Positions 1 through 64,000 of a stretch of 64,000 nucleotides of DNA are shown here, in pieces. Origin of the DNA: Gemmatimonadaceae bacterium (GTDB lineage: Bacteria; Gemmatimonadota; Gemmatimonadetes; Gemmatimonadales; Gemmatimonadaceae). Position 1 is the stretch's first letter; each line of letters opens with the position of its first letter. The notes below the pieces were generated by a model that worked only from the letters and a program-made list of their open reading frames with translations, did not search any database and was not told where the DNA came from. The position numbers were made by a program, and so were the translations under genes. Location: assembly GCA_036273715.1 (NCBI GenBank), contig DASUHB010000037.1, forward strand, positions 62,001 to 126,000, in the 5' to 3' direction.

Positions 1-1077
1 GATGGCGTCTTCGGTGGACACGGCCGCATCGGACTCCCGGCGCGCGAGCACTTTCGCCGCCTGCGGGATGGGGCGCCGCTCGATCTCGAGGATGATGCGG
101 GTCATCGCGTGCACGGCGAGCTGCGGATACTCGCCCGCTGCCGTCTCGGCCGACAGCATCACGGCGTCGGTCCCGTCCAGGATCGCGTTGGCCACGTCGC
201 TGGCCTCGGCGCGCGTCGGGCGCGGATGCGTCACCATCGATTCGAGCATCTGCGTGGCCGTGATCACCGGCCTGCCTAACGCATTGGCCAGCGCGATGAT
301 GCGCTTCTGCGCGAACGGCACTTCTTCGAACGGCAGCTCGACACCCAGGTCGCCGCGGGCGACCATCACCGCATCGGATGCTTCCAGGATCGCGCGGATG
401 TTCGCCAGCGCGGTGTCCTTCTCGATCTTGGCGACGATGAGCAGATCCTTCGGGAGGAGCCCGCGCAGCTCGGCGATGTCGTCCGCCCGCCTAACGAAGC
501 TCAGCGCCAGATAGTCGAGCCCCTGTTCGATCGCAAACGTGATGTCGGCGCGATCCTTGTCGGTGATCGACGGCGCCGACACGTCGACGCCCGGCAGGTT
601 GATCCCCTTGTGGCTCCGAAGCTGTCCGCCGTGCACGACACGCAGCCGGACGCGCGGCTTGGCCACATCCAACACGACGAGGTCGATGAGTCCATCGTCA
701 ATCAGCACGCGATCGCCGACGCTCACATCATCGGCGAGCGCGTGATAGGTGACGGGGATCTCGCCGTCGCGCACCTGATCCTCGGGGACGAGCACGATGT
801 CGGCGCCGGGCGCCAGCTCGACCGGCGCCGGCAAATCACCGACGCGAATGCGCGGGCCCTGCAGATCGCCGAGGATGGCCACGGGGCGGTCGAGCTCGCG
901 TGCGATGCGGCGCACGGTCGCGATCGTCGCCGAGTGCTGCTCGTGCGTCCCGTGTGAAAAATTGATGCGGGCGACGTTGAGGCCCGCATCCATCAGGCTC
1001 CGCAGCACATCGGGCGAGCAGCTGGCGGGCCCAAGGGTGCAGACGACCTTCGTTCGGGCAAAAGGAGATGGCGGCAT
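1..1077 (-). CDS. pyk: pyruvate kinase, partial (3' end outside window)
   Basis: Cytosolic last step of glycolysis: phosphoenolpyruvate + ADP to pyruvate + ATP. The first 359 codons are present; the gene runs off the left edge, so the C-terminal domain (roughly the last quarter of a normal ~475-residue enzyme) is not seen. Motifs in order: [10 protein letters not shown] near the start, [14 protein letters not shown], the active-site stretch [25 protein letters not shown], and the signature region around [12 protein letters not shown] with [14 protein letters not shown] at 1077 is the first start giving the canonical N terminus; I see no convincing ribosome binding site before it. It is divergent from the lipoprotein gene starting at 1181. 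One octamer GCCTAACG lies in the gene at 274 and another at 489. Confidence 0.96.
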
Positions 1078-1088
1078 GGTGTTTTGAA

Positions 1089-1153
1089 TCGTAAGACCGG
1101 CATAAAGAAAAGGAAGCGCGCATTAACACGCGACCTCTGCCTTCGTCTTACGA
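1089..1153. promoter_or_regulatory. inverted repeat in divergent promoter region
   Basis: The 9-base arms TCGTAAGAC (1089-1097) and GTCTTACGA (1145-1153) are perfect inverted copies in the short region between divergent pyk and the lipoprotein gene. The arms are 47 bases apart, so this is more likely a pair of operator half-sites than a hairpin. Function is inferred only from position. Confidence 0.3.
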
Positions 1154-1180
1154 GCACAAGCACTCTCTGACGAGGAGCGT

Positions 1181-2035
1181 ATGAACCCGATTTACCGTGT
1201 GGTATGTCTCGGCGCGGCCGCGTGCATCGGCGGCCTCGCGGCGTGCAGCAGCGATGGCGCGACGTCGCCGTCCAGCCTCGTGCCCAACGCATCGATCGAC
1301 AGCGGCGTCGCGAACGATGTCGGCGATGCCATGGCGACCTCCGTCGACCTCATGACCGACGACGAACAATCGGATGGCGTGAACGGCGCGTTGGGCGTTC
1401 CCGCGCCGGGCCTTACGCTGGACGTGAACCGCAGCGTGAGCACCGACTGCAGCGGTCCCGATGGACAGGGATGGTTCACCTGCACGGGCACGTGGCGCGG
1501 TCTGAGCCTAACGAACCGCAAACGCTTCTGGGACGGCACGACGGTCGCGCTCGGCTTCACCACCGCCACCGACTCGGTGAACCACACCCATCAGCTCGCG
1601 GGATCGTACACGCAAGGCTGGTTTCCCTTCCGCACGGTCTGGGTGAACCGCAACGACACCGCCAACCTGAGCATCGACCGCTCGAGCACGCCGGTGACGC
1701 ACATCTGGAACAGGGTCGGCGTCCGGCAGGACAGCACGATGTTCGTTGGGCAGAACGTGACGCGCCACTGGCATTATCTCTCGTACGACACGGCGACGAA
1801 CGTGACCTTCGAGATGCCGCGCTCCCAGAACATCTGGCCGGTGAGCGGAACGATCGTGCACAACCTGACGGTGCACTTCGAAGCCGATCGCGCCACGCGC
1901 ACGCAGACCCGCACGGTGACACGGCGCGCCGAGATCACCTTCAACGGCACCCAGGACGTCACGCTGATGGTTGGCGGTCTCACCTGCACGCTCGATCTCG
2001 AGACGCATGAGGTGAGCGACTGTCAGGGGTCGTGA
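1181..2035 (+). CDS. Sec-exported lipoprotein of unknown function
   Basis: 284 residues. The N terminus has a short basic start, a hydrophobic stretch and the lipobox LAAC with Cys22, so it should be lipidated and kept in the cell envelope. The rest is rich in Thr, Asn and aromatic residues and looks like a beta-rich secreted domain; Cys pairs (near FTCTGTW, and LTCTLDLETHEVSDC at the end) could form disulfides. I recognise no family. The ATG at 1181 follows GAGGAG at good spacing. The 3' end overlaps the convergent gene at 2023-2436 by 13 bases. Confidence 0.85.
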   Translation: MNPIYRVVCLGAAACIGGLAACSSDGATSPSSLVPNASIDSGVANDVGDAMATSVDLMTDDEQSDGVNGALGVPAPGLTLDVNRSVSTDCSGPDGQGWFTCTGTWRGLSLTNRKRFWDGTTVALGFTTATDSVNHTHQLAGSYTQGWFPFRTVWVNRNDTANLSIDRSSTPVTHIWNRVGVRQDSTMFVGQNVTRHWHYLSYDTATNVTFEMPRSQNIWPVSGTIVHNLTVHFEADRATRTQTRTVTRRAEITFNGTQDVTLMVGGLTCTLDLETHEVSDCQGS

Positions 2036-2436
2036 GACGCCGGATCTGACGGCGTGCGCAGCGCGCGATAGCTGCGCACGTCGCCGTGCTCGAGGAACGG
2101 ATCCTCTCCGTCGCACTTGACCCACGCGTGCGCCTCGAGCTCGCCGCCGGCACGACGGCGCGCGCCGAGCACGACATCGGCGTCGCGTCCGTCGCGGCGG
2201 AGCAGGAAGGCCAGCACGGTTGCCCGCCGCAGACACGTGTAATGCCACACCAAGGGCGCCCGCATCAACAATCGATCGACGTGGTGCGCTATGCGGCCCG
2301 GCGCAATGGCGTCACCGCGGCGCCTCGGGACTCGCTTCAACCAGCGCAACACTGTCGAGGCCGGTAAGACCTCGAGTGCGCACGGAACGATGGCGCAGGC
2401 GACGACGATCTCGACCTTCCGACCGAATCGCAGCAC
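2023..2436 (-). CDS. orphan lasso-peptide B2-type (transglutaminase-like) protein
   Basis: 137 residues from a GTG start; an in-frame TGA lies two codons upstream, so the start cannot be much earlier. The C-terminal two thirds match the transglutaminase-like cysteine protease fold of lasso peptide B2 proteins (McjB C-terminal type): Cys68 in TCLRRATVLAFLLRRDG, a central VVLGARR strand, and His103 in EAHAWVKCDG. The third catalytic residue, usually Asp about 12 residues after the His, is not obvious; Glu116 lies near the position. Family B2 proteins cleave the leader of a lasso precursor, but no B1 (PqqD-like), cyclase or precursor gene is seen nearby. It may act on another peptide. The N-terminal ~30 residues are moderately hydrophobic. 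Confidence 0.75.
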   Translation of the reverse strand: MLRFGRKVEIVVACAIVPCALEVLPASTVLRWLKRVPRRRGDAIAPGRIAHHVDRLLMRAPLVWHYTCLRRATVLAFLLRRDGRDADVVLGARRRAGGELEAHAWVKCDGEDPFLEHGDVRSYRALRTPSDPASHDP

Positions 2437-2634
2437 GCATCACGCCGGGGTGAGAGAATCCGAGCGATACATCCGTTTTACGTACGTGGTCGACGATGAA
2501 TAGCCGACGGTTCCATTGCTGAGTCCGTTGGGGCCGTCCGTTGGGCGGTGTGGCGCACCACGACCGCGATTGCTACTGTCGGGGCAGCGATCCCGACACA
2601 CACGCCCCCTTTACCCTGGATGGAGAGTCCGCAG

Positions 2635-3336
2635 ATGGCACACCGTTTCACGCGCGCGCCGCTCGCTGCCATGGCGGCCGCGGTTCTGGCCGCTGCTCCG
2701 TTAGGCGCCCAATGGCAAGGCGTGGTGACCTATCAGAATCAGCAGAACATGAAGGACGAGAGCGTTCCCAGCCAGATGCAGTACCTGCAGGGCCCCGGCG
2801 GAATGGCCAAGATGGTGATGCAGGACAAGGAGAGCGGCACGATGAGCGTCATCTACAACAAGAGCCAGAACACGGCCACGATCGTCATGGATTCCCAACA
2901 GATGTACATGACGATGCCGCTCGACAAGATGCAGGCGGAATCACAGAAGGCGCTGAACAAGATGAAGATCACCGACACCGGCAAGACCGAGGCGATCGCC
3001 GGACACACCTGCACCGTGTATCATGCCGTCGACCCCGACGAACACACCGAATCCGACGCATGCATCGCGACCGACATGGGCAACTTCATGCTCCTCGACG
3101 CGCCCGGACGCGGCCAACATGCGAGCCAGGGGTCCAAGATGTTTTCGATCATGAAGAACATGCTCGGCTCCAAGGATGGCATGTTCCCGCTCAAGGTCAC
3201 GACGACAAAAAACGGCGCGACGCAGGAGGTGTTTGTCGCGACGAGCATCAAGGCGCAGTCGTTGCCGGCCTCCGAGTTCACGCCGCCGGCGGGCTACAAG
3301 GCGATGGGCGGGCCGGGCATGGGCGGACCGAACTGA
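2635..3336 (+). CDS. secreted DUF4412-type protein
   Basis: 233 residues. An alanine-rich signal peptide (about residues 1-22, ending LGAQ) leads a mature protein with the layout of DUF4412 proteins: repeated beta-strand pairs such as GVVTYQ, MVMQDKESGTMSVIY and TATIVMDSQQMYMTM, then GHTCTVYHAVD and a Met-rich middle. The ending is Gly/Pro/Met-rich (GGPGMGGPN). The role of the family is unknown; it resembles outer-membrane-lipoprotein-carrier-like folds that bind hydrophobic molecules. The ATG at 2635 is chosen because GGAGAG sits 7 bases before it; in-frame starts further upstream would put a non-conserved tail before the signal peptide. Confidence 0.8.
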   Translation: MAHRFTRAPLAAMAAAVLAAAPLGAQWQGVVTYQNQQNMKDESVPSQMQYLQGPGGMAKMVMQDKESGTMSVIYNKSQNTATIVMDSQQMYMTMPLDKMQAESQKALNKMKITDTGKTEAIAGHTCTVYHAVDPDEHTESDACIATDMGNFMLLDAPGRGQHASQGSKMFSIMKNMLGSKDGMFPLKVTTTKNGATQEVFVATSIKAQSLPASEFTPPAGYKAMGGPGMGGPN

Positions 3337-3355
3337 TTCGCATCGAGCACCGCGC

Positions 3356-3393
3356 GCACGACACGCCGGGGAGCCTTCCCCGGCGTGTCGTGC
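3356..3393. terminator. 16-bp perfect hairpin between convergent genes
   Basis: GCACGACACGCCGGGG (3356-3371) and its exact complement (3378-3393) enclose a 6-base loop. It lies just after the DUF4412 gene and before the stop of the convergent cupredoxin gene, so it can serve both strands. There is no clean T-run, only a TTTTG tract further on. Confidence 0.65.
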
Positions 3394-3422
3394 ATCCGCG
3401 ACGCTTTTGCTTCCGTTAGGCG

Positions 3423-3974
3423 TCAGCGCTCGTACGACGGGGCTTTCGCGTCGGCCGACACGACGAACTTGATGTACATGCCGCTCGGCCCGTGTCCGGG
3501 CACGCCGCACACGATCAGATAGTTGCCCGCCGGCTGCGCCGTGAAATCCATGGTATCGGTGCCATCGGTCGGGATCCCCGCGGTCACGTCCTTGGTGTAG
3601 GCGCGCGCGATCGCCGGATTGTCCGGCTGCATGGGCAGCGGCATGTGGTCGGGCAGCAGGATCGCGGAGTGCGGGATGGCATCCTTGTTCTGAAAATCGA
3701 TGTGCACGGTCCAGCCCAACGGAATCGTGATGGTCTGGTTGCCGCGCGACCCACCGTTGAAGTTCATCCCGCCGTTCTCGCTGCCGTACGCGGCGTACAG
3801 GCGAAGGCTCACCTTCTTGGCCGCGGCATCCACGGTCATGAATGTCGTCGTATCGCGAACGGCCGAGCCCGCATCGCGATGCGACGCAGGGTTCACCGCG
3901 GCGCGGCGCGCCGCCGGGATCGTTAGGCACACACCAAGGGCGGCCACCGCCGCCATCCGTCCAAACCCGATCAT
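3423..3974 (-). CDS. sulfocyanin-like blue copper protein
   Basis: 183 residues with an N-terminal signal peptide (MIGFGRMAAVAALGV...). The rest is a cupredoxin domain. Type I copper ligands can be placed: His102 in AIPHSAIL, then Cys156, His161 and Met166 in VCGVPGHGPSGMY, the spacing of sulfocyanins. The strand GWTVHIDFQNKD precedes the first His. Such proteins carry single electrons to or from terminal oxidases on the outer face of the membrane; the partner here is unknown and no oxidase genes are in the window. ATG at 3974 follows GGGGAGCGGA. The gene is monocistronic, with a hairpin terminator shared with its convergent neighbour. Confidence 0.87.
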   Translation of the reverse strand: MIGFGRMAAVAALGVCLTIPAARRAAVNPASHRDAGSAVRDTTTFMTVDAAAKKVSLRLYAAYGSENGGMNFNGGSRGNQTITIPLGWTVHIDFQNKDAIPHSAILLPDHMPLPMQPDNPAIARAYTKDVTAGIPTDGTDTMDFTAQPAGNYLIVCGVPGHGPSGMYIKFVVSADAKAPSYER

Positions 3975-4080
3975 GCTCCGCTCCCCGCTCGAGTAGCCGA
4001 TTGTCCCATCGCACCCGACAGGGGCGCAACGCAATCTATCTCTTCTGCTACCCCGAACGAGCGACGCCGGTCAAGGCCGC

Positions 4081-5877
4081 TCAGCGCGGCGGGTCGACCT
4101 TCTTGAGGGAGTCGAGCGCGTGGGTCAGCGAGTCGACGTGGTGTTTACGCGCTTCGATCTCGCTGCGGATCTCCCGCAACTCTTGCAGCACCTGGGCGTT
4201 GGACGCGGCGGTCGTATCGCGGGCGGTGGCCGCGGGCGTCGCGGGGGTCGAGGGCGGCGGCACCGCGGGCGAAGCGGCCGGCGGCCGCGCTGCCGGTTGC
4301 GCAGCAGGTGGCGCGGCCACCGGGGCGGATGGGCTCGCGGCATCCGGCGGCGCCACGGCCGGCGTTGCGTTAGGCAGCTGCCGGTGCGGTTGTTGGGCGA
4401 CGAGCGTGGGGTGCGGGCGCGCCGGCGCGGCGCGCTCGCGGGCAGCGTGGGCTGCCGCGGTCGTCGGACGCGCCGGTCTGGGCAGCTCCGGCGCACGCGT
4501 GCTCTCCGCCGCCACGAACACCGTCTCCGCCCGCGCTGGCGCCGCCAGCGCGGACCGCTCGGGCGGTCGGTCGAGCCCCCGCACCGTGAGCACGCTCGTC
4601 AGCACGGCAACCATGATGCTGCCCGCCACCACCAGCGCCGAGAGCAGCCATCGATCCGCGGACGCGAGCCGCGTGCGCACCTCGCGCACGACCGGGGCGC
4701 GCGGAATGCTCGCCGGCGTCGGCCGGCGCATCGCCCACGCCGGTCCATAAGGCGGCGCCGAGGGCTGCGTTAGGCGTTCGGCGCTCGCGGCCGCCGGCCG
4801 TTCATCGAGAACGGGCGCCGCTCTGCGGGTTGCCGCGCGGCGCGCCTGGTACGCCCGCGGCAAGATCCGGCCTTCCTCGCCTAACCGCTTGGGGACGCGC
4901 GGCCGCAGGGCGGCCGCGCGTTCGATCGGTGGCGCCCCGGGCGCGGCTGCCGCTGTCGCGGGTCCCGCGACAGCGGCAGCCGGGGCCGGGGCGGGGGCGC
5001 CGACGTCCCACACACCGGCTAACGCCGCCACGAACTCCGGCCACGACACGTCGCGCGCCTGGGGCGTCGTCCGCGCAGGCGCCTCGTCGGCCACCGACAC
5101 CATCACCGCGTGGTCCACCACCTCGTCTCCGGATCGCGGCGGCTCGTGCGCCATCACCGCGGCGCGCGCCTCCTGCGCAGCGCACCCCGAAAGCGCGCCG
5201 CTGCACACGCAGCCGAGCCGCGGCGCAAAGTCGATCAAGGTGTGTCCGCCGTGCGCCGATGTTTCGATCGATGTCAAGTCGTCCGGATCGACGAGGGTTC
5301 GCTCGATGCCCTCAGACCCGAGCCATTCGGGCGCGGGCACGCCGCCCGGCAGCGAATAATGGCGGCGGCGGTCCCGCACGACTCGGCCCGCATCGCTCGG
5401 CGCCGGCCGCTGGGCCCCCGGCACGATCCCGCGTTCGGCCAGCAGCGCGAGGAATTGCGCCGGAGACAGGTGGATGTCGATGCTCGGATGGCCCGCGCCC
5501 GGACAGTCGCCCACGTACGTGATGCGCTGCGCCGTCGGCGAGGTCGCGCGAACATAGAGCGCCGCCGCGACCGGCGGCGACACGAGGCGCACTGCGCTGT
5601 CACCCAGCCGGGTCGCGCCCCGGAGCTGCTCGCGGACTAACGGACAGATGCACGCCATCGCCGGCCCGCCGCCGCGCGCGGCAAGCTGGTCGAGGCAGCC
5701 CACCGCCAGCAACTCGTCGCCCCACGATGCGGGAATGACGTCATCGTAGCCCAACGCGAAGCAGGCGTTGATCAGTTGTGTGGGCGTGGCCGGGAGAGCG
5801 GCCAGGCAAGCGTCCGCGCCGAGGATGACGACGGACCCGCGGACGCCGCGTTTGGCGTCGTGCGGTGGTGTGGACAT
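4081..5877 (-). CDS. membrane-anchored protein with degenerate [FeFe]-hydrogenase-like domain
   Basis: 598 residues. Residues ~15-150 resemble the C-terminal domain of iron-only hydrogenase large subunits: a Cys cluster with ACICPLV (Cys76, Cys78), then LVSPPVAAAL (~98-107), ITYVGDCPGAGHPSIDIHL (Cys125) and a final GCVCSGALSGC cluster near 240-250. The Lys and Glu that follow the PC motif in true H-cluster enzymes are missing, so hydrogen chemistry is unlikely; an Fe-S binding or redox-sensing role fits better. A Pro/Ala-rich linker (~290-410) leads to one membrane helix (WLLSALVVAGSIMVAVLTSVL), then a second Ala/Pro-rich region and a C-terminal coiled coil (QVLQELREIRSEIEARKHHV). ATG at 5877 follows GGAG. 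I know no characterised protein of this architecture. Confidence 0.7.
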   Translation of the reverse strand: MSTPPHDAKRGVRGSVVILGADACLAALPATPTQLINACFALGYDDVIPASWGDELLAVGCLDQLAARGGGPAMACICPLVREQLRGATRLGDSAVRLVSPPVAAALYVRATSPTAQRITYVGDCPGAGHPSIDIHLSPAQFLALLAERGIVPGAQRPAPSDAGRVVRDRRRHYSLPGGVPAPEWLGSEGIERTLVDPDDLTSIETSAHGGHTLIDFAPRLGCVCSGALSGCAAQEARAAVMAHEPPRSGDEVVDHAVMVSVADEAPARTTPQARDVSWPEFVAALAGVWDVGAPAPAPAAAVAGPATAAAAPGAPPIERAAALRPRVPKRLGEEGRILPRAYQARRAATRRAAPVLDERPAAASAERLTQPSAPPYGPAWAMRRPTPASIPRAPVVREVRTRLASADRWLLSALVVAGSIMVAVLTSVLTVRGLDRPPERSALAAPARAETVFVAAESTRAPELPRPARPTTAAAHAARERAAPARPHPTLVAQQPHRQLPNATPAVAPPDAASPSAPVAAPPAAQPAARPPAASPAVPPPSTPATPAATARDTTAASNAQVLQELREIRSEIEARKHHVDSLTHALDSLKKVDPPR

Positions 5878-5946
5878 CGCCGAGCTCCGGCCTGACGTGC
5901 GTGGTGAATGAAGAACCCTTAATGGGACGACCACCACGCACACCCG

Positions 5947-7650
5947 TTACGGCACGAGCGGCCAGTCTGCATCCAGTCCGAGTCGTTTCGACGCGGCGTG
6001 ATGTGCGTCGCCGGTGTCGAGCGCGGGGATGAGCTCGCGGCACGACCATCGGCGCGCGGCGTCGGCCAGCTGCGCTGCGACGGGCAGCATCCGGCTGCGA
6101 TGCGCATGCGCGATGAGCAGCGCACCGGCCGTGACGCGCGCGATGGCAAAGGCGAACCGACGGGCAGCCGCCTCCCGATCGGCCGGTGTGCCGTTGGCAA
6201 GCCGCCGCGAGATCTGCACCAGGTCTCGCGCTGCATGGCGCACGCGCGACGACGCGTCCGCGAGATCATCCGACTGCGCGGCGTCGAGATGGCGGTTCAC
6301 GCGGGCGCACAGCTCATCGATGACGCCGGCATCCGCATCGATGGCGCGCCAGACGTCGAGACTGAGGACGTTGGTGGTGCCCTCCCAGATGGAGAGCACC
6401 TGTGCATCGCGGAGCAGGCGCGGGAGTCCGGTGTCCTCGATGTAGCCGGCGCCGCCGAACGCTTCGACGGCTTCGCTGGCCACCGCCACGGCCTGCTTGC
6501 CGGTGTAGAGCTTGGCGACGGGCGTCAGCAGGCGCAGGAGCCGCGCGTCGGCGTCGCTCGCTACGCCCAACTCAGTTAGGCCGAGCAGCTCCACGACGTG
6601 GAACGCGAGCAGGAAGCAGCCGGCAAGCTCCACCTGCATGCCGGCCAGCGTGTCCACGTGCAGCGGGTGCTCGCTCAGCGGCCGGCCGAACGCGACGCGC
6701 CGCCGCGCGTAGTCCCGCGCCAGCGCGATGGCGCGACGCATCCCGGCCACCGACGCCATCGCGTTGTACACGCGGGTGATGGTCAGCACCGTCGCGATCT
6801 TGCGCACGCCGTGTCCTTCTCCGCCCACCAACCACGCCGGCGTGCCGTCCAACTCGATCTCGGCCGTCGGCAGGGCGCGCGTGCCTAACTTCTCCTTGAG
6901 ACGCAGCACGCGCATGTCGCGCGGCCGGCCGGCCTCGTCGCGCAGCTCGAGGTAGAACAAGCTCAGGCCGCGGCTCCCGGCCTCGGCGCCCTCGAGACGC
7001 GCGAGCGTGAGCGCCACCTGCGAGGTCGTCGCCGACGTGAACCACTTGGTGCCGAACAACCGGTGCTGCGCACCATCGCGCTTGGCGATGGTGGATGTGC
7101 CGGACACATCGGAGCCGCCCGTCCGCTCGGTCATCCATTGTCCGGCGGTCCAGAATTCGGCGGGGTCCCGCGAGATGAGGTGCCGGCAGGCAGCCCGCTG
7201 GCGTTCGTCGTCGGCGAGGAGCTCGAGACATCGCGCAGCGCCGTCGCTCATCGCCAACGGACACGAGTACGTGGCCGACGACGGAGAGAACAGATACAAT
7301 CGCGCGAATTGATCGACGCGCGAGTAGGCGCCATAGTCGCGCTCGTAGCCGCGCGCGACCAGTCCCTCGACGGCCGAGATGCGCTCGAGCGCGCGCCAGG
7401 CACTGCTCGTTTCGATCCGATCGATGCGCGCGCCCCACGGATCGTACGAGCGGAGCCGCGGCGGCTCCGCCTCGGCTTGCTCCGCCAGCGCGAGCCATTC
7501 ACCGGCCGCGCGCCCGCCTAACGCGAGGAGCTCCGGCTCGATCTCGGCCAACACCGCCGGCGGCGCCGTGCCGCGCAGGTACGAGCGAAGCAGCACGTCG
7601 TCGCGATATTGGTTGCCCAGCACGGGCGGCGACTGGTAAAATCCGCTCAT
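5947..7650 (-). CDS. AidB-like acyl-CoA dehydrogenase
   Basis: 567 residues; a FAD-dependent dehydrogenase of the AidB/isovaleryl-CoA dehydrogenase-like branch. The signature QWMTERTGGSDVS (about residue 190) is typical of AidB-type proteins, followed by GTKWFTSATTSQVALTLAR, LKEKLGTRALPTAEIELDG, ARRRVAFGRPLSEHPLHVDTLA and EAFGGAGYIEDTGLPRLLRD with IWEGTTNVLSLD. AidB protects DNA during alkylation stress in E. coli; whether this copy oxidises an acyl-CoA or plays an AidB-like role cannot be told. A second ATG at 7650 is preferred to the one at 7656, because GAGGCGGA would touch the first but sits about 8 bases before the second. A palindromic repeat lies upstream. Confidence 0.88.
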   Translation of the reverse strand: MSGFYQSPPVLGNQYRDDVLLRSYLRGTAPPAVLAEIEPELLALGGRAAGEWLALAEQAEAEPPRLRSYDPWGARIDRIETSSAWRALERISAVEGLVARGYERDYGAYSRVDQFARLYLFSPSSATYSCPLAMSDGAARCLELLADDERQRAACRHLISRDPAEFWTAGQWMTERTGGSDVSGTSTIAKRDGAQHRLFGTKWFTSATTSQVALTLARLEGAEAGSRGLSLFYLELRDEAGRPRDMRVLRLKEKLGTRALPTAEIELDGTPAWLVGGEGHGVRKIATVLTITRVYNAMASVAGMRRAIALARDYARRRVAFGRPLSEHPLHVDTLAGMQVELAGCFLLAFHVVELLGLTELGVASDADARLLRLLTPVAKLYTGKQAVAVASEAVEAFGGAGYIEDTGLPRLLRDAQVLSIWEGTTNVLSLDVWRAIDADAGVIDELCARVNRHLDAAQSDDLADASSRVRHAARDLVQISRRLANGTPADREAAARRFAFAIARVTAGALLIAHAHRSRMLPVAAQLADAARRWSCRELIPALDTGDAHHAASKRLGLDADWPLVP

Positions 7651-7775
7651 CGGCATTCCGCCTCTCAAATGAGTGGCCTCGGTGGCATTTGTCCACGCGC
7701 GGTAGCGTCTATCAGGCGTGCGGTAGAAGTACAGTTTGGTCCGGTACCCCGATGAGCCTCGTTGCAGGCCGGAGG

Positions 7776-7930
7776 GGCAGAGGGCTACGCTCATGAAGAC
7801 GCGGACAAAGCAGGACACAACGGACACGACACGAGCAACACCAAGCGGTGATTTTTTGTCAGTGCTTTGTCCGTTGTGTCCTGCGTGTCCGCGTCTTCAT
7901 GAACGAAGATGCAAGCCATGAGGGAACGGC
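7776..7930. repeat. palindromic repeat element, copy A
   Basis: A long imperfect stem: left arm 7791-7826 (TCATGAAGACGCGGACAAAG...) pairs with 7869-7902. The loop carries CACGACACGAGCAACACC. The flanks GGCAGAG...GCTACGC (left) and CATGAGGGA.CGGC (right) are shared with copy B at 48204-48361, so the mobile or duplicated unit extends beyond the stem. No transposase is present. Reading frames running through it are by-products of the repeat. Confidence 0.85.
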
Positions 7931-7966
7931 GCCCCAAACTGAACCGGCACCAGGAGTGCTCCGCGC

Positions 7967-7995
7967 TTGACACGCGGCGACCCGCGCCGTACGTT
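7967..7995 (+). promoter_or_regulatory. sigma70-type promoter
   Basis: TTGACA (7967-7972), a 17-base spacer, then TACGTT (7990-7995). It points toward the aminotransferase-panB-thr operon, but an intrinsic terminator stands between. The -35 box is perfect; the -10 box matches at the key T, A and final T positions. Confidence 0.6.
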
Positions 7996-8289
7996 GCCCA
8001 CAGACAATTGTAGGCCGTGGTGATTTGCCCGCATATTGCAGCCACGTTAAACAACTGCTAAAAAGCGACCTCCCGGCCACGTCGCTCGGGATTTTCGTTT
8101 TCTACAGGTCGTCTTCGCGCACTTTGCGTGCGAGGCAGTTGCTTTCGATGCTGGCTCACGTTCCCGGGCTCGGGGCAGGATGCGCCGAGACCGCCACGAT
8201 GCGGACCAACCCCATGGCCGGCGCTTTCGAGCGTCCCGGGAGTCGTTCGCGTATCGCGTAGTCCCACACTGCGAACACGTCGTCTCCGG

Positions 8290-8313
8290 GCCGCTCAGTC
8301 GAGCGGCTTTTTT
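8290..8313 (+). terminator. intrinsic terminator before the aminotransferase gene
   Basis: GCCGCTC (8290-8296), loop AGTC, GAGCGGC (8301-8307), then six T's. This is the clearest Rho-independent terminator in the window. Because it is only 31 bases before the ATG at 8345, it is either an attenuator of the following operon or the end of an independent small RNA starting near 8000. Confidence 0.85.
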
Positions 8314-8344
8314 GTTGCCTAACGCATGGGTCGCGAGGACCGCC

Positions 8345-9577
8345 ATGAGTGCAACCAGGATTGCGGATCTGCATCACGCTGAGCGGAGTGCCGGCGTATC
8401 GGCCACCGAGCGCGTGCGCGCCCTCGGCACCGAAACCGCGTTCGCGGTGGCGGCCGCCGCGCGCCGCGTCCAGGCATCCGGCCGCGACGTCGCGCTGCTG
8501 CACATCGGCGAGCCCGGCATTCCGACGCCGCCGCACATCGTCGAAGCGGGGATCCGCGCGCTGCGCGACGGGCTCACCGGATACGTTGCGCCCGTGGGCA
8601 TCCCGGAGCTGCGCGGCGCGATCGCCGACGCGGTTGGCGCGCGCGGCGTGCCGTGCGCGGCCGAGAACGTGGTGGTCACGTCGGGCGCCAAGCCGCTGAT
8701 GCTGTACACCCTGCTCGCACTCGTCGACGCCGGAGACGAGGTGCTGGTGCCGGACCCGGGCTTCCCCATCTACGAGTCGGTCGCGCGGTTAGGCGGCGCG
8801 CGGCCGGTACCGTACCGCGTGCAACCCGGGCCCGACGGCATCGACGTGTCCGAGCTCGCCGCGGCCATCGGGCCGCGCACGCGGCTCCTCGTGCTCAATG
8901 CGCCGCACAACCCCACGGGCGCGCTCATCTCGCCGTCGTCGCTCGACGCCATCGCCGAGCTCGTGCTCGAGCACGATCTGGTCGTGCTGTCCGACGAAGT
9001 GTACGGCCGACTCGTATTTTCGGGCCGGCACGAGAGTATCGCATCGCGGCCGGGCCTCGCCGGCCGCACGGTGCTCGTGGACAGCTTCTCCAAGACGTAC
9101 GCGATGACCGGGTGGCGGTTAGGCTTCGCGGTAATGCCGGCGCCGTTGGTCGAGCACGTCGCGACGCTCATCATCAACAACACGTCGTGCGCGCCGCCGT
9201 TCGTGCAGCACGCGGGCATCGCGGCGCTCACGGGCTCGCAGCAGTGCGTCGAGGATCTCGTCGCACGTCTGCGCGGAACCCGCGACGCCCTCGTGCGCGG
9301 CCTCGCCGGCATCGATGGGGTGCGCGTCACCGAACCCGTCGCCGCGTTCTACGCGTTCCCCGATGTCTCGCCCTTGCTCGAGCGCTCGGGGCTTTCGGTG
9401 GACGAGGCCGCGGCTGTGCTGCTCGAGCGGCACGGCGTGGCGGCGCTCGCCGGCACGGGGTTCGGCGCCGGCGGCGACCGGCATCTCCGACTTTCGTACG
9501 CGACGGCGCCCGAACGCATCGAGACGGCCGTGGTCCGCATCCGCGCGTGGGCCGCGGATCTCTCTTCGATCTCCTGA
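8345..9577 (+). CDS. PLP-dependent class I/II aminotransferase
   Basis: 410 residues, fold type I. Motifs: VAPVGIPELRGAIADAVG, VVVTSGAKPLMLYTLLALV, VPDPGFPIYESVARLGG, LNAPHNPTGALIS (Asn of the PLP pocket), LSDEVYGRLVF, and the PLP lysine in DSFSKTYAMTGWRLGF. Arg in HLRLSYAT near the end should bind the substrate carboxylate. The family includes aspartate, alanine and branched-chain aminotransferases. Its place before panB, thrC and thrB suggests amino-acid or 2-oxoacid exchange (for example aspartate or valine), but the substrate is not settled by sequence. ATG at 8345 has GAGGAC upstream. First gene of a six-gene run; the stop is 7 bases before panB. Confidence 0.9.
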   Translation: MSATRIADLHHAERSAGVSATERVRALGTETAFAVAAAARRVQASGRDVALLHIGEPGIPTPPHIVEAGIRALRDGLTGYVAPVGIPELRGAIADAVGARGVPCAAENVVVTSGAKPLMLYTLLALVDAGDEVLVPDPGFPIYESVARLGGARPVPYRVQPGPDGIDVSELAAAIGPRTRLLVLNAPHNPTGALISPSSLDAIAELVLEHDLVVLSDEVYGRLVFSGRHESIASRPGLAGRTVLVDSFSKTYAMTGWRLGFAVMPAPLVEHVATLIINNTSCAPPFVQHAGIAALTGSQQCVEDLVARLRGTRDALVRGLAGIDGVRVTEPVAAFYAFPDVSPLLERSGLSVDEAAAVLLERHGVAALAGTGFGAGGDRHLRLSYATAPERIETAVVRIRAWAADLSSIS

Positions 9578-9584
9578 GGCTCCC

Positions 9585-10487
9585 ATGGGCGACACCAAGG
9601 TGACCCTGGCGACGCTCGCCGCGCTCAAAGCGCGCGGCGAGAAGGCGGTGTTCATCACCGCATACGACTACCCGACGGCGACGTTCGTCGACCGCGCCGG
9701 CGTGGACATGATCCTCGTGGGCGACTCGGCCGCCATGACGATGCTCGGCATGCCGAACACGTTAGGCGTGGGCATGGACGAGATGCTGGTGTTCGTGCGC
9801 GCCGTGTGCCGCGGCGCGCGGCGCGCGTTCGTCGTGGGCGACCTGCCGTTCCTGTCGTATCAACCGTCCGACGAGACCGCCGTCCGCAGCGCCGGCGCGT
9901 TCGTTGCCGCGGGATGCGACGCCGTGAAATGCGAAGGCGGCCGCCGCGTCGTGTCCCGGGTGCGTGCGATGACCGATGCCGGGATTGCCGTGATGGGGCA
10001 CCTCGGCCTAACGCCGCAGAGCCTCGCCCAACTGGGCGGCTACCGCGTGCAGGGCAAGACGCTCGAGGCCGTGCAGCGCATCGCCGACGACGCCGCGGCG
10101 CTCGAGGATGCCGGTGCGTTCGCGGTCCTGCTCGAGGCGATGCCGGCCGAGGCGGCGGCGCTCGTCGCCGACCGGCTCGGGATTCTCGTGTACGGCATCG
10201 GCGCCGGACCGCACGTCGACGGTCAGTTAGTCATCTCCCACGACATCTTCGGCAATTTCGTGGGCGAGATCCGGCCCCGCTTCGTCAAGCGCTACGCCGA
10301 TATTGGCCGAGATCTCGAGCGCGCGGCACGCGAGTACGCATCCGACGTGCGCGCCGGACGCTTTCCGGCCGACGAACACTGCTACGCCATCGCGCCCGAC
10401 TGTGAAGCGGAGATCCGCGCCGCGCGGCGTACGCCGGCGCCGGCGCCGGCGCCCGTCGAGCTTCCCTTTGCCCGAGTCCTGCCATGA
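9585..10487 (+). CDS. panB: 3-methyl-2-oxobutanoate hydroxymethyltransferase
   Basis: 300 residues. First committed step of pantothenate synthesis: 3-methyl-2-oxobutanoate + methylene-tetrahydrofolate to ketopantoate, in the cytosol. TIM-barrel motifs match PanB: GDSAAMTMLG and VGDLPFLSYQ (metal Asp residues), DAVKCEGG (Lys), GHLGLTPQSL, LLEAMPAEAAALV (catalytic Glu) and GIGAGPHVDGQLVISHD. It is longer than E. coli PanB (264) because of a C-terminal tail of Pro-Ala repeats. The last codon region overlaps the thrC start (ATGA at 10484), implying translational coupling. panC and panD are not in the window. Confidence 0.95.
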   Translation: MGDTKVTLATLAALKARGEKAVFITAYDYPTATFVDRAGVDMILVGDSAAMTMLGMPNTLGVGMDEMLVFVRAVCRGARRAFVVGDLPFLSYQPSDETAVRSAGAFVAAGCDAVKCEGGRRVVSRVRAMTDAGIAVMGHLGLTPQSLAQLGGYRVQGKTLEAVQRIADDAAALEDAGAFAVLLEAMPAEAAALVADRLGILVYGIGAGPHVDGQLVISHDIFGNFVGEIRPRFVKRYADIGRDLERAAREYASDVRAGRFPADEHCYAIAPDCEAEIRAARRTPAPAPAPVELPFARVLP

Positions 10488-11773
10488 CGCTGTCCCTGAG
10501 TCCACAACCGGCCGCGACCGCGGCTCGCTCGTCGTTGGGCGTGGTGCCGCTCGTCTGCCGCAATTGCGGCGCGGCGCACGACGCGGCGCCGGTGGCCATC
10601 TGCGACCAATGTCTCGGTCCGCTGGAACCCGTGTACGATCCGGCGCGCGCGTTGCCGGACCGCGCGACCATCGCAGCGCGCGGCGCGTCGCTCTGGCGCT
10701 ACCGCGAATGGCTGCCGATCACCGGCGAGCCGCTGTACTCGCCGGACACGGGCTGCACGCCGCTCGTCGAGGCGCCGCGCCTCGCCCGCCGGTTAGGCAT
10801 CGCCCGCGCGTGGGTCAAGAACGACACGGTCTCGCACCCCTCCCTGTCGTTCAAGGACCGCGTGGTCACGACGGCCATCAACGCGGCGGCCGCGTTCGGC
10901 ATCCGGACGATCGGGTGCGCATCCACCGGCAACCTCGCCAACGCCGTCGCCGCGCACGCAGCCCGCGCGGGACTCGAGGCATGGATCTTCATTCCGCACG
11001 ATCTCGAGTTAGGCAAAGTGGCCGCCACCGCGATCTTCGCGCCGCGCCTCGTGCGCGTGCGGGGCACGTACGACGATGTGAACCGCCTCTGCGCCCAGGC
11101 CGCCGATCGATTCGGCTGGGGCATCGTGAACGTGAACCTCCGCGCCTACTACGGCGAAGGGTCCAAGACCATGGCCTTCGAGATCGCGGAGCAGCTCGGC
11201 TGGCGCTTGCCGTCCGCGGTGATCGCACCGATGGCCGGCGGCTCGCTCGTCACCAAGCTGCGCAAAGGCTTCGGCGAATTCCTCGATGCCGGTCTCGTGC
11301 AGGGCGCGCTGCCGCGCATTTTCGGCGCGCAGGCATCGGGGTGCGCGCCGATCGCGCGCCTGGTCGAGCGCGGCAACGACGAGCTGGTGCCCGAAATTCC
11401 GCGGACGATCGCACGGTCGATCGCCATCGGCAATCCGCCGGACGGTCGCTCGGCGGCGCGCATCATTCGCGACACCGGCGGTTGGGCGGAGCATGTGAGC
11501 GACGAAGAGCTGGTGGCCGGCATTCACACGCTGGCCGAGGACTGCGGCATCTTCGCCGAGACGGCCGGCGGCACCACGGTGGCCGGCGCGCTGGCGCTCG
11601 CCCGCGCCGGCCGGCTCGAGCCCGACGACGAGCTCGTGCTCTGCATCACCGGACACGGCCTCAAGACGCTGGAAGCGTTAGGCGACGTCGCCGCGTCGGC
11701 GCCGGTGATCGAACCGCGTCTGCGCGACGTCGCCGCGCTCGCGGCTCGAGCGGAAACCCAGAGCGCGTCGTGA
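10484..11773 (+). CDS. thrC: threonine synthase
   Basis: 429 residues; converts O-phosphohomoserine to threonine using PLP. An N-terminal zinc ribbon (Cys25, Cys28, Cys40, Cys43 in CRNC...CDQC) is followed by the fold type II core: TPLVEAPRLARRLG, the PLP lysine Lys124 in SLSFKDRVV, ASTGNLANAVAAHA, the phosphate loop APMAGGSLVTKL, and TAGGTTVAGALALA with GHGLKT near the end. The zinc ribbon form is common in archaeal-like and actinobacterial threonine synthases. It overlaps panB upstream and thrB downstream (GTGA at 11770). A paralogous use of phosphohomoserine with the downstream sulfur carrier is possible but not shown. Confidence 0.95.
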   Translation: MTLSLSPQPAATAARSSLGVVPLVCRNCGAAHDAAPVAICDQCLGPLEPVYDPARALPDRATIAARGASLWRYREWLPITGEPLYSPDTGCTPLVEAPRLARRLGIARAWVKNDTVSHPSLSFKDRVVTTAINAAAAFGIRTIGCASTGNLANAVAAHAARAGLEAWIFIPHDLELGKVAATAIFAPRLVRVRGTYDDVNRLCAQAADRFGWGIVNVNLRAYYGEGSKTMAFEIAEQLGWRLPSAVIAPMAGGSLVTKLRKGFGEFLDAGLVQGALPRIFGAQASGCAPIARLVERGNDELVPEIPRTIARSIAIGNPPDGRSAARIIRDTGGWAEHVSDEELVAGIHTLAEDCGIFAETAGGTTVAGALALARAGRLEPDDELVLCITGHGLKTLEALGDVAASAPVIEPRLRDVAALAARAETQSAS

Positions 11774-12741
11774 CCGTCTCGGTGTCGGTACCCGCCACGG
11801 CGTCGAACCTCGGCGCCGGATTCGACTGCATCGGCGTGGCGGTTCACCGCCGGCTGCACGTGTCGGTCGGCTTCGCGAGCGACGGTCCACCGATCACCAT
11901 CCGGCGGTCGGGCACGCTGGCCGCGCTCGACATTGGGCCCGAGGATGATCTCATCGTCGCCGGCTTCCGCGCCGCGTGTGCGCGCGCGGGGCGCGAGCTG
12001 CCATCGCGCCTGGCCTTTTCGGCCGACTCCGACATTCCCGTGGGCCGCGGCCTCGGCTCATCGGCGGCGGCGCTGGTGGCCGGCGCGATGGCGGCGGCGG
12101 CATTGCTCGACGATGTGGTGGACGCGCGCCGCATCATTGCGTTAGGCGCGGAGCGCGAGGGGCATCCCGACAACGTGGCGCCCGCGGTGCTGGGCGGCGC
12201 GGTGCTCGCGGTGTCGCCCGCCGGCGCCGAGCCCACGACGGCCACGCTCGACGTCCACGCGTCCCTGCGCTTCGCGTTCGCGATTCCCGACTTCACCGTG
12301 GACACGCAGCGCGCGCGTGCCGCGCTGCCGGACAGCCTCCCGCACGCCGTGGCGCGGGCCGCGGCCGCCGCCGCCGCGGCGCTCGTGGTCGGACTCGCGC
12401 GCGCCGACGGGGCGCTCCTAACGGCCGGCCTCGAGGGACCGCTGCACGTCCCATTTCGCCGGGCGCTGGTGCCGTGGTACGACGAGGTCGTCGCCGCCGG
12501 ACGCGCCGCGGGCGCGTTCGGCGCGACGCTCAGCGGATCGGGCTCATCGGTGGTGGCAATTGCCCCGCTGGAGCGCGCCGACCAGGTGGCGGCCGCTATG
12601 GCCGCCGCCTGGTCGGCGCGCGGAGTCGCCGCCACGCCGTTCGTCTCCGAACCATGCGCACTCGGCGCGTCGTCGGACGCCATCGACCGGAACGCACCAC
12701 CATTGCCCGGACGTTCATCCACCGTGGAGATTTCCTCATGA
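11770..12741 (+). CDS. thrB: homoserine kinase
   Basis: 323 residues, GHMP kinase family; ATP-dependent phosphorylation of homoserine, the step before thrC. It starts on the GTG that overlaps the thrC stop (GTGA). Motifs: VPATASNLGAGFDCIG at the N terminus, the ATP-binding loop DIPVGRGLGSSAAAL, EGHPDNVAPAVLGG, and the C-terminal GATLSGSGSSVVAIAP. The order thrC-thrB with overlaps on both sides indicates one transcript. The stop overlaps the moaD-like start (ATGA at 12738). Confidence 0.96.
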   Translation: MTVSVSVPATASNLGAGFDCIGVAVHRRLHVSVGFASDGPPITIRRSGTLAALDIGPEDDLIVAGFRAACARAGRELPSRLAFSADSDIPVGRGLGSSAAALVAGAMAAAALLDDVVDARRIIALGAEREGHPDNVAPAVLGGAVLAVSPAGAEPTTATLDVHASLRFAFAIPDFTVDTQRARAALPDSLPHAVARAAAAAAAALVVGLARADGALLTAGLEGPLHVPFRRALVPWYDEVVAAGRAAGAFGATLSGSGSSVVAIAPLERADQVAAAMAAAWSARGVAATPFVSEPCALGASSDAIDRNAPPLPGRSSTVEISS

Positions 12742-13013
12742 GCATCACCGTCCACCTGCCCACCATGCTCGCCCGTCTCGCCGGCGACTCACAGGCGCTC
12801 GAGGCGAGCGGCGACACGGTGGGCGATGCGCTCACCGACGTCATCGCACGCTTCCCCGCCCTTGGGCCCCGGCTGCGCGATGACGCCGGCAAGCCCTACG
12901 GATTCGTGACGTTCTACCTGAACGACGAAGACATTCGCTTTCGCGGTGGATTCGCCGCGCCCGTGGCCGACGGCGACGAAGTGATTGTCGTCCCGACCGT
13001 CGCCGGCGGGTGA
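12738..13013 (+). CDS. MoaD/ThiS-family sulfur carrier protein
   Basis: 91 residues with a ubiquitin-like fold and the C-terminal Gly-Gly (VVPTVAGG) that is adenylated and turned into a thiocarboxylate. GGAG lies 8 bases before the ATG, which overlaps the thrB stop. The next gene encodes a matching E1-like activator with a rhodanese domain, so the pair can load sulfur. Whether the sulfur goes to molybdopterin, thiamine, or an amino acid (as for CysO or the HcyS type) is open; the threonine operon context favours an amino-acid role but is only suggestive. Confidence 0.9.
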   Translation: MSITVHLPTMLARLAGDSQALEASGDTVGDALTDVIARFPALGPRLRDDAGKPYGFVTFYLNDEDIRFRGGFAAPVADGDEVIVVPTVAGG

Positions 13014-13017
13014 TGCG

Positions 13018-14205
13018 ATGACCGCGACAGGAACCGCGCCCGTGGATCACGCCCAGCGACTCGGCCAGCTGCCGGAGCTCTCGACCGAAGAGCTGCAGCG
13101 CTACAGCCGCCATCTGCTGTTGCCCGAGGTGGGGCTCGAGGGCCAGCGGCGGCTCAAGGCCGGCCGCGTCCTCCTCGTCGGCGCGGGCGGCCTCGGCTCT
13201 CCGTTAGGCTTGTATCTCGCCGCCGCCGGCGTTGGGCACCTGGGGATCGTCGACTTCGACGTCGTCGACGTCACCAACCTGCAGCGCCAGGTGCTGCACG
13301 GCACCCGCGACGTCGGGCGCCCCAAGCTCGATTCGGCGCGCGACCGTTTGCTCGACATCAATCCACACACCGACATCGAGACGTACGAGATGCGCCTCTC
13401 GTCGGAGAATGCGCTCGAGATCGTGCGCGAATACGATGTCGTGGTCGACGGCACCGACAACTTCCCGACCCGCTACCTGGTGAACGACGCGTGCGTGCTC
13501 ACCGGCCGGCCAAACGTGTACGGCAGCATCTTTCGCTTCGAGGGCCAGGCGAGCGTGTTCGCCACGCCCGATGGCCCGTGCTATCGATGCCTGTTCCGCG
13601 AACCGCCTCCGCCGGGCCTGGTGCCGAGCTGCGCCGAGGGCGGCGTGCTGGGGGTATTGCCCGGGCTCATCGGGACGATCCAGGCAACCGAGACGCTCAA
13701 GATTCTGTTAGGCACGGGCGTCACGCTGGCGGGGCGCCTCCTGCTCGTCGACGCGCTGCGCATGCAGTTCCGCACGCTCAAGCTGCAGCGCGATCCGGAA
13801 TGCCCGGCGTGCGGCACGCGCACGCTGCGCGAGCTGATCGATTACGAGGATTTCTGCGGCCTGCGCGCCGTGCACAGCGGGCCGGGCGTGCCGGAGGTGA
13901 CGCCCGCGGAGCTCGTGGCGTGGCGCACGCGCGGCGACGCGATCGATCTCGTCGATGTCCGCGAACCCGGCGAATGGGCGCTCGGCCATCTGCCCGGGGC
14001 GCGGCACATTCCGTTAGGCGCGGTGGGATCGTCGCTCGACGCGTTCGACCGCGGCCGGACCACCGTCCTCTACTGCAAAGGCGGCACGCGCAGCGCACAG
14101 GCCGCCCGCATGTTGCAGGAGGCCGGTTTCGACAAGGTCTGGAGCCTCAACGGCGGCATCCTCCGCTGGCGCGCGGAAATCGATCCGACGCTGCCCAACT
14201 ATTGA
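13018..14205 (+). CDS. moeB: MoeB/ThiF-type adenylyltransferase fused to rhodanese
   Basis: 395 residues. An E1-like domain (1-~270) has the nucleotide loop VLLVGAGGLGSPLGLYLA (~51-68), DFDVVDVTNLQRQV, VVDGTDNFPTRYLVND, and zinc-site pairs CYRC and CPAC. A rhodanese domain follows (~290-395) with active-site Cys in YCKGGTRS. It adenylates the C-terminal glycine of the upstream carrier and delivers persulfide sulfur. This architecture is MoeZ/MoeBR-like. It starts 4 bases after the carrier stop. The 3' end overlaps the convergent DUF2723 gene by 7 bases. Confidence 0.92.
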   Translation: MTATGTAPVDHAQRLGQLPELSTEELQRYSRHLLLPEVGLEGQRRLKAGRVLLVGAGGLGSPLGLYLAAAGVGHLGIVDFDVVDVTNLQRQVLHGTRDVGRPKLDSARDRLLDINPHTDIETYEMRLSSENALEIVREYDVVVDGTDNFPTRYLVNDACVLTGRPNVYGSIFRFEGQASVFATPDGPCYRCLFREPPPPGLVPSCAEGGVLGVLPGLIGTIQATETLKILLGTGVTLAGRLLLVDALRMQFRTLKLQRDPECPACGTRTLRELIDYEDFCGLRAVHSGPGVPEVTPAELVAWRTRGDAIDLVDVREPGEWALGHLPGARHIPLGAVGSSLDAFDRGRTTVLYCKGGTRSAQAARMLQEAGFDKVWSLNGGILRWRAEIDPTLPNY

Positions 14206-16397
14206 TCCGACGAACCCTGCCCGGCATCGCGCATCAGCCGCGCCGACCGCGCCATGGCATCGACCGTGGCGGCGACCGTTTTCGCCGCGGTGGAGTCGCC
14301 ATGCTCCTGCATTGCCTGGAAGATGATCGACCCGATGATCGCGTAGTGGTACGCAATGCCGACCGACGACCGATCCACCCAACCGTCCTGCGTGATCAGC
14401 GCCTTGGGCGCGAGGTACACGCTGTCCCAGAGCGCCTCGGTCGTCTTCTCGTCGAAGTAGCCGCCGGAAATCCGGAAGGTGTCCGCCGTCGCCGTGATCG
14501 GCGCCGGCACGAGCTTGGTCACGAGCCCCTGCGTGAGCATGTACGGCTCCAGGCCTAACGCATCGCCGTACTCGCTCGACGAAAAATAGATGGGCCGCTC
14601 GGGATAGGTGTCGCGGATCATCCGCAGCACCACGAGCTGGTCTCGCGTCAGGTATCCGGCCGGAATGCGCGCCGTGATGTCGCCGGCCTTGAAGATCTGC
14701 GGTTCGCGCAGGGTCAGCACCGGCGGAATCGAATCCGCCTGCGCGAACGTCATGTGCAGCGGCGGGCCCGACGGCACGGGCCACGACTTGCCCCGAAAGC
14801 GCGCCGGTCCGGTGGCGGCATCGTACGGACGTATGGGACGCCGAATGATCTGCCGAACGAACCAATCGGTGCCCAGGTACGTTGCGACGGCCACGATCAC
14901 ATCCTGGCGCACGCCCTCGACTTCCTGCGCATACCACAGCGGGAACGTGTCGTTGTCTCCGTTGGTCACGATGATCGCGTACGGCTCGACGGAATTGAGC
15001 ATGTCCACCGCCCAATCGCGCGTGAACATCTGGCCCGAGCGCGGCGCATCCCGCCAGTTGCCGACGAGCGGAATGAACGCGATCGCCAGCACGGGACACG
15101 TCGCCAGCCACGCGCGCCTGGGCAGAATCGCGGCGGCGGCCGCCTTGGCGCCGGCCACCATCGTCGCCAGCGATTCCCAGAGATACATGAGGCCCAGCGC
15201 CACCCACACGCTGTACGACGAAAAGCTCCAGAGATAGAAGTAGTCACGGTCGCGCGGCTCGCGCGCCACCGTGTTCCCGAGCTGCGGCGCCTGCGAGAAG
15301 CTGTACTTGAAATTCATGTAGTACACGAGCGCCAGCGACACCGTGAACGAGAACACGGCGAAGTACCAGAACGATTCGGGGTCGTGCTTCCAGTGCGCCC
15401 ATGCGCCGGCCAGGCCTAACACCAGAAACAGCGCCGCCAATCCGTTCTGCAGGCGGTCGTGCTGACCGTACGCATCGCGCAGCCACTGCCACTTGAAGTA
15501 CAACCAGTACATCCCGATCTGCGCCGACAACGGCGCCTGGCGGTCGAGCACCGACGGCTTCTGATACTGCTTGCGGTTGATGTTGTCTTCCAGGCGCTGC
15601 ACGGTGAGCCCGCTGAACGTGCACGACCACTCGAAGTGCGTAAGGCACCCGGTCGGCTCGCCCTCGTTGATCGTCGGGAAATGCGCCGCGCGGATCGGCT
15701 CGTACGCGAAGGGCGTCAAGCCTAACACAAGCACGGCGATCGCGAGAAGCACCAGCCGCCATCGCAGCAGCGTCTGCGGACGGCGCACCAGCACCGCAAT
15801 GCCCACCGCCGGCAGCGGCAGGAATCCGGCGGGGTGATTCGCGTAGCCGAGCCCGAGGAGAAACGCCACGAGCAACAGCCACCGGTCGGCGCGCGGATCG
15901 TCCGGATTCTCGCACCAGCACACCATGAGCCACGAAATGACCGCCAGCCCGATGAGCGAGATGGTGTACACCTTCTCGTTTACCACCGACTGGTTCCAGA
16001 CCGTGAACGCCGTCGCGCCGACCAACACCGCCACGGCGGCGCCGGTGATGCGCTGCCAGCGCTGCGTCACCCAGCGCCACAACACGCGCTCGGTGATCAG
16101 AAACCAGAATCCGGCCGCGGCGGCGCTGGCCAGCGCGGCCATGACGTTGATCCGCTGCGCATAGGTCACCGGAATCGGCAGCAGCCCGAAGAAGTGGCCT
16201 AACAGAACGAAGACGGGATTGCCCGGCGGATGCGGGAGGCCGAGCACCTTGGCCGAGGCGATGTATTCGCTCGTGTCCCACATCGCGGTGGACGGCGCGA
16301 GCGTTACCAGGTACAGCACGAACGTGAGGGCTGCCGCAATGGTCGCGGCGAGATACGACGGCTTGTAGTCGCTTGTCGCGGCGGTTCGGATGGGCAT
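14199..16397 (-). CDS. DUF2723 polytopic membrane protein (GT-C-like)
   Basis: About 732 residues. The N-terminal ~450 residues carry around 10 to 12 hydrophobic helices, with the DUF2723 hallmarks: a periplasmic-loop acidic motif in TAMWDTSEYIASAKVLGLPHPPGNPVFVLLG and ANHPAGFLPLPAVG. A soluble C-terminal part contains NGDNDTFPLWYAQEVEGVRQDV. Family members resemble protein O-mannosyltransferases and probably glycosylate or translocate surface polymers; activity has not been assigned. The start is uncertain: ATG at 16397 fits the family N terminus, but no ribosome site is visible. It follows the sigma/anti-sigma pair by 36 bases and may be co-transcribed. Confidence 0.85.
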   Translation of the reverse strand: MPIRTAATSDYKPSYLAATIAAALTFVLYLVTLAPSTAMWDTSEYIASAKVLGLPHPPGNPVFVLLGHFFGLLPIPVTYAQRINVMAALASAAAAGFWFLITERVLWRWVTQRWQRITGAAVAVLVGATAFTVWNQSVVNEKVYTISLIGLAVISWLMVCWCENPDDPRADRWLLLVAFLLGLGYANHPAGFLPLPAVGIAVLVRRPQTLLRWRLVLLAIAVLVLGLTPFAYEPIRAAHFPTINEGEPTGCLTHFEWSCTFSGLTVQRLEDNINRKQYQKPSVLDRQAPLSAQIGMYWLYFKWQWLRDAYGQHDRLQNGLAALFLVLGLAGAWAHWKHDPESFWYFAVFSFTVSLALVYYMNFKYSFSQAPQLGNTVAREPRDRDYFYLWSFSSYSVWVALGLMYLWESLATMVAGAKAAAAAILPRRAWLATCPVLAIAFIPLVGNWRDAPRSGQMFTRDWAVDMLNSVEPYAIIVTNGDNDTFPLWYAQEVEGVRQDVIVAVATYLGTDWFVRQIIRRPIRPYDAATGPARFRGKSWPVPSGPPLHMTFAQADSIPPVLTLREPQIFKAGDITARIPAGYLTRDQLVVLRMIRDTYPERPIYFSSSEYGDALGLEPYMLTQGLVTKLVPAPITATADTFRISGGYFDEKTTEALWDSVYLAPKALITQDGWVDRSSVGIAYHYAIIGSIIFQAMQEHGDSTAAKTVAATVDAMARSARLMRDAGQGSSDQ

Positions 16398-16432
16398 CGA
16401 GGATGGCGAGAGAATGGAGCGGCGCGAGATCG

Positions 16433-17017
16433 TCAGGTGGAGTCGCGGTGCGACGATGCGGCAGATGGGGGCGGCGCCTCCGGACGGTCGGCCGCGCGCG
16501 GCGCGCTGACCCACCGCGTCCCGTCGACGAGGAAGGCGAATCGGACGTCGTCGCGCCGCAGCGGCACCACGGCCGCCCACCGTTCTGCGTTAGGCGCCGG
16601 GCTCCGCGACAACGGCGTGCGCGTGGTGCTCCACGCGTTGAAGTCGCCGGCCAGCACCACCCGCGACGCGCCGCGCGCCCGCAGCGCGAACCGCACCAGA
16701 TCGAACGTGTCGTGCAGCGCCGGATCGATGGAATCGCCAATGTACGTCGCGCTCGCCTCCAGCGGCTCGGGCAGCGACGACTGCCACATCGTCCGCGCGG
16801 AGCTCGCGAGAATCGCCACGCCGGCCGCGCTCGCCGCGAGCGCCAGGCCGAGCGTCCGCAGCCGCGCGGCCCGCGTGATGCGCGCACGCCGCGCGTTGGC
16901 CTGGGCCGCGCCGCGCACCAGCGCCATGATGCGCTCCACGTGGTCGGGCCGTGCGGCGATCGGCTCGCGCAGCGCCGACTGCATCCAGCGCGGCAGCTCG
17001 TCGCGGTCGTTAGGCAT
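16433..17017 (-). CDS. presumed membrane anti-sigma factor with CBM48-like domain
   Basis: 194 residues. The N-terminal ~50 residues look cytosolic (LPRWMQSALREPIAARPDHV...), then one membrane helix (~52-72, LGLALAASAAGVAILASSA). The C-terminal part (~115-165) has the fold signature of glycogen-binding/isoamylase early-set domains: SRVVLAGDFNAWSTTRTPL and a final FAFLVDGTRWV. It overlaps the ECF sigma gene by 8 bases, the usual layout for a cognate anti-sigma. No zinc anti-sigma motif is present, so that role is inferred from position. If the topology is right, a carbohydrate-binding-like module faces the periplasm. Confidence 0.7.
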   Translation of the reverse strand: MPNDRDELPRWMQSALREPIAARPDHVERIMALVRGAAQANARRARITRAARLRTLGLALAASAAGVAILASSARTMWQSSLPEPLEASATYIGDSIDPALHDTFDLVRFALRARGASRVVLAGDFNAWSTTRTPLSRSPAPNAERWAAVVPLRRDDVRFAFLVDGTRWVSAPRAADRPEAPPPSAASSHRDST

Positions 17018-17549
17018 GGATCGACTCCCCGAGCAGCGCCCGCATCCGCGCGCACGCGCGCTTCACGCGCATCTTGAGCGCCGACACACCGACGCCGGTC
17101 GCCGCCGCCATTTCCTCGTACGACAAATCGGCGCTGAAGCGCAGGAGCACCGCTTCACGTTGCACCGGATGCAGCCGCGCCAGCGCCGTGCGCAGCATCG
17201 CGTCGCGCTCCGCCCACTCCGCCGCGTCCTCATCCCACGATCCCAGCTCGATGCCTGCATCCGCGAGCTGCGCTTCGCCGCGCCGCCGCCGCGCCAACGT
17301 GGTGCGGCATTGGTTCACGAGAATGCGAAACAGCCACCCGGTGAACCGCTCTCGCTCCTGATATCGGCCGAGATGCCGATACGCGCGCAGGAACGTCTCC
17401 TGTGTCGCATCTTCCGCATCCTCGCGCGAGCCGAGCACGTGCGTAGCCAATCGCAAGCACGCCGCGTGGTGACGGGACACGAGGATCGCAAAAGCCTCGG
17501 TGTCACCGTCCAACACGCGACGCACGATGGCAGAGTCGGATGCGGTCAT
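17010..17549 (-). CDS. ECF-family RNA polymerase sigma factor
   Basis: 179 residues. Region 2 is seen in FAILVSRHHAACLRLATHVLG and EDAEDATQETFLRAYRHLG; region 4 in LHPVQREAVLLRFSADLSYEEM with the helix-turn-helix ATGVGVSALKMRVKRACARM. It should direct RNA polymerase to a small regulon under control of the overlapping downstream gene. The stop TAA falls inside an octamer GCCTAACG. I could not identify an autoregulatory ECF promoter with confidence in the 17550-17780 gap. Confidence 0.94.
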   Translation of the reverse strand: MTASDSAIVRRVLDGDTEAFAILVSRHHAACLRLATHVLGSREDAEDATQETFLRAYRHLGRYQERERFTGWLFRILVNQCRTTLARRRRGEAQLADAGIELGSWDEDAAEWAERDAMLRTALARLHPVQREAVLLRFSADLSYEEMAAATGVGVSALKMRVKRACARMRALLGESIHA

Positions 17550-17780
17550 GCCGGAATAACTTCGGGTCGCGCGATTTCGTCACCGGCCCGAACCGGTCCG
17601 CGTATCGCGCCTGGAGGAGAGGAACCGCGGAACGCTAATGACGGACGGCCGGTCCGGTAAGCCCCTCGTCACAATGTGGTTCGGCGTCGCCGCGAGACTG
17701 GTGTCGATCGGCGCCACGAGGAAGATTAACGGAAGAACCTTTCTGCGCGACCATTTCGACTCGCCACCCGAACGGGAGAC

Positions 17781-18512
17781 GTGCGTTTTCGCTGCGTGAT
17801 CTTCGACTGCGACTCCACGCTCTGCGCCATCGAAGGCATCCAGGTGCTGGGCGCCGCGCATCACCAGGAGATCGCGCGCCTTACGGCGTCCGCCATGCAG
17901 GGACAGATCGCGCTCGAGCAGGTATACGCACATCGCCTGGCGCTGGCGCAGCCGGCGCGCCGCGACCTCGAGGCGCTGGCGGACCGGTACGTCGCGACGC
18001 TCGTGCCGGACGCGCGTGAGGTAGTGCGCGCGCTGCACGCCGAGGGCATCGAGGTCCGCATCCTCTCCGGGGGCCTTCGTCCTGCCGTGCTCGCCGTCGC
18101 GCGTGCGTTGGGCGTACCGGACGACCGTGTCGCGGCGGTGGATCTTCGCTTCGGCGATGACGGATCGTACTGCGGCTTCGATGAGGCATCGCCGCTCGCG
18201 CGCTCGGGCGGCAAACGGGCGGTCATTGTCGGGTGGGACCCGCCGGCACCGCGTCCGTCGATGTTGGTGGGCGATGGCGCGACCGATCTCGAGGCCCGTC
18301 CGGCGGTGGATGCGTTCATCGCCTTCGCGGGCGTCGTTAGGCGAAGCGACGTGGTCGACCGGGCCGACCTCGTCATCGACGGACCGTCGCTCGCGCCGGT
18401 GGTTCCGCTGGCGTTAGGCGGCGTGCCCCCGCGTTCCCCACTGGCGCGCGCCGTGTTCGACCGCGGCGCCGCACTCCTGGCCGGTCAGACGCTCGAGGAG
18501 AGCACACCATGA
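17781..18512 (+). CDS. serB: phosphoserine phosphatase (HAD family)
   Basis: 243 residues from a GTG start with GGGAG just upstream. HAD motifs: I, FDCDSTLCAIEG; II, RILSGGLRPAVLAVARALG; III, the Lys of GGKRAVIVGW; IV, MLVGDGATDLEA. It removes phosphate from phosphoserine, the last step of serine synthesis. The annotation is supported by the next two genes (aminotransferase and serA), joined by 4-base overlaps, which complete the pathway in one transcript. Confidence 0.92.
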   Translation: MRFRCVIFDCDSTLCAIEGIQVLGAAHHQEIARLTASAMQGQIALEQVYAHRLALAQPARRDLEALADRYVATLVPDAREVVRALHAEGIEVRILSGGLRPAVLAVARALGVPDDRVAAVDLRFGDDGSYCGFDEASPLARSGGKRAVIVGWDPPAPRPSMLVGDGATDLEARPAVDAFIAFAGVVRRSDVVDRADLVIDGPSLAPVVPLALGGVPPRSPLARAVFDRGAALLAGQTLEESTP

Positions 18513-19639
18513 CGCACGCCACACTCGACCGTGAAGAACGCATCGTCGTCACGCGTCCGCGATTCGGACGCTTCTTCCTGCCCGGCCCGACGGAAGTGCG
18601 CGCCGAGGTTCTGGAGGCGCAGCTGCGCCCGATGATCGGCCATCGCGGCAAGCCGATGGAGCAGTTGATCGCCGAGATGCAGCCGGCGCTGCGCGACGTA
18701 TTCCGAACGTCGCGCCCGGTGGTCATCGCGACGTCGTCGGCCACCGGGCTCATGGAAGCCGCGGTGCGCAACGGCGCGCGGCGCCGGGTGCTGTCGCTGG
18801 TGAACGGGGCCTTCAGCGAGCGCTTCTATCAGATCGCGCTCGCCTGCGGCCTCGAGGCCGACGCGCTGCGGGTCCCGTTAGGCGAGGCGCATGACCCGGA
18901 CCGCGTGGCCGCGGCGCTCCGCGGCGGGTCGTACGACGCGGTCAGCGTCGTGCACTCCGAAACGGCGACCGGCGTGCTCAATCCGATTGCCGAGATCGCC
19001 CGCGTCGTGCACGAGGCCGGCGACGTCGTGGTGCTGGTCGACAGCGTCACGGGCATCGCGGGCGCCCCGGTGGAGACCGACGGTTGGGCGCTCGACATGG
19101 TGCTCACCGGCTCGCAGAAAGCCCTGGCGCTGCCGCCCGGTCTTGCGTTAGGCGTCGCCAACGACGCGGTGCTGGCCCGCGCCCGCGAGGCGCGGGGCCG
19201 CGGCATCTACTTCGACCTGGTCGAGTTCGAGAAGTACCTCGCCAAGCACCAGACGCCCAACACGCCGGCGCTGTCGCTGTTCTATGCGCTGGAGGTGCAG
19301 CTGCGGCACATCGCGGCCGAGGGCATCGAGGCGCGCTGGGCGCGGCACGCGGCGATGGCCGCGCGCTGCTGGCAATGGGCGGACGACATGACGCAGCACG
19401 GCATCCCGGTAGGCGTGCTCGCGCCGCCGGGATTCCGGTCGCCCACCGTCACCTGCCTCACGCTGCCGCCGGGCACCACGGGGCCGGCGGTCGCCACGGC
19501 GATGGCGGCCCGCGGCTGGACCATCGGCGCGGGCTACGGCGAGCTCAAGGATGCGACGATCCGCATCGGCCACATGGGCGACCACACCGTCGCCGAGCTC
19601 GATGCCCTCCTCGCCCAACTCGCCGAGGTGCTCGCGTGA
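18509..19639 (+). CDS. class V aminotransferase, likely phosphoserine transaminase
   Basis: 376 residues of the alanine-glyoxylate/serine-pyruvate aminotransferase family, not SerC proper. FFLPGPTEVRAEVLEAQ and MIGHRGKPMEQLI open the PLP site; the internal lysine is in VLTGSQKALALPPGLALG. VVLVDSVTGIAGAP supplies the PLP-pyridine Asp. Wedged between serB and serA with overlaps on both sides, it most likely converts 3-phosphohydroxypyruvate to phosphoserine, as proposed for related enzymes in organisms lacking SerC. Serine-glyoxylate exchange is the alternative. Confidence 0.9.
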   Translation: MTHATLDREERIVVTRPRFGRFFLPGPTEVRAEVLEAQLRPMIGHRGKPMEQLIAEMQPALRDVFRTSRPVVIATSSATGLMEAAVRNGARRRVLSLVNGAFSERFYQIALACGLEADALRVPLGEAHDPDRVAAALRGGSYDAVSVVHSETATGVLNPIAEIARVVHEAGDVVVLVDSVTGIAGAPVETDGWALDMVLTGSQKALALPPGLALGVANDAVLARAREARGRGIYFDLVEFEKYLAKHQTPNTPALSLFYALEVQLRHIAAEGIEARWARHAAMAARCWQWADDMTQHGIPVGVLAPPGFRSPTVTCLTLPPGTTGPAVATAMAARGWTIGAGYGELKDATIRIGHMGDHTVAELDALLAQLAEVLA

Positions 19640-21249
19640 GCGCGCAGTGGCGGGTGCTCGTCGCCGACGCGATCGACCGCTCTGCGTTAGGCCCGCTCAC
19701 CGAGGACACGCGGTTCGAGGTCGTCGATGCGCCCGGCCTGTCCGGCGACCGCCTCGCCGGCGCCATGGAAGACGTGGATGCCGTGCTCGTCCGCAGCGCC
19801 ACGAAAATCACCCGCGACTCCCTCGCCCGCGCCGGGCGCTTGAGCGTCATCGGCCGTGCGGGCGTCGGCGTCGACACCATCGACGTCGACGCCGCCACGG
19901 AGCGCGGGATTGCCGTCCTCACGGCGCCATCGGGCAACACCATTTCGGCCGCCGAGCTCACGTTTGCGCTGCTGCTGGCGCTGGTGCGGCGCGTCGCCGC
20001 CGCCGACCGGTCGATGAAGTCGGGCGCCTGGGACCGGAAGACGTTCACCGGCACCGAGCTCTACGGCAAGACGTTAGGCCTGGTCGGCGCGGGCCGCATC
20101 GGCAGCGAGGTCGCGCGCCGGGCGCGCGCGTTCGGCATGCGCGTCGTCGCCTTCGATCCCTATCTCGCGGCCGACCGCGCCGCGGAGCTCGAGATCGAGT
20201 TGGCGCCGCTCGAGCAGGTCGTGGAGCGCGCGGACGCGATCACCGTGCACGTGCCCCTCACCGACGCGACACACGGACTGCTCGACGCGGCGATGCTCGC
20301 GCGCGCCAAGCGCGGCGCCGTGGTCGTGAACTGCGCGCGCGGGGGCATCCTCGATGAGCACGCGTTGATCGATGCGCTCCGCGAGCGCCGGCTGGCCGGC
20401 GCGGCGCTCGACGTCTACGAGCAGGAACCGCTGCCGGCCGACCATCCGCTGCGCCTGCTCGACAACGTCCTGCTCACACCGCACCTCGGCGCATCCACGG
20501 CGGAGGCGCAGCGCAACGTGGCGCTCGAGATTGCGGATGCGGTGCGCGCCGCGCTCGCCGACGGCGACCTCTCGCGGGCGGTCAACGCACCGGCGGTCGG
20601 CGGCGACGACATGCGCCGGGCCGGCCCGCTGCTCGCGCTGGGCGCGACGTTAGGCGTGGTCGCGGCCGCGCTCGCCGACGGTCCGGTGCAGGAGGTGGAA
20701 GTCACCCTCGCCGGCAGCGCACCGCGGCTGCTGCGGCCCCTGGTGCCGTGCGTGCTCGTCGGCGTGCTGCGGTCCACGTTAGGCGCGGCGCGCGTCAATT
20801 TCGTGAACGCCGCCTGGCTGGCGAAGGGACGCGGCATCACGGTCACGCAGGCGCAACGCGAACAGCACGCCGACGGCGGCGACCGCGTGGAGGTCCGCGT
20901 GCGCGCCGGCGACGCCGTCACGCTGGCCGCGGGCACGCTGGTGGGACGGCGCCCGCGGCTCGTGCGGATCGGCGACTATCGTCTGGACGTCGAGCCGCGC
21001 GGCACGCTGATCGTGCTGCGCAACCGCGATGTGCCGGGCGTCATCGGCCGCGTGGGCACGTTGTTAGGCGCGGCCGGCATCAACATCGGCGAGTATCACC
21101 AGTCGCGCCTGGGCGCCGGCGGCGAAGCGCTGGCAGTGCTCAACGTCGATGCGCCGCTCGTCCCGGCGGTGCTGGACGACCTCCGCGCCCTGCCCGGCGT
21201 GACCGACGTCAGGCAGGTGGAGGTCGGCGACGGCGTTGCCGTCCGTTAG
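19636..21249 (+). CDS. serA: D-3-phosphoglycerate dehydrogenase
   Basis: 537 residues, the long three-part form. It starts on GTG overlapping the preceding stop (GTGA). The NAD domain has LGLVGAGRIGSEVARRARAFG; catalytic Arg is in VVNCARGGILDEHALID and the His in TPHLGASTAEAQRNVA. An allosteric substrate-binding domain follows, then a C-terminal ACT domain (GTLIVLRNRDVPGVIGRVG, INIGEYHQSR), the site of feedback by serine in this type. It catalyses the first committed step of serine synthesis. Five octamer copies fall in this gene. Its stop overlaps the convergent M16 gene by 4 bases. Confidence 0.96.
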   Translation: MSAQWRVLVADAIDRSALGPLTEDTRFEVVDAPGLSGDRLAGAMEDVDAVLVRSATKITRDSLARAGRLSVIGRAGVGVDTIDVDAATERGIAVLTAPSGNTISAAELTFALLLALVRRVAAADRSMKSGAWDRKTFTGTELYGKTLGLVGAGRIGSEVARRARAFGMRVVAFDPYLAADRAAELEIELAPLEQVVERADAITVHVPLTDATHGLLDAAMLARAKRGAVVVNCARGGILDEHALIDALRERRLAGAALDVYEQEPLPADHPLRLLDNVLLTPHLGASTAEAQRNVALEIADAVRAALADGDLSRAVNAPAVGGDDMRRAGPLLALGATLGVVAAALADGPVQEVEVTLAGSAPRLLRPLVPCVLVGVLRSTLGAARVNFVNAAWLAKGRGITVTQAQREQHADGGDRVEVRVRAGDAVTLAAGTLVGRRPRLVRIGDYRLDVEPRGTLIVLRNRDVPGVIGRVGTLLGAAGINIGEYHQSRLGAGGEALAVLNVDAPLVPAVLDDLRALPGVTDVRQVEVGDGVAVR

Positions 21250-22622
21250 AACGTCGAGAAGTCCTTGCGCGACACGCGCGTCGTGTCGCCCACGTAGACG
21301 AACTGGATACGCGAGAAATAGCGCTTGCCGGCGCTGCGCACGTCGCCGGTGGTCACGTTGCGCAGCTCTTCCATCGCGTCCGATGCCTTGCGATAGTCGC
21401 CCTGATACAATTGGGCGCGCGCGAGGAAATCCGCCTGCGCATCGTCCGTGCTGTTGGACGCGAGATAGTCGAAGATGAAGCCGGCCGTGAAGTACGGCAT
21501 GTCGATGGAGTCGGTCGGCACGTGCTCCACCCACTTGATCTGGTCCTTGACTAACGGCAGCACGTGCGCCGGCGACGCCGTCGAGAAGTATACGCCGCCG
21601 GCCGAGATGCCGCGATCGGTGAACGGCGCGTAGGCGGCGTAGCTGAGCCGGCGCTGGTCGCGCACCATGTCGCCGACGCGGGACGACAACAGCGCCGTCG
21701 CCACGCGGAAGGCCGCGTAATCCTTGGCCGATGCCGGCGGCCCCTCGAACACGCCGAGCACGTAGTTCGTTGCCACCGGGCGCTCGCGCATCACCACCGG
21801 CACCGGCGGCGCCGCGGAGTCCTGCGGCAGCGACCACACGTAGTCGCCTCGGGGCAGCGTCGCCAGCGTGGCGCCCGCGGCCCGCTCCACCGCCTCGCGG
21901 CTCACGTTGCCGACCACCACGAGCAGCATGCGCGACGTCACCACCTGCATCCGCTCGTACGTCGCCAGCGCCGCCGAGTCGAGCGCGCCTAACGATTGCT
22001 CCGTGCCGTACGGCTCGTAGCCGTAGGCGCGGCCGTGGAAGGTCACGCTGTCCGAGAGCAGCCGCAGATACCCGTCGGGACTGATGAGCCGCTGGTGCAC
22101 CGCCGATCGCATCTGATCCCGCACCAGCGCAACCGATGCCGGCGCGAGCGTCGGGTGCATGACGCGCTCCGCGAACACGCTCCAGCTCGAGTCGAAATCC
22201 GCCGTCACCGCGCGAAAGCCGACTTCCGTCCAATCGTCGGAGGCATCGATGTCGAAGTCGCTGCCCGTGCGCGCCCAGGCCTTGCGCGTCGCATCACCGG
22301 GATACTTGGCCGTGCCGTATTTCGACGTGCGCAGCAGTAGCGCCTCGATCCCCTGCGTCCCTTCGGTGAGCTGGCGCCGTCCGCCCAGCAGATACAGGTG
22401 GACCGCCACCACATCGTTCGCGTAGTTGGCGCGCTGGATGACCTGCAGGCCGCCGACAGTGTAGGCGACGGTCACGCTGTCCAGCGGCACGAGCCGGCCG
22501 GTCGCCGTCGCCACTTGCAGCTTCTGCTCGGGCCGCGCGCTGGCGCACCCGCCTAACGAATAGCACGCGAGCGCGGCGACGCAGGCCGCGCCGCTCCGGG
22601 CCAACCAGTGGGCGCGCGTCAT
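21246..22622 (-). CDS. M16-family peptidase-like lipoprotein, non-catalytic partner
   Basis: 458 residues. The N terminus has a lipobox-like SLGGC after a hydrophobic stretch (near residue 26), so it is probably envelope-anchored. Two M16 half-domains are visible: LLGGRRQLTEGTQGIEALLLRTSKYG replaces the catalytic HxxEH helix and lacks the zinc ligands, while SYAAYAPFTDRGISAGGVYFST is the conserved Arg/Tyr region of the second half. It overlaps the upstream M16 gene by 4 bases (ATGA); M16B enzymes often work as a zinc-bearing plus a non-catalytic subunit, which fits this pair. GGAGAG precedes the start. Confidence 0.87.
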   Translation of the reverse strand: MTRAHWLARSGAACVAALACYSLGGCASARPEQKLQVATATGRLVPLDSVTVAYTVGGLQVIQRANYANDVVAVHLYLLGGRRQLTEGTQGIEALLLRTSKYGTAKYPGDATRKAWARTGSDFDIDASDDWTEVGFRAVTADFDSSWSVFAERVMHPTLAPASVALVRDQMRSAVHQRLISPDGYLRLLSDSVTFHGRAYGYEPYGTEQSLGALDSAALATYERMQVVTSRMLLVVVGNVSREAVERAAGATLATLPRGDYVWSLPQDSAAPPVPVVMRERPVATNYVLGVFEGPPASAKDYAAFRVATALLSSRVGDMVRDQRRLSYAAYAPFTDRGISAGGVYFSTASPAHVLPLVKDQIKWVEHVPTDSIDMPYFTAGFIFDYLASNSTDDAQADFLARAQLYQGDYRKASDAMEELRNVTTGDVRSAGKRYFSRIQFVYVGDTTRVSRKDFSTF

Positions 22623-24058
22623 GGAGCGCTCTCCGCCATCTGAAGGTATTCCTGCAGCATCACGTTCACCTTGTCCGCGTCCTGCGGCCGCACGAGCACG
22701 CCGATCGCGAACGGATGCCCGACGATGTATCGTTGGGCGAACTGCTGCAGATCCGCCGGCGTCCGCGTCGACAGGCTGTCCCCGTAGGTCATGTAATAAT
22801 CGAGTCCGCTCGTGGCCCACCAATCCGCGTACTCGTAGGCCAGACTCGGCCCGCGCTCGAGCTCGAACGACTGCGCCACCCGGCGCCGCTTCGCCGCGAT
22901 CGACAGCGCATCCTGATCGAAGTACGACGCATTACCCATCAACATCAGCTCGGTCTGCAGCACCGTGAGCGCAGCCGCGAGATGATCCACCGTCGTCGTG
23001 CCCGAAAACTCGATGGCCCCGACGTGCGCTTGCGTGTTGTAACCCAGCCCCGCGCTCTGAAACAGACCGGACTCGACCAACCGCTTCTGGAACTCCGACT
23101 CCTCGTCGCTCACGAGCTGCGACAGCACATCGGCCGCGTACGTGTCGCCTTGTTGCGACGTCGCGCTCGGCCCCTGCCATTCGACGAGGATCGTGACATC
23201 CGGGACGTCGGCGGCGACGACGGTCGCGCTCGACTTGGCAAGCGCCGGCACCCTGGGCACGGGATGCGCCACGTACGGATCCGCACGCCGCTTCCACCCG
23301 CCGAAGTGCGACTGGGCCCAGGAGAGCACCTTGGGTGCGGACACGTCGCCGGTCACCACCAGCGCCGAGTTGTTAGGCACGTAGTAGGTGTGGAAAATCT
23401 GATCGAGCCGCTGAGGCGTGGCGGCGAACAGCGGCAGCGCCGATCCGAGCGCGTCCTTCTGCGGCCACCCGGCGCCCCACAGCGCGCGGGAGACGGCCTG
23501 GTCGAGATGCGTGCGCGGGTCGGACATGTCGCGGCCCAATTCGTCGAGCACGACCATCCGCTCTCTGTTCAGATTGTCCTGCTCGAAATGCGGCTCGCGC
23601 ACCAGGCGGGCGAGGATGTCCATCCCGTGATCGACGTTCTGCGAGGGGAGCGTGAGATAGTACGACACGAGCTCTTCCTGCGTCTCGCCGTTGTACGCGG
23701 CGTGCAGCGGCCCGATGTCCTGCTGAAAGCTCTGTTGCTGGATGCCGCGATAGCCGCTGAACAACATGTGCTCGAACAGGTGCGGCACGCCCTCGTCGGT
23801 GGTGTCCTGCGACATGGCGCCGGTCTTGACCACGAGGTCGACCGTCGCCAACGGCACGGCGTGATTCTCGACGACGATCACGCGCATGCCGTTGGCGAGG
23901 GAATCGCGATGCGTGATGTCGCTGAGCGCGTGTTGCGCGGCGGCGGGGGACGCGAACGGCAGCAGGGCGAGCGAGACCAGCCAACCCTTCCGGACCCAAG
24001 CGTTAGGCAACGTTGGGCGGCGCAGGCGGGGAGCCGGCGCGGTTCCGACGACTATCAC
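22619..24058 (-). CDS. M16-family zinc peptidase, catalytic subunit
   Basis: 479 residues with a secretion signal (WLVSLALLPFASPAAAQ). The inverted zinc motif is intact: HLFEHMLFSGYRG, with a downstream Glu in ERMVVLDELGRD. The second half contains YVPNNSALVVTGDVS and the typical GLGYNTQAHVG and FELERGPSLAYEYADWW stretches. Together with the overlapping downstream gene it should form a two-subunit periplasmic or outer-membrane peptidase degrading short peptides. GTG at 24058 follows GGAG; a later start inside the signal region is possible. Confidence 0.92.
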   Translation of the reverse strand: MIVVGTAPAPRLRRPTLPNAWVRKGWLVSLALLPFASPAAAQHALSDITHRDSLANGMRVIVVENHAVPLATVDLVVKTGAMSQDTTDEGVPHLFEHMLFSGYRGIQQQSFQQDIGPLHAAYNGETQEELVSYYLTLPSQNVDHGMDILARLVREPHFEQDNLNRERMVVLDELGRDMSDPRTHLDQAVSRALWGAGWPQKDALGSALPLFAATPQRLDQIFHTYYVPNNSALVVTGDVSAPKVLSWAQSHFGGWKRRADPYVAHPVPRVPALAKSSATVVAADVPDVTILVEWQGPSATSQQGDTYAADVLSQLVSDEESEFQKRLVESGLFQSAGLGYNTQAHVGAIEFSGTTTVDHLAAALTVLQTELMLMGNASYFDQDALSIAAKRRRVAQSFELERGPSLAYEYADWWATSGLDYYMTYGDSLSTRTPADLQQFAQRYIVGHPFAIGVLVRPQDADKVNVMLQEYLQMAESAP

Positions 24059-24229
24059 GATGCACGCTCCATGCGGGCGGGGCGCGCCGCATCGTCGCGG
24101 CGCGTCGCAACAACTTGCAACCGCAGCCGGGACGACGCAAGAGGCCGTCCCGTCACCTTTCGCCCAACAAAACCCTAACGCATGAAGTTAGGCGCCTCGA
24201 ACTGCGTCACACCGTGTGGTGGGCCCGCG

Positions 24230-24817
24230 TCAGCCCGGCCAGGCGCCGAGCAGCCGGCGCAGCACCACCAACTCCCCGAGGTGATACGACGTATGCGTCG
24301 CCGCCACCAGGACTTCGCGCACCAGGGTCTGCCCCGAACCGTGGGCGAACGGCGTGTAGAGGTCGCTCGCCGGATCGCGCACCAGCCGCTCGAACGCCTC
24401 GCGGTCCGCGCGGTGGCGCGCGATGCTGTCGTTCCACGCGTTCGCGTTCGGCGGATTTGGGTCCGCCGGCCAGTACTCGCTCGGAAAGTCCGGCGACACG
24501 TGCGACGGATTGCGGCTGAACTCGAGTATGTCCCAGAAGGCGATGCGGATGTGCTCCAGGATCATCCACGGCGAGTACGGCGCTCCGTTAGGACGCTGCC
24601 CTCGCAGGGCGGCGGGCATGTTCGCCACCACATCCTCGTACGCTGCGTGTGCGTGGCCGCCCCGCAGCACCGACACCAGTTCCTCGCGGAAAGCGACGTC
24701 GGTCGGCTCGGCGGCGCTCCGGGTGCGCGAGGGCCGAGTGCTGGATCGCGCACGCTTTGCCGTCGAGCGCCGGCCGGTGCGCGCCGGCGACCGCTTCTTC
24801 TTCTGTGTCTTGGCCAT
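24230..24817 (-). CDS. DinB-family protein
   Basis: 195 residues. A Lys/Arg-rich N-terminal tail of ~38 residues (MAKTQKKKRSPARTGRRST) precedes a DinB four-helix bundle: EELVSVLRGGHAHAAYEDVV, SPWMILEHIRIAFWDILEFS and, near the end, ATHTSYHLGELVVLRRLLG. The His in LEHIR and the two in HTSYH are the usual metal-binding triad. Biochemical roles vary (thiol transferases, nickel or zinc binding). The basic tail is unusual and could bind nucleic acid. Confidence 0.85.
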   Translation of the reverse strand: MAKTQKKKRSPARTGRRSTAKRARSSTRPSRTRSAAEPTDVAFREELVSVLRGGHAHAAYEDVVANMPAALRGQRPNGAPYSPWMILEHIRIAFWDILEFSRNPSHVSPDFPSEYWPADPNPPNANAWNDSIARHRADREAFERLVRDPASDLYTPFAHGSGQTLVREVLVAATHTSYHLGELVVLRRLLGAWPG

Positions 24818-24853
24818 GTCCGGATCGCTCCGCCGCGGCCACTGCCGCGACCA

Positions 24854-24961
24854 TTAACGCATGGGGTGTGCGAGTGCGAAAATCCAGATCGCGGCCGCGA
24901 TCAGCAGGACGATGCCCGCCACCGTCACCTGCGCCCGAATCTTCCGCTCACCCTGACTCAT
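24854..24961 (-). CDS. 35-residue single-pass membrane protein
   Basis: MSQGERKIRA, then a hydrophobic segment (VTVAGIVLLIAAAIWIFAL), then AHPMR and TAA. A strong ribosome site (GGGAGGA, 6 bases before ATG at 24961) and the position 22 bases after the MoaD-like gene support a real gene. It is predicted to insert once with the basic end inside. I recognise no family. It is the last gene of the BNR/MoaD operon. Confidence 0.75.
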   Translation of the reverse strand: MSQGERKIRAQVTVAGIVLLIAAAIWIFALAHPMR

Positions 24962-24983
24962 GTGCGTCCTCCCATTCGTGCCA

Positions 24984-25265
24984 TCAGCCGCCGCTCACCG
25001 CGGGCAGAATCGTCACCCGACTTTCCGGCGAGACCGGCGTCGCCAATCCCAGCGCAAAGCGCACGTTGTCTTCATCGACGAACACGTTCAGGTGCTGCCG
25101 CACGTCGCCCTGCTCCGTGAGGACCCGGTCGCGCACGCCAGGATACTGCTCGCCTAACGCTTCCAGCGCGTCGCCGACCGTGTCGCACCGCTCGCGCAGC
25201 TCCACCACGGCACGGCCGCCGGCGTAGGGCTGCAGCGGACCGGGAATCGCGACCACCAGCGGCAC
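24984..25265 (-). CDS. second MoaD/ThiS-family sulfur carrier protein
   Basis: 93 residues, GTG start at 25265 with GGAGGG 7 bases upstream; the start overlaps the TAG of the BNR gene (TAGTG). The fold signature is seen in RAVVELRERCDTVGDALEALG, VRQHLNVFVDEDNVRFALGLATPV and the end VTILPAVSGG. The C-terminal Gly-Gly allows thiocarboxylation or adenylation. No E1-like partner is adjacent; the MoeB-rhodanese protein at 13018-14205 could serve both carriers. It differs clearly from the carrier at 12738, so the two probably feed different acceptors. Confidence 0.88.
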   Translation of the reverse strand: MPLVVAIPGPLQPYAGGRAVVELRERCDTVGDALEALGEQYPGVRDRVLTEQGDVRQHLNVFVDEDNVRFALGLATPVSPESRVTILPAVSGG

Positions 25266-26452
25266 TAGCGAGCCCTCCGCACCGGGCGGTGCGCCGACGC
25301 TTTCTTCCGCCGCGCCGTCGCCATTTTCCGCGTTGCATGCGACGTCGCCGGCGACATGACGGCCGCTTTCACGCACACCACCGACGGCAGTGACCTGGCC
25401 ACCATCTCCCACGTCGCTCCCTCGTCGCGTGAAGCGAACACCTTGCCGCTGCGCGTGCCGAAGTACACGCCGGCCGGATCGCTCGCATCCGTGTCGAGAC
25501 CGTCCCGCAGCACGCTCTCGAACGCGCCCTCCTGCGGCAGGCCGCGCGACAGCGCCTTCCACGACTTTCCCGCATCCCGCGTCCGGTAGACGCGCAGCTT
25601 GGCCTCGGGCACGCACCGGAACTGATCGGATTCCAGCGGCACGATGTAGGCCGTGTCGGGATCGTGCGGATGAATTGCCATCGCGAATCCGAAGTCCGAT
25701 GGGACACCGTTCGCAATGTCGTGCCACGTCTCGCCCCAGTCATCGCTTCGATACAGACCCCAATGGTTCTGCAGGAACATCCGCTCGGGGCGCGACGGAT
25801 GCGACACCACCTTGTGCACGCATTGGCCGAATTCCGGATATTTGTCGGGCAGGAATTCGGCGCGGACGCCGACGTTGCGCGCCCGCCAGCTCTTGCCGCC
25901 GTCGTCCGAGCGGTAGAAGCCGCCCGTCGACATGGCGATGCCGATGCGGCCGTCGCCTAACGGAACGATGGTGTGCAGGCACTGCCCGCCGCCGCCGGGC
26001 GTCCATTTTGGCCGGTGCTCGTGGCCGAGGAGTCCGGCGTTGGCCGTCCAGGTCTTTCCGGCGTCCTGCGACTCGAATAGCGCCGACGGTTCGACGCCGC
26101 AATACATCACGTCGGGACGGTGCGCCGGACCCGGGCGAATCTGCCAGATCTGCTTGAGCGCGAGCCCCGACTCGGCCGGAAACTTGATCGCGTGCTCTGC
26201 CTTCTCACTCCACGTTTTGCCGAGGTCGTCGCTCGACCTGAGCGACGAACCGAAAAAGGGATTGCCCGTGCCCGCCCAGATGCGCTGGCGGCCGGCGCGC
26301 CCGTCGAACGCCATGGCGTATACCGGTTCGCCGCGGAGGTAGGGACCCGACACGGTCCACTTTGTACGAGCGCCGGTCGAGCGAAAGACGAACGCACCCT
26401 TCGTGGTGCCGACGAGAAGAAGCACGCCGCTGTTCGCAGACTTCTTGATCAT
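25265..26452 (-). CDS. BNR/sortilin-like beta-propeller protein
   Basis: 395 residues; no signal peptide. Repeated Asp-box-like segments mark a beta-propeller: SSDDLGKTWSE, ESQDAGKTWTAN, RSDDGGKSWRAR, RSDDWGETWHDI, RTRDAGKSWKAL and ASRDEGATWEMV. Such proteins are often annotated as exo-sialidases or photosystem-assembly-like; no sialidase active-site Arg triad is evident. The C terminus is basic and disordered. It is translationally coupled to the MoaD-like gene. ATG at 26452 has GGAG upstream; a longer N terminus is possible but not family-like. Confidence 0.85.
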   Translation of the reverse strand: MIKKSANSGVLLLVGTTKGAFVFRSTGARTKWTVSGPYLRGEPVYAMAFDGRAGRQRIWAGTGNPFFGSSLRSSDDLGKTWSEKAEHAIKFPAESGLALKQIWQIRPGPAHRPDVMYCGVEPSALFESQDAGKTWTANAGLLGHEHRPKWTPGGGGQCLHTIVPLGDGRIGIAMSTGGFYRSDDGGKSWRARNVGVRAEFLPDKYPEFGQCVHKVVSHPSRPERMFLQNHWGLYRSDDWGETWHDIANGVPSDFGFAMAIHPHDPDTAYIVPLESDQFRCVPEAKLRVYRTRDAGKSWKALSRGLPQEGAFESVLRDGLDTDASDPAGVYFGTRSGKVFASRDEGATWEMVARSLPSVVCVKAAVMSPATSHATRKMATARRKKASAHRPVRRAR

Positions 26453-26789
26453 GCCAAACGCTCCATAATCGGTGGAGTGGGAGGATCGGGTCACGCCCGA
26501 GCTGCGTCGAATTGATGGCACGTCCCGCTAAATGATGCCAACCACCGGCGACAGACGCCAGACTTGTGACAAGCCGTCGCGGCTCGGCGCACTCGAATTC
26601 CAATTGCAGTTCCAACCGGAAACCAGAGTCGCGATCGGGAGCGCGCCGGGCGTTGCATCTGCAATACCATGCGCACATCGTTCACCGAATCCCTTGGGCT
26701 CGAAGCGTTTGTGGCGAGTCGCAAGGAACGATTTCTGGCGGTCCGCAGCGCGTCGGACACGTCGTCCCCCAACACTGCACACCCGCCCC
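26453..26789. other. divergent intergenic region
   Basis: 337 bases between the BNR operon (-) and the FabF-like gene (+). An open frame continues upstream of the FabF start here but looks non-coding. A short near-palindrome CTTGTGACAAG lies around 26564. I see no recognisable promoter, RNA or repeat. Confidence 0.4.
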
Positions 26790-28079
26790 ATGAGCGAGCG
26801 AGCGCCGACACCTTCCCAAAGCGATGCCGGCGTTCGCCGTGCGGTTGTGACCGGTATGGGCGCGATCACGCCGGTCGGAAACACCGTTCGAGAATCCTGG
26901 GACGCCTTGCTTCGCGGCGTGAGCGGCGCCGCGCCGATCACTCGGTTCGACGCGTCGGCGCTGGCCACGCGCTTCGCGTGCGAGGTAAAGGGATTCGACC
27001 CGGCTGCGCACCTCGACCGGAAGCTCGCCGGCCGAACGGACCGGTACTCGCAGTTTGCGCTGGTTGCGGCCGATGAAGCGGTGAAGGACGCGGGTCTGTC
27101 GCCGGGCGACATGCCGTCCCCGGAGCGCGATCGCGTCGGCGTCTTCCTGGGTACCGGCGTGGGCGGGATCGAGACCTTCGAGGCGCAGGCGTTGATCTTC
27201 GCCAAGAGCGGTCCTCGGCGTCTGTCACCGTTTTTCATCCCGATGATGATTCCGAACATGGCGTCAGGGCTCATCGCGATGCGCTACGGGTTTCGGGGGC
27301 CGGGACATGCCGTGTCATCGGCGTGCGCGACGGGCAACCACGCCCTTGCCGACGCGCTGGCCGCGATCCAACTCGGCCACGCCGACGTGGTGCTCGCCGG
27401 CGGCAGCGAGGCGGCGGTGTGCGCGTTAGGCATCGGCGGCTTCGACGCGATGCGCGCGCTGTCCACCCGCAACGACAGTCCGCAGACGGCGAGCCGTCCG
27501 TTCGACGCCACGCGCGACGGGTTCGTGTTGGGCGAAGGGGCCGGCGTGCTGGTGGTCGAATCGCTCGAGCACGCCCGGCGGCGCGGCGCGCGCATCTACG
27601 CCGAGTTGTGCGCGGTGGGTGCGGCGGCCGACGCGTATCACATGACCGCGCCCGACCCCGAGGGCACCGGCGTCCGTCTGGCCATGCGCCGGGCGCTCGA
27701 CGAGAGCGGGATTCCGGCGGAGGCGGTGGACACGATCAACATGCACGCGACGTCGACTCCGTTAGGCGACGAGGCGGAGTCGGCCGCGGTGCGCCGGTTG
27801 TTCGGCGCGCACGCCGACGCGCTGGTCGCGACCTCGACCAAGAGCATGACCGGCCACTTGCTGGGCGCCGCGGGCGCCGTCGAGGCCATCTGGAGCGTGC
27901 TGGCGATCGTGCACGGGGTCGTGCCGCCGACGATCAACGTCGAGCAACGCGACCCCGCGTGCGACATCTCGCTTGCGTTAGGCGCCGCCGTGCGGCGGCC
28001 GGTGCGCGTGGCCCTCAACAACGCGTTCGGCTTCGGCGGCCACGATACGTGCGCCGTCTTTCGCGCCCTCGACGCCTAA
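26790..28079 (+). CDS. fabF: beta-ketoacyl-[ACP] synthase II-like
   Basis: 429 residues, thiolase fold. The active-site Cys179 is in AVSSACATGNHALADAL, with the two histidines in INMHATSTPLGD and NNAFGFGGHD; TKSMTGHLLGAAGAVEAIW carries the conserved Lys. It condenses malonyl-ACP with acyl-ACP in fatty acid elongation. It stands alone, without acpP or other fab genes, so a role in a secondary pathway cannot be excluded. ATG at 26790 starts the family N terminus (RRAVVTGMGAITPVG) after ~15 residues; no Shine-Dalgarno site. The stop TAA lies inside an octamer. Confidence 0.92.
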   Translation: MSERAPTPSQSDAGVRRAVVTGMGAITPVGNTVRESWDALLRGVSGAAPITRFDASALATRFACEVKGFDPAAHLDRKLAGRTDRYSQFALVAADEAVKDAGLSPGDMPSPERDRVGVFLGTGVGGIETFEAQALIFAKSGPRRLSPFFIPMMIPNMASGLIAMRYGFRGPGHAVSSACATGNHALADALAAIQLGHADVVLAGGSEAAVCALGIGGFDAMRALSTRNDSPQTASRPFDATRDGFVLGEGAGVLVVESLEHARRRGARIYAELCAVGAAADAYHMTAPDPEGTGVRLAMRRALDESGIPAEAVDTINMHATSTPLGDEAESAAVRRLFGAHADALVATSTKSMTGHLLGAAGAVEAIWSVLAIVHGVVPPTINVEQRDPACDISLALGAAVRRPVRVALNNAFGFGGHDTCAVFRALDA

Positions 28080-28096
28080 CGAAAAGGCTCGCCGGC

Positions 28097-28774
28097 TCAG
28101 TTCGACGCCGGGCCGCTGTCGTTGGGCGGGCGGCGCATCCGCATGGCGCCGTCGGGGCCGCCACGGCCGCCCGGTCCCATCCGCCGCATGATCCCGCCGC
28201 CAAACCCCCGGCCGCCGCGCATGCTGGAGCGCCGCGCCATGGCGAGGCGCACCGCCATCTGCCGTTGATCGGCGGTCAGTACCGAATCGGCCGCGCTCGT
28301 CGCCCGCCACCAGATGGTGCGCAGTGAATCCGTCAGCGTCGCCAGGTTGTCTCGCTGCTCCTGCGTGAGCTGCGGACGCTGCGCCGGCGGCTGTCCCTGC
28401 GCCTGACCCTGCGGATGCGGAAACATCGCACGCATCTGGTCCATCACCGCGCGCGATTGCTTGCGTGTCGATTCGTGCAGAGCGATCAGCTGTGTCACCT
28501 GCGCGCCGCTCAACTGGAGCAGCGACTGCTCGTCCAGCAGGCGGGCAGCCGGATCGGACTTCATCCCCAGCATCATGAACCGGCCGCGCATCCGCATGCG
28601 CGGCCCGAACGACTGACGCATGGCCGCGCGTCCCTGCCCTCCCTGTTGCGGAGCGCCTTGCGCAGCCGGAGCACCGGCATCGATCGACGCCGCGAACGCG
28701 AGGCAGAGCGTACCAAGTGCAGCACGATGAATGCTTCGGAGAACCGAGCGACCAAACGCGAGCGTGCCTGACAC
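28097..28774 (-). CDS. secreted Spy/CpxP-like protein
   Basis: 225 residues, GTG start with GGAGGA 5 bases upstream. A signal peptide (to about AASIDAGAPAAQG) is followed by a Met/Arg/Gln-rich helical protein with LTQEQRDNLATLTDSLRTIWWRA and LTADQRQMAVRLAMARR, the LTxxQ-type helices of Spy/CpxP periplasmic proteins. The C terminus is Gly/Arg/Met-rich (GGRGFGGGIMRRMGPGGRGG). Spy-like proteins act as envelope chaperones or metal sensors; here the Met and His content could bind copper. Confidence 0.72.
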   Translation of the reverse strand: MSGTLAFGRSVLRSIHRAALGTLCLAFAASIDAGAPAAQGAPQQGGQGRAAMRQSFGPRMRMRGRFMMLGMKSDPAARLLDEQSLLQLSGAQVTQLIALHESTRKQSRAVMDQMRAMFPHPQGQAQGQPPAQRPQLTQEQRDNLATLTDSLRTIWWRATSAADSVLTADQRQMAVRLAMARRSSMRGGRGFGGGIMRRMGPGGRGGPDGAMRMRRPPNDSGPASN

Positions 28775-28884
28775 GGGAGTCCTCCAGTGGTGAGAGCGCG
28801 CGACCGATCGAGACTCCGGCCACGAAGGGCCGGTGCGGCGCCCTGGCAGCCGCGCAGAGGCGAGGGTCGCTACATGAAATACTG

Positions 28885-29498
28885 CTATCGGGGCTGCGCC
28901 GTTTGGTCGTGCATCGCTACGGTGATCGTGCTGCCACGCACCGGCCAACGCAGGCGTTGGGCGAGGCCGCTCGAATCGAACGCATGTTGAATGATTTCGC
29001 GGTTTTCCGTGAAGTGTGCCCAATCCTCGACGTGCACTGGAACGATCGTCGCCAGAGGACAAGCGCGTGCGAACTCCACGCCATCGGCCGCCGTCATGGT
29101 GATGGCCGCGCCGGCGCTCCGGTGACGCGCAGCACGCCGCCCTCGGGCGACGCGAGCTCCGCGCGTCTGCCAGGGCTCGAGCCCCACCGCCGCGCCGCCG
29201 ATGCGGCTCGCGCCTAACGGGCTCGTGAACACGGTTCGCGATGCGAGCAACGTGCGTCCCGACGGTCGAGATTGTCGAAGTGGTGATCGTGGCTCAGCAG
29301 CACCGCATCGATGGGCCCGACGGACGCGGGATCTAACGCCGGACCGCGAAGCTTGGTGAGTGTGCTCGTCGCCCTCTCGTAGACGGTGTTGCCCGCATCG
29401 AACGTCGGATCGGTGAGAACGCGGATGCCGGCGACCTCGAGGCGCACCGTCGGGCCACCGATGTAGGTTACGGCAATGTGGTCAATAGTTGATGACAC
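28885..29498 (-). pseudogene. broken MBL-fold (UlaG-like) metallo-hydrolase
   Basis: The 5' part reads DHIAVTYIGGPTVRLEVAG...LLSHDHHFDNLD, the start of a metallo-beta-lactamase-fold hydrolase with its HxHxxD-type motif. It then leaves frame near 29250; the homologous sequence continues in another frame (LLASRTVFTSPLGASRIGG, AVGLEPWQT), shifts again near 29160 (ELASPEGGVLRVTGAPAR), and the C-terminal part (TMTAADGVEFARA, IVPVHVEDWAHFTENRE) follows at once. The central segment of about 70 residues with the second metal-site residues is missing. At least two frameshifts and one deletion make an active product very unlikely. Confidence 0.8.
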
Positions 29499-29579
29499 AG
29501 GTCGCGATGCTCAGCATGCGTGTACCAGTGGAACGTGTGCGCGCGGGCTGTCGTTCCGACGCTATTCGGTGCCGGCGCG

Positions 29580-30290
29580 ATGATCGTTCGCGAAGCAGGC
29601 TCGACGCGGATCTTGATCACGCAGCCGGACCACGCGGCGCTCGCCCGTCGCATCATGGACCGCTGGACGGACGAGGAGCTCGCACAATCGCCGCGCCGGC
29701 AGGACATCCTGCACGCAGTCGAGCACCACGACGACGGCTGGATCGAGGTGGACCGTGCACCAATCGTGGATCACGCGACCGGTGCGCTGCTCGACTTCAT
29801 CACGGCGCCGATCCCGGTGCGGCAAGGCATCTGGCCGCGTGGCGTTGGGCTGCTCGCGTCCCGACCGTATGCCGCGGCGCTGGTGGCGCAGCACGCGCTC
29901 CACGTCTATCGGCGGTATCGCCAGGAGCCCGCGTGGTCGGCGTTTTTCGCCGAGATGGAATCGCTGCGCGCACACCACCTGCGGGCGGCGGGGCCGGCCA
30001 CGCTGGACGCGCTGCTCTCCGATTATCGCTGGCTGCGAACGGGAGACATTCTATCGCTCGCCTTTTGCAACGGATGGACCGAGGTGCAGCACGACGAGCG
30101 CGGCGGCGCGGCCCACCTGGTGGGCGACCGGTTGGTGCTGACGCCGGATCCGTTCGCCGGCGGCGCCGTTCCGCTCGCCGTCCCCGGCCGCCAGCTGCCT
30201 AACGCACCGTTCGCGTCGCCCGCGGCCGCCGAGCAGGCGTATGCAAGAGCGCCGGCGACGACTCTCACGGGAGTCGCCGCCGGCGCCTAA
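29580..30290 (+). CDS. DUF3891-family protein
   Basis: 236 residues. MIVREAGSTRILITQPDHAALARRI is the typical start; HHDDGWIEVDRAPIVD, DFITAPIPVRQGIW and LLSDYRWLRTGDILSLAFCNGW are the conserved blocks. His-Asp rich segments (AVEHHDDGW, MESLRAHHL) suggest a metal-binding helical fold, but the function is unknown. It is cytosolic, with no signal or membrane segment. The stop TAA lies in an octamer inside a hairpin-forming end. Start ATG 29580 is chosen over an in-frame upstream ATG at 29520 because the extra 20 residues do not look conserved. Confidence 0.82.
   Translation: MIVREAGSTRILITQPDHAALARRIMDRWTDEELAQSPRRQDILHAVEHHDDGWIEVDRAPIVDHATGALLDFITAPIPVRQGIWPRGVGLLASRPYAAALVAQHALHVYRRYRQEPAWSAFFAEMESLRAHHLRAAGPATLDALLSDYRWLRTGDILSLAFCNGWTEVQHDERGGAAHLVGDRLVLTPDPFAGGAVPLAVPGRQLPNAPFASPAAAEQAYARAPATTLTGVAAGA
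30250..30286. terminator. GC-rich hairpin at the end of the DUF3891 gene
   Basis: GCGCCGGCG-ACGACTC (30250-30265) pairs with GAGTCG-CCGCCGGCGC (ending 30286) around a short TCACGG loop. It lies across the last codons of the DUF3891 gene and just before the convergent lipoprotein stop at 30315. No T-run follows, so a bidirectional Rho-independent role is only likely, not certain. Confidence 0.45.
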
Positions 30291-30314
30291 CGTAATGATG
30301 CGGGGGCCCGGCGC

Positions 30315-31241
30315 TTACGAATGCGCGATCGAGTACACGCCGCAGCCCGTCCACGTGATGTGCACCGAACCGCTGCTGCCGAAGGTGAGCGTCAGCTCGC
30401 CGGCCGTCACGCTCGTCGCGCAGTTCGGGTCGACCGTGAGCGGCGTCGCCGTCGCGAGCGTGAACGCGTAAGTCGTCCCGTCGAACGTGAACGACTCCGT
30501 GCCGTTGGCCGAGAACGTGCCGCCGGGCAGCTGCTGACCCTCGACGAGCAGCGCCTCCGCCGGGAAGGTGTACGTCGCCGTGAGATTCGCGGCCACGCTG
30601 TCCTTCACCTGCTGCGGCTTCGTTTCGTTCACCGAGATGTAGTAGTTGCCGTCCTCGGTGATCGATCCGATCGTCTCGGCGATGTCGAGCGTGCCGCCGA
30701 TGCCTAACGTGATGTCCACCTGCTCGGTGCCGCTCGTCACCGCATCGTGCAGCAGGAAGTTGTCGATGCCGGCGTGGTAGTCGAGCGACGGCGTGCTCGG
30801 GTCCGGATCCTTGATCACGAACGTCCCGCTCAGCGACAGCGTGCCGTCCGAGTTGTCCGTGCAGTTGGCGGTGGTGTACGTCTCGCTCACGCTGTCCGGG
30901 ACGCCGTCCCCGTCGGTGTCGACAATCGGGGTCGGCGCGAATTCGGGACAGTTCGTGAACGCCAGCGCATGCAGCCGCGAGCGGGCCTTCGTCGACAAGC
31001 TATTCATCGCGGGCGCCCGGTCGAACAAGCCGAGGAAGGGCGATGCGCCCGTCGACGTCATGGCCTGGATCTGCGCCGCGATCGAGGTCGCGAGCGTGGT
31101 GGCCAACTCTTGCTGTACAGCTGCCGGCGGCACACCGGTTTTCGGACCTGTCGTACCGCTACTTCCCCCGCACGCACCGAGCGCAATCACTGCAACCCCG
31201 GCAATCGTCGCACGGGCCACCGCAATGGTACACGAACGCAT
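30315..31241 (-). CDS. lipoprotein with Asp-rich calcium-type loop
   Basis: 308 residues. The signal ends in lipobox LGAC followed by GGSSGTTG. A helical N-terminal part (VQQELATTLATSIAAQIQAM) precedes a beta-rich domain; TPIVDTDGDGVPDSVSE is a thrombospondin-type-3-like calcium loop. Cys pairs near FTNCPEF, TANCTDN, DPNCATS and WTGCGVY could form disulfides. I recognise no family. ATG at 31241 has GGAG 8 bases before it; GTG at 31250 is an alternative. Probably exported to the outer surface. Confidence 0.82.
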   Translation of the reverse strand: MRSCTIAVARATIAGVAVIALGACGGSSGTTGPKTGVPPAAVQQELATTLATSIAAQIQAMTSTGASPFLGLFDRAPAMNSLSTKARSRLHALAFTNCPEFAPTPIVDTDGDGVPDSVSETYTTANCTDNSDGTLSLSGTFVIKDPDPSTPSLDYHAGIDNFLLHDAVTSGTEQVDITLGIGGTLDIAETIGSITEDGNYYISVNETKPQQVKDSVAANLTATYTFPAEALLVEGQQLPGGTFSANGTESFTFDGTTYAFTLATATPLTVDPNCATSVTAGELTLTFGSSGSVHITWTGCGVYSIAHS

Positions 31242-31285
31242 GGTTGACACTCCGACAAGAAGGATGGGAAGACAGCGCGGTGTGC

Positions 31286-31303
31286 GGCAGCGACATCGCT
31301 GCC
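31286..31303. promoter_or_regulatory. perfect dyad upstream of lipoprotein gene
   Basis: GGCAGCGA-CA-TCGCTGCC is a perfect 8+8 inverted repeat with a 2-base centre, 45 bases upstream of the lipoprotein start on the minus strand. The 2-base centre argues against a hairpin and for a dimeric regulator's site. No regulator gene is adjacent. Confidence 0.35.
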
Positions 31304-31378
31304 AACTACGAGAGACGTGGCGCAGGCGAACCTCTTCTCATCGCCCGGCAGAGCCCGCCACGCGAGGCCGTGCCTAAC

Positions 31379-32050
31379 TCAAGGCGCCGGCGTGCTGAAC
31401 ACGTCGGCAAACACAAATCCATCTCGCTCGACAATCACTCCCGACCGGACGTCGATGGCGCCTGTGAACACGGGCGCATCGTAGACGAACGTGTGGAATT
31501 CGCCCTTCTCGCCGCACGGATCCGCCGTCGCCGGCAGCTCGGCCAGGAGCGCCGCATCAAACTCGCGGCCGGCGAACGATCGGGCGATCTGCGATGGGTC
31601 CACACAGCTAATGCGCGCTTTCACGCCGGCGGCAATCATCTCCCGGGCAAGTTCGGCCGTCGGCGCGTTCCAGAGCGGAAAGAGCGGTTCCAGGCCCGTG
31701 CCTGCGAGCTGCGTCTCCCGGTAGGCACGCACGTCCGCGAGGAAGAGGTCGCCAAACGCGACAGCAGCGATATCGTTCGCCAGCGCCCGCTCGCACACGG
31801 CCCGCATGCGCGACTCGTAGTCGTCGTTGGTACACGGCCACGGCAGGTCCACTTCCCAGAGCGGCAGGCCGGCTTGCTCCGCCTGCGCCCGCACCAGATC
31901 GCGCCGGACGGCGTGCATCGCCACACGATCGGCGTCGGCGTTGAAGGTGGTGAGCAGCGCGACAACGTCGATGTCGGCGCGCTGACGAAGCACGTGCAGT
32001 GTCCAGGCGCTGTCCTTTCCGCTGCTCCAGGAGAGCAGGACCTTCTTCAC
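31379..32050 (-). CDS. DUF71/COG2102 ATP-PPase, B12-salvage type
   Basis: 223 residues, GTG start overlapping the stop of the upstream BtuF-like gene (GTGA). The PP-loop VLLSWSSGKDSAWTLHVLR opens the protein; LLTTFNADADRVAMHAVR and the GDLFLADVRAYRE block follow, ending in CGEKGEFHTFVYDAP. This is the DUF71 (diphthine-ammonia ligase-like) fold. In bacteria, which lack diphthamide, a subgroup clusters with cobalamin uptake genes and has been proposed to act in B12 salvage; the overlap with a BtuF-like gene places this one there. The exact reaction is unknown. Confidence 0.85.
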   Translation of the reverse strand: MKKVLLSWSSGKDSAWTLHVLRQRADIDVVALLTTFNADADRVAMHAVRRDLVRAQAEQAGLPLWEVDLPWPCTNDDYESRMRAVCERALANDIAAVAFGDLFLADVRAYRETQLAGTGLEPLFPLWNAPTAELAREMIAAGVKARISCVDPSQIARSFAGREFDAALLAELPATADPCGEKGEFHTFVYDAPVFTGAIDVRSGVIVERDGFVFADVFSTPAP

Positions 32051-32964
32051 GATGCGTCGCGATCGAGCCAGCGCCACCAGCTGCCGTGCGATGATTCGCC
32101 GATGCACACGCCGTGGAGCATCTCGGCCACCATCTCGGCGGTGCGCGATACCGTCATGCCCGACCGATTGAAGAAGCGGTTGCCATCGGCGATGACGACC
32201 GATCCATCGCGCACGGCGCGCAGGTCGCGCCACCCCGGATAACTCTCGAGCACGTGACGCTCGGCGAGCGCGCGCGCGAGCGGAAACCCGCACGGCGCGA
32301 CGATGACGACATCGGGATCCGCATCGCGCACGCACTCGAACGTCGTGGCCGAGGAATAGTCGCCCGGGTGCGCGAGGAGCGGCGTCCCGCCGGCCGCCAT
32401 CACGACTTCGGGCATCCAGTTGCCCATGACGAACAGCGGGTCCGTCCACTCCAACAGCGCAACGTCAGGCCGAGGCCGGTGGGCGGTCGCGGCGCGCACG
32501 GCGTCGAGGCGCGCACGCTCGGCGGCAACCACCGCCCGTCCGCGCTCGGCGAGACCCAACCGCTCGGCGACGGCAAGGATGCTGCCGGAGATGTCGTCCA
32601 GCGAGAACGCGGACAGCGCCACCATCTGCCGCGGATCCAGGCACGCGCCGTCGCGCTGCACATCGTTAGGCGTGACCGCGCACACCTCGCAGTGCGTCTG
32701 GGCAATCACGACGTCCGGCCGAAGCGCGGTGATCAGATCCGTGTGGATGATGTACAGCGGCTCGCCGGCGTGCATCCGGCGCCTCACTTCGGCGTCGATC
32801 TCGCGGCTCGAGCCCGAGACGTCGAAGGCAGGCGAGCTGCACGACGGCAGCGATCGCACCCAGTCCGGGTTGTCGCACTCGTGCGAGCGGCCAACCAGCA
32901 TGTCGCTGGCGCCGAGTGCGCAGACGATCTCCGTTCCGCTGGCGAGGAGCGAGACGACGCGCAT
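32047..32964 (-). CDS. BtuF-like cobalamin-binding protein without signal peptide
   Basis: 305 residues of the class III periplasmic-binding fold, starting directly with MRVVSLLASGTEIVCALG and lacking any export signal or lipobox. LVGRSHECDNPDWVRSLP, the QTHCEVCAVTPNDVQ block and the SLDDISGSILAVAERLG helix are typical of the bacterial cobalamin-binding subfamily. The two Cys in HCEVC could coordinate cobalt or form a disulfide. It is coupled to the DUF71 gene, suggesting handling of a corrinoid inside the cell. No BtuCD transporter genes and no recognisable B12 riboswitch are adjacent. GTG at 33003 is a possible earlier start. Confidence 0.83.
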   Translation of the reverse strand: MRVVSLLASGTEIVCALGASDMLVGRSHECDNPDWVRSLPSCSSPAFDVSGSSREIDAEVRRRMHAGEPLYIIHTDLITALRPDVVIAQTHCEVCAVTPNDVQRDGACLDPRQMVALSAFSLDDISGSILAVAERLGLAERGRAVVAAERARLDAVRAATAHRPRPDVALLEWTDPLFVMGNWMPEVVMAAGGTPLLAHPGDYSSATTFECVRDADPDVVIVAPCGFPLARALAERHVLESYPGWRDLRAVRDGSVVIADGNRFFNRSGMTVSRTAEMVAEMLHGVCIGESSHGSWWRWLDRDAS

Positions 32965-33146
32965 GTCAGTGCCGCGCCGCGTCGCGTGATCGCGCGAGTG
33001 CATCGAGCATCGTACCGGCGAGAATCATGGTCTGCGCGAAATGTTCGGGTTCAACGGACCTGTTGGCTCAAACTATCGCGGCACCTCCTGCAACGGCAGG
33101 GAGATCGCCATGATCGAAAACTCCGCCATTGCGCGCATAGCGATAC

Positions 33147-33158
33147 ACACTGAAGTGT
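33147..33158. promoter_or_regulatory. short dyad between divergent genes
   Basis: ACACT-GA-AGTGT is a 5+5 inverted repeat with a 2-base centre between the BtuF-like gene (-) and the small lipoprotein gene (+), 37 bases before the latter. It may be an operator; it could also occur by chance. Confidence 0.25.
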
Positions 33159-33194
33159 CTGACACATCCCGACATTCCCGCAGGGAGGTTCGCC

Positions 33195-33509
33195 ATGCGC
33201 CGTCTGGTCATTCTCGGCAGTTTCTTCAGCGCCGCGCTCGTCGCAGGCTCGCTCACGGCGTGCGGGTCGAGCTCGGTGGATGGGAAATACTACAGTAACG
33301 CGAGCGGCGAGTTCGCGATGGAGCTCTCACACGGCAAGGTGCTGTCGATGGAAGGACAGCCGGCGAGTCATCTGACCTACGAGGTACATTCGGACAGCGT
33401 CATCCTGCACGACCCCGAGCACGGTCTCGCCGACCACATGGCGTTTCACATCGAAAAGGACGGCTCGTTGAGTCTCGGAATCCTGGGCACGCTTACGAAA
33501 AAACGGTAA
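33195..33509 (+). CDS. small lipoprotein of unknown function
   Basis: 104 residues. Signal peptide MRRLVILGSFFSAALVAGS with lipobox LTAC at Cys23. The mature part is one compact beta-rich unit (KYYSNASGEFAMELSHGKVLS, LTYEVHSDSVILHDPEHG), resembling the short repeat lipoproteins that pair with YceK- or DUF-type envelope proteins. GGGAGG precedes the ATG. A long hairpin begins immediately after the stop. Confidence 0.82.
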   Translation: MRRLVILGSFFSAALVAGSLTACGSSSVDGKYYSNASGEFAMELSHGKVLSMEGQPASHLTYEVHSDSVILHDPEHGLADHMAFHIEKDGSLSLGILGTLTKKR

Positions 33510-33630
33510 GGCGGACAAAACGGACAACACCGGAAAGGGCCGGACTACAGGCGGAACAAGGGCGGACGACAGTCCGCCTTTGGTGTCGCCTTCAGTCCGG
33601 CCCTGTCCGGCGTTGTCCGTTTTGTCCGCC
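33510..33630. repeat. long nested palindrome between convergent genes
   Basis: Left arm 33510-33546 (GGCGGACAAAACGGACAACA...) pairs with 33594-33630 over about 37 bases with three mismatches. Inside it a second hairpin AAGGGCGGAC-GAC-AGTCCGCCTT (near 33558-33580) forms. It lies between the small lipoprotein and the penicillin acylase gene, both ending here, so it can terminate both. The arm vocabulary (CGGACAAA, CGGACA) is shared with palindromic elements A-C, which suggests one family of hairpin repeats. Confidence 0.8.
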
Positions 33631-33647
33631 TGTAGTCGTGTCCGCCT

Positions 33648-35837
33648 TTACGGGTGGTAGATCCTCTCCGTATGCCCGACCAGCTGCGACCGATAGAAGT
33701 ATACGGGCCGCAAGCTGCCGGTCGCGTATCGCTCCGCCTGGTCGCCGAAGTGTGGTGAGCTCGGATCGCCGCTCTCGCCGCCTGCGGTGATCGCCTTCGC
33801 CCGCACGCTGTCGCCGAATTCGACGACCGCCACGAAGCTGTTGCCCGCAGTGCCATACCACTTCTTGGTGCCGGGATACGGACGCGCCGAGAAGGCAGCG
33901 AGCGATCCCCAACGCGACCAGGTGAAGCCGACGGGAATGCTCGGCTTGGCGTCGTCGAAGTGCTGCACGATGTCGCCGGTGTTGCGTTGATAGCGATTGA
34001 TCTCGCCCCACCGCGTGCGCCAGGATCCGAATTGCGAGGTGAGGCTGTCGGTGGCCACGACTAACGCCTGCAGGCGGTCGGCGTCGCTGGCGCCGTTCAC
34101 CATGTAGTCATCCACCGGCACGTTCGCCTTGCGCGCGTCGGCCCGCACCATTTCGCCTAACGTCATGCCCCAGTATACGGCGAGGGTCGTCGGCACGGAC
34201 GCGGTCGACCACCGATCGTCCCACGAGCGCAGGGAATCGATCTGCGGCGCGAGCGTCGCCTTGAGCGAGTCCGACGGGCTCAGATGGTCGTACGCGTTGA
34301 CTAACGGAGGGAGGAGCGCGGCAAAGCCCGTCAGGTAGCTGTCGTACGCGGCTTTGATGAGCGTGTCGATCGCGAAATCCTTGCGATGCTCCAGCACACG
34401 GATCGCGTGCAAGCCGCGGAACGACTCTCCGCCCGTCTCGACGTACGGCGGATAGTCCGAGCGCTTGGGACTGCTCGGCCCCGCCGCCGACCACGGCCAG
34501 TTGTTGCTGTTGTAGAGCCAACCGCTCGCCGGGTTGAGCAGGTGCGGCGTCTGGTCGACCGACAGAAGGCCGTGCCAGTCGGTCGCGGTGTCGCTGCCAT
34601 CCACCGGCTTCGTCCAATCGAATTTCGGATTGCGGCGCGGGATGAAATTCGCGTGGAAGTACGCGATGTCGCCGTCGGCGTCGGCGAAGATCGTGTTGTT
34701 GGTCGAGTTCGTGTGCAGCTGCATCGTCTTCAAAAAATCCTTGTATGAGAGCGACTTCGTGCGCGTGTACGACTGAATGAGCGCCTTTTCCGGCTCGTTC
34801 ATCATGTCGATGCTCACCCACTTGTCGCCGATCTTCCTCACGATCGGTCCATGCCGTGTGCGATACACGGTGAACACCTTCTTCTTCATCCCGGCGTCCG
34901 TCTTGTACGGCACCGCGATGTGCGACACGATCATCGGATATTCCTTGCCGCCGTACAGATAGTAGTAGCGCCCGTTCTTCTGCGAGACGGTCTCCAGATA
35001 CTCATCCTTGTCGTCGGCGTTGCTGCTCGTGTGCATCCAGCCGGTGCGCGTATTGAATCCCTGGTAGACGAAGAACTGTCCCCAGGTCACCGCGCCGTAC
35101 GCATCCAGGCCCTGGTCGCTCACCATCTGCAGCTCGGCGCGGAAGAAGAACGACGTGTGCGGATTGATCAGCAGCAGCGCATGGTGGTCGAGCGTGTTGG
35201 ACGGCGCAATCGCGATTCCGTTAGACCCGCCCGGCTCGGGCGGTGAGCCGTCGCCGTCGCTGATGTTCTTGGGCTCGTCGGCGCCCACCTCGGTGCCGTA
35301 AAACGCGGCCAGCTCCTTGAGGCTCACGTCTTCGATGTCGCCGCCGATGCTGCCTTCGCTGAATGACAGCGCCATCCACGGCTCGAAGCGGGTGATCACG
35401 CGCGGCTTGACCTGCGGGTGTGTGTACAGGAAGTAGTTGAGCCCATCGGCCCATGCATTCATGAGCGACTTGAGCCAGGCCGGACTCTCGCGGTACTTGG
35501 CGCGCAGCGTATCCGGATCGATGAAGATTTTCATCCGCAGATCCCGATAGATCGCGCTTTCGCCTTCGGTCTCGGCGAGACGGCCCATCGCGTTGACGAA
35601 GTTGGTCTCGACGCGATTGAAGTCGTCTTCACTCTGGGCATAGATCATCCCGAACACGGCATCGGCGTCGGATTTTCCGTACACGTGCGGGATGCCCCAG
35701 TTGTCGCGAATGATCGTGACGCGTTGGGCTTCCTGTTTCCATCGCGTAAGATCGGCGTTGTTGGGCGCTTGCGCGGACGCGGAGACCGTCTGCGCGGCGA
35801 TGCACACGATGGACACTACGGCTGCGAACGGTTTCAT
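33648..35837 (-). CDS. penicillin acylase-family Ntn hydrolase
   Basis: 729 residues with a signal peptide (AAVVSIVCIAAQTVSASAQ). The precursor layout of Ntn amidases is clear: an alpha region, a spacer, then the autocatalytic Gly-Ser junction at EPGGSNGIAIAP, where Ser205 would become the beta-chain N terminus. The downstream HALLLINPHTSF and GWMHTSSNADDKDEYLE, and the Asn in HTNSTNNTIFADADGDIAYFHAN, belong to the active site and calcium region. It should cleave amide side chains of acylated amino acids, acyl-homoserine lactones or beta-lactams in the periplasm; the substrate is unknown. There is no Shine-Dalgarno site. Confidence 0.92.
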   Translation of the reverse strand: MKPFAAVVSIVCIAAQTVSASAQAPNNADLTRWKQEAQRVTIIRDNWGIPHVYGKSDADAVFGMIYAQSEDDFNRVETNFVNAMGRLAETEGESAIYRDLRMKIFIDPDTLRAKYRESPAWLKSLMNAWADGLNYFLYTHPQVKPRVITRFEPWMALSFSEGSIGGDIEDVSLKELAAFYGTEVGADEPKNISDGDGSPPEPGGSNGIAIAPSNTLDHHALLLINPHTSFFFRAELQMVSDQGLDAYGAVTWGQFFVYQGFNTRTGWMHTSSNADDKDEYLETVSQKNGRYYYLYGGKEYPMIVSHIAVPYKTDAGMKKKVFTVYRTRHGPIVRKIGDKWVSIDMMNEPEKALIQSYTRTKSLSYKDFLKTMQLHTNSTNNTIFADADGDIAYFHANFIPRRNPKFDWTKPVDGSDTATDWHGLLSVDQTPHLLNPASGWLYNSNNWPWSAAGPSSPKRSDYPPYVETGGESFRGLHAIRVLEHRKDFAIDTLIKAAYDSYLTGFAALLPPLVNAYDHLSPSDSLKATLAPQIDSLRSWDDRWSTASVPTTLAVYWGMTLGEMVRADARKANVPVDDYMVNGASDADRLQALVVATDSLTSQFGSWRTRWGEINRYQRNTGDIVQHFDDAKPSIPVGFTWSRWGSLAAFSARPYPGTKKWYGTAGNSFVAVVEFGDSVRAKAITAGGESGDPSSPHFGDQAERYATGSLRPVYFYRSQLVGHTERIYHP

Positions 35838-35940
35838 CGGTGGCGGAGGTAAGAGGCACTGGGAGGATGAAGTCGGTACCCGAGCCCGGCAAGGCGTTCT
35901 CTGCCGTGTGACCTATGCGGGCCGCGGTCGTTGACACCCG

Positions 35941-37638
35941 GTGATCGACTCGTCGTGCGGCATAGAGAAAGGCTCAGGTCGGCGGCCGTCGGCCGTGCGC
36001 GCCCGCGTGCTGGCGTGGCTCGCACCCGCCGGCGCGTGGGCCGCGGGTCTCGTGCTCGTCTTCCACGGGATGATCCTGTCGCGCTTCGCGCTCGTCGAAG
36101 GCGATCTGCTCGACTCCCGGTTCAACCTGTACGTGCTGGAGCACAGCTATCTGTGGCTGCTGCGCGTGCCCGGCCAGCAACAATTCTGGAACGCGCCGTT
36201 CTATTTCCCGGCGCGGAACGTGATCGCGTATTCGGACACCCTCCTAACGGTAGCGCCCGTTTACTGGCTGCTGCGCGGCGCCGGGCTGGGTCCCACGACC
36301 GCGCTGCAGTGGTGGCTCATGGCCATGGCGACGCTCAACTTCGTCGCCGCGTACGCGCTGATCCGGCGCGCGATCCGCGTCGGCCCAACGGCAGCCGCGC
36401 TCGGCGCCTTTCTGTTCGCGTTCGCGAACGCGCGCACGTCGCAGCTCGCGCACCCGCAACTCCAGCCGCAGTTCTACATGCTGCTGGCGCTGTACGCGCT
36501 CGTGCGTCTCTTCGAGGATGACACGCGGGACGATCGGGCCGCGTCGGCAACCTGGATGCTCGTGTTCAGCATCGCGCTGGCGGCGCAATTCTGGGCCGCC
36601 TTCTACTATGGATTCTTCCTCGTCCTCGCGTTGGGCATCGCGGCCGTGTGCGCCGTGGCCGTGCCGCGTCTGCGTTCGCCGCTCGTGGCAGTCGTGCGCC
36701 GGAACGCACTCGCCGCCGCGGGGTGCGTGGCAGCGGGCGCCGTGCTCGTCGCGCCGCTCGCCATCCATTATCTGGCGGTCGCGCAGAGCCTCGGCGTGCG
36801 GCCATACGGGGCGCTCGCGTCGTTCATGCCCACGCCGGCCTCGTGGCTCTACATGGGACGTGACAACTGGATGTACGACACGCTCTGGCGGGGCGCGCAC
36901 TTCACGCTCTCGATGCCGCAGGAGCAGCAGCTCGGCCTCGGCCTGGTGACCACGGCGCTCGTCATCTGGGGCCTGTGGAGCGCGCGGCGCACTCCGTTTG
37001 GCATCTTGCTCGCGGCAACGGGCGCGGCGCTCGTGCTCTGCACCACCGTCTTCCCGGGGCACTATACCGCGTGGCCGCTGATCTTCCACTGGGTGCCGGG
37101 CGCGCGAGCGTTGCGCGCCATCTCGCGCGTGGGGCTCGTCCTGCTCGTGCCGGCCTCGGTCGGCATCGCGCTGTTTTTCCAGCAGGCGCTCGCCGCGCGA
37201 TGGCGCATCGCAGCCGTGCTCGCCGCGCTCGTCTTCATGCTCGAGCAGGGGCAGCACGTGCAGGTGTACGACAAGGCCGAAGCGGGCGCCGAGAGCAGCC
37301 GGGTCGAGGCGCTCATCGGTCCGTCGTGTGGAGCGGTGCTGTACGCGCCAATTCACGGCCGGCGGATGACCTGGTCCTATCAGGTTGTCGGCATGTGGGC
37401 CGGGCTCGACCGCCGCGTGCCCTCGATCAACGGCTACTCGGGGAACGCACCGTTAGGCTGGGATTTTCAGCAGATCCGGATCAACGACACGACACGCGCG
37501 CGCGCCGTCGCGCACGCGCTCGCGGCGTGGGAGACGCGTTGGGGCGCCGCGCTCCATCACGTGTGCGTCGTGTCGCCGGATCTCGCGCACGTGCGCGAAC
37601 CGCTCGACCATCCGTACGGGACCGACGTCGTCGAGTGA
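35941..37638 (+). CDS. polytopic membrane protein, GT-C-like
   Basis: 565 residues from a GTG; later starts (GTG at 35995, or ATG 36064) are possible because no ribosome site is seen. About ten hydrophobic segments follow an N-terminal tail. The first loop has an acidic pair (LVEGDLLDSRFNLYVLEHSYLW) and FYFPARNVIAYSDTLLTVAPVYW, the arrangement of bacterial GT-C glycosyltransferases that use polyprenyl-phosphate sugars. The C-terminal part is soluble (SINGYSGNAPLGWDFQQIRIND). It stands alone between two convergently placed genes. Substrate unknown. Confidence 0.75.
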   Translation: MIDSSCGIEKGSGRRPSAVRARVLAWLAPAGAWAAGLVLVFHGMILSRFALVEGDLLDSRFNLYVLEHSYLWLLRVPGQQQFWNAPFYFPARNVIAYSDTLLTVAPVYWLLRGAGLGPTTALQWWLMAMATLNFVAAYALIRRAIRVGPTAAALGAFLFAFANARTSQLAHPQLQPQFYMLLALYALVRLFEDDTRDDRAASATWMLVFSIALAAQFWAAFYYGFFLVLALGIAAVCAVAVPRLRSPLVAVVRRNALAAAGCVAAGAVLVAPLAIHYLAVAQSLGVRPYGALASFMPTPASWLYMGRDNWMYDTLWRGAHFTLSMPQEQQLGLGLVTTALVIWGLWSARRTPFGILLAATGAALVLCTTVFPGHYTAWPLIFHWVPGARALRAISRVGLVLLVPASVGIALFFQQALAARWRIAAVLAALVFMLEQGQHVQVYDKAEAGAESSRVEALIGPSCGAVLYAPIHGRRMTWSYQVVGMWAGLDRRVPSINGYSGNAPLGWDFQQIRINDTTRARAVAHALAAWETRWGAALHHVCVVSPDLAHVREPLDHPYGTDVVE

Positions 37639-37709
37639 GCCGAGTCCGCCGATCCCGGCCGCGACGCGCACGCCCATCCCGCGCGCCGCGGCCGGTCCTG
37701 CGTTAGGCG

Positions 37710-40700
37710 TCAGGGCGTGATCGGCTTCACCCGCTTGCCCCACATCGGCGGCGGCGGCTCGTGCGTCGCCCGCTCCACCGGATGCTGCGCCAGCTCCTGC
37801 ATCGCCTCGGCCACCGCGCGCTCGAGCTGCGCATCGTGCCCCGCCGCGACGTCCTTCGGCCAGTCTTCGACTTCGATGTTCGGCGAGATGCCTTCGTTCT
37901 CGACGGCCCACTTTCCGTCCACGGCGAAGAAGCCGCCGCGCGGCGCATACATGATGCCGTCATCCACGAAGCTCGGCGTGTCCCAGATGCCCACCAGACC
38001 GCCCCACGTCCGCATGCCCACCAGCTGGCCGACCTTGCGGTACTTGAACATGTACGGCATGAGGTCGCCGCCCGAGCCCGACATTTCGTTGATGATCATC
38101 ACCTTCGGTCCCCAGATCCCGGCGGCGGGACTCGTGAACGGATACCGGTCGCCCACCGGGTTGTTGAAGTACCCATCGAAGGTGCGCTGCAGCACATCAA
38201 TGATGTAGTCGGCCGCCGACCCGCCGCCGTTGTAGCGCTCGTCGATGATCGCGCCCTTGCGGTCCTGCTGCGCGAAATAGTAGCGGTTGAAGCTGGTGTA
38301 GCCGCCCTCGGCTGTGTTAGGCAGATGCACGTACGCCAACGCGCCGTGCGACAGCGAGTCGACGAGGTGCCGGTTGTGCTCCACCCACGCGCGGGCGCGG
38401 AGACCCGCGTCGTTGGCCACGGGAATCACCGTCACCCGGCGCGCGCCATCCATGGTGGGACGCTCGTTGACCGTGATCACCGTCTGGTGGTTGGCCGTCC
38501 CGTCGAACAGCCGATAGACGTTGTCGGGCGCCCGCAGCTCCTGCCCGTTCACCGCCAACAGATAATCGCCGACGCGCACCTGCACGCCGGGCGCGGTGAG
38601 CGGCGCGTGCAGATCCGGATTCCAACTGTCGGTGCCGTAGATCTTCGTGATCTTGTAGCGGCCATTGTCGACTTCGAAATCAGCGCCTAACAGACCGACG
38701 GGCGGCTGCATCTCGCCGGGCATGTCGCCGCCGCGCACGAACGAGTGCCCGATCGCAATCTCCGATCCCATCATGTCCAACAGGTAGTTGAGATCGTCGC
38801 GGTGCTTCACGTAGGGCAGCAGCTGGCCGTACATCGCCTTGTCTTTCACCCAGTCCGTGCCCTGCAGATTCTTGACGTAGATGTAGTCGCGCTGGTTGCG
38901 CCACCCTTCGTCGAAGATCTGCTTGAACTCCGCCGTCGGGTCGACGAGCATGCGCAGTTGAGCATTGAGCTTGCCCTTGCCGGCCGGCGGCGCGTCGTGG
39001 GTCGTCGCGTCGACGAGGAAGAGACTCCCCTCGGGACCCGGCGTCCGGTACAACAGCTTCTTTCCATCCGCGCTCACGAAATAATCGGCGACGTTCTGCA
39101 CGAACGGCATCGCCTTGCGTTCCTTGAGATCGTAGCGGTGCAGCGTGCCGCCGCTGAACCGCTCTTCCTTCGTGCCCGTCTCCGGCAGGTTCTCGGTGAA
39201 GAACACGGTGCCCGGTACGCCGCTCCTCAGTTCCCCGTAGTCGCGCTCGGCGATTTCGGAGACGGGCACCACGCGCTGCAGCAATCCATCGAAATCGATC
39301 TCGACGTGGCGGCGCGGCGCCAGCATGGCCTTGAGGGAATCGGCCGGAATGCGCTTGGCTGCGGTCGTGTCGGCCGTCGTGTCCGTGCGCGCCGGACGCC
39401 GCGGCCGCTCGCGCGGCGGCAGCGGCGGCATGCCCGGCGTCTGCTCCTGCGGGATCCCCGTGTCTTCGTCGCTCTCCGGCAGCAACGGCGACGGATCGTT
39501 CTTCGACAACACGGCGAGATAGAGCGCCTTCGTTTCCGTGTGTCCGTAGCTCGACATGTCCAACCAGCCCGAGCCTAACGCAAGGTCGGTGGACGCGAAG
39601 AACCAGAGGTATTTGCCGCTCGCATCCCACGCCGGCCACGTCGCATCGGCCAGGCCGTCGGTGATCTGGTGCGTCTGGCCGGTCTGCATATCGTAGACGA
39701 AGATCGCCCGGTAGAGCGACTTGAGACGCCTAACGTACGCGATCCATCGCGAATCGGGGCTCCACGCCGGGTTGAGCGACCGCTCCGGCACCATCCAGTC
39801 GTCGCCGCCGATGTCGGTCGCCTTCCCCGTCGCGACGTCCACCACCCACAACCGGAGATTCGTATCCTGAAAGACGATGTGCTTGCCGTCGGGCGACCAG
39901 CTCGGCGTGTAATAGTGCGTCGGATGCGCGAGCGCGATCGTGCGCGCGGGCGCGCTGCCGTCGGCAGAAGCGATCACGAGCTGATACTCGCCCGATTTGT
40001 CGCTGAAGTACGACACCCACTTGCCGTCCGGCGACCACGCCGGATCGCGCTCCGCCGAGCTGTCCGACTGGGTGAGATTCCGCACGTCGCCCTTTTCTGC
40101 CGGTACCGTGAAGATCTCGCCGCGCGCTTCGATCGCGGCGCGCTTTCCGGTCGGCGAGAGCGCGATGTTCGCGATGTAGCGCGACACCTCCTTCCATTGC
40201 GGCATCATCCACGCGAAATCGCCCACGGCCGTGATGGGCACGATGTGTTCTTTCCCACTCGACGGATCGAGCTCGTGGACATACCCCGCTTGCTCGAACA
40301 CGAGCGCGTTCGCGCCCGCATCCAGCGTCTTCACGTCGAAATCGGAAAAGCTCGTGATCTGCTTGACCTGCTTGGAGGTCATGTCGTACGACCACACGTT
40401 CGACACCCCATCGCGATCCGACAGGAAGTATACGGTGGTGTTGCCCACCCATACCGGGTCCATCTCCTTCGAGTTAGGCCTCGGAATCGTGTCGATGTCG
40501 AGGGTCTTCGTGTCGAGAATCCAGATGGGCCGATTCTGTCCGCCGCGGTAGTTGCGGCGCTCCTCATCCCACGAGTTGTTCATGCGATAGGCGATGTGCC
40601 GGCCGTCGGGAGAGATTTTCCCTTGATAGGCGCGATACATCGGCATCGCCGTGACGATCCCGCCCTCGGCCGGGACGGTGAACCAGCGCGGCATCGGCGA

Positions 40701-41120
40701 CGGCAGATTCGACGACTGCGACGACGAGAACACGATCGCCTTGCCGTCGGGCGTCCAGCCCTGCACGAGGTCGGGCGCGGGATGCCAGGTGAGGCGCTTC
40801 GGCTCGCCGCCGTCCGCCGGCATCACGTAGACGTCGGTGTTGCCGCCGTACTCGCCGCTGAACGCGATCCACTTGCCGTCCGGCGAGAAGTGCGGATTCA
40901 TGGCCTCGCCCGGGAAGCTCGTTAGGCGAACGGCGGATCCGCCGGCGCGCGGCACGACCCAGATGTTGCCCGCGTACGCGAACGCGATCTGGGTGGCGCT
41001 CACGGTGGGCGAGCGCAGCATGCGCGTCGTGCCTTGCGCTGGGAGCGATGCGGCTCCGATGACGAGGGCGAGAATCGGCAAACCGAATCCAAGCCCGGCA
41101 AAACGATGAGGGCGATGCAT
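37710..41120 (-). CDS. tricorn-type S41 protease
   Basis: 1136 residues with a secretion signal (FGLPILALVIGAASLPAQG). The N-terminal half holds two beta-propeller sections of TolB/WD40-like repeats (HFSPDGKWIAFSGEYGGNTDVYVMPADGG, AWSPDGKWVSYFSDKSGEYQLV, SWSPDGKHIVFQD). After a Pro/Arg linker (~600-640) come a core domain, a PDZ domain (GVQVRVGDYLLAVNGQELRAP) and an S41 peptidase domain with the nucleophile Ser in INEMSGSGGDLMPY near residue 1010 and DERYNGGGSAADYIID. In archaea tricorn degrades peptides after the proteasome; bacterial secreted versions likely process imported or extracellular peptides. Confidence 0.93.
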   Translation of the reverse strand: MHRPHRFAGLGFGLPILALVIGAASLPAQGTTRMLRSPTVSATQIAFAYAGNIWVVPRAGGSAVRLTSFPGEAMNPHFSPDGKWIAFSGEYGGNTDVYVMPADGGEPKRLTWHPAPDLVQGWTPDGKAIVFSSSQSSNLPSPMPRWFTVPAEGGIVTAMPMYRAYQGKISPDGRHIAYRMNNSWDEERRNYRGGQNRPIWILDTKTLDIDTIPRPNSKEMDPVWVGNTTVYFLSDRDGVSNVWSYDMTSKQVKQITSFSDFDVKTLDAGANALVFEQAGYVHELDPSSGKEHIVPITAVGDFAWMMPQWKEVSRYIANIALSPTGKRAAIEARGEIFTVPAEKGDVRNLTQSDSSAERDPAWSPDGKWVSYFSDKSGEYQLVIASADGSAPARTIALAHPTHYYTPSWSPDGKHIVFQDTNLRLWVVDVATGKATDIGGDDWMVPERSLNPAWSPDSRWIAYVRRLKSLYRAIFVYDMQTGQTHQITDGLADATWPAWDASGKYLWFFASTDLALGSGWLDMSSYGHTETKALYLAVLSKNDPSPLLPESDEDTGIPQEQTPGMPPLPPRERPRRPARTDTTADTTAAKRIPADSLKAMLAPRRHVEIDFDGLLQRVVPVSEIAERDYGELRSGVPGTVFFTENLPETGTKEERFSGGTLHRYDLKERKAMPFVQNVADYFVSADGKKLLYRTPGPEGSLFLVDATTHDAPPAGKGKLNAQLRMLVDPTAEFKQIFDEGWRNQRDYIYVKNLQGTDWVKDKAMYGQLLPYVKHRDDLNYLLDMMGSEIAIGHSFVRGGDMPGEMQPPVGLLGADFEVDNGRYKITKIYGTDSWNPDLHAPLTAPGVQVRVGDYLLAVNGQELRAPDNVYRLFDGTANHQTVITVNERPTMDGARRVTVIPVANDAGLRARAWVEHNRHLVDSLSHGALAYVHLPNTAEGGYTSFNRYYFAQQDRKGAIIDERYNGGGSAADYIIDVLQRTFDGYFNNPVGDRYPFTSPAAGIWGPKVMIINEMSGSGGDLMPYMFKYRKVGQLVGMRTWGGLVGIWDTPSFVDDGIMYAPRGGFFAVDGKWAVENEGISPNIEVEDWPKDVAAGHDAQLERAVAEAMQELAQHPVERATHEPPPPMWGKRVKPITP

Positions 41121-41316
41121 GACAGGATATGGTGGAAGGGCACACACGTACGGCGGCGAGCTCGACACTACGGCGGTTGCTGGCGATAAGTTGCCGTGCG
41201 GTCCGCCCTCGCGCCAGCGCCGACATCGGGCCCTGTACCGCACCCGTGGTCCACCCGCGATATTCTGACCGCTTGCTGGCCCGCCGCTCACATCGGACAT
41301 CGACCTGACCCGTCTC

Positions 41317-42960
41317 ATGCGACCGTCTCTGCTCCTCGCCGGCGCGCTGCTGTTCGCCGCCGCGCCGCATCGCACCTCTGCCCAGACCTTTCAAAGCGAC
41401 GACCCAATCATCAAGCGCATCTGGCAAATCGGGATGGACAGCTCCGAGACCGAGCGTCTGGCGAACGAGCTGTTCGACTCGCTCGGACCGCGCCTCACGG
41501 GCACGCCGGACCTCAAACGCGCGAACGAGTGGCTGGTCCATACCTACACGAGCTGGGGGATCCCGGCGCGCAACGAGCAGTACGGCACGTGGCGCGGCTG
41601 GCGTCGCGGCTACTCGCACATCGATCTCATCGCGCCCCGCGTGCGCTCGCTCGAGGGCACGATGCTCGGCTACAGCCCGGGCACGAACAAGAAAGACCTG
41701 ACGGCGAGCACGATCATCCTGCCGCACTTTGCCGACAGCTCGGCGTTCGCGCAGTGGCTGCCTAACGTCAAGGGCAAGTTCATTCTCGTGTCGGCGCCCC
41801 ATCTCTCCTGCCGCCCAACGGAGGACTGGCAGACCAACGCGATCCCGGCATCGGCGGCGCGGATGGACAGCCTGCGCGACTCGCTGCGCCGCGAGTGGGG
41901 CGGCCGCAACGTGCGCGGCACCGGCATGAGCCTGGCGCTCGGGACGGGCGAGCTCGGGCTGCGGCTCGAGGCCGCGGGCGCGGCGGGCATCATCACGTCG
42001 CGGCCCAAGGACGCCTGGGGCACGATCGAAGTCTTCGAGACGTACGACACCAAAGCGCCGGCCATCGCGCTGAGCTGCGAGGACTACGGCCTCGTGTTCC
42101 GCCTCACCGAAAACAACCAGCACCCGCTGGTGCGCCTCAATCTCGACGCCCAGTTGTTAGGCGAGCAGCCGGTCTACAACACCGTCGCCGAGATGAAAGG
42201 CACCGAGCTGCCGGACCAGTACGTGGTGCTGTCCGCGCACTTCGACTCGTGGGACGGTTCGTCCGGCGCCACCGACAACGGCACCGGCACGCTCACGATG
42301 ATGGAAGCGATGCGCATCCTGCACATCGTGTATCCGCACCCCAAGCGCACGATCCTCGTCGGCGACTGGAGCGGCGAAGAAGAAGGCGAGGTCGGCTCGA
42401 AAGCGTTCACCGAAGATCATCCCGAAGTGCTCAAGGGGTTGCAGGCGTTGTTCAATCAGGACAATGGCACGGGACGCATCGTCCGGCTGAGCGGCGCGGG
42501 ATTGCCGGATGCTGCTGCGCACATCGCGCGCTGGCTCGACCAGATTCCCCTCGAGCTGCGCAACCAGATCCAATTCGGCGGCGCGGGCTTCCCCGCGGGC
42601 GGGGGCAGCGACGACTACTCCTTCTCCTGCTACGGGCTGCCGGCGTTCGGGTTAGGCGCGCTGCCGTGGGACTACGGCAACTACACCTGGCACACGAACC
42701 GCGACACGCCGGACAAGATCGTCTACGACGACCTCAAGTCCAACGCGACGCTGACCGCGATGCTGGCGTATCTGGCGTCCGAGGATCCGACGATGATCAA
42801 GCGCGATCGCGTCGACCTGGTGGCCGCCGCGAAACAGCTCGAAGCCGAGCTGCCGCCGCCCACCGCCGGCCGCAACGCCGCGTTCCGGTTCCGCCGCCTG
42901 CCGACTACCTGGCCGGAATGCACCAAAGCGCCGCGCAGCACGAAGCCGAGGTTGAAATGA
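41317..42960 (+). CDS. M28-family zinc aminopeptidase
   Basis: 547 residues, secreted (LLLAGALLFAAAPHRTSAQ). Zinc ligands of M28 appear in order: His and Asp in VLSAHFDSWDGSSGATDNGTG, the Glu pair in VGDWSGEEEGEVGSKAF, an Asp in ALFNQDNGTG, and His in YTWHTNRDTPDKI. A PA-like insertion lies around 150-260 (LGLRLEAAGAAGIITSRPK). It removes N-terminal residues from peptides. The last ~25 residues are basic. It is divergent from the tricorn gene and convergent, with a 7-base gap, to the M1 peptidase; no ribosome site precedes the ATG. Confidence 0.92.
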   Translation: MRPSLLLAGALLFAAAPHRTSAQTFQSDDPIIKRIWQIGMDSSETERLANELFDSLGPRLTGTPDLKRANEWLVHTYTSWGIPARNEQYGTWRGWRRGYSHIDLIAPRVRSLEGTMLGYSPGTNKKDLTASTIILPHFADSSAFAQWLPNVKGKFILVSAPHLSCRPTEDWQTNAIPASAARMDSLRDSLRREWGGRNVRGTGMSLALGTGELGLRLEAAGAAGIITSRPKDAWGTIEVFETYDTKAPAIALSCEDYGLVFRLTENNQHPLVRLNLDAQLLGEQPVYNTVAEMKGTELPDQYVVLSAHFDSWDGSSGATDNGTGTLTMMEAMRILHIVYPHPKRTILVGDWSGEEEGEVGSKAFTEDHPEVLKGLQALFNQDNGTGRIVRLSGAGLPDAAAHIARWLDQIPLELRNQIQFGGAGFPAGGGSDDYSFSCYGLPAFGLGALPWDYGNYTWHTNRDTPDKIVYDDLKSNATLTAMLAYLASEDPTMIKRDRVDLVAAAKQLEAELPPPTAGRNAAFRFRRLPTTWPECTKAPRSTKPRLK

Positions 42961-42967
42961 GCGCCGC

Positions 42968-44899
42968 CTAACGCTTGACCGTCCAGCGATCGTTGGTGCT
43001 GTCCGCATCCATCCAGATGCCGTGGTCGAGGGTGATCGAGGCCACCGCTTTCTTCGCCGGCACGGCGACCGTCGCGCGGCGCAGATTCGTTCGCCAGATG
43101 GCGGGCGTCTCGTGCACGCTGTCGACTGTCGCATCGGTGTAGCGCACCACCACGTCCACCGGCGCCGGCATGCCGCCGACGTTCTCGAGCGTCACCGTCC
43201 AGCCGTTCGCACCGCGCCGGGCGCCGGTGATGCCCAGATCGATGTACGCATGGCTGAAGAACCAGCTGTTCCAGAACCAATCCAGGTTGCGGCCCGACAC
43301 ATCGTTGAACGTGTAGAAGAAATCCCACGGCGTGGGATGCTTGCCGTGCCACCGGTCCATGAACGCGTGCAGGCATCGCTTGAACGTGTCGTCGCCTAAC
43401 AATTGCTTCAGGGCGAGGTAGCCGAGCGCCGGCTTGCCGTACGCGTTGTTGCCGTACGCCGCATCCTTGAGCACATCGGCCGGCGTCACGATGGGCAAGT
43501 CCTCGAGCGGCGACGGATCGCTGATCCATCCCTCCACGCGAAACTGCTTGAAGAAGTTCGTCGCCCGCGCCGCGCCCAGATCCGACGTGCCGATGAGATA
43601 CTCGAAGGTCGTCGCCCACCCTTCATCCATGAACGGGTAGCGCGTCTCGTTGATCCCCATGTAAAACGGGAAGTACGTGTGCGCGATTTCGTGTTCGACG
43701 ACGAAGCGCGAGAGGATGGTGTCGGGCGTCGAGCCATCATTCACCATCATCGGATACTCCATGTCCGCCGACCCCTGCACCACCGTGCTCTTCTCGTACG
43801 GATACGGCACCCCCGGCCAGTGGTGCGACAACCAGTCGAGCGCGTGGTGCGCGAAGCCCACCATGTGGTGATAGTCGGCAGCCGTGTCGTTGTACGCGGC
43901 CTGGACGCTCGCGCGACGATGCGCCGCGTCATCGACGACCACGCTCGCCGCATCCCAGTCGTAGTGGTTGCTCACCGCGAACGCCACGTCGGGCACGTTG
44001 TGCGCGGTGAAGTGCCAGTGGTTCACCGGCTGCTGCAGCGTGATTCTTCCGGCCGCGGCGTCGGCGCCCGATGCAACGTGGATCGTCGAGTCCGACGTGA
44101 ACGACGCCTGGAATTTCTGTAAGGCATCCGGCTGCAGGTCGGCGGCCGGGTCGACCAACGTGCCGGTGCCCCACACGACGTAGTTCGCCGGCACGTTCAG
44201 CGTCACGTCGTAATCGTTGAAGTCGTTGTAGAACTCCTGCAGGTCCGTGAAATCCATCGTGTCCCAGCCGTTGTAGTCATCGTAGACGGAGACGCGGGGA
44301 TAGAAGTACGCCAGATAGTACGTCGTGGAATCGAGCATGCCTTCGCGGCCCGCGCGCTTGGAAATCTCGTAGTGCCAGTCGAAGCGCAAATGCACCGAGT
44401 CGTGCGGCGCGAGCGGCGTGCCTAACCGGACCGGCTGCCACGTGAAGAACTGCGGGCTGTCGTGCCACGCCGTCACCGCGCCGTTCACGGCGAACGTGTC
44501 CACGTGCACGCCGCTCGTGAGATAATCCGGCGTCGTTCCGCCGTCGCGCGGGGCGCCGGGTTTGTGAACGTTGAGGAACAGTCGAATGACCAGCGCGCGC
44601 AGCGTGTCGGGACTGTTGTTCTCATACTCGATCTGTTCGGTGCCGCGGATGGTGCGATCGGGCGGCATCGCCGTCAGGGTCATCGAGTAGCGGCCGTGGT
44701 TCTCCCAGTACCTGGGACCCGGCCGGCCATCCATCGTCCGCGTGCCGTTGGCATAGGTGGCGGTGATCGAGCGCGGCATGTACAGCGACGAGGACGACGC
44801 GGTTTGCCCGGCGGCGCCGCGCGCGGACAGTGCGGCCGCGAGCAGCGCGGCGCCAGTCGTTAGGCGCCACGCGCCGCCAACCCGGACCGTGAGGGACAT
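42968..44899 (-). CDS. M1-family zinc metallopeptidase
   Basis: 643 residues, secreted (signal to about ARGAAGQ). The zinc motif is VVEHEIAHTYFPFYMGINETRYPFMDEGW near residue 400: HEIAH plus Glu 18 residues later. The substrate-side motif is PMMVNDG, a variant of the GAMEN loop. Cold-active-aminopeptidase and leukotriene A4 hydrolase type domains surround it. It trims N-terminal residues of peptides outside the cytosol. The reading frame stays open well upstream of 44899, but the signal peptide shows the true start. The stop TAG lies in an octamer. Confidence 0.9.
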   Translation of the reverse strand: MSLTVRVGGAWRLTTGAALLAAALSARGAAGQTASSSSLYMPRSITATYANGTRTMDGRPGPRYWENHGRYSMTLTAMPPDRTIRGTEQIEYENNSPDTLRALVIRLFLNVHKPGAPRDGGTTPDYLTSGVHVDTFAVNGAVTAWHDSPQFFTWQPVRLGTPLAPHDSVHLRFDWHYEISKRAGREGMLDSTTYYLAYFYPRVSVYDDYNGWDTMDFTDLQEFYNDFNDYDVTLNVPANYVVWGTGTLVDPAADLQPDALQKFQASFTSDSTIHVASGADAAAGRITLQQPVNHWHFTAHNVPDVAFAVSNHYDWDAASVVVDDAAHRRASVQAAYNDTAADYHHMVGFAHHALDWLSHHWPGVPYPYEKSTVVQGSADMEYPMMVNDGSTPDTILSRFVVEHEIAHTYFPFYMGINETRYPFMDEGWATTFEYLIGTSDLGAARATNFFKQFRVEGWISDPSPLEDLPIVTPADVLKDAAYGNNAYGKPALGYLALKQLLGDDTFKRCLHAFMDRWHGKHPTPWDFFYTFNDVSGRNLDWFWNSWFFSHAYIDLGITGARRGANGWTVTLENVGGMPAPVDVVVRYTDATVDSVHETPAIWRTNLRRATVAVPAKKAVASITLDHGIWMDADSTNDRWTVKR

Positions 44900-44979
44900 G
44901 CACACGTCATCCTGTGAGAGTCGTCGCCGAGACCGAACTCTCTCCCTCGGCACCCCGGGACGCAAGTTTGGGCTGTCGT

Positions 44980-45855
44980 TCAGCCCGCGGCCTGGGCCAG
45001 CGCCTTCACGTCGGATTCCGACAGGGTGAGCTCGGCCGCGGCCATGTTGTCCTCGAGATGCTTCACCTTCGACGTGCCGGGAATCGGCAGCATCACGGGG
45101 GAGCGATGCAGCAGCCAGGCAAGCGCCAGTTGCGACGGCGTCGCGCCGAGCCGCTTGGCCAACGTGTGCAGCACACTGCCCTCTTTCGCCAGCGCGCCGG
45201 TCGCCAGTGGGAACCAGGGAATGAACCCGATGTTGTGCGCTTCGGCGTGATCGAGCAGCGGCTCCGCCGTCCGCTCGGCGAGGTTGTATTTGTTCTGCAC
45301 GGTCACGATCGTGGCGTACCGTTGGGCCTGCTCGAGCTCCTCGATCGTCACTTCCGACAATCCGATGTGCCGGATCTTGCCTTCCTTCTGCAGCGAGGCG
45401 AGCTCCCCGACCTGGTCGGCGAGCGGCACCTTGGGATCGATGCGATGCAGCTGGAAGAGGTCGATCCGGTCCAGGCCTAACCGGCGCAAGCTCATCTCCG
45501 CTTCCTGCCTCAAATATTCCGGACGCCCAACGGGCTCCCAGTTGCCTGGGCCGCCGCGCGTGAGCCCGGCTTTCGTCGCAATCACCAAGTCGGCGGGATA
45601 CGGATACAGCGCCTTGCGAATGAAATCCTCGGCGACGTACGGGCCGTACGAGTCCGCGGTATCGATGAGCGTGACACCGAGCTCGATCGCGCGCCTGAGC
45701 ACGCGCACCGCTTCGGCGGGATCCTTGGGATCGCCCCACACCCCGGGACCGGTCAACTGCATGCTGCCAAAGCCGAGGCGGTGCACCGGCATGTCGCCCC
45801 CAATGACGAACGTGCCGGAGCGTTCCGCTGGACGTTCGAGTGTCGTCGTCGCCAT
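44980..45855 (-). CDS. aldo/keto reductase
   Basis: 291 residues, NADPH-dependent (alpha/beta)8 barrel. The catalytic tetrad can be placed: Asp and Tyr in [16 protein letters not shown], Lys in [13 protein letters not shown], His in [14 protein letters not shown]. The closing NADP motif is [21 protein letters not shown]. Carbonyl substrates vary and cannot be inferred. AGAG lies upstream of ATG 45855. It is divergent from the gamma-glutamyltransferase gene. Confidence 0.93.
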
Positions 45856-46057
45856 GAGTCATCTCTGGTGAAGAGTCGATTTCGTTAGGCACGCGACGCG
45901 CGCTGCGCGCCTCGTCGCCAAGCACTTTGGTCCAACGACGCCGCACACCGCGCCGTTCCCGATGCGTCGCTGCACGCCCCGCGCCCGCGTCCCGCCCGGT
46001 TGCGGGCGCGCCGACATCGATTCAAGTTCCCGAACACATCCATACCAGACTCCCACC
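45856..46057. other. divergent intergenic region
   Basis: About 200 bases between the aldo/keto reductase (-) and gamma-glutamyltransferase (+) genes. It has one octamer at 45885 and no recognisable promoter, repeat or small gene. Confidence 0.4.
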
Positions 46058-48106
46058 ATGCGCTTCGGACCATCGTTCGTGCGCGGCGAGCTCGTCCTTG
46101 CCGTCGTCGCCGTACTCGGCGCCGTTCCCGCCGCTGCCCAACAGCGCGCCCATCGATCCGGCCAGCCCGTCGGCGCCGCCGACCCGCGATACGCGCAAAC
46201 CGAAAAGCCGCCGCTTCACGCCAAGCACTGGCTCGCCATTACCGGCAAACCGCTGTCGGCCACCGCCGGAGCCATCGTGTTCGCCAAAGGCGGCAACGCC
46301 GTCGACGCCGCTGTCGCGATGCTCGCCGCAGGCTGCACCATGTGGGACACCCTCTCCTGCGGCGGCGAGACGCAGGCGCTCATCTATAACCCGCACACCA
46401 GGAAGGTCATCGGCCTCGACGCACTCGGCGTCGCGCCGACGGGAGCCACGGCCGCGTTCTACAGGAGCAAGGGCTATCGGTATCCGCCCGAGTACGGTCC
46501 GTTAGCCGCGGTCACGCCGGGCACGGTCGGCGGCCTGTTGACGATGCTCGCCGAGTACGGACGGCTGTCGCTCAAGGACGTGCTGGCGCCGGCCATCCAG
46601 ATGGCCGACGGCTACCCCATCGAAGCCGAGCTCTCGCATACCATCGAGCATTACAAAGGATGGATCAAGAAGTGGAAATACGCGCCGGCCATCATGCTCC
46701 CACATGCGGGCCGCGCGTACGAAGCGCCGGAGCCCGGCGAGATCTTCGTGCAAAAGGATCTCGCTACGACGTGGCGCAAGTTGGTCGAGACGGAGCAAGC
46801 CGCGCTCACACATGGCAAGACGCGCAAGCAAGCCATCTACGCGGCGTACGATCGGTTCTACAAGGGAGACATCGCCCGCGAGCTGGTGCGCGGCGCACGG
46901 GAGGATGGCGCGCTGTTCACCATGCAGGACCTCGCGAACTGGAAGGTCCGTATCGAGGAACCGCTGCACGTCACGTACGAAGGCATCGAGGTCTACAAGC
47001 TGCCGATCTGGGAACAGGGACCGGCGATGCTCGAGTCGCTCGAGATGTTGAGCAACACGAACGTGAAGGACATGGGCTACAATTCGCCCAGGTACATCCA
47101 CACGCTGTACCAGGTGATGAACCTGGCCTTCGCCGACCGCGACTTCTATTACGGCGATCCGTATTTCCCGCCGGCCGAGCCGGTGAAGGGATTGTTGTCT
47201 CCCGACTACGCGAAGTCGCGATTCGCGCAGATCGATTGGGCGCACAACGATTCGACGGTGAAACCCGGCGATCCATACCCCTATCAGCACGAGACCAACC
47301 CGTTTGCCTCGCTGCTCGCGCAATGGAAGGTGAGCGAGCCGACCGCGCCGAACGGAACACCGGGCGGGCAGCAGGACCGGCCGGTGGCGCCGCCGATGCC
47401 CAAGCCGGCGGCGGGCAGCCAGTCGCCGCCGCCTAACGACACGTCGGTGCGCGAGTCCGGCGCGCTCGAATTCCTGTCCAACGACGCCACCGCGCAGGAC
47501 ACCGCGCTCGCGACGGATTTCTATAGCGGGACCACGTCCATCGAAGCCGCCGACGCCGAGGGCTGGGTCGTGTCGGTGACGCCGAGCGGCGGCTGGGTGC
47601 CCGCGGTGATCGCAGGCCGCACCGGCATCGGACTGAGCCAGCGGGCGCAGAGCTTCGTCACCGATTCCGCCGACGGTCCGTTCAACGTGATCGAGCCCGG
47701 CAAGAAACCACGCGTAACGCTCACGCCGACCTTGGCGCTCAAAGACGGAAAGCCGTTCCTCGCGTTTGCCGTGCAAGGCGGCGATTCCCAGGATCAGAAC
47801 CTGCTCCAATTCTTCCTGAACGTGATCGACTTCGGTATGACGGTGCAGCAGGCCTGCGAAGCGCCGAACTTCAACAGTTATCAGATGCACTCGTCGTTCG
47901 GGCAGCACGAATCGCAGCCGGGCCGCATGCTCGTCGCCACTTCGCTGCCCGACTCGACGCGCGAGGCGCTGCGGCAGATGGGCTACCACCTCGTGTTCGC
48001 CGAGCGCACATCGGGCCCGATCAACGCGATCTACTTCGACACCGCGCACCACAGCATGTGGGGCGGATCGAGCAATCACGGCGAGGATTATGGAATCGCG
48101 TGGTGA
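46058..48106 (+). CDS. ggt: gamma-glutamyltransferase-family Ntn hydrolase
   Basis: 682 residues, secreted (VLAVVAVLGAVPAAAQ). GKPLSATAGAIVFAKGGNAVDAAVAM is the typical N-terminal block. The autocleavage site is at Thr492 in FYSGTTSIEAADAEGWVVS; in classical GGT the motif is TTH(Y/F)S, so the usual His is Ser and the following residues differ. VTPTLALKDGKPFLAFAVQGGDSQDQNLLQ and the C-terminal GINAIYFD-like stretch complete the small subunit. It would hydrolyse gamma-glutamyl peptides or act as a related acylase in the periplasm; the divergent motif makes the substrate uncertain. An insertion (~430-470) is Pro/Gly-rich. Confidence 0.87.
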   Translation: MRFGPSFVRGELVLAVVAVLGAVPAAAQQRAHRSGQPVGAADPRYAQTEKPPLHAKHWLAITGKPLSATAGAIVFAKGGNAVDAAVAMLAAGCTMWDTLSCGGETQALIYNPHTRKVIGLDALGVAPTGATAAFYRSKGYRYPPEYGPLAAVTPGTVGGLLTMLAEYGRLSLKDVLAPAIQMADGYPIEAELSHTIEHYKGWIKKWKYAPAIMLPHAGRAYEAPEPGEIFVQKDLATTWRKLVETEQAALTHGKTRKQAIYAAYDRFYKGDIARELVRGAREDGALFTMQDLANWKVRIEEPLHVTYEGIEVYKLPIWEQGPAMLESLEMLSNTNVKDMGYNSPRYIHTLYQVMNLAFADRDFYYGDPYFPPAEPVKGLLSPDYAKSRFAQIDWAHNDSTVKPGDPYPYQHETNPFASLLAQWKVSEPTAPNGTPGGQQDRPVAPPMPKPAAGSQSPPPNDTSVRESGALEFLSNDATAQDTALATDFYSGTTSIEAADAEGWVVSVTPSGGWVPAVIAGRTGIGLSQRAQSFVTDSADGPFNVIEPGKKPRVTLTPTLALKDGKPFLAFAVQGGDSQDQNLLQFFLNVIDFGMTVQQACEAPNFNSYQMHSSFGQHESQPGRMLVATSLPDSTREALRQMGYHLVFAERTSGPINAIYFDTAHHSMWGGSSNHGEDYGIAW

Positions 48107-48203
48107 CTCGAGAGCGGATTGCACGGAGAACCGCAGGAGGCAAGCGTGGCCCGGGGAAAAAAGTCGAACGAAGAGGATAGAAGATGGATCGTGGTGCTGG
48201 ACG

Positions 48204-48361
48204 GGCAGAGTGCTACGCTCATGAAGACGCGGACAAAGCAGGACACGACGGACAAAGCACCGATAATACATCAAAGCCTTGGTTTTGCTCGTGTCGTGTC
48301 CGCTGTGACCGTGCTGTGTCCGCGTCTTCATGAGCGTAGATACAAGACATGAGGGACCGGC
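48204..48361. repeat. palindromic repeat element, copy B
   Basis: Stem arms 48219-48253 and 48298-48333 share the GCTCATGAAGACGCGGACA core with copies A and C. The loop has GGTTTTGCTCGTGTCGTG, the complement of the loop strand in A and C. Left flank GGGCAGAGTGCTACGCTC and right flank CATGAGGGACCGGC match copy A, giving a unit of about 158 bp. Confidence 0.85.
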
Positions 48362-48490
48362 ATCCCAGCCACTCGCGCAGGAGAAGAGAACGCCGGCGGT
48401 GTTAGCCTTGACCCCGACTTGGGGGATCCAGCACCGCCCCGCTTCCCGAAAAAAATCCAAGAACGGTAGAAGAATCGTAGGCAGGCCGGC

Positions 48491-48634
48491 CGGACAGAGT
48501 GCTACGCTCATGAAGACGCGGACACAGCACGAACACAGCGGACACGACACGAGCAAAACCAAGGAGTTGATTTTTTTTCGGAGCTTTGTCCGTTGTGTCC
48601 TGCTTTGTCCGCGTCTTCATGAGCGTAGCACTCT
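48491..48634. repeat. palindromic repeat element, copy C
   Basis: The best-preserved stem: 48496-48543 pairs with 48588-48634 over about 47 bases with a few mismatches and one indel. The stem starts AGAGTGCTACGCTCATGAAG. The loop contains CACGACACGAGCAAAACCAA and a run of eight T's. Confidence 0.88.
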
Positions 48635-48703
48635 GCGTGTCCGCCCTGCCTCACGATCCACCTTCTCCAAAACCGAACCGGTACCCACCCCGAGTCGCTT
48701 CTG

Positions 48704-48732
48704 TTGACAATCTGAAGAAGTGATGGTACCGT
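48704..48732 (+). promoter_or_regulatory. sigma70-type promoter of padR-ADOP operon
   Basis: TTGACA (48704-48709), 17-base spacer, TACCGT (48727-48732), 31 bases before the padR GTG. A near-consensus -35 is typical for this PadR-ADOP arrangement. The regulator probably binds around it, but I see no clear dyad. Confidence 0.7.
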
Positions 48733-48763
48733 CTCCTCCAGTTCACCTGAAGGAATACGGACC

Positions 48764-49114
48764 GTGGCCGACGACCGGACAGAGCTCGTGCAGGGAACGC
48801 TCGAAATGCTCGTGCTCAAAACGCTGGCGCTCGAGCCCATGCACGGATGGGGCATCGCGCAGCGCATCGAGCTGATGTCCAACCGCGTGTTCATGGTCAC
48901 GCAAGGGTCGCTGTATCCGGCGCTCGTCCGCATGCGGCGCCGCGGATGGATCACGTCGTCGTGGCGCGTCACGGAGAACAACCGCCGCGCGCGATACTAT
49001 GCGCTCACCGCGGCCGGCGAGCGCCAGCTCGACGCCGAGCGCGCGGCGTGGCGGCGCGCCTCGGGTGCGGTGAACGGCATTCTGAGCGCGCGCCTCGCGC
49101 CGGGCGCGACATGA
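48764..49114 (+). CDS. PadR-family transcriptional regulator
   Basis: 116 residues, GTG start with GAAGGA 9 bases upstream. Winged helix: LVQGTLEMLVLKTLALEPMHGWGIAQRIE, then FMVTQGSLYPALVRMRRRGWI (the recognition helix region) and the wing SSWRVTENNRRARYYALTAAGERQL. Such short PadR proteins (subfamily with 'QGTLDMLVL') usually repress an operon with a neighbouring permease. It overlaps the permease start (ATGA). Confidence 0.93.
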   Translation: MADDRTELVQGTLEMLVLKTLALEPMHGWGIAQRIELMSNRVFMVTQGSLYPALVRMRRRGWITSSWRVTENNRRARYYALTAAGERQLDAERAAWRRASGAVNGILSARLAPGAT

Positions 49115-51747
49115 GCATCTTCTCCGACCTCGGCGCGCGCCTGGCGAGCATTGTGTGGCGCCGGCGCGAGGAGCGCGAGATGGACGAAGAGCTCCGCTTT
49201 CACATGGACATGGAAGCGGAACAGGCGCGGCGCGCCGGGGCATCGCCCGATGCCGCGCGGCGCCGCGGCATGATTGCGTTAGGCGGCGTGGAGCGTACGA
49301 AAGAAGAGGTTCGCGACGCGCGCGGCACGCGCGTGCTCGACGACACCATGCGCGATGTCGCCTTTTCCGTGCGCACGCTCCTCCGAGCGCCGGCCGTTGC
49401 GCTGGTCGTCATCGTCACGCTCGCACTCGGCATCGGCGGGACGACCGCCATCTTCAGTACCGTCGATGCGACGCTGGTGAAACCGCTGCCGTACCAGGAG
49501 CCGGGCCAGCTGGTCCGCCTGTACGAGGGGTCGCCGGGCGAGGCGAATCCGCACGGCTTCGTGTCGCCGACGATGTTCCTTGCCTATCGCGAGCGGCTGT
49601 CGTCGTTCGAGCATCTCGCCGCCGGATACACGTACGACGACAGGGGCGCGGACATCGGCGCCGACGGACGCCCGGAGCGCATCCACGTCCTGAGCATTAC
49701 CGCCGGATATTTCGCCACGCTGCGTCGTCCACCGGCGATGGGGCGAGAGTTCGAGCCTAACGAAGAGAACGGAGCCCCATCGGTGATCCTCGGCCATCAG
49801 CTGTGGGTGGACCGATTCCACGCGAGCCCAACGGCGCTCGGCGCCGAGCTCGTGATGGATGGGCGGCCGTACACCGTGGTCGGCATCATGCCGGGGGCGT
49901 TCGTGGATCCGCTGCGTCCGGGTGCCGACGCATACACGCCGCTCGACATGACACCGGGGCTGGACCCGAGCAACATCGACAATCATTACCTGACGGTGAT
50001 TGGACGGCTCCGCCCCGAAACGCCCCTGCCCCGCGCGCAGGCCGAGCTCGACGCGGTGCGCGTTTCGTTAGGCAGGGAATACGCCGATGCCAGGCGGACG
50101 GCCGCGCGGCTGTACTCGCTCAAGGAGGACATGGTCGGTCCGGCGAGTCGCGCGCTCGAGCTCGTGTTGGGCGCGGTGGGGCTCGTGCTGCTGCTGGTGT
50201 GCGTGAACGTGGCCACGCTGTTGCTCGTGCGGGCATCGGCGCGCGCCCATGAATTCGCGCTTCGCGCCGCGCTCGGCGCCCGTCGCAGCCGGTTGCTGCG
50301 GCAGATGCTCGTGGAAAGCCTGGTGCTCGCGCTCGCCGGCGATGCGCTGGGGCTCGTCGTCGCCCGAGCCGCCATGAGCGGTATCGTTCGACTCGGCGCC
50401 GGATCCGTGCCCAGACTCAGCGCACTCTCGCTCGATCCGACGCTGCTGCTCTTTTCCGTGGCCATCACCACCGCGAGCGCCGTGCTGTTCGGTCTCACGC
50501 CGGCGCTGCGTGCGGTTCGCACGGATCCGATCGATGCCCTACGCGGCGAGGATCGCGCGCTCGCCGGAAGCCGCGGGCACAACCGCGTGCGCAGCGCACT
50601 GGTGACGGCGCAGGTGGCTCTCGCGTTCGTTCTCATGGTCGGCGCCGGTCTGCTCCTCGTGAGCTTTCATCGCCTTCGTTCGCTCGATCTCGGTGTGGAC
50701 ACCGATCACGCCCTCGTGTTCGAGCTGCATCTGCCGGACGCGCGCTACGATTCGACCGCGCGAGCGGCGTTCTACGAGGACATCGCATCGCGGATCGCGC
50801 ATCTGCCGGGCGTGCGTGCCGCCGGCGGCGTCTCCAAACTGCCGGCAACCGGCGAGTACCACGAGTGGGGGACGGTGCCGGTGACCGGGCCTAACGTTGG
50901 GCGAACGCACGCGAACCTCGGCGCCCAACAACGCATCGTCTCGGGCGACTACTTCCGGGCCGCCGGCATCCCCGTGCTCGAGGGCCGGGCATTCGATGCG
51001 CGCGACGCGGCGGGCACGCCCAAACGCGCGATCGTGAGCACGCTGGCGGCAGAAAAGCTGTTCCCGGGCGTCGATCCAATCGGGCAGCGCCTGCGGACCG
51101 GCGGGTTCGAATGGGAAGTGATCGGCGTCGTCCCGGACGTGTCGGTGAACGCGGAAGGCGACCGCGAGCCCACCATCTATCACGCGCACGCGCAGTTTGC
51201 CGGCGACCGCAACTGGGCGATCACGCAAATCGTGTCGACCTCCGGTCCGCCGCAAGGGCTCATCCCGCTCATTCAACGCACGATCGCCGAACGCGATCCG
51301 CAGCTGGTGATGTACCGTCCGATGTCGCTCGCCGACGCGATCGGCGCCGGCACCGCCCAACGGAAATTCACGCTGGTGATACTGGTCTGCTTCGCCGCGG
51401 TGGCGGTGCTGCTGGCCGCGTTAGGCCTGTTCGGCGCGCTGGCCTACGCGGTCAAGCTGCGGTCGCGCGAGTTCGGCGTGCGGATGGCGATCGGCGCCGA
51501 GCGCGGCACCATCCGCCGGCTCGTCCTGCGTCAGGGGTTGGTCGTCACCGTCGCCGGCATCGGCATCGGCCTCGTGGGCTTCGCGGCGTTCGCGCGGGTG
51601 ATGTCGTCGCTCGTGTTTCGCGTGCGGCCGCTCGACCCGTCGGTGTTGATCGGCGCGGCGGCCATCATTCTGGTCGTCGGCGCGTTTGCCGCCTATCTGC
51701 CGGCGCGGCGAGCGACAGCCGTGGATCCGAGAACGATCTTGCAGTGA
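49111..51747 (+). CDS. ADOP-type (FtsX/MacB-like) ABC permease
   Basis: 878 residues. The N-terminal tail has EMDEELRFHMDMEAEQARRAGASP and ARRRGMIALGGVERTKEEVRD, the mark of acidobacterial duplicated orphan permeases. Two MacB-PCD/FtsX repeats follow, each with a periplasmic domain and membrane helices: LGIGGTTAIFSTVDATLVKPLPY, VVGIMPGAF, LLLVRASARAHEFALRAALGARRSRLLRQ and, in the second half, LRSREFGVRMAIGAERGTIRRLVLRQG. No ATPase gene is adjacent, consistent with 'orphan'. It is presumed to move hydrophobic compounds or lipoproteins; the substrate is unknown. Confidence 0.92.
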   Translation: MSIFSDLGARLASIVWRRREEREMDEELRFHMDMEAEQARRAGASPDAARRRGMIALGGVERTKEEVRDARGTRVLDDTMRDVAFSVRTLLRAPAVALVVIVTLALGIGGTTAIFSTVDATLVKPLPYQEPGQLVRLYEGSPGEANPHGFVSPTMFLAYRERLSSFEHLAAGYTYDDRGADIGADGRPERIHVLSITAGYFATLRRPPAMGREFEPNEENGAPSVILGHQLWVDRFHASPTALGAELVMDGRPYTVVGIMPGAFVDPLRPGADAYTPLDMTPGLDPSNIDNHYLTVIGRLRPETPLPRAQAELDAVRVSLGREYADARRTAARLYSLKEDMVGPASRALELVLGAVGLVLLLVCVNVATLLLVRASARAHEFALRAALGARRSRLLRQMLVESLVLALAGDALGLVVARAAMSGIVRLGAGSVPRLSALSLDPTLLLFSVAITTASAVLFGLTPALRAVRTDPIDALRGEDRALAGSRGHNRVRSALVTAQVALAFVLMVGAGLLLVSFHRLRSLDLGVDTDHALVFELHLPDARYDSTARAAFYEDIASRIAHLPGVRAAGGVSKLPATGEYHEWGTVPVTGPNVGRTHANLGAQQRIVSGDYFRAAGIPVLEGRAFDARDAAGTPKRAIVSTLAAEKLFPGVDPIGQRLRTGGFEWEVIGVVPDVSVNAEGDREPTIYHAHAQFAGDRNWAITQIVSTSGPPQGLIPLIQRTIAERDPQLVMYRPMSLADAIGAGTAQRKFTLVILVCFAAVAVLLAALGLFGALAYAVKLRSREFGVRMAIGAERGTIRRLVLRQGLVVTVAGIGIGLVGFAAFARVMSSLVFRVRPLDPSVLIGAAAIILVVGAFAAYLPARRATAVDPRTILQ

Positions 51748-51755
51748 GCGCCTGA

Positions 51756-51794
51756 GAGGCGCCGGCCACCCCGCTACCGCGCGCCGGCCGCCTC
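51756..51794. terminator. bulged GC-rich inverted repeat between convergent genes
   Basis: GAGGC-GCCGGC and GCCGGC-GCCTC can pair with a bulge around the loop ACCCCGCTACC. It spans the gap after the ADOP stop and the last codons of the TPR gene. There is no T-run; a terminator role is a guess from position. Confidence 0.3.
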
Positions 51795-52664
51795 GTGCAC
51801 CTTGCCCCGCAACATCCGCCGCACGAACGCCGACGCTGGATTGTGTGCCGTGGCCAGGTCGAATGCCTGGCGATACAGCGCCGCCGCCTCGCCGCGTTCC
51901 CCTAACTGCTCGTCGGCCACGGCGAGCAGATAGTGGAGAAACGGATCGTTCTCCCCGCCTTTCATGCCGATCGCCCGCATCAGCTCGGTGCGCGCGCGTT
52001 TCGGATCGTGCGTGTACAACGCCACGTAGCCCACGAGATACGGATAGAACCGCTCCTGTTGGGCCGCCATCGCGGTGTCGCCAGCCAGCGCCCGGCGCGC
52101 CGCCTCGACCTGCGCGCGCGCCGCCGCGGCATCGCCGCGACGGGCGGCGAGCCTGCCTAACGCGTGAGCGAGGCGGAAATCCCAGAGCGACGTCGGATGC
52201 TTCTTGGGCGCCGGCTCCTTGATACCCATCGCATAGCCATCGCGATACCACCGCTCGGCCGCGTCGAGGTCGCCGGCATCGATGCAGATCCGCCCGGCTT
52301 CGTCCGCCATCTCGCCTTCCTGATAGAACGCGTTCGACGGCTCGGCTTGCTCCCGCGAGTGCCAGTACGCGATCACCATCGACTCGTATTTGCCGGCGTT
52401 CGCGCAGTCGCCGTCGAAGGCATACGAGATCGCCAGCGCCCGTTGGGCATCGGCTTTCGCCGATGGATCCGAGGTCGTGTCCGCGAGCGGTTGGAGAATC
52501 GCGCGTGCTCGCGCCGTTTCGCCGCTCAGGTCGAGCTGGATCGCGTGCCGCATTTCCGGCGACAACCGGCGGCCGCCCTGGCCCTGCGCGCGCACAGATG
52601 ACGCTACGAGCGGCAACCAACAGAGCGCGAGGCGGGCGATCGTGCGCGAAGCAACAGCGGACAT
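51774..52664 (-). CDS. secreted TPR-like protein
   Basis: 296 residues with a signal peptide (ARLALCWLPLVASSVRAQG). Helix pairs in TPR spacing fill the rest: EMRHAIQLDLSGETARARAILQPL, AKADAQRALAISYAFDGDCANAGKYES, DAGDLDAAERWYRDGYAMG, LGRLAARRGDAAAARAQVEAARRAL, LVGYVALYTHDPKRARTELMRAIG, and LLAVADEQLGERGEAAALYRQAF. A protein-interaction scaffold in the periplasm is likely. ATG at 52664 follows GGAGG by 6 bases. Confidence 0.82.
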   Translation of the reverse strand: MSAVASRTIARLALCWLPLVASSVRAQGQGGRRLSPEMRHAIQLDLSGETARARAILQPLADTTSDPSAKADAQRALAISYAFDGDCANAGKYESMVIAYWHSREQAEPSNAFYQEGEMADEAGRICIDAGDLDAAERWYRDGYAMGIKEPAPKKHPTSLWDFRLAHALGRLAARRGDAAAARAQVEAARRALAGDTAMAAQQERFYPYLVGYVALYTHDPKRARTELMRAIGMKGGENDPFLHYLLAVADEQLGERGEAAALYRQAFDLATAHNPASAFVRRMLRGKVHEAAGAR

Positions 52665-52834
52665 GGCGGACCTCCGTCCCACGGGATTAGGCGATTCTGA
52701 GGGAGATGATCGATGCGCATCATGTGACGGCGCAAGGGGCTGCGTCTCACGGCGCGTGCCTTGCAGCGATGTACGGGCTGAACTGCCACCCGGCGCACCG
52801 ACGCGCTCCCGGCACGACCCGTCCACTCGCCCTC

Positions 52835-53701
52835 ATGACCCGTTCATTCCGCATCGCCGGCGTCGCCGCCGCACTCGCCTCGGGATCGCTGGCCGCCTTC
52901 GCCTGCAGCTCGAGCACGTCGCCTAACGGATCGGTCGGCTCGGTGAAAGTGACGCCGGCCACCGACAGCGTCGCGGTCGGCAACACCATCGCGCTGCAGG
53001 CGACGGTCATCGGGCCCGGCGGCCAGGTGGTGTCGGGGCAGCGGGTGTTCTGGAACACCGGCGACGCATCCATTGCGACGGTGAGCGATGCGGGCGTCGT
53101 CACCGGTGTCGGCCCGGGAACCGTGCAGATCGCCGCCAGCGCCGGGGGCGCGTCGGGTATCGCGACCATTACGGTGCTGCCGCCGCCGGTCGCGTCGGTG
53201 TCGGTTTCGCCGCCGCTCGACACGATCGTCCTTCCGGGCACTGCCCAACTCACCGCGGCCGTGTTCGACGCGCAGCACAACCCGCTCACCGGCCGCGCGA
53301 TCACGTGGTCCAGCAACCTGCCTAACGTTGCCAACGTCGACAGCGCCGGACTCGTCACCGGCGTGTCGCCCGGCTCGGCGACCATCACCGCCTCGAGCGA
53401 AGGCCACGCCGGCACTGCCACCATCGTCGTGCAGCCGCCTCTCGCGGCCACGGTCACAGTAGCACCTCCGGCCGCGACGCTCATCGTCGGCGACAGCGTG
53501 GCGCTCAGTGCGACCGCGAAGGATGCGCAGGGCAACGTGATCACCGGTGCGCCGATCACCTGGTCCACCAACAACGCCGCCGCCGCGACCGTCTCGGCGG
53601 CAGGCCTCGTGAAGGCAGTGGGCGCGGGCACGGCAATCATTACGGCGACGAGCGGGAGCGCGAGCGGCTCTTCCACGATTCTCGTCATTCCCGTGCTTTG
53701 A
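52835..53701 (+). CDS. lipoprotein with three BIG2-type Ig-like domains
   Basis: 288 residues. Lipobox-like LAAFAC at ~24, a Ser/Thr linker, then three ~80-residue repeats each with the VTPATDSVAVGNTIALQATV ... ATVSDAGVVTGVGPGTVQIAA pattern of bacterial Ig-like group 2. These modules bind surfaces or carbohydrates or simply space other domains; there is nothing else in the protein. ATG at 52835 gives the signal peptide; no ribosome site is visible. Confidence 0.87.
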   Translation: MTRSFRIAGVAAALASGSLAAFACSSSTSPNGSVGSVKVTPATDSVAVGNTIALQATVIGPGGQVVSGQRVFWNTGDASIATVSDAGVVTGVGPGTVQIAASAGGASGIATITVLPPPVASVSVSPPLDTIVLPGTAQLTAAVFDAQHNPLTGRAITWSSNLPNVANVDSAGLVTGVSPGSATITASSEGHAGTATIVVQPPLAATVTVAPPAATLIVGDSVALSATAKDAQGNVITGAPITWSTNNAAAATVSAAGLVKAVGAGTAIITATSGSASGSSTILVIPVL

Positions 53702-53832
53702 CCGGGCGGCGAACAGCGGTCCGTCTCGACAACGCCCCAGCGCGGGCCATCGACGCGCCCATCGTTCCGAGCTAGATTCGAGCCCGGCGCATCGCGCGCC
53801 GCTTCCGTCGTTCCCTGCACTTGCCGTCCCCC

Positions 53833-56175
53833 ATGGCTTTCCGCCCGATCCGCTGGTCCGCGCTCGGCGTCTGCGCCGCGCTGGCGACGTTCGTTCTGCC
53901 TAACGGAACGCGCGCCGAGCGCGCGCCGTCGCTCGGCCCGGAGGCCGCGGCGTCGCTCGACGCCTTCATCGCGCACGAGATCCGACAGAAGGAGCTGCCC
54001 GCGTTCAGCGTCGCGCTCGTCGACGACCAGCACGTCATCTGGTCGAAGGATTACGGTATGGCGCGCCCGAACGACAGCATCCGTGCGAGCGCCTCGACGG
54101 TGTATCGCGCCGGCGCCATCTCGCAGGTCCTGACCGACATCGCGATCCTGCAACTGGCGGAGCGCGGCAAGCTCGATCTCGATGCGCCGCTGACGCGCTA
54201 TCTCCCGGCGCTCCATCTCGACACGCGCACGCCCATCACGCTGCGCGAGCTCATGACCCATCGCGCAGGGCTCGAGCGCGAACCGCCGATCGGCGGACTC
54301 ACCGATGATACCACGCGTTCGTTGCGCGACATCGTCCAGCGCCTCGATTCCGCGCCGTCGGTCTTCGCACCGGGAACGCGCACGCACCCATCCGATGCGG
54401 GCGTGGCCCTCGCCGGCTACGTGCTCGAGTCCACGCAGCGACAGGCGTTCGCCGCCGACGTGCGGACCGCCGTGCTCTCTCCGTTAGGCATGTCGCACAG
54501 CGCGTTCGCGCGGACGCCGCCAATCACCGCGGCGCTCGCCGCCGGCCACATGTGGACGTACGATCCGCGCAGCCTGCCGGCGCCGACCTTCGACATCGGC
54601 GCCGCGCCCGCGGAGGGCCTCTACACCACCGCCGGCGATCTGACGCAGCTGCTGCGCGCGCTCTTCGCCGGCGGCCGCGTGCTCCGGGCCCGCACGCTCG
54701 ACGCCGCGATGCGGCCCGCCATTCGCGGCGCCGACACCGCGCGCACGACGCTCGGCTTCCGCCTAACGACGCTCGACCGGCGGCGCGAGCTCGTGCAGCA
54801 CGGCGCCCTCTACGGCGTCACCTCCGAGATCGCCGCGCTCCCCGACGACAAGCTCGGCGTCGTCGCCATCACCACCGAAGACGACGCCCTCGGCGTCACG
54901 AACCGGGTGGCAGCGCTCGCGCTGCGCATCATGCTCGCCCAACGCAACCACGCCGCCCTCCCGCCGCTCGATACCACCAGCGACGTCCCGCCGGCGCTCG
55001 CCCACGACCTCGGCGGCGAATACGCCGACAGCGCACGCGTCGTCGACCTGTTCCAGAGCCTGGGACATCTCTACCTGGAGGACGCTCGCGGCGGCGAGCG
55101 CGCCGACCTTCGGATGCTCGGCGACACGCTCGTCGACGATGGCCGCCTCGCGTTCGGCATGCGCGTGCGTCGCGCCGGTGACAGCGCCATCGTCCTCGGC
55201 GGCGACACGCTTCGCCGCGTCGCCGAGCCCGAGCCCGCGCCGGTTCCCGAGGCATGGCGCGGACTCATCGGCGAATACGGACCCGACTATCGAACCGTGT
55301 ACGTCCTCGAACGCAATGGCGCGCTCGAGCTGCTCGCCGACTGGTTCGTCCGCTATCCGCTCGCACCGGTGTCGGCCGGCACGTTTCGCATGCCCGACCG
55401 CGGCGCCTACGCCGGCGAGGAGGTCGCGTTCTCGCGGTCGCCGACCGGACGCGCCACGAGCGTGACGTTAGGCAGCGTGCGCTACGCGCGGCGCGTCACT
55501 GGTCCGGAGGACGGCTCGCAGTTCCGCATCACCCCGCTCCGTCCGCCGGCCGAACTCCGGGCGGAAGCAATGGCTGCCCAACCGCCGCGCGAGACGGGCA
55601 CGTTCCGGCCGGCGGATCTCGTCGAGCTGGTCCGGCTCGACACGACCATCAAGCTCGACATCCGATACGCCACGTCCAACAACTTCATGGGCACGCCGCT
55701 GTACCAGGAAGCGCGCGCATTCATGCAGCGTCCGGCCGCCGAGGCCGTGGTGCGCGCCAGCGCCTGGCTGCGCGCGCGCGGCTTCGGGCTCCTCATCCAC
55801 GATGCTTACCGCCCGTGGTTCGTGACCAGGATGTTCTGGGACGCGACACCCGACGACAAGAAAATGTTCGTTGCCGATCCGTCGAGCGGCTCGAAGCACA
55901 ATCGCGGGTGCGCGGTGGACCTGACGCTCTACGATCTCGCGACCGGCCAACCGGTGACGATGACCGGCGGCTACGACGAGATGACGGATCGCAGCTATCC
56001 CGACTACCCGGGCGGCACGTCGCGCCAGCGGTGGCTGCGCGCGCTGCTGCGCCGGGCGATGGACATGCAAGGCTTCACCGTCGACAAGGAAGAATGGTGG
56101 CACTTCGACTACACGGATTGGCGCGACTACGGGATCGGCAACGTGCCGTTCGACCGGATCGCGTCCGGCGCCTAA
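53833..56175 (+). CDS. inactive beta-lactamase-like domain fused to VanX-type D,D-dipeptidase
   Basis: 780 residues, secreted (signal to ~28). Residues ~35-360 follow the serine beta-lactamase/esterase fold, but the catalytic motifs are lost: the SxxK site reads AISQ (95-98, in YRAGAISQVLTD), the YxN site reads HPSDAG (185-190), and no KTG-type motif is evident. A middle domain (~390-560) looks like the accessory domain of such proteins. The C-terminal ~190 residues are a D-Ala-D-Ala dipeptidase of the VanX/M15D family with all key residues: HDAYRPW, SKHNRGCAVD (His689, Asp696) and EWWHFD (Glu754, His757). It should cleave D,D-dipeptides in the periplasm; the dead N-terminal domain may bind peptidoglycan peptides. 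Confidence 0.87.
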   Translation: MAFRPIRWSALGVCAALATFVLPNGTRAERAPSLGPEAAASLDAFIAHEIRQKELPAFSVALVDDQHVIWSKDYGMARPNDSIRASASTVYRAGAISQVLTDIAILQLAERGKLDLDAPLTRYLPALHLDTRTPITLRELMTHRAGLEREPPIGGLTDDTTRSLRDIVQRLDSAPSVFAPGTRTHPSDAGVALAGYVLESTQRQAFAADVRTAVLSPLGMSHSAFARTPPITAALAAGHMWTYDPRSLPAPTFDIGAAPAEGLYTTAGDLTQLLRALFAGGRVLRARTLDAAMRPAIRGADTARTTLGFRLTTLDRRRELVQHGALYGVTSEIAALPDDKLGVVAITTEDDALGVTNRVAALALRIMLAQRNHAALPPLDTTSDVPPALAHDLGGEYADSARVVDLFQSLGHLYLEDARGGERADLRMLGDTLVDDGRLAFGMRVRRAGDSAIVLGGDTLRRVAEPEPAPVPEAWRGLIGEYGPDYRTVYVLERNGALELLADWFVRYPLAPVSAGTFRMPDRGAYAGEEVAFSRSPTGRATSVTLGSVRYARRVTGPEDGSQFRITPLRPPAELRAEAMAAQPPRETGTFRPADLVELVRLDTTIKLDIRYATSNNFMGTPLYQEARAFMQRPAAEAVVRASAWLRARGFGLLIHDAYRPWFVTRMFWDATPDDKKMFVADPSSGSKHNRGCAVDLTLYDLATGQPVTMTGGYDEMTDRSYPDYPGGTSRQRWLRALLRRAMDMQGFTVDKEEWWHFDYTDWRDYGIGNVPFDRIASGA

Positions 56176-56207
56176 CTGACAGGTTCACCGTGAACGGATC
56201 ACTCGCC

Positions 56208-57932
56208 ATGCGTCGCGCCCTGCTCGTGCTCTCCGCCGCGCTCGCCGCCTGTACATCGGCGCGCGTCGCGCCCGCCCCCACCCCCGCCTCGCTCGAGGGG
56301 CCGTACGACCTGGTGATCGAAGGCGGTCGCGTCGTGGACGGCACCGGCAATCCCTGGTTCTACGGCGATGTCGCCGTGATCGGCGAGCGCATCGCGCGCG
56401 TCGCTCCGGCCGGCATGCTCGCGCACGCACCCGCCAAGCGCCGCATCGACGCCCACGGCATGGTGGTCGCCCCCGGGTTCATCGACATCCAGGCGCAGTC
56501 GGTGGGCGAGCTGGTGAACGGCGACAGCCGCGTGATCAGCATGACCACGCAAGGCGTGACGACGATGATCTTCGGTGAAGGAGAGACGCCCGCGCCGACG
56601 AACGCCAAGGTGATCCCGATGTATGCCGACGCCGACGGCGCCGACAGCACCGAACAACGGATCATGGCCGGCTTCCAGGGTCCGCACGGCTTCGGCAACT
56701 GGCTCGAGGAGATGCAGCGCCACAAAGCGTCGGTGAATTTCGGTTCGTTCATCGGCGCGGCCACCGTGCGCGCGTACGCCAAGGGGATGGCCGAGGGATC
56801 CGCAACGCCGGCGGAGCTCGACACGATGCGCGCTGTCGTTAGGCGCGCGATGCAGGACGGGGCCTTCGGCGTCGGGAGCGCGTTGATCTATCCGCCGGGC
56901 AGCTACGCGTCCACGCAGGAGCTCGTGGAAGAAGCCAAGGCCATGGCGCCCTACGGCGGCGTCTACATCACCCACATGCGCTCCGAGGGCGACCGGCTGC
57001 TCGAAGCCGTCGACGAAGCGCTCACGATCGGTCGCGAGGGCGGCGTGCCGGTCGAGATCTATCATCTCAAGGCGGCCGGCGTGCGCAACTGGCCCAAGGC
57101 CCGGCAGGTCGTGGCCAAGATCGACTCGGCGCGCGCCGCGGGGCAGGATGTCGCAGCCGACCAGTACGCGTACACCGCGGGCGCGAACGGCCTCTCGTCC
57201 TGCATTCCCCCGTGGGCCCACGCCGACGGCAAGCTGCTCGAGCGGTTAGGCGATCCCACGACGCGCGCCAAGATCAAGACGGACATGATGCAGGTCGAGA
57301 GCAGCTGGGAGAACCTCTGTCTCGGCGCCACGCCGGCGAACGTCGAAGTATTGGGATTCCACGAGGACTCGCTCAAGCAGTTCGAGGGCAAGCGCCTCTC
57401 GGACATCGCACAGGCGCTGCACACCGATTGGGCCGACGCGCTCATCAACCTCACCATCGCCGAGCACAACCGGCTGGGGCAGATCCTGTTCATCGCATCG
57501 GATTCCAACGTGGCGATGCAGATTCAGCAGCCGTGGATGAAATTCGGGACGGACGCCGAGGGCCTCGACCCCGACAGCGCGCAGGGCATGACGCACCCGC
57601 GCTCGTACGGCAACTATCCGCGCGTGTTAGGCCGCTTCGTGCGCGAGCAGCACGTGCTGCGGCTCGAGGATGCGATCCGGAAAATGACGTGGGCCGTGGC
57701 TGCGCGCCTCTCGATCCACGACCGCGGCCTGATTCACGAAGGCATGCACGCCGACATCGTGGTCTTCGACCCGAACACGATCATCGATCACGCCACGTAC
57801 GAGAATCCGCACCAGCTCTCGACGGGCATTGAGCACGTGCTCGTGAACGGCGTGGAGGTCGTCACGGACGGCAAGTCCACGGGGGCCAAGCCGGGCGAGA
57901 TCGTGCGCGGCCCCGGCTACGTTCAGCGTTAG
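56208..57932 (+). CDS. D-aminoacylase-like amidohydrolase lipoprotein
   Basis: 574 residues (ATG 56208; GTG 56190 is an alternative). Lipobox LAAC with Cys15. The amidohydrolase barrel is recognisable: DLVIEGGRVVDGTGNPWFYGDVAVIGERI, VYITHMRSEGDRLLEAVDEAL, EIYHLKAAGVRNW, and MTHPRSYGNYPRVLGRFVRE with ADIVVFDPNTIIDHATYE. The metal-binding HxH after PGFID is replaced by Gln (IQAQS, Gln95 and Gln97), and the usual Cys loop reads GEGETPAP. It may use a single-metal site or a different substrate than N-acyl-D-amino acids. It starts 32 bases after the VanX fusion and is probably co-transcribed. The stop TAG falls in an octamer. Confidence 0.85.
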   Translation: MRRALLVLSAALAACTSARVAPAPTPASLEGPYDLVIEGGRVVDGTGNPWFYGDVAVIGERIARVAPAGMLAHAPAKRRIDAHGMVVAPGFIDIQAQSVGELVNGDSRVISMTTQGVTTMIFGEGETPAPTNAKVIPMYADADGADSTEQRIMAGFQGPHGFGNWLEEMQRHKASVNFGSFIGAATVRAYAKGMAEGSATPAELDTMRAVVRRAMQDGAFGVGSALIYPPGSYASTQELVEEAKAMAPYGGVYITHMRSEGDRLLEAVDEALTIGREGGVPVEIYHLKAAGVRNWPKARQVVAKIDSARAAGQDVAADQYAYTAGANGLSSCIPPWAHADGKLLERLGDPTTRAKIKTDMMQVESSWENLCLGATPANVEVLGFHEDSLKQFEGKRLSDIAQALHTDWADALINLTIAEHNRLGQILFIASDSNVAMQIQQPWMKFGTDAEGLDPDSAQGMTHPRSYGNYPRVLGRFVREQHVLRLEDAIRKMTWAVAARLSIHDRGLIHEGMHADIVVFDPNTIIDHATYENPHQLSTGIEHVLVNGVEVVTDGKSTGAKPGEIVRGPGYVQR

Positions 57933-57943
57933 GCGCGGCCGCG

Positions 57944-59134
57944 TCAGGCGCCTGCCGCGACCGCCTTGGATGCCACCCGGGCTGTCTCGGCGAGCACCGC
58001 TGCCCCGATGAACAGGCTCTCCTCGGCGGCATAGAACCGCGCGGAGTGCGCCGGAATCGGCTCGCCGCCCGCTTCGCGCGCCCCGATGCGCAGGAAGCAC
58101 CCGGGGATGCGCTCCATGTAGTACGCGAAGTCTTCGCCGCCCATGTTGAGCGTCCCGAGCGGCGTCAGTGCCTGTTGGCCCAACACGGCCACGGTCGCGG
58201 TGCGCGCCCAGGCGGCGGCTTCGGGTGGATTCACGATCGGCGGCGGCCCCAGGTCGATCGCCACCCGCGCGCTCACGCCATACGCGCCCGCGAGCGTCCC
58301 GGCGAGCCGACGCATCTCCTCGTGCAGCGTCTGGCGCGTGTCCGCGTCCACCGCGCGCACGGTTCCCTCGAGCACGGCGGAGTCCGGAATCACGTTAGGC
58401 GCGGAGCCCGCGTGGATTGTGCCGACGGTGACTACCGCCGCGCGCGCCGGGTCCAGACGACGCGACACGATGGTCTGCAGCGCGCCCACGAGCGCGGCCG
58501 CGGCAACGATCGGATCCGCGCCCTCTTGCGGCCGTGCGCCATGGCCGCCGCGCCCCGTGAGCTCGATGCGGAACGTGTCCGCCGCCGCCGCGAGCGGTCC
58601 CGCCTCCGCCACCACCTGCCCAACGGCGAATCGCCGGTCGACGTGTCCGCCGAAGATGGCGCGCACGTCGTCCAGCGCGCCCGACTCGAGCACGGCCGCG
58701 GCGCCGCGCCCGGTCTCCTCCGCCGGCTGCAGCACCACGAGCACATCCCCCTGCGCCGGGGTCATCGCCAGCAGGTAGGCCGCGCCAACCGCCCACGACG
58801 CGTGCACGTCGTGTCCGCAGGCGTGCATCACGTTAGGCGTGCGCGACGCGAAGGGGAGGCCCGTGGCTTCCTGGATCGGCAGCGCGTCGATGTCGCCGCG
58901 CACCGCGACCAACGGCGCCGCCGGATCGCGTCCGCGAATCCGCGCCACCAGTCCCGTCTCGGCGACGCGATCCAGGCGCCGCGTGTCGAGCGGCGCCAGC
59001 GCCGCCTGCAGCCGCTCGCACGTGCGCCGCTCGGCGAACGACAACTCCGGATGCTCGTGCAGATCGCGCCGGAGCGTCACCAGCGCGTCGCGCGCGTCCG
59101 CGGGAAAGAGATCAGCTATCGCGCTCGGAAGCAT
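57944..59134 (-). CDS. M20-family amidohydrolase, probable N-succinyl/N-acyl-L-amino acid deacylase
   Basis: 396 residues. RRDLHEHPELSFAERRTCERL opens the catalytic domain; metal ligands lie in HACGHDVHASW, VLQPAEETGRGAAAVL and near the C terminus in NMGGEDFAYYME. The dimerisation domain has GRGGHGARPQEGADPIVAAAALVGAL. This is the hippurate hydrolase/N-acyl amino acid amidohydrolase branch. As third gene of the operon with a GNAT and an NSAR-like enzyme it fits the L-desuccinylase of the D-to-L conversion pathway. ATG 59134 is preferred because GGGAGG sits 8 bases before it. Confidence 0.9.
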   Translation of the reverse strand: MLPSAIADLFPADARDALVTLRRDLHEHPELSFAERRTCERLQAALAPLDTRRLDRVAETGLVARIRGRDPAAPLVAVRGDIDALPIQEATGLPFASRTPNVMHACGHDVHASWAVGAAYLLAMTPAQGDVLVVLQPAEETGRGAAAVLESGALDDVRAIFGGHVDRRFAVGQVVAEAGPLAAAADTFRIELTGRGGHGARPQEGADPIVAAAALVGALQTIVSRRLDPARAAVVTVGTIHAGSAPNVIPDSAVLEGTVRAVDADTRQTLHEEMRRLAGTLAGAYGVSARVAIDLGPPPIVNPPEAAAWARTATVAVLGQQALTPLGTLNMGGEDFAYYMERIPGCFLRIGAREAGGEPIPAHSARFYAAEESLFIGAAVLAETARVASKAVAAGA

Positions 59135-59153
59135 CCCCGCCACCTCCCGTCGA

Positions 59154-60281
59154 TCAGCGTCCGATGACGTCTCGCCGCACCGTCAGGTTGTCGATCCGGT
59201 CCATGTCCACCGTCACACCCATGCCCGGCGCATCGAGCGGCACCCGCACCATCCCCCGCTCGTCCATCGTCCACTCCGGCGTCACCACATCGCGCTCCCA
59301 GTAGCGCGAGCTCGGCGACAGGTCGCCGGGCAGCGTGAAGTTGGGCAGCGAGGCCAGTGCGACGTTGTGCGCCCGGCCGATCCCGCTCTCGAGCATCCCG
59401 CCGCACCACACCGGCACGTGCTGCGCCCAACAGTAATCATGGATGGCGAGCGACGAGGCGAAGCCGCCCACGCGTCCGGGCTTGATGTTGATGATACGGC
59501 CGCTGCCTAACGTCACCATGTCCTGCGCCCGCTCGAGATCGGTGATCGACTCATCGAGGCACAAGGGCGTGCGCAGCGACTGCTGCAGCGCGGCGTGCCG
59601 CACCAGATCCTCACGGCCCAACGGCTGCTCGATCATCACCAGGTTGAAGGTGTCCAGCCGGCGCAGCACCGCGCTGTCGTCGAGCGTGTACGCCGAGTTG
59701 GCATCGACGGCCAGGTGCGCCGTGGGCCCGAGTGCCTCGCGAACGGCGCTCACGAACTCGACGTCCGTCCCCGGCGCGATCTTGATCTTGATCTTGTTGT
59801 ACCCGTTCTTGCGCGCCGCGAGCGCCAGCTCGACCAGCGCCTCCGGGCTGCTCTGGATGCCCAGCGAGATGCCGGTGGCGATCTCGTCGCGCGTCCCGCC
59901 CAACATGCGCGCGAGCGGCACGCCCTCGAGCCGCGCCGCGAGCTCCCACGACGCCATCTCCACCGCCGCTTTCGCCATGCGATGCCCGCGAAAATCGCGA
60001 TCCAGGATCTCCGACACCGCGTTAGGCGACGGGAGATCCGCGCCCCGCACCCGAGGCGCGACCCAGGTGCGAATCGCCCACCACGCCGTGTCGATGGTTT
60101 CCGGGCTGTAGTTGGGCTGCTCGCCCGCTACGCATTCGCCCCAGCCCGATATCCCGTCGGGATGCTGTAGCTCCACCAGCGCGATGCGCCGCTCCGTCAC
60201 CATGCCGGACGAGATGCGGAACGGCTGCTTGAGCGGGAGTCGGATCTCCCGCAACACGATGCGATCGAAACGCAGCGTCAC
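59154..60281 (-). CDS. N-succinylamino acid racemase / o-succinylbenzoate synthase family
   Basis: 375 residues, enolase superfamily, muconate lactonising subgroup. GTG start overlapping the GNAT stop (GTGA). Catalytic lysines lie in NKIKIKIAPG (Lys165, Lys167), metal ligands at Asp193 (AVDANSAY), Glu218 (MIEQPLG) and Asp243 (CLDESI), and the second base Lys267 in NIKPGRVGG. The family hallmark PVWCGGMLESGIGRAHN is present. Without men genes nearby, and between a GNAT and an M20 hydrolase, N-succinylamino acid racemase is the likely role: it interconverts N-succinyl-D- and L-amino acids. MenC activity is the alternative. Confidence 0.9.
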   Translation of the reverse strand: MTLRFDRIVLREIRLPLKQPFRISSGMVTERRIALVELQHPDGISGWGECVAGEQPNYSPETIDTAWWAIRTWVAPRVRGADLPSPNAVSEILDRDFRGHRMAKAAVEMASWELAARLEGVPLARMLGGTRDEIATGISLGIQSSPEALVELALAARKNGYNKIKIKIAPGTDVEFVSAVREALGPTAHLAVDANSAYTLDDSAVLRRLDTFNLVMIEQPLGREDLVRHAALQQSLRTPLCLDESITDLERAQDMVTLGSGRIINIKPGRVGGFASSLAIHDYCWAQHVPVWCGGMLESGIGRAHNVALASLPNFTLPGDLSPSSRYWERDVVTPEWTMDERGMVRVPLDAPGMGVTVDMDRIDNLTVRRDVIGR

Positions 60282-61156
60282 AGTTCGGTTGGGCCGGAGG
60301 ATGGGGTGGCAGTGAGCGTAGCGATGTAGTAGCTGCAGTCGGCGCCGTCATCATGGACGAATCCGGTCACTCCATACCCGGCGTCGACCGCCCACAGAAT
60401 GACGCAGCGCGTGCTGGCGCGCCAGCGCGTCGCGGTCGAGATCGATTCCGCTTGCACCCGGTCGATCGATGCGGGAACGGCAATGCGCACGACCGGATCG
60501 CGCGGATGTGCCGAGAGATCGGGAACGCTGGGCAGGCCGTCGGCACCCACTGGATTGAGCACGGGTGCGTCGAGCGCATCGTTGGGCGGACGCGTCGCGA
60601 GCGGCGCCTCGCGATCCAGCTCCCACGCGACAATGAATCGGTCGGTGCCGAGCCCGCGATGCAGCGTGCTGCTGGTATCCGTGCCGTACATGTTGGGCAC
60701 GTATTCGATCACGTGCGCGCCCAACCGGTTGATGTTGAGGTGCGCGTTTCGCGACACGAGCGGGTCGAAGGTCCAGTACATCCGCGTGATGCCGCGTTGG
60801 CGAAGCGTGTCGCGTTGGTACGCTTTGAGGCGTCGGCCGATACCGTGGTCGCGCATGTCGTCGCGGACGGCGAGCATGTCGGACCAGTGGGCCAATCGAC
60901 CGTGCTCGACGCCCGTCATGCCGAACACGAAGCCGACCAGTTGGTCGCCCTGAAACGCGCCGGCGGCGACGCCGCCGATGCGCTGCGTCACTTTGAGCAG
61001 GGCGGCCGGGACGCGTTCGCTGAATTCGGGGCCCCAGACCTCGGTCTGCAGGTCGGCGCAGCGCGCGAATTCGTCGTGTGTGCGAAGGGCGCGCACCTCG
61101 ATTGCGTTGGGCGTCGAGGCGGCGTGCGGTTGGGAGTCGAGCACCGGCTTGTGCAT
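60278..61156 (-). CDS. GNAT (COG3375) acyltransferase, probable D-amino acid N-succinyltransferase
   Basis: 292 residues. The GNAT core is seen in ALRTHDEFARCADLQTEVWG, AGAFQGDQLVGFVFGMTG, the acyl-CoA loop DDMRDHGIGRRLKAYQRDTL, and YWTFDPLVSRNAHLNINRLGA with VEYVPNMYG-like sequence (here VIEYVPNMYG). Proteins of this COG sit next to NSAR genes, where one was shown to transfer succinyl from succinyl-CoA to D-amino acids. The C-terminal ~80 residues are family-specific. First gene of the three-gene operon; the transcript probably starts near 61213. No Shine-Dalgarno site at ATG 61156. Confidence 0.85.
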   Translation of the reverse strand: MHKPVLDSQPHAASTPNAIEVRALRTHDEFARCADLQTEVWGPEFSERVPAALLKVTQRIGGVAAGAFQGDQLVGFVFGMTGVEHGRLAHWSDMLAVRDDMRDHGIGRRLKAYQRDTLRQRGITRMYWTFDPLVSRNAHLNINRLGAHVIEYVPNMYGTDTSSTLHRGLGTDRFIVAWELDREAPLATRPPNDALDAPVLNPVGADGLPSVPDLSAHPRDPVVRIAVPASIDRVQAESISTATRWRASTRCVILWAVDAGYGVTGFVHDDGADCSYYIATLTATPSSGPTEL

Positions 61157-61219
61157 GGGCGATCGGCAGCGGGAACCGGCAACCGGGGCGGGACGGCGGG
61201 GGCCGGCCCGGTGGCGGTC

Positions 61220-61248
61220 AATATGCAAGACGACATGGTATACCTCAA
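61220..61248 (-). promoter_or_regulatory. probable promoter of the GNAT-NSAR-M20 operon
   Basis: On the minus strand TTGAGG (61248-61243), a 17-base spacer, and CATATT (61225-61220). It shares DNA with the GTATAC operators, so the divergent GntR regulator could repress it directly. The -10 box is weak. Confidence 0.45.
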
Positions 61249-61258
61249 GGTATACAAT
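61230..61258 (+). promoter_or_regulatory. probable promoter of the gntR gene
   Basis: ACGACA (61230-61235), a 17-base spacer, and TACAAT (61253-61258), about 60 bases before the gntR start. Both GTATAC sites fall within this promoter, which suggests autoregulation. Confidence 0.5.
61236..61257. promoter_or_regulatory. tandem GTATAC-centred GntR operators
   Basis: TGGTATACCT (61236-61245) and AGGTATACAA (61248-61257) are two near-identical palindromic boxes, 12 bases centre to centre. FCD-type GntR regulators commonly recognise boxes built around TnGTATACnA. They lie exactly between two divergent promoters, next to an FCD GntR gene. Confidence 0.75.
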
Positions 61259-61320
61259 AGCGCACCGGAAAACTCGACCCAGGCTTGCCGATTCCCGCCG
61301 TTCCTGTACCTTCTGCCCCT

Positions 61321-62061
61321 ATGCCCGAGGCCACGAAATCCGGCAGGCCAAACCAACCCGTCAGCAAGCGCGCGACCCGCGGCGACCGCATTGCCCGCGC
61401 CTACGAACAACTTCGCGACCTCATCATCGCGGGCCGCCTCGCCCCGGGCTCCCGCATCATCGAAAGCGACATCGCCGAACGGTTGGGCGTCAGCCGCACA
61501 CCCGTGCGCAGCGCCCTGCACCGCTTGCAACAAGAAGGCTACATCGCCGGCGTTGGGCGGAAGAAAGAACAACGCCTCGTCATCGCGCCGCTCACGCAGG
61601 AAGACGCGCGCGAGTTGTTCGAAATCATCGGCTCGATCGAAGGACTCGCGGCACGCGGCGCCGCCGAAGCGCCCGACCACGCGCGCGACTCGTTGGTCAC
61701 GCAGCTCCGCCACATCAACGTCAAGCTCTCCGAAGCATCGCGCCCCGGACATCCGGATCCGCTCCGCATCTTCGACATGGACATGTCGTTCCACCGGCAC
61801 TACGTCGACGCGGGCGCCGGGCCGCGCCTGCGCGCGCTGCACGACGCGATCAAGCCGCAAGCCGAACGCTACGTGCGCCTCTACACCAGTTCGTTGATCG
61901 ACGAGATCGGCCGGTCCGTTGCCGAGCACGACACGATCATCGAGCGCATCGCCTCCGCGAATGCCGACGGTGCCCAACGGTCGGTCGAGCGCAACTGGCG
62001 CAACGCCGCCGTTCGCCTCCGGCGCGTCATTTCGACGCTGGGCGAGCGCGGGAGCTGGTAG
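61321..62061 (+). CDS. GntR-family transcriptional regulator, FCD subfamily
   Basis: 246 residues. The N-terminal winged helix has AYEQLRDLIIAGRLAPGSRIIE and the recognition region IAERLGVSRTPVRSALHRLQQEGYI. The C-terminal all-helical FCD domain carries the metal/ligand residues: FDMDMSFHRHYVDAG, then EHDTIIERIASANADGA. It should bind a small acid (for example an N-acyl amino acid) and control the divergent D-amino-acid operon through the GTATAC boxes. It starts at ATG 61321 without a ribosome site. Its 3' end overlaps the MFS gene end by 35 bases. Confidence 0.92.
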   Translation: MPEATKSGRPNQPVSKRATRGDRIARAYEQLRDLIIAGRLAPGSRIIESDIAERLGVSRTPVRSALHRLQQEGYIAGVGRKKEQRLVIAPLTQEDARELFEIIGSIEGLAARGAAEAPDHARDSLVTQLRHINVKLSEASRPGHPDPLRIFDMDMSFHRHYVDAGAGPRLRALHDAIKPQAERYVRLYTSSLIDEIGRSVAEHDTIIERIASANADGAQRSVERNWRNAAVRLRRVISTLGERGSW

Positions 62062-63514
62062 CCGGCTCGTATACCAGCGACGACAACGGCGCCGCCAATT
62101 CCTCCAATCCGGTCCGCTCCGCGCGGACGCCGTAGATCAGCTCCACGATGGCCGCGGCGAACATCAGCACGGCCGCGAGCACGTAGCCGAGGAACAGTTG
62201 CACGCGCGACCCGCTGCCGATGAGATGCCCGAACAGCGTCGGCGCCACGATCCCGCCCGCCGCCGTGCCCAACGAATAGAAGAAGGCGATCGCCAGCGCC
62301 CGGATCTCGAGCGGAAAAATCTCGCTCACCGTGAGGTAGGCGGAGCTGGCGGCGCACGAGGCGAAAAAGAAGATGATCGACCAGAGCGCGGTCTGCGAAG
62401 TGGCCGACAGGTAGCCCTGCGCGAACAACCATCCCGTGAGCACCAACAGCGCCGCCGAGATGGCGTAGGTGCCGGCGATCATCTGCTTCCGGCCGATCGT
62501 GTCGAACAGATGGCCTAACAGCACCGGGCCCAGAAAGTTGCCGACCGCGAACGGCAACAAGTAGATCCCGGTGCGCGGAGCCGGCACGTCGTAGAATCGC
62601 GTGAGAATGAGCACGTACGTGAAGAACACCGCGTTGTACAAGAACGCCTGCGACGTGATCAGCGCCAGGCAGAGCACCGACCGCTGCCAGTATTGCTTGA
62701 ACATTACCCGCGCCACCAGTCCGAACCCGAAGCTGCGCCGCGGGTGGATGACTAACGGCTCGGTCGTGCACACCTCGAGCGTGCGCCCCAGACTCCGTTC
62801 CACCCTCGCTTCGATGGCGTCCATGATCCGGTGCGACTCGTGCCCCGAGCCGTGCGTCATGAGCCACCGCGGACTTTCCGGGATGCTCTTGCGCAGGAAC
62901 AGAATCAGCAAGCCTAACGCAGCGCCGATGCCGAAGCCGACACGCCAGCCCAGCGTCGGCGGCAAGATCGCCGGATCCAGAATGAGCAGCGTGGAGGCGG
63001 AGCCGATCGCCGCGCCGATCCAGTAGCTGCCGTTGACGATGAGGTCCGCCCGGCCGCGATACGTGGCCGGGATCAATTCGTCGATCGCCGAGTTGATGGC
63101 GGCGTATTCGCCGCCGATGCCGGCGCCGGTCAAGAACCGGAACGCGATGAAACTGCTCAGATTCCACGAGAACGCCGTGAGCAACGTGCCCAACAGATAG
63201 ACCGCCAGCGTCACGAAGAAGAGCTTCCGTCGCCCGTAGCGATCGGTCAGGTGCCCGAACACGAGCGAGCCGATCACGGCGCCGATCACGTACGTCGACC
63301 CGATTTCGCCGATCTGCGTCGCGGTGAAGTTCATCACCGCCGGATCCTGGAGCACGCCGCTCACCGCTCCGGCGAGCGTCACCTCGAGCCCATCGAGGAT
63401 CCAGGTCACGCCGAGCGCGATCAGGATGAGCCAATGGAATCCACACCACGGCAGTCGGTCCAAACGCGCCGGAATGTGCGTCTCGAACGGTTCGGCGGTC
63501 AGTTGGTCATCCAT
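62027..63514 (-). CDS. MFS transporter (sugar-porter/acid-transporter type)
   Basis: 495 residues with 12 predicted membrane helices and a long central cytosolic loop. MFS signatures: DGLEVTLAG in helix 1, FGHLTDRYGRRKLFF after helix 2, PESPRWLMTHG after helix 6 and LFDTIGRKQM in the second half. This branch transports sugars, aromatic acids or metabolite acids by proton symport. Beside the D-amino-acid island it could import a related substrate, but it is transcribed convergently with the regulator and may be independent. No ribosome site at ATG 63514. Confidence 0.88.
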   Translation of the reverse strand: MDDQLTAEPFETHIPARLDRLPWCGFHWLILIALGVTWILDGLEVTLAGAVSGVLQDPAVMNFTATQIGEIGSTYVIGAVIGSLVFGHLTDRYGRRKLFFVTLAVYLLGTLLTAFSWNLSSFIAFRFLTGAGIGGEYAAINSAIDELIPATYRGRADLIVNGSYWIGAAIGSASTLLILDPAILPPTLGWRVGFGIGAALGLLILFLRKSIPESPRWLMTHGSGHESHRIMDAIEARVERSLGRTLEVCTTEPLVIHPRRSFGFGLVARVMFKQYWQRSVLCLALITSQAFLYNAVFFTYVLILTRFYDVPAPRTGIYLLPFAVGNFLGPVLLGHLFDTIGRKQMIAGTYAISAALLVLTGWLFAQGYLSATSQTALWSIIFFFASCAASSAYLTVSEIFPLEIRALAIAFFYSLGTAAGGIVAPTLFGHLIGSGSRVQLFLGYVLAAVLMFAAAIVELIYGVRAERTGLEELAAPLSSLVYEPATSSRARPASK

Positions 63515-63642
63515 TGGCTACTCGCATCACGATGGCCTCCCCGGGCGCCGATGTCCGCTGGCGACACGGCCGCATCCGAGTGTATTCTGCGCAATGCCGG
63601 GTCCGCTTGATAGCTGCAGGACCCGTTCCCGACGGTGGTGAC

Positions 63643-64000
63643 ATGGAGCTTCTGGACTTACTTCTTGGCTCGAACGCCTCACGCAGCGCAACGCTCGCCG
63701 CGATGAGCCCCGTGGTCCTCATGGGTCGCGGACACAGCGGCACCCGGGTGCTGGCGTGGATGTGTGTACACCTCGGCGTCACGTTGGGCACGAGCGGTCC
63801 GCACATCGAGGGCGATCCCGACGACGTCCGCTTCACCAACAAGATCAAACGGCTGGCGGCGCGCAACCTGGATGTGACGTCGCCGGCGCGTGTGCGCGAG
63901 CCGGCGTTGCGCCGCTTCAAGGCGGCGGTGTCGGCGTACTACGCGGGACTCGGCAGTCCCGCGGGCATGTGGGGCTGGAAGTTTCCGGAGACGTATCTCA
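63643..64000 (+). CDS. sulfotransferase-like protein, partial
   Basis: The first ~119 residues are present; the gene runs off the right edge. SPVVLMGRGHSGTRVLAW is the P-loop-like 5'-phosphosulfate-binding motif of PAPS-dependent sulfotransferases, and the last visible stretch WGWKFPETYL matches the following conserved block. It would transfer sulfate to a carbohydrate or other acceptor; related proteins with this start also occur in glycan clusters as non-classical members. It is divergent from the MFS gene. Confidence 0.7.
   Translation, partial: MELLDLLLGSNASRSATLAAMSPVVLMGRGHSGTRVLAWMCVHLGVTLGTSGPHIEGDPDDVRFTNKIKRLAARNLDVTSPARVREPALRRFKAAVSAYYAGLGSPAGMWGWKFPETYL

Follow-up and report, generated by a model that had tools for sequence, protein, structure and literature searches.

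D-Amino acids abound in the debris of bacterial cell walls and are regarded as difficult to degrade. In Geobacillus kaustophilus, D-amino acids are reportedly converted irreversibly to L-amino acids through an N-succinylamino acid racemase (NSAR) pathway, as described by Sakai et al. in 2006. The G. kaustophilus NSAR/L-succinylase pair is treated in PMC7431475, according to which NSARs are promiscuous for N-substituents and have been used with L- or D-acylases in biocatalysis. The locus described here resembles the G. kaustophilus pathway in that the GNAT, NSAR, and M20 families are present in one operon, but is different in that many of the genomes examined add exported D-peptide hydrolases, a D-aminoacylase-like (DAA) lipoprotein, SusC/SusD, and an FCD-GntR operator. 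The dpp-type D-aminopeptidase/peptide loci (M55 DppA family) are also similar, since an M55 gene is located near NSAR in relative G025 and, together with VanX, beside GNAT in relative G057, whereas no M55 was detected in the genome studied here at E<=1e-15. The core of the pathway is already known, and its link to D-peptide hydrolases is the new part: in the literature searched, in which subscription journals were mostly uncovered, no account of this combination was found, in agreement with the initial annotation, which had regarded it as unreported as one system.

The DNA analyzed, hereafter the window, is a stretch of 64,000 nt from a Gemmatimonadaceae bacterium (assembly GCA_036273715.1, contig DASUHB010000037.1, positions 62,001-126,000, forward strand), and the island occupies window positions 53833-63514. 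By use of the ORF list and the Pfam and NCBIfam profiles, every gene named in the island was found in the window, and the VanX-type fusion, the DAA lipoprotein, the FCD GntR regulator, and the MFS transporter are all located beside the D-to-L operon as first described. The features are as follows.

53833-56175, plus strand: fusion of a beta-lactamase-family domain and VanX (Peptidase_M15) (Pfam; motif alignment; AlphaFold model)
56190 (GTG) or 56208 (ATG) to 57932, plus strand: DAA amidohydrolase lipoprotein (PDB match; sequence)
57944-59143, minus strand: M20 amidohydrolase (TIGR01891; PDB 1ysj)
59154-60281, minus strand: NSAR, enolase superfamily (TIGR01928; PDB alignment)
60278-61228, minus strand: GNAT acyltransferase (Pfam Acetyltransf_1; core of 15 homologues; predicted fold)
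61238-61255, no strand: two GTATAC half-sites, presumed GntR operator (motif search; GntR association in relatives)
61285-62061, plus strand: GntR regulator with FCD ligand domain (Pfam GntR and FCD)
62027-63514, minus strand: MFS transporter (Pfam; profile of sugar/aromatic-acid type)

The MFS gene overlaps the 3' end of the GntR gene. Genes for penicillin amidase, a tricorn-like protein, M28 and M1 peptidases, and gamma-glutamyltransferase are located in the same window at 33.6-48.1 kb.

The GNAT, NSAR, and M20 genes (61228-57944, minus strand) belong to the same families as those of the known D-to-L pathway via N-succinylation, and are adjacent on one strand, with an overlap of 4 bases between GNAT and NSAR and a gap of 10 bases between NSAR and M20. 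NSAR gave 333.7 bits with TIGR01928 (cut-off 200.65) and E values of about 1e-92 to 1e-96 with PDB 2ggg, 1r0m, and 1sja, and its alignment to 2ggg and 1r0m indicates that the KxK motif, the Asp/Glu/Asp metal ligands, and the second catalytic Lys are all kept. M20, which exceeded the cut-off of TIGR01891 (339 bits) and matched YxeP (1ysj) at E=2e-80, is presumed from these matches to be an N-acyl-L-amino acid deacylase (desuccinylase). GNAT is presumed to be a succinyl-CoA:D-amino acid N-succinyltransferase; it was recognized by Pfam Acetyltransf_1, contains a core invariant across 15 homologues, and was modeled with a GNAT fold for which Foldseek returned only the general GNAT fold, and no relative was found by PDB sequence search. 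Its translation starts more likely at 61165 or 61156 than at 61228. Signal peptides were not recognized by eye on NSAR, M20, or GNAT. With the catalytic residues of NSAR intact and with GNAT and M20 in the same operon, the initial reading of this unit as a D-to-L operon is supported. Of 109 NSAR loci, 91 carry GNAT and 67 carry M20 at no more than 10 kb from NSAR, and the GNAT-NSAR-M20 core is thus kept nearly everywhere NSAR occurs.

As TIGR01928 carries the name of o-succinylbenzoate synthase (MenC), this protein might instead participate in menaquinone synthesis, as would fit the equivalog match above the cut-off and the bifunctionality, in places, of the OSBS/NSAR family. This role is, however, unlikely because MqnC of the futalosine pathway is present above the cut-off in the genome and no MenB passes its cut-off. 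In addition, the operon partners of NSAR are GNAT and M20 without any men genes, and NSAR is missing, at E<=1e-60, from several relatives whose genomes are 95% or more complete. The menaquinone role was therefore rejected as very improbable.

The fusion protein consists of a beta-lactamase/PBP-like domain (amino acids 42-351), a beta-rich linker, and a VanX-type D,D-dipeptidase (amino acids 595-762); its AlphaFold model gave a pLDDT of 84, and the protein is predicted to be exported. Upon alignment to 1r44, the Arg, the His/Asp/His zinc ligands, and the catalytic Glu of the VanX half were found intact, and YRP, SxHNRGxxxD, and EWWH were invariant in 14 of 14 aligned fusions. The best NCBIfam match of this half is PRK10178 (DdpX), below the cut-off (144 vs 176). 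The protein thus shares the catalytic and zinc residues of the VanX/DdpX D-Ala-D-Ala dipeptidases (Pfam M15; 1r44), but differs from them in its predicted export and in the beta-lactamase-like domain to which it is joined, a domain that has degenerated in this lineage. The catalytic Ser, Lys, and Tyr of this first domain have been lost in the lineage of the window: the SxxK and YxN motifs of serine beta-lactamases and DD-peptidases are absent from the window fusion, and the corresponding sites are AISQ and PSD in G000 and G004, and AVSQ and PSD in G001, in contrast to SVSK and YSN in the 11 other fusions of the 14 aligned. In the lineage of the window, this domain probably serves for binding or as a scaffold, without catalysis. 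Its dN/dS of about 0.42 (G000-G001), as compared with 0.24-0.31 for intact fusions (three pairs), suggests that the domain is still constrained and somewhat relaxed, this evidence being weak because dS is high. The domain names of the fusion, VanX plus beta-lactamase, could be taken to indicate a glycopeptide- or beta-lactam-resistance locus, but such a function is extremely improbable for a domain devoid of its catalytic residues, accompanied by catabolic partner genes and, in the ORFs examined between 46 and 64 kb, by neither a D-Ala-D-Lac ligase nor a VanH-like gene.

The DAA gene starts 14-32 bp past the end of the fusion gene, depending on the start codon, and the two genes probably form one transcript. 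The product carries a lipobox, LAAC, recognized by eye, and belongs to the same amidohydrolase fold family as the D-aminoacylases of Alcaligenes faecalis/Bordetella (1m7j, 3gip) and PpOngB (9kb1), with E values between 1e-50 and 3e-73, the latter for 1m7j. The metal site of PpOngB is Cys/His/His, and its HxH motif is essential (PMC12017989). The metal site of DAA, in contrast, is Glu/His/His/Asp, in which Glu replaces the Cys, and QxQ is found in place of HxH; both the Cys and the HxH of the characterized D-aminoacylases are missing in all aligned homologues. Because of these replacements, DAA represents a subtype different from PpOngB, and its substrate is not fixed by the family name. The D-aminoacylase-like lipoprotein of the initial description is present, but it does not have the Cys/His/His metal site and the HxH of D-aminoacylases (subtype V amidohydrolases).

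In the island, GTATAC lies between the GNAT and GntR genes (61238 and 61250) and within the 3' end of the MFS gene (62069). The first two copies, 12 bp apart in the divergent GNAT/GntR promoter, form a double half-site, GTATACCTCAAGGTATAC, that overlaps a sigma-70-like promoter and is presumed to be the GntR operator. The sequence ATTGTATAC has a single copy in the assembly (4.34 Mb), located at the GNAT/GntR promoter. GTATAC had been proposed to lie upstream of all units, but this proposal was rejected for the window by site search: the palindromic putative operator was found at the GNAT/GntR promoter and not at the fusion or MFS promoters, where a search allowing up to three mismatches gave no ATTGTATACAAT-like site. 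Among the relatives, a GTATAC footprint was present upstream of GNAT in 18 of 22 loci with GntR as compared with nine of 69 loci without it (Fisher p=4e-9). Relative G008 has one operator between GNAT-NSAR-M20 and the overlapping genes for DAA, GntR, and the VanX fusion, whereas the fusion and DAA genes of the window form a convergent unit without an operator. The proposed co-regulation of the dipeptidase and DAA with the operon thus agrees with the shared operator of G008, but not with the arrangement in the window.

The linkage to NSAR was analyzed using 38 relatives with NSAR and a set of 109 NSAR loci. DAA was located within 10 kb of NSAR in 18 cases against 0.35 expected in the 38 relatives, a chance figure that, as with the others given here, is too small because the relatives are not independent. 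GntR is present in 23 of the 109 loci, SusC/SusD in about 18, and serine D-peptidase-like proteins in 19. The linkage is beyond chance for GNAT/NSAR/M20, DAA, and GntR. VanX was found within 10 kb of NSAR in five of 109 loci and within 25 kb in five of 18 relatives (Poisson P=4e-6, by hand count from listed coordinates), and its linkage is weak and sporadic, yet non-random. The MFS gene lies beside NSAR in two of 109 loci, and is present at all in five of 79 relatives; it is a neighbor in this genus only, its membership in the system is doubtful, and it was rejected as a conserved member for lack of linkage outside the genus. An amino-acid permease is present in 13 of 109 loci, but not in the island of the window, and none of the importers is conserved. 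A group of mutually unrelated D-residue hydrolase families, VanX/M15, M55 D-aminopeptidase, S13, serine DD-peptidase-like, and M19 dipeptidase, recurs by the operon. S13 DD-carboxypeptidase is located beside GNAT in G036, L112, L114, and L116; the linkage of S13 in the set of relatives is not above chance (1 vs 0.41 expected, P=0.33), and that of M55 and M19 exceeds chance only weakly (P about 0.005 and 0.014, respectively). As to the conservation of gene order, DAA and GntR recur near NSAR, but VanX does so sporadically and MFS only within the genus.

Alternatively, only GNAT, NSAR, M20, and GntR might form one unit, with MFS, DAA, and the VanX fusion as bystanders in a region rich in peptidases, engaged in ordinary cell-wall or peptide turnover. 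The fusion/DAA unit without an operator, the peptidase-rich segment at 33.6-48.1 kb, the sporadic linkage of VanX, and the restriction of MFS to the genus would fit this interpretation. We consider it unlikely, however, in view of the linkage of DAA, far over chance in many genera, and of the organization of G008, in which DAA, GntR, and the fusion form one unit sharing its operator with the core. As many related genomes repeat the pairing of hydrolases with the D-to-L core, the island seems to be a genuine salvage module of variable composition and not a chance neighborhood.

The substrate of such a module could be acylated beforehand. In general N-acyl amino acid salvage, DAA would cut N-acyl-D-amino acids, M20 would cut N-acyl-L-amino acids, and NSAR would interconvert the two, with GNAT acting elsewhere or on another amine. 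N-acyl amino acids are substrates of all three hydrolase/racemase families; NSARs accept various N-substituents and have been combined with L- or D-acylases in biocatalysis (PMC7431475); and among the extra genes DAA has the strongest linkage. On the other hand, GNAT adjoins NSAR in most loci, so that acylation seems to belong to the pathway; DAA is exported as a lipoprotein, whereas the other enzymes carry no signal peptide by eye; and the neighbors are D-specific peptidases rather than lipases or acyl-amino-acid hydrolases. General N-acyl salvage is thus rather improbable.

Salvage of D-amino acids from peptides is, on the present sequence comparison, a somewhat probable function of the island. 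In this model, the VanX half of the exported fusion and the DAA lipoprotein would release D-amino acids or small D-pieces outside the inner membrane, and these would enter the cytoplasm through an importer whose identity is uncertain. As judged from the protein families and the known pathway, GNAT would succinylate the D-amino acid, NSAR would racemise N-succinyl-D- to N-succinyl-L-amino acid, and M20 would desuccinylate the L form, driving the conversion to L-amino acid. The comparative evidence suggests that FCD GntR controls GNAT-NSAR-M20 and itself via the double GTATAC; the same operator in relatives may also serve a divergent unit of DAA and GntR, with or without the VanX fusion, or of SusC/SusD and peptidase, and in the lineage of the window the fusion and DAA may have been relocated to the distal side of the operon with loss of the shared operator. 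The D-peptide salvage proposed initially is thus supported with respect to the D-to-L operon, the recurring D-residue hydrolases, and the DAA linkage, but not with respect to MFS membership and GTATAC at all units. Peptidoglycan, the source named in the initial proposal, is a candidate source only, as VanX accompanies NSAR in just five of 109 loci.

A wider proposal, which we offer only tentatively and hold to be less than probable, is that NSAR operons in Gemmatimonadota and neighboring phyla form the cytoplasmic part of loci for the use of D-peptides, in which SusC/SusD or other uptake systems, interchangeable unrelated D-specific peptidases, a new amidohydrolase subtype, and one FCD-GntR operator would together convert D-residues of peptidoglycan or other D-peptides into L-amino acids, with the degenerate PBP-like domain having turned, in the lineage of the window, into a binding module of the D,D-dipeptidase joined to it. 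The island points to an uncharacterized amidohydrolase subtype and a pseudo-beta-lactamase domain. A conserved and regulated module of this kind would turn the D-amino acids of peptides into L-amino acids by a route that needs neither oxidation nor PLP racemases, and would explain, with concrete genes, how an uncultured and widespread phylum can feed on D-amino acids.

The island occupies 53833-63514 of the window with seven genes, in a metagenome-type assembly of 4.34 Mb (98.7% complete). A run of peptidase-type genes is located upstream (33651-48103), and the tricorn-like and M28 proteins of this run have relatives near NSAR in other genomes. A gene whose start lies at 63514-64000 is conserved beside the MFS gene in the relative G001 (cluster c40), and appeared sulfotransferase-like by eye only.

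Genes of the island (with strand) and of the upstream peptidase-type run
53833-56175, +, exported fusion joining a beta-lactamase-like domain to a VanX-type D,D-dipeptidase
56190/56208-57932, +, D-aminoacylase-like amidohydrolase lipoprotein (DAA), starting 14-32 bp after the fusion and ending 11 bp from the M20 end
57944-59143, -, M20, presumed N-acyl-L-amino acid deacylase
59154-60281, -, N-succinyl/N-acylamino acid racemase (NSAR), middle gene of the operon
60278-61228, -, GNAT acyltransferase, tightly packed operon with NSAR and M20
61285-62061, +, GntR-FCD regulator, divergent from GNAT
62027-63514, -, MFS transporter, overlapping the GntR 3' end
33651-35837, penicillin amidase family
37713-41081, tricorn-like S41
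41317-42957, M28
42971-44899, M1
46058-48103, gamma-glutamyltransferase

D-to-L conversion via N-succinylation was reportedly described by Sakai et al. in 2006 for Geobacillus kaustophilus. The three families GNAT, NSAR and M20 together match this pathway, and the core operon is a further member of it, with succinyl-CoA as the presumable acyl donor of GNAT. The NSAR/L-succinylase pair is cited in PMC7431475. NSAR scored above the TIGR01928 cutoff and aligned with solved N-acylamino acid racemases over 356-368 residues, retaining KxK, VDANSA, IEQPL, CLDES and the second lysine; the best named matches were Gemmatimonadetes/Gemmatimonadaceae MAGs. Since TIGR01928 is named o-succinylbenzoate synthase, a role in menaquinone synthesis was also tested and is disfavoured: in this genome MqnC of the futalosine route was above cutoff and no MenB was, and the absence of NSAR at E<=1e-60 from several near-complete relatives counts against such a role.

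A total of 79 relatives were searched with each island protein and about 20 kb around NSAR was fetched; after addition of 80 named loci, gene calling and clustering, 109 non-redundant NSAR loci were obtained. Within 10 kb of NSAR were GNAT (91 loci), M20 (67), DAA (33), GntR (23), beta-lactamase+DUF3471-type proteins (19), SusC (19), SusD (18), amino-acid permease (13), S9 (10), S15 (7), VanX (5), M19 (5) and MFS (2). The linkage proposed in the initial annotation is supported for DAA and GntR, but not for MFS outside the genus, while VanX is sporadic. Among 38 relatives with strong NSAR (window genome excluded; copies counted by hand from listed coordinates), observed against expected numbers within 10 kb were 18 and 0.35 for DAA, 2 and 0.09 for VanX (5 and 0.23 within 25 kb), 2 and 0.10 for M55, 3 and 0.49 for M19, and, not significant, 1 and 0.41 for S13. 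All of these figures leave genome relatedness out of account and bound the true P from below. The DAA linkage is robust to relatedness because it recurs in many genera in differing arrangements; the VanX figures are suggestive of a real linkage.

DAA aligned to D-aminoacylase (E=3e-73) and keeps the two later His residues as well as the catalytic Asp. The D-aminoacylase subtype is defined by Cys/His/His, and HxH is essential in PpOngB (PMC12017989), whereas in all DAA homologues aligned the metal-binding Cys is replaced by Glu and HxH by QxQ or similar. Judged from these residues, DAA should not yet be named a D-aminoacylase.

The VanX residues were invariant across all fusions. At the SxxK/YxN positions of the beta-lactamase-like half, the window genome (G000) and G004 have GAISQ and PSD, and G001 has GAVSQ and PSD; SVSK and YSN were kept in 11 other fusions, including G003 of the same genus, and likewise in loci L150 and L175. 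Because the beta-lactamase-like domain is still folded in the predicted model and its dN/dS is <1, decay seems less likely than a putative non-catalytic function.

Pfam analysis of recurring neighbours identified SusD, the TonB receptor SusC, serine beta-lactamase+DUF3471, amino-acid permease, M19 dipeptidase, S15 and S9 peptidases and tricorn-like proteins; in single lineages an S13 DD-carboxypeptidase adjoins GNAT or SusC, and Beta-lactamase2 was also found. In locus L107 (G057, 5981-10782), a PLP-dependent enzyme, an M55 D-aminopeptidase and a free-standing VanX lie beside GNAT-NSAR-M20. The D-peptide reading is best supported by the convergence on one operon of several unrelated families known to act on D-residues.

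The PLP gene family also adjoins the fusion in L150 and L175, and away from NSAR a fusion lies 0.8 kb from M55 (G061:C37:46200-50091). A PadR/FtsX/TPR/Big2 block precedes the fusion in the window (48764-53701) and lies beyond GNAT in G002 (L073, G002:C117), indicating that the island was rearranged within the genus; the G002 fusion is on a separate contig, adjoining an S13 gene. The window genome has a second GNAT paralogue (62% identical; L111, G000:C67:71001-91000, 1-10005), located downstream of a partial gene and of genes for SusD, tricorn-like, beta-lactamase-type and S15 peptidase proteins that share one strand; CGGGTATACCCG lies 49 bp upstream of this GNAT, and the locus has no NSAR.

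The window contains nine copies of GTATAC, the half-site of the presumed GntR operator, against 1.94 expected. The island holds just three copies, two between GNAT and GntR, 12 bp apart and overlapped by a sigma-70-like promoter (consensus match only), and one within the MFS gene; the only copy of ATTGTATAC in the entire assembly is the one at GNAT/GntR. Within the window no close operator match was found upstream of the fusion or MFS, and GTATAC is therefore not upstream of all units as first claimed. In relatives with GntR, DAA or SusC as the divergent gene, GNAT is preceded by a GTATAC core, frequently ATTGTATACAAT. Of 91 loci with GNAT, 22 have GntR within 10 kb, and 18 of these carry the site; of the other 69, 9 do (Fisher p=4e-9). 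In the relative G008, one strand carries M20, NSAR and GNAT, in that order, and the opposite strand DAA, GntR and the fusion; DAA overlaps GntR, and the fusion begins 5 bp after GntR. The single GTATAC site (L076:11128) is just before DAA, and therefore all parts except MFS share one operator region there. In the window's own genus, the opposite end of the operon is where the fusion and DAA are found. Co-regulation of dipeptidase and DAA with the core is thus predicted for G008, but is not supported in the window.

The most likely function of the island is D-amino acid salvage from peptides, with N-succinylation as the final route. Its novelty lies in the coupling of a known core to predicted exported D-peptide hydrolases and, in relatives, to a shared operator.
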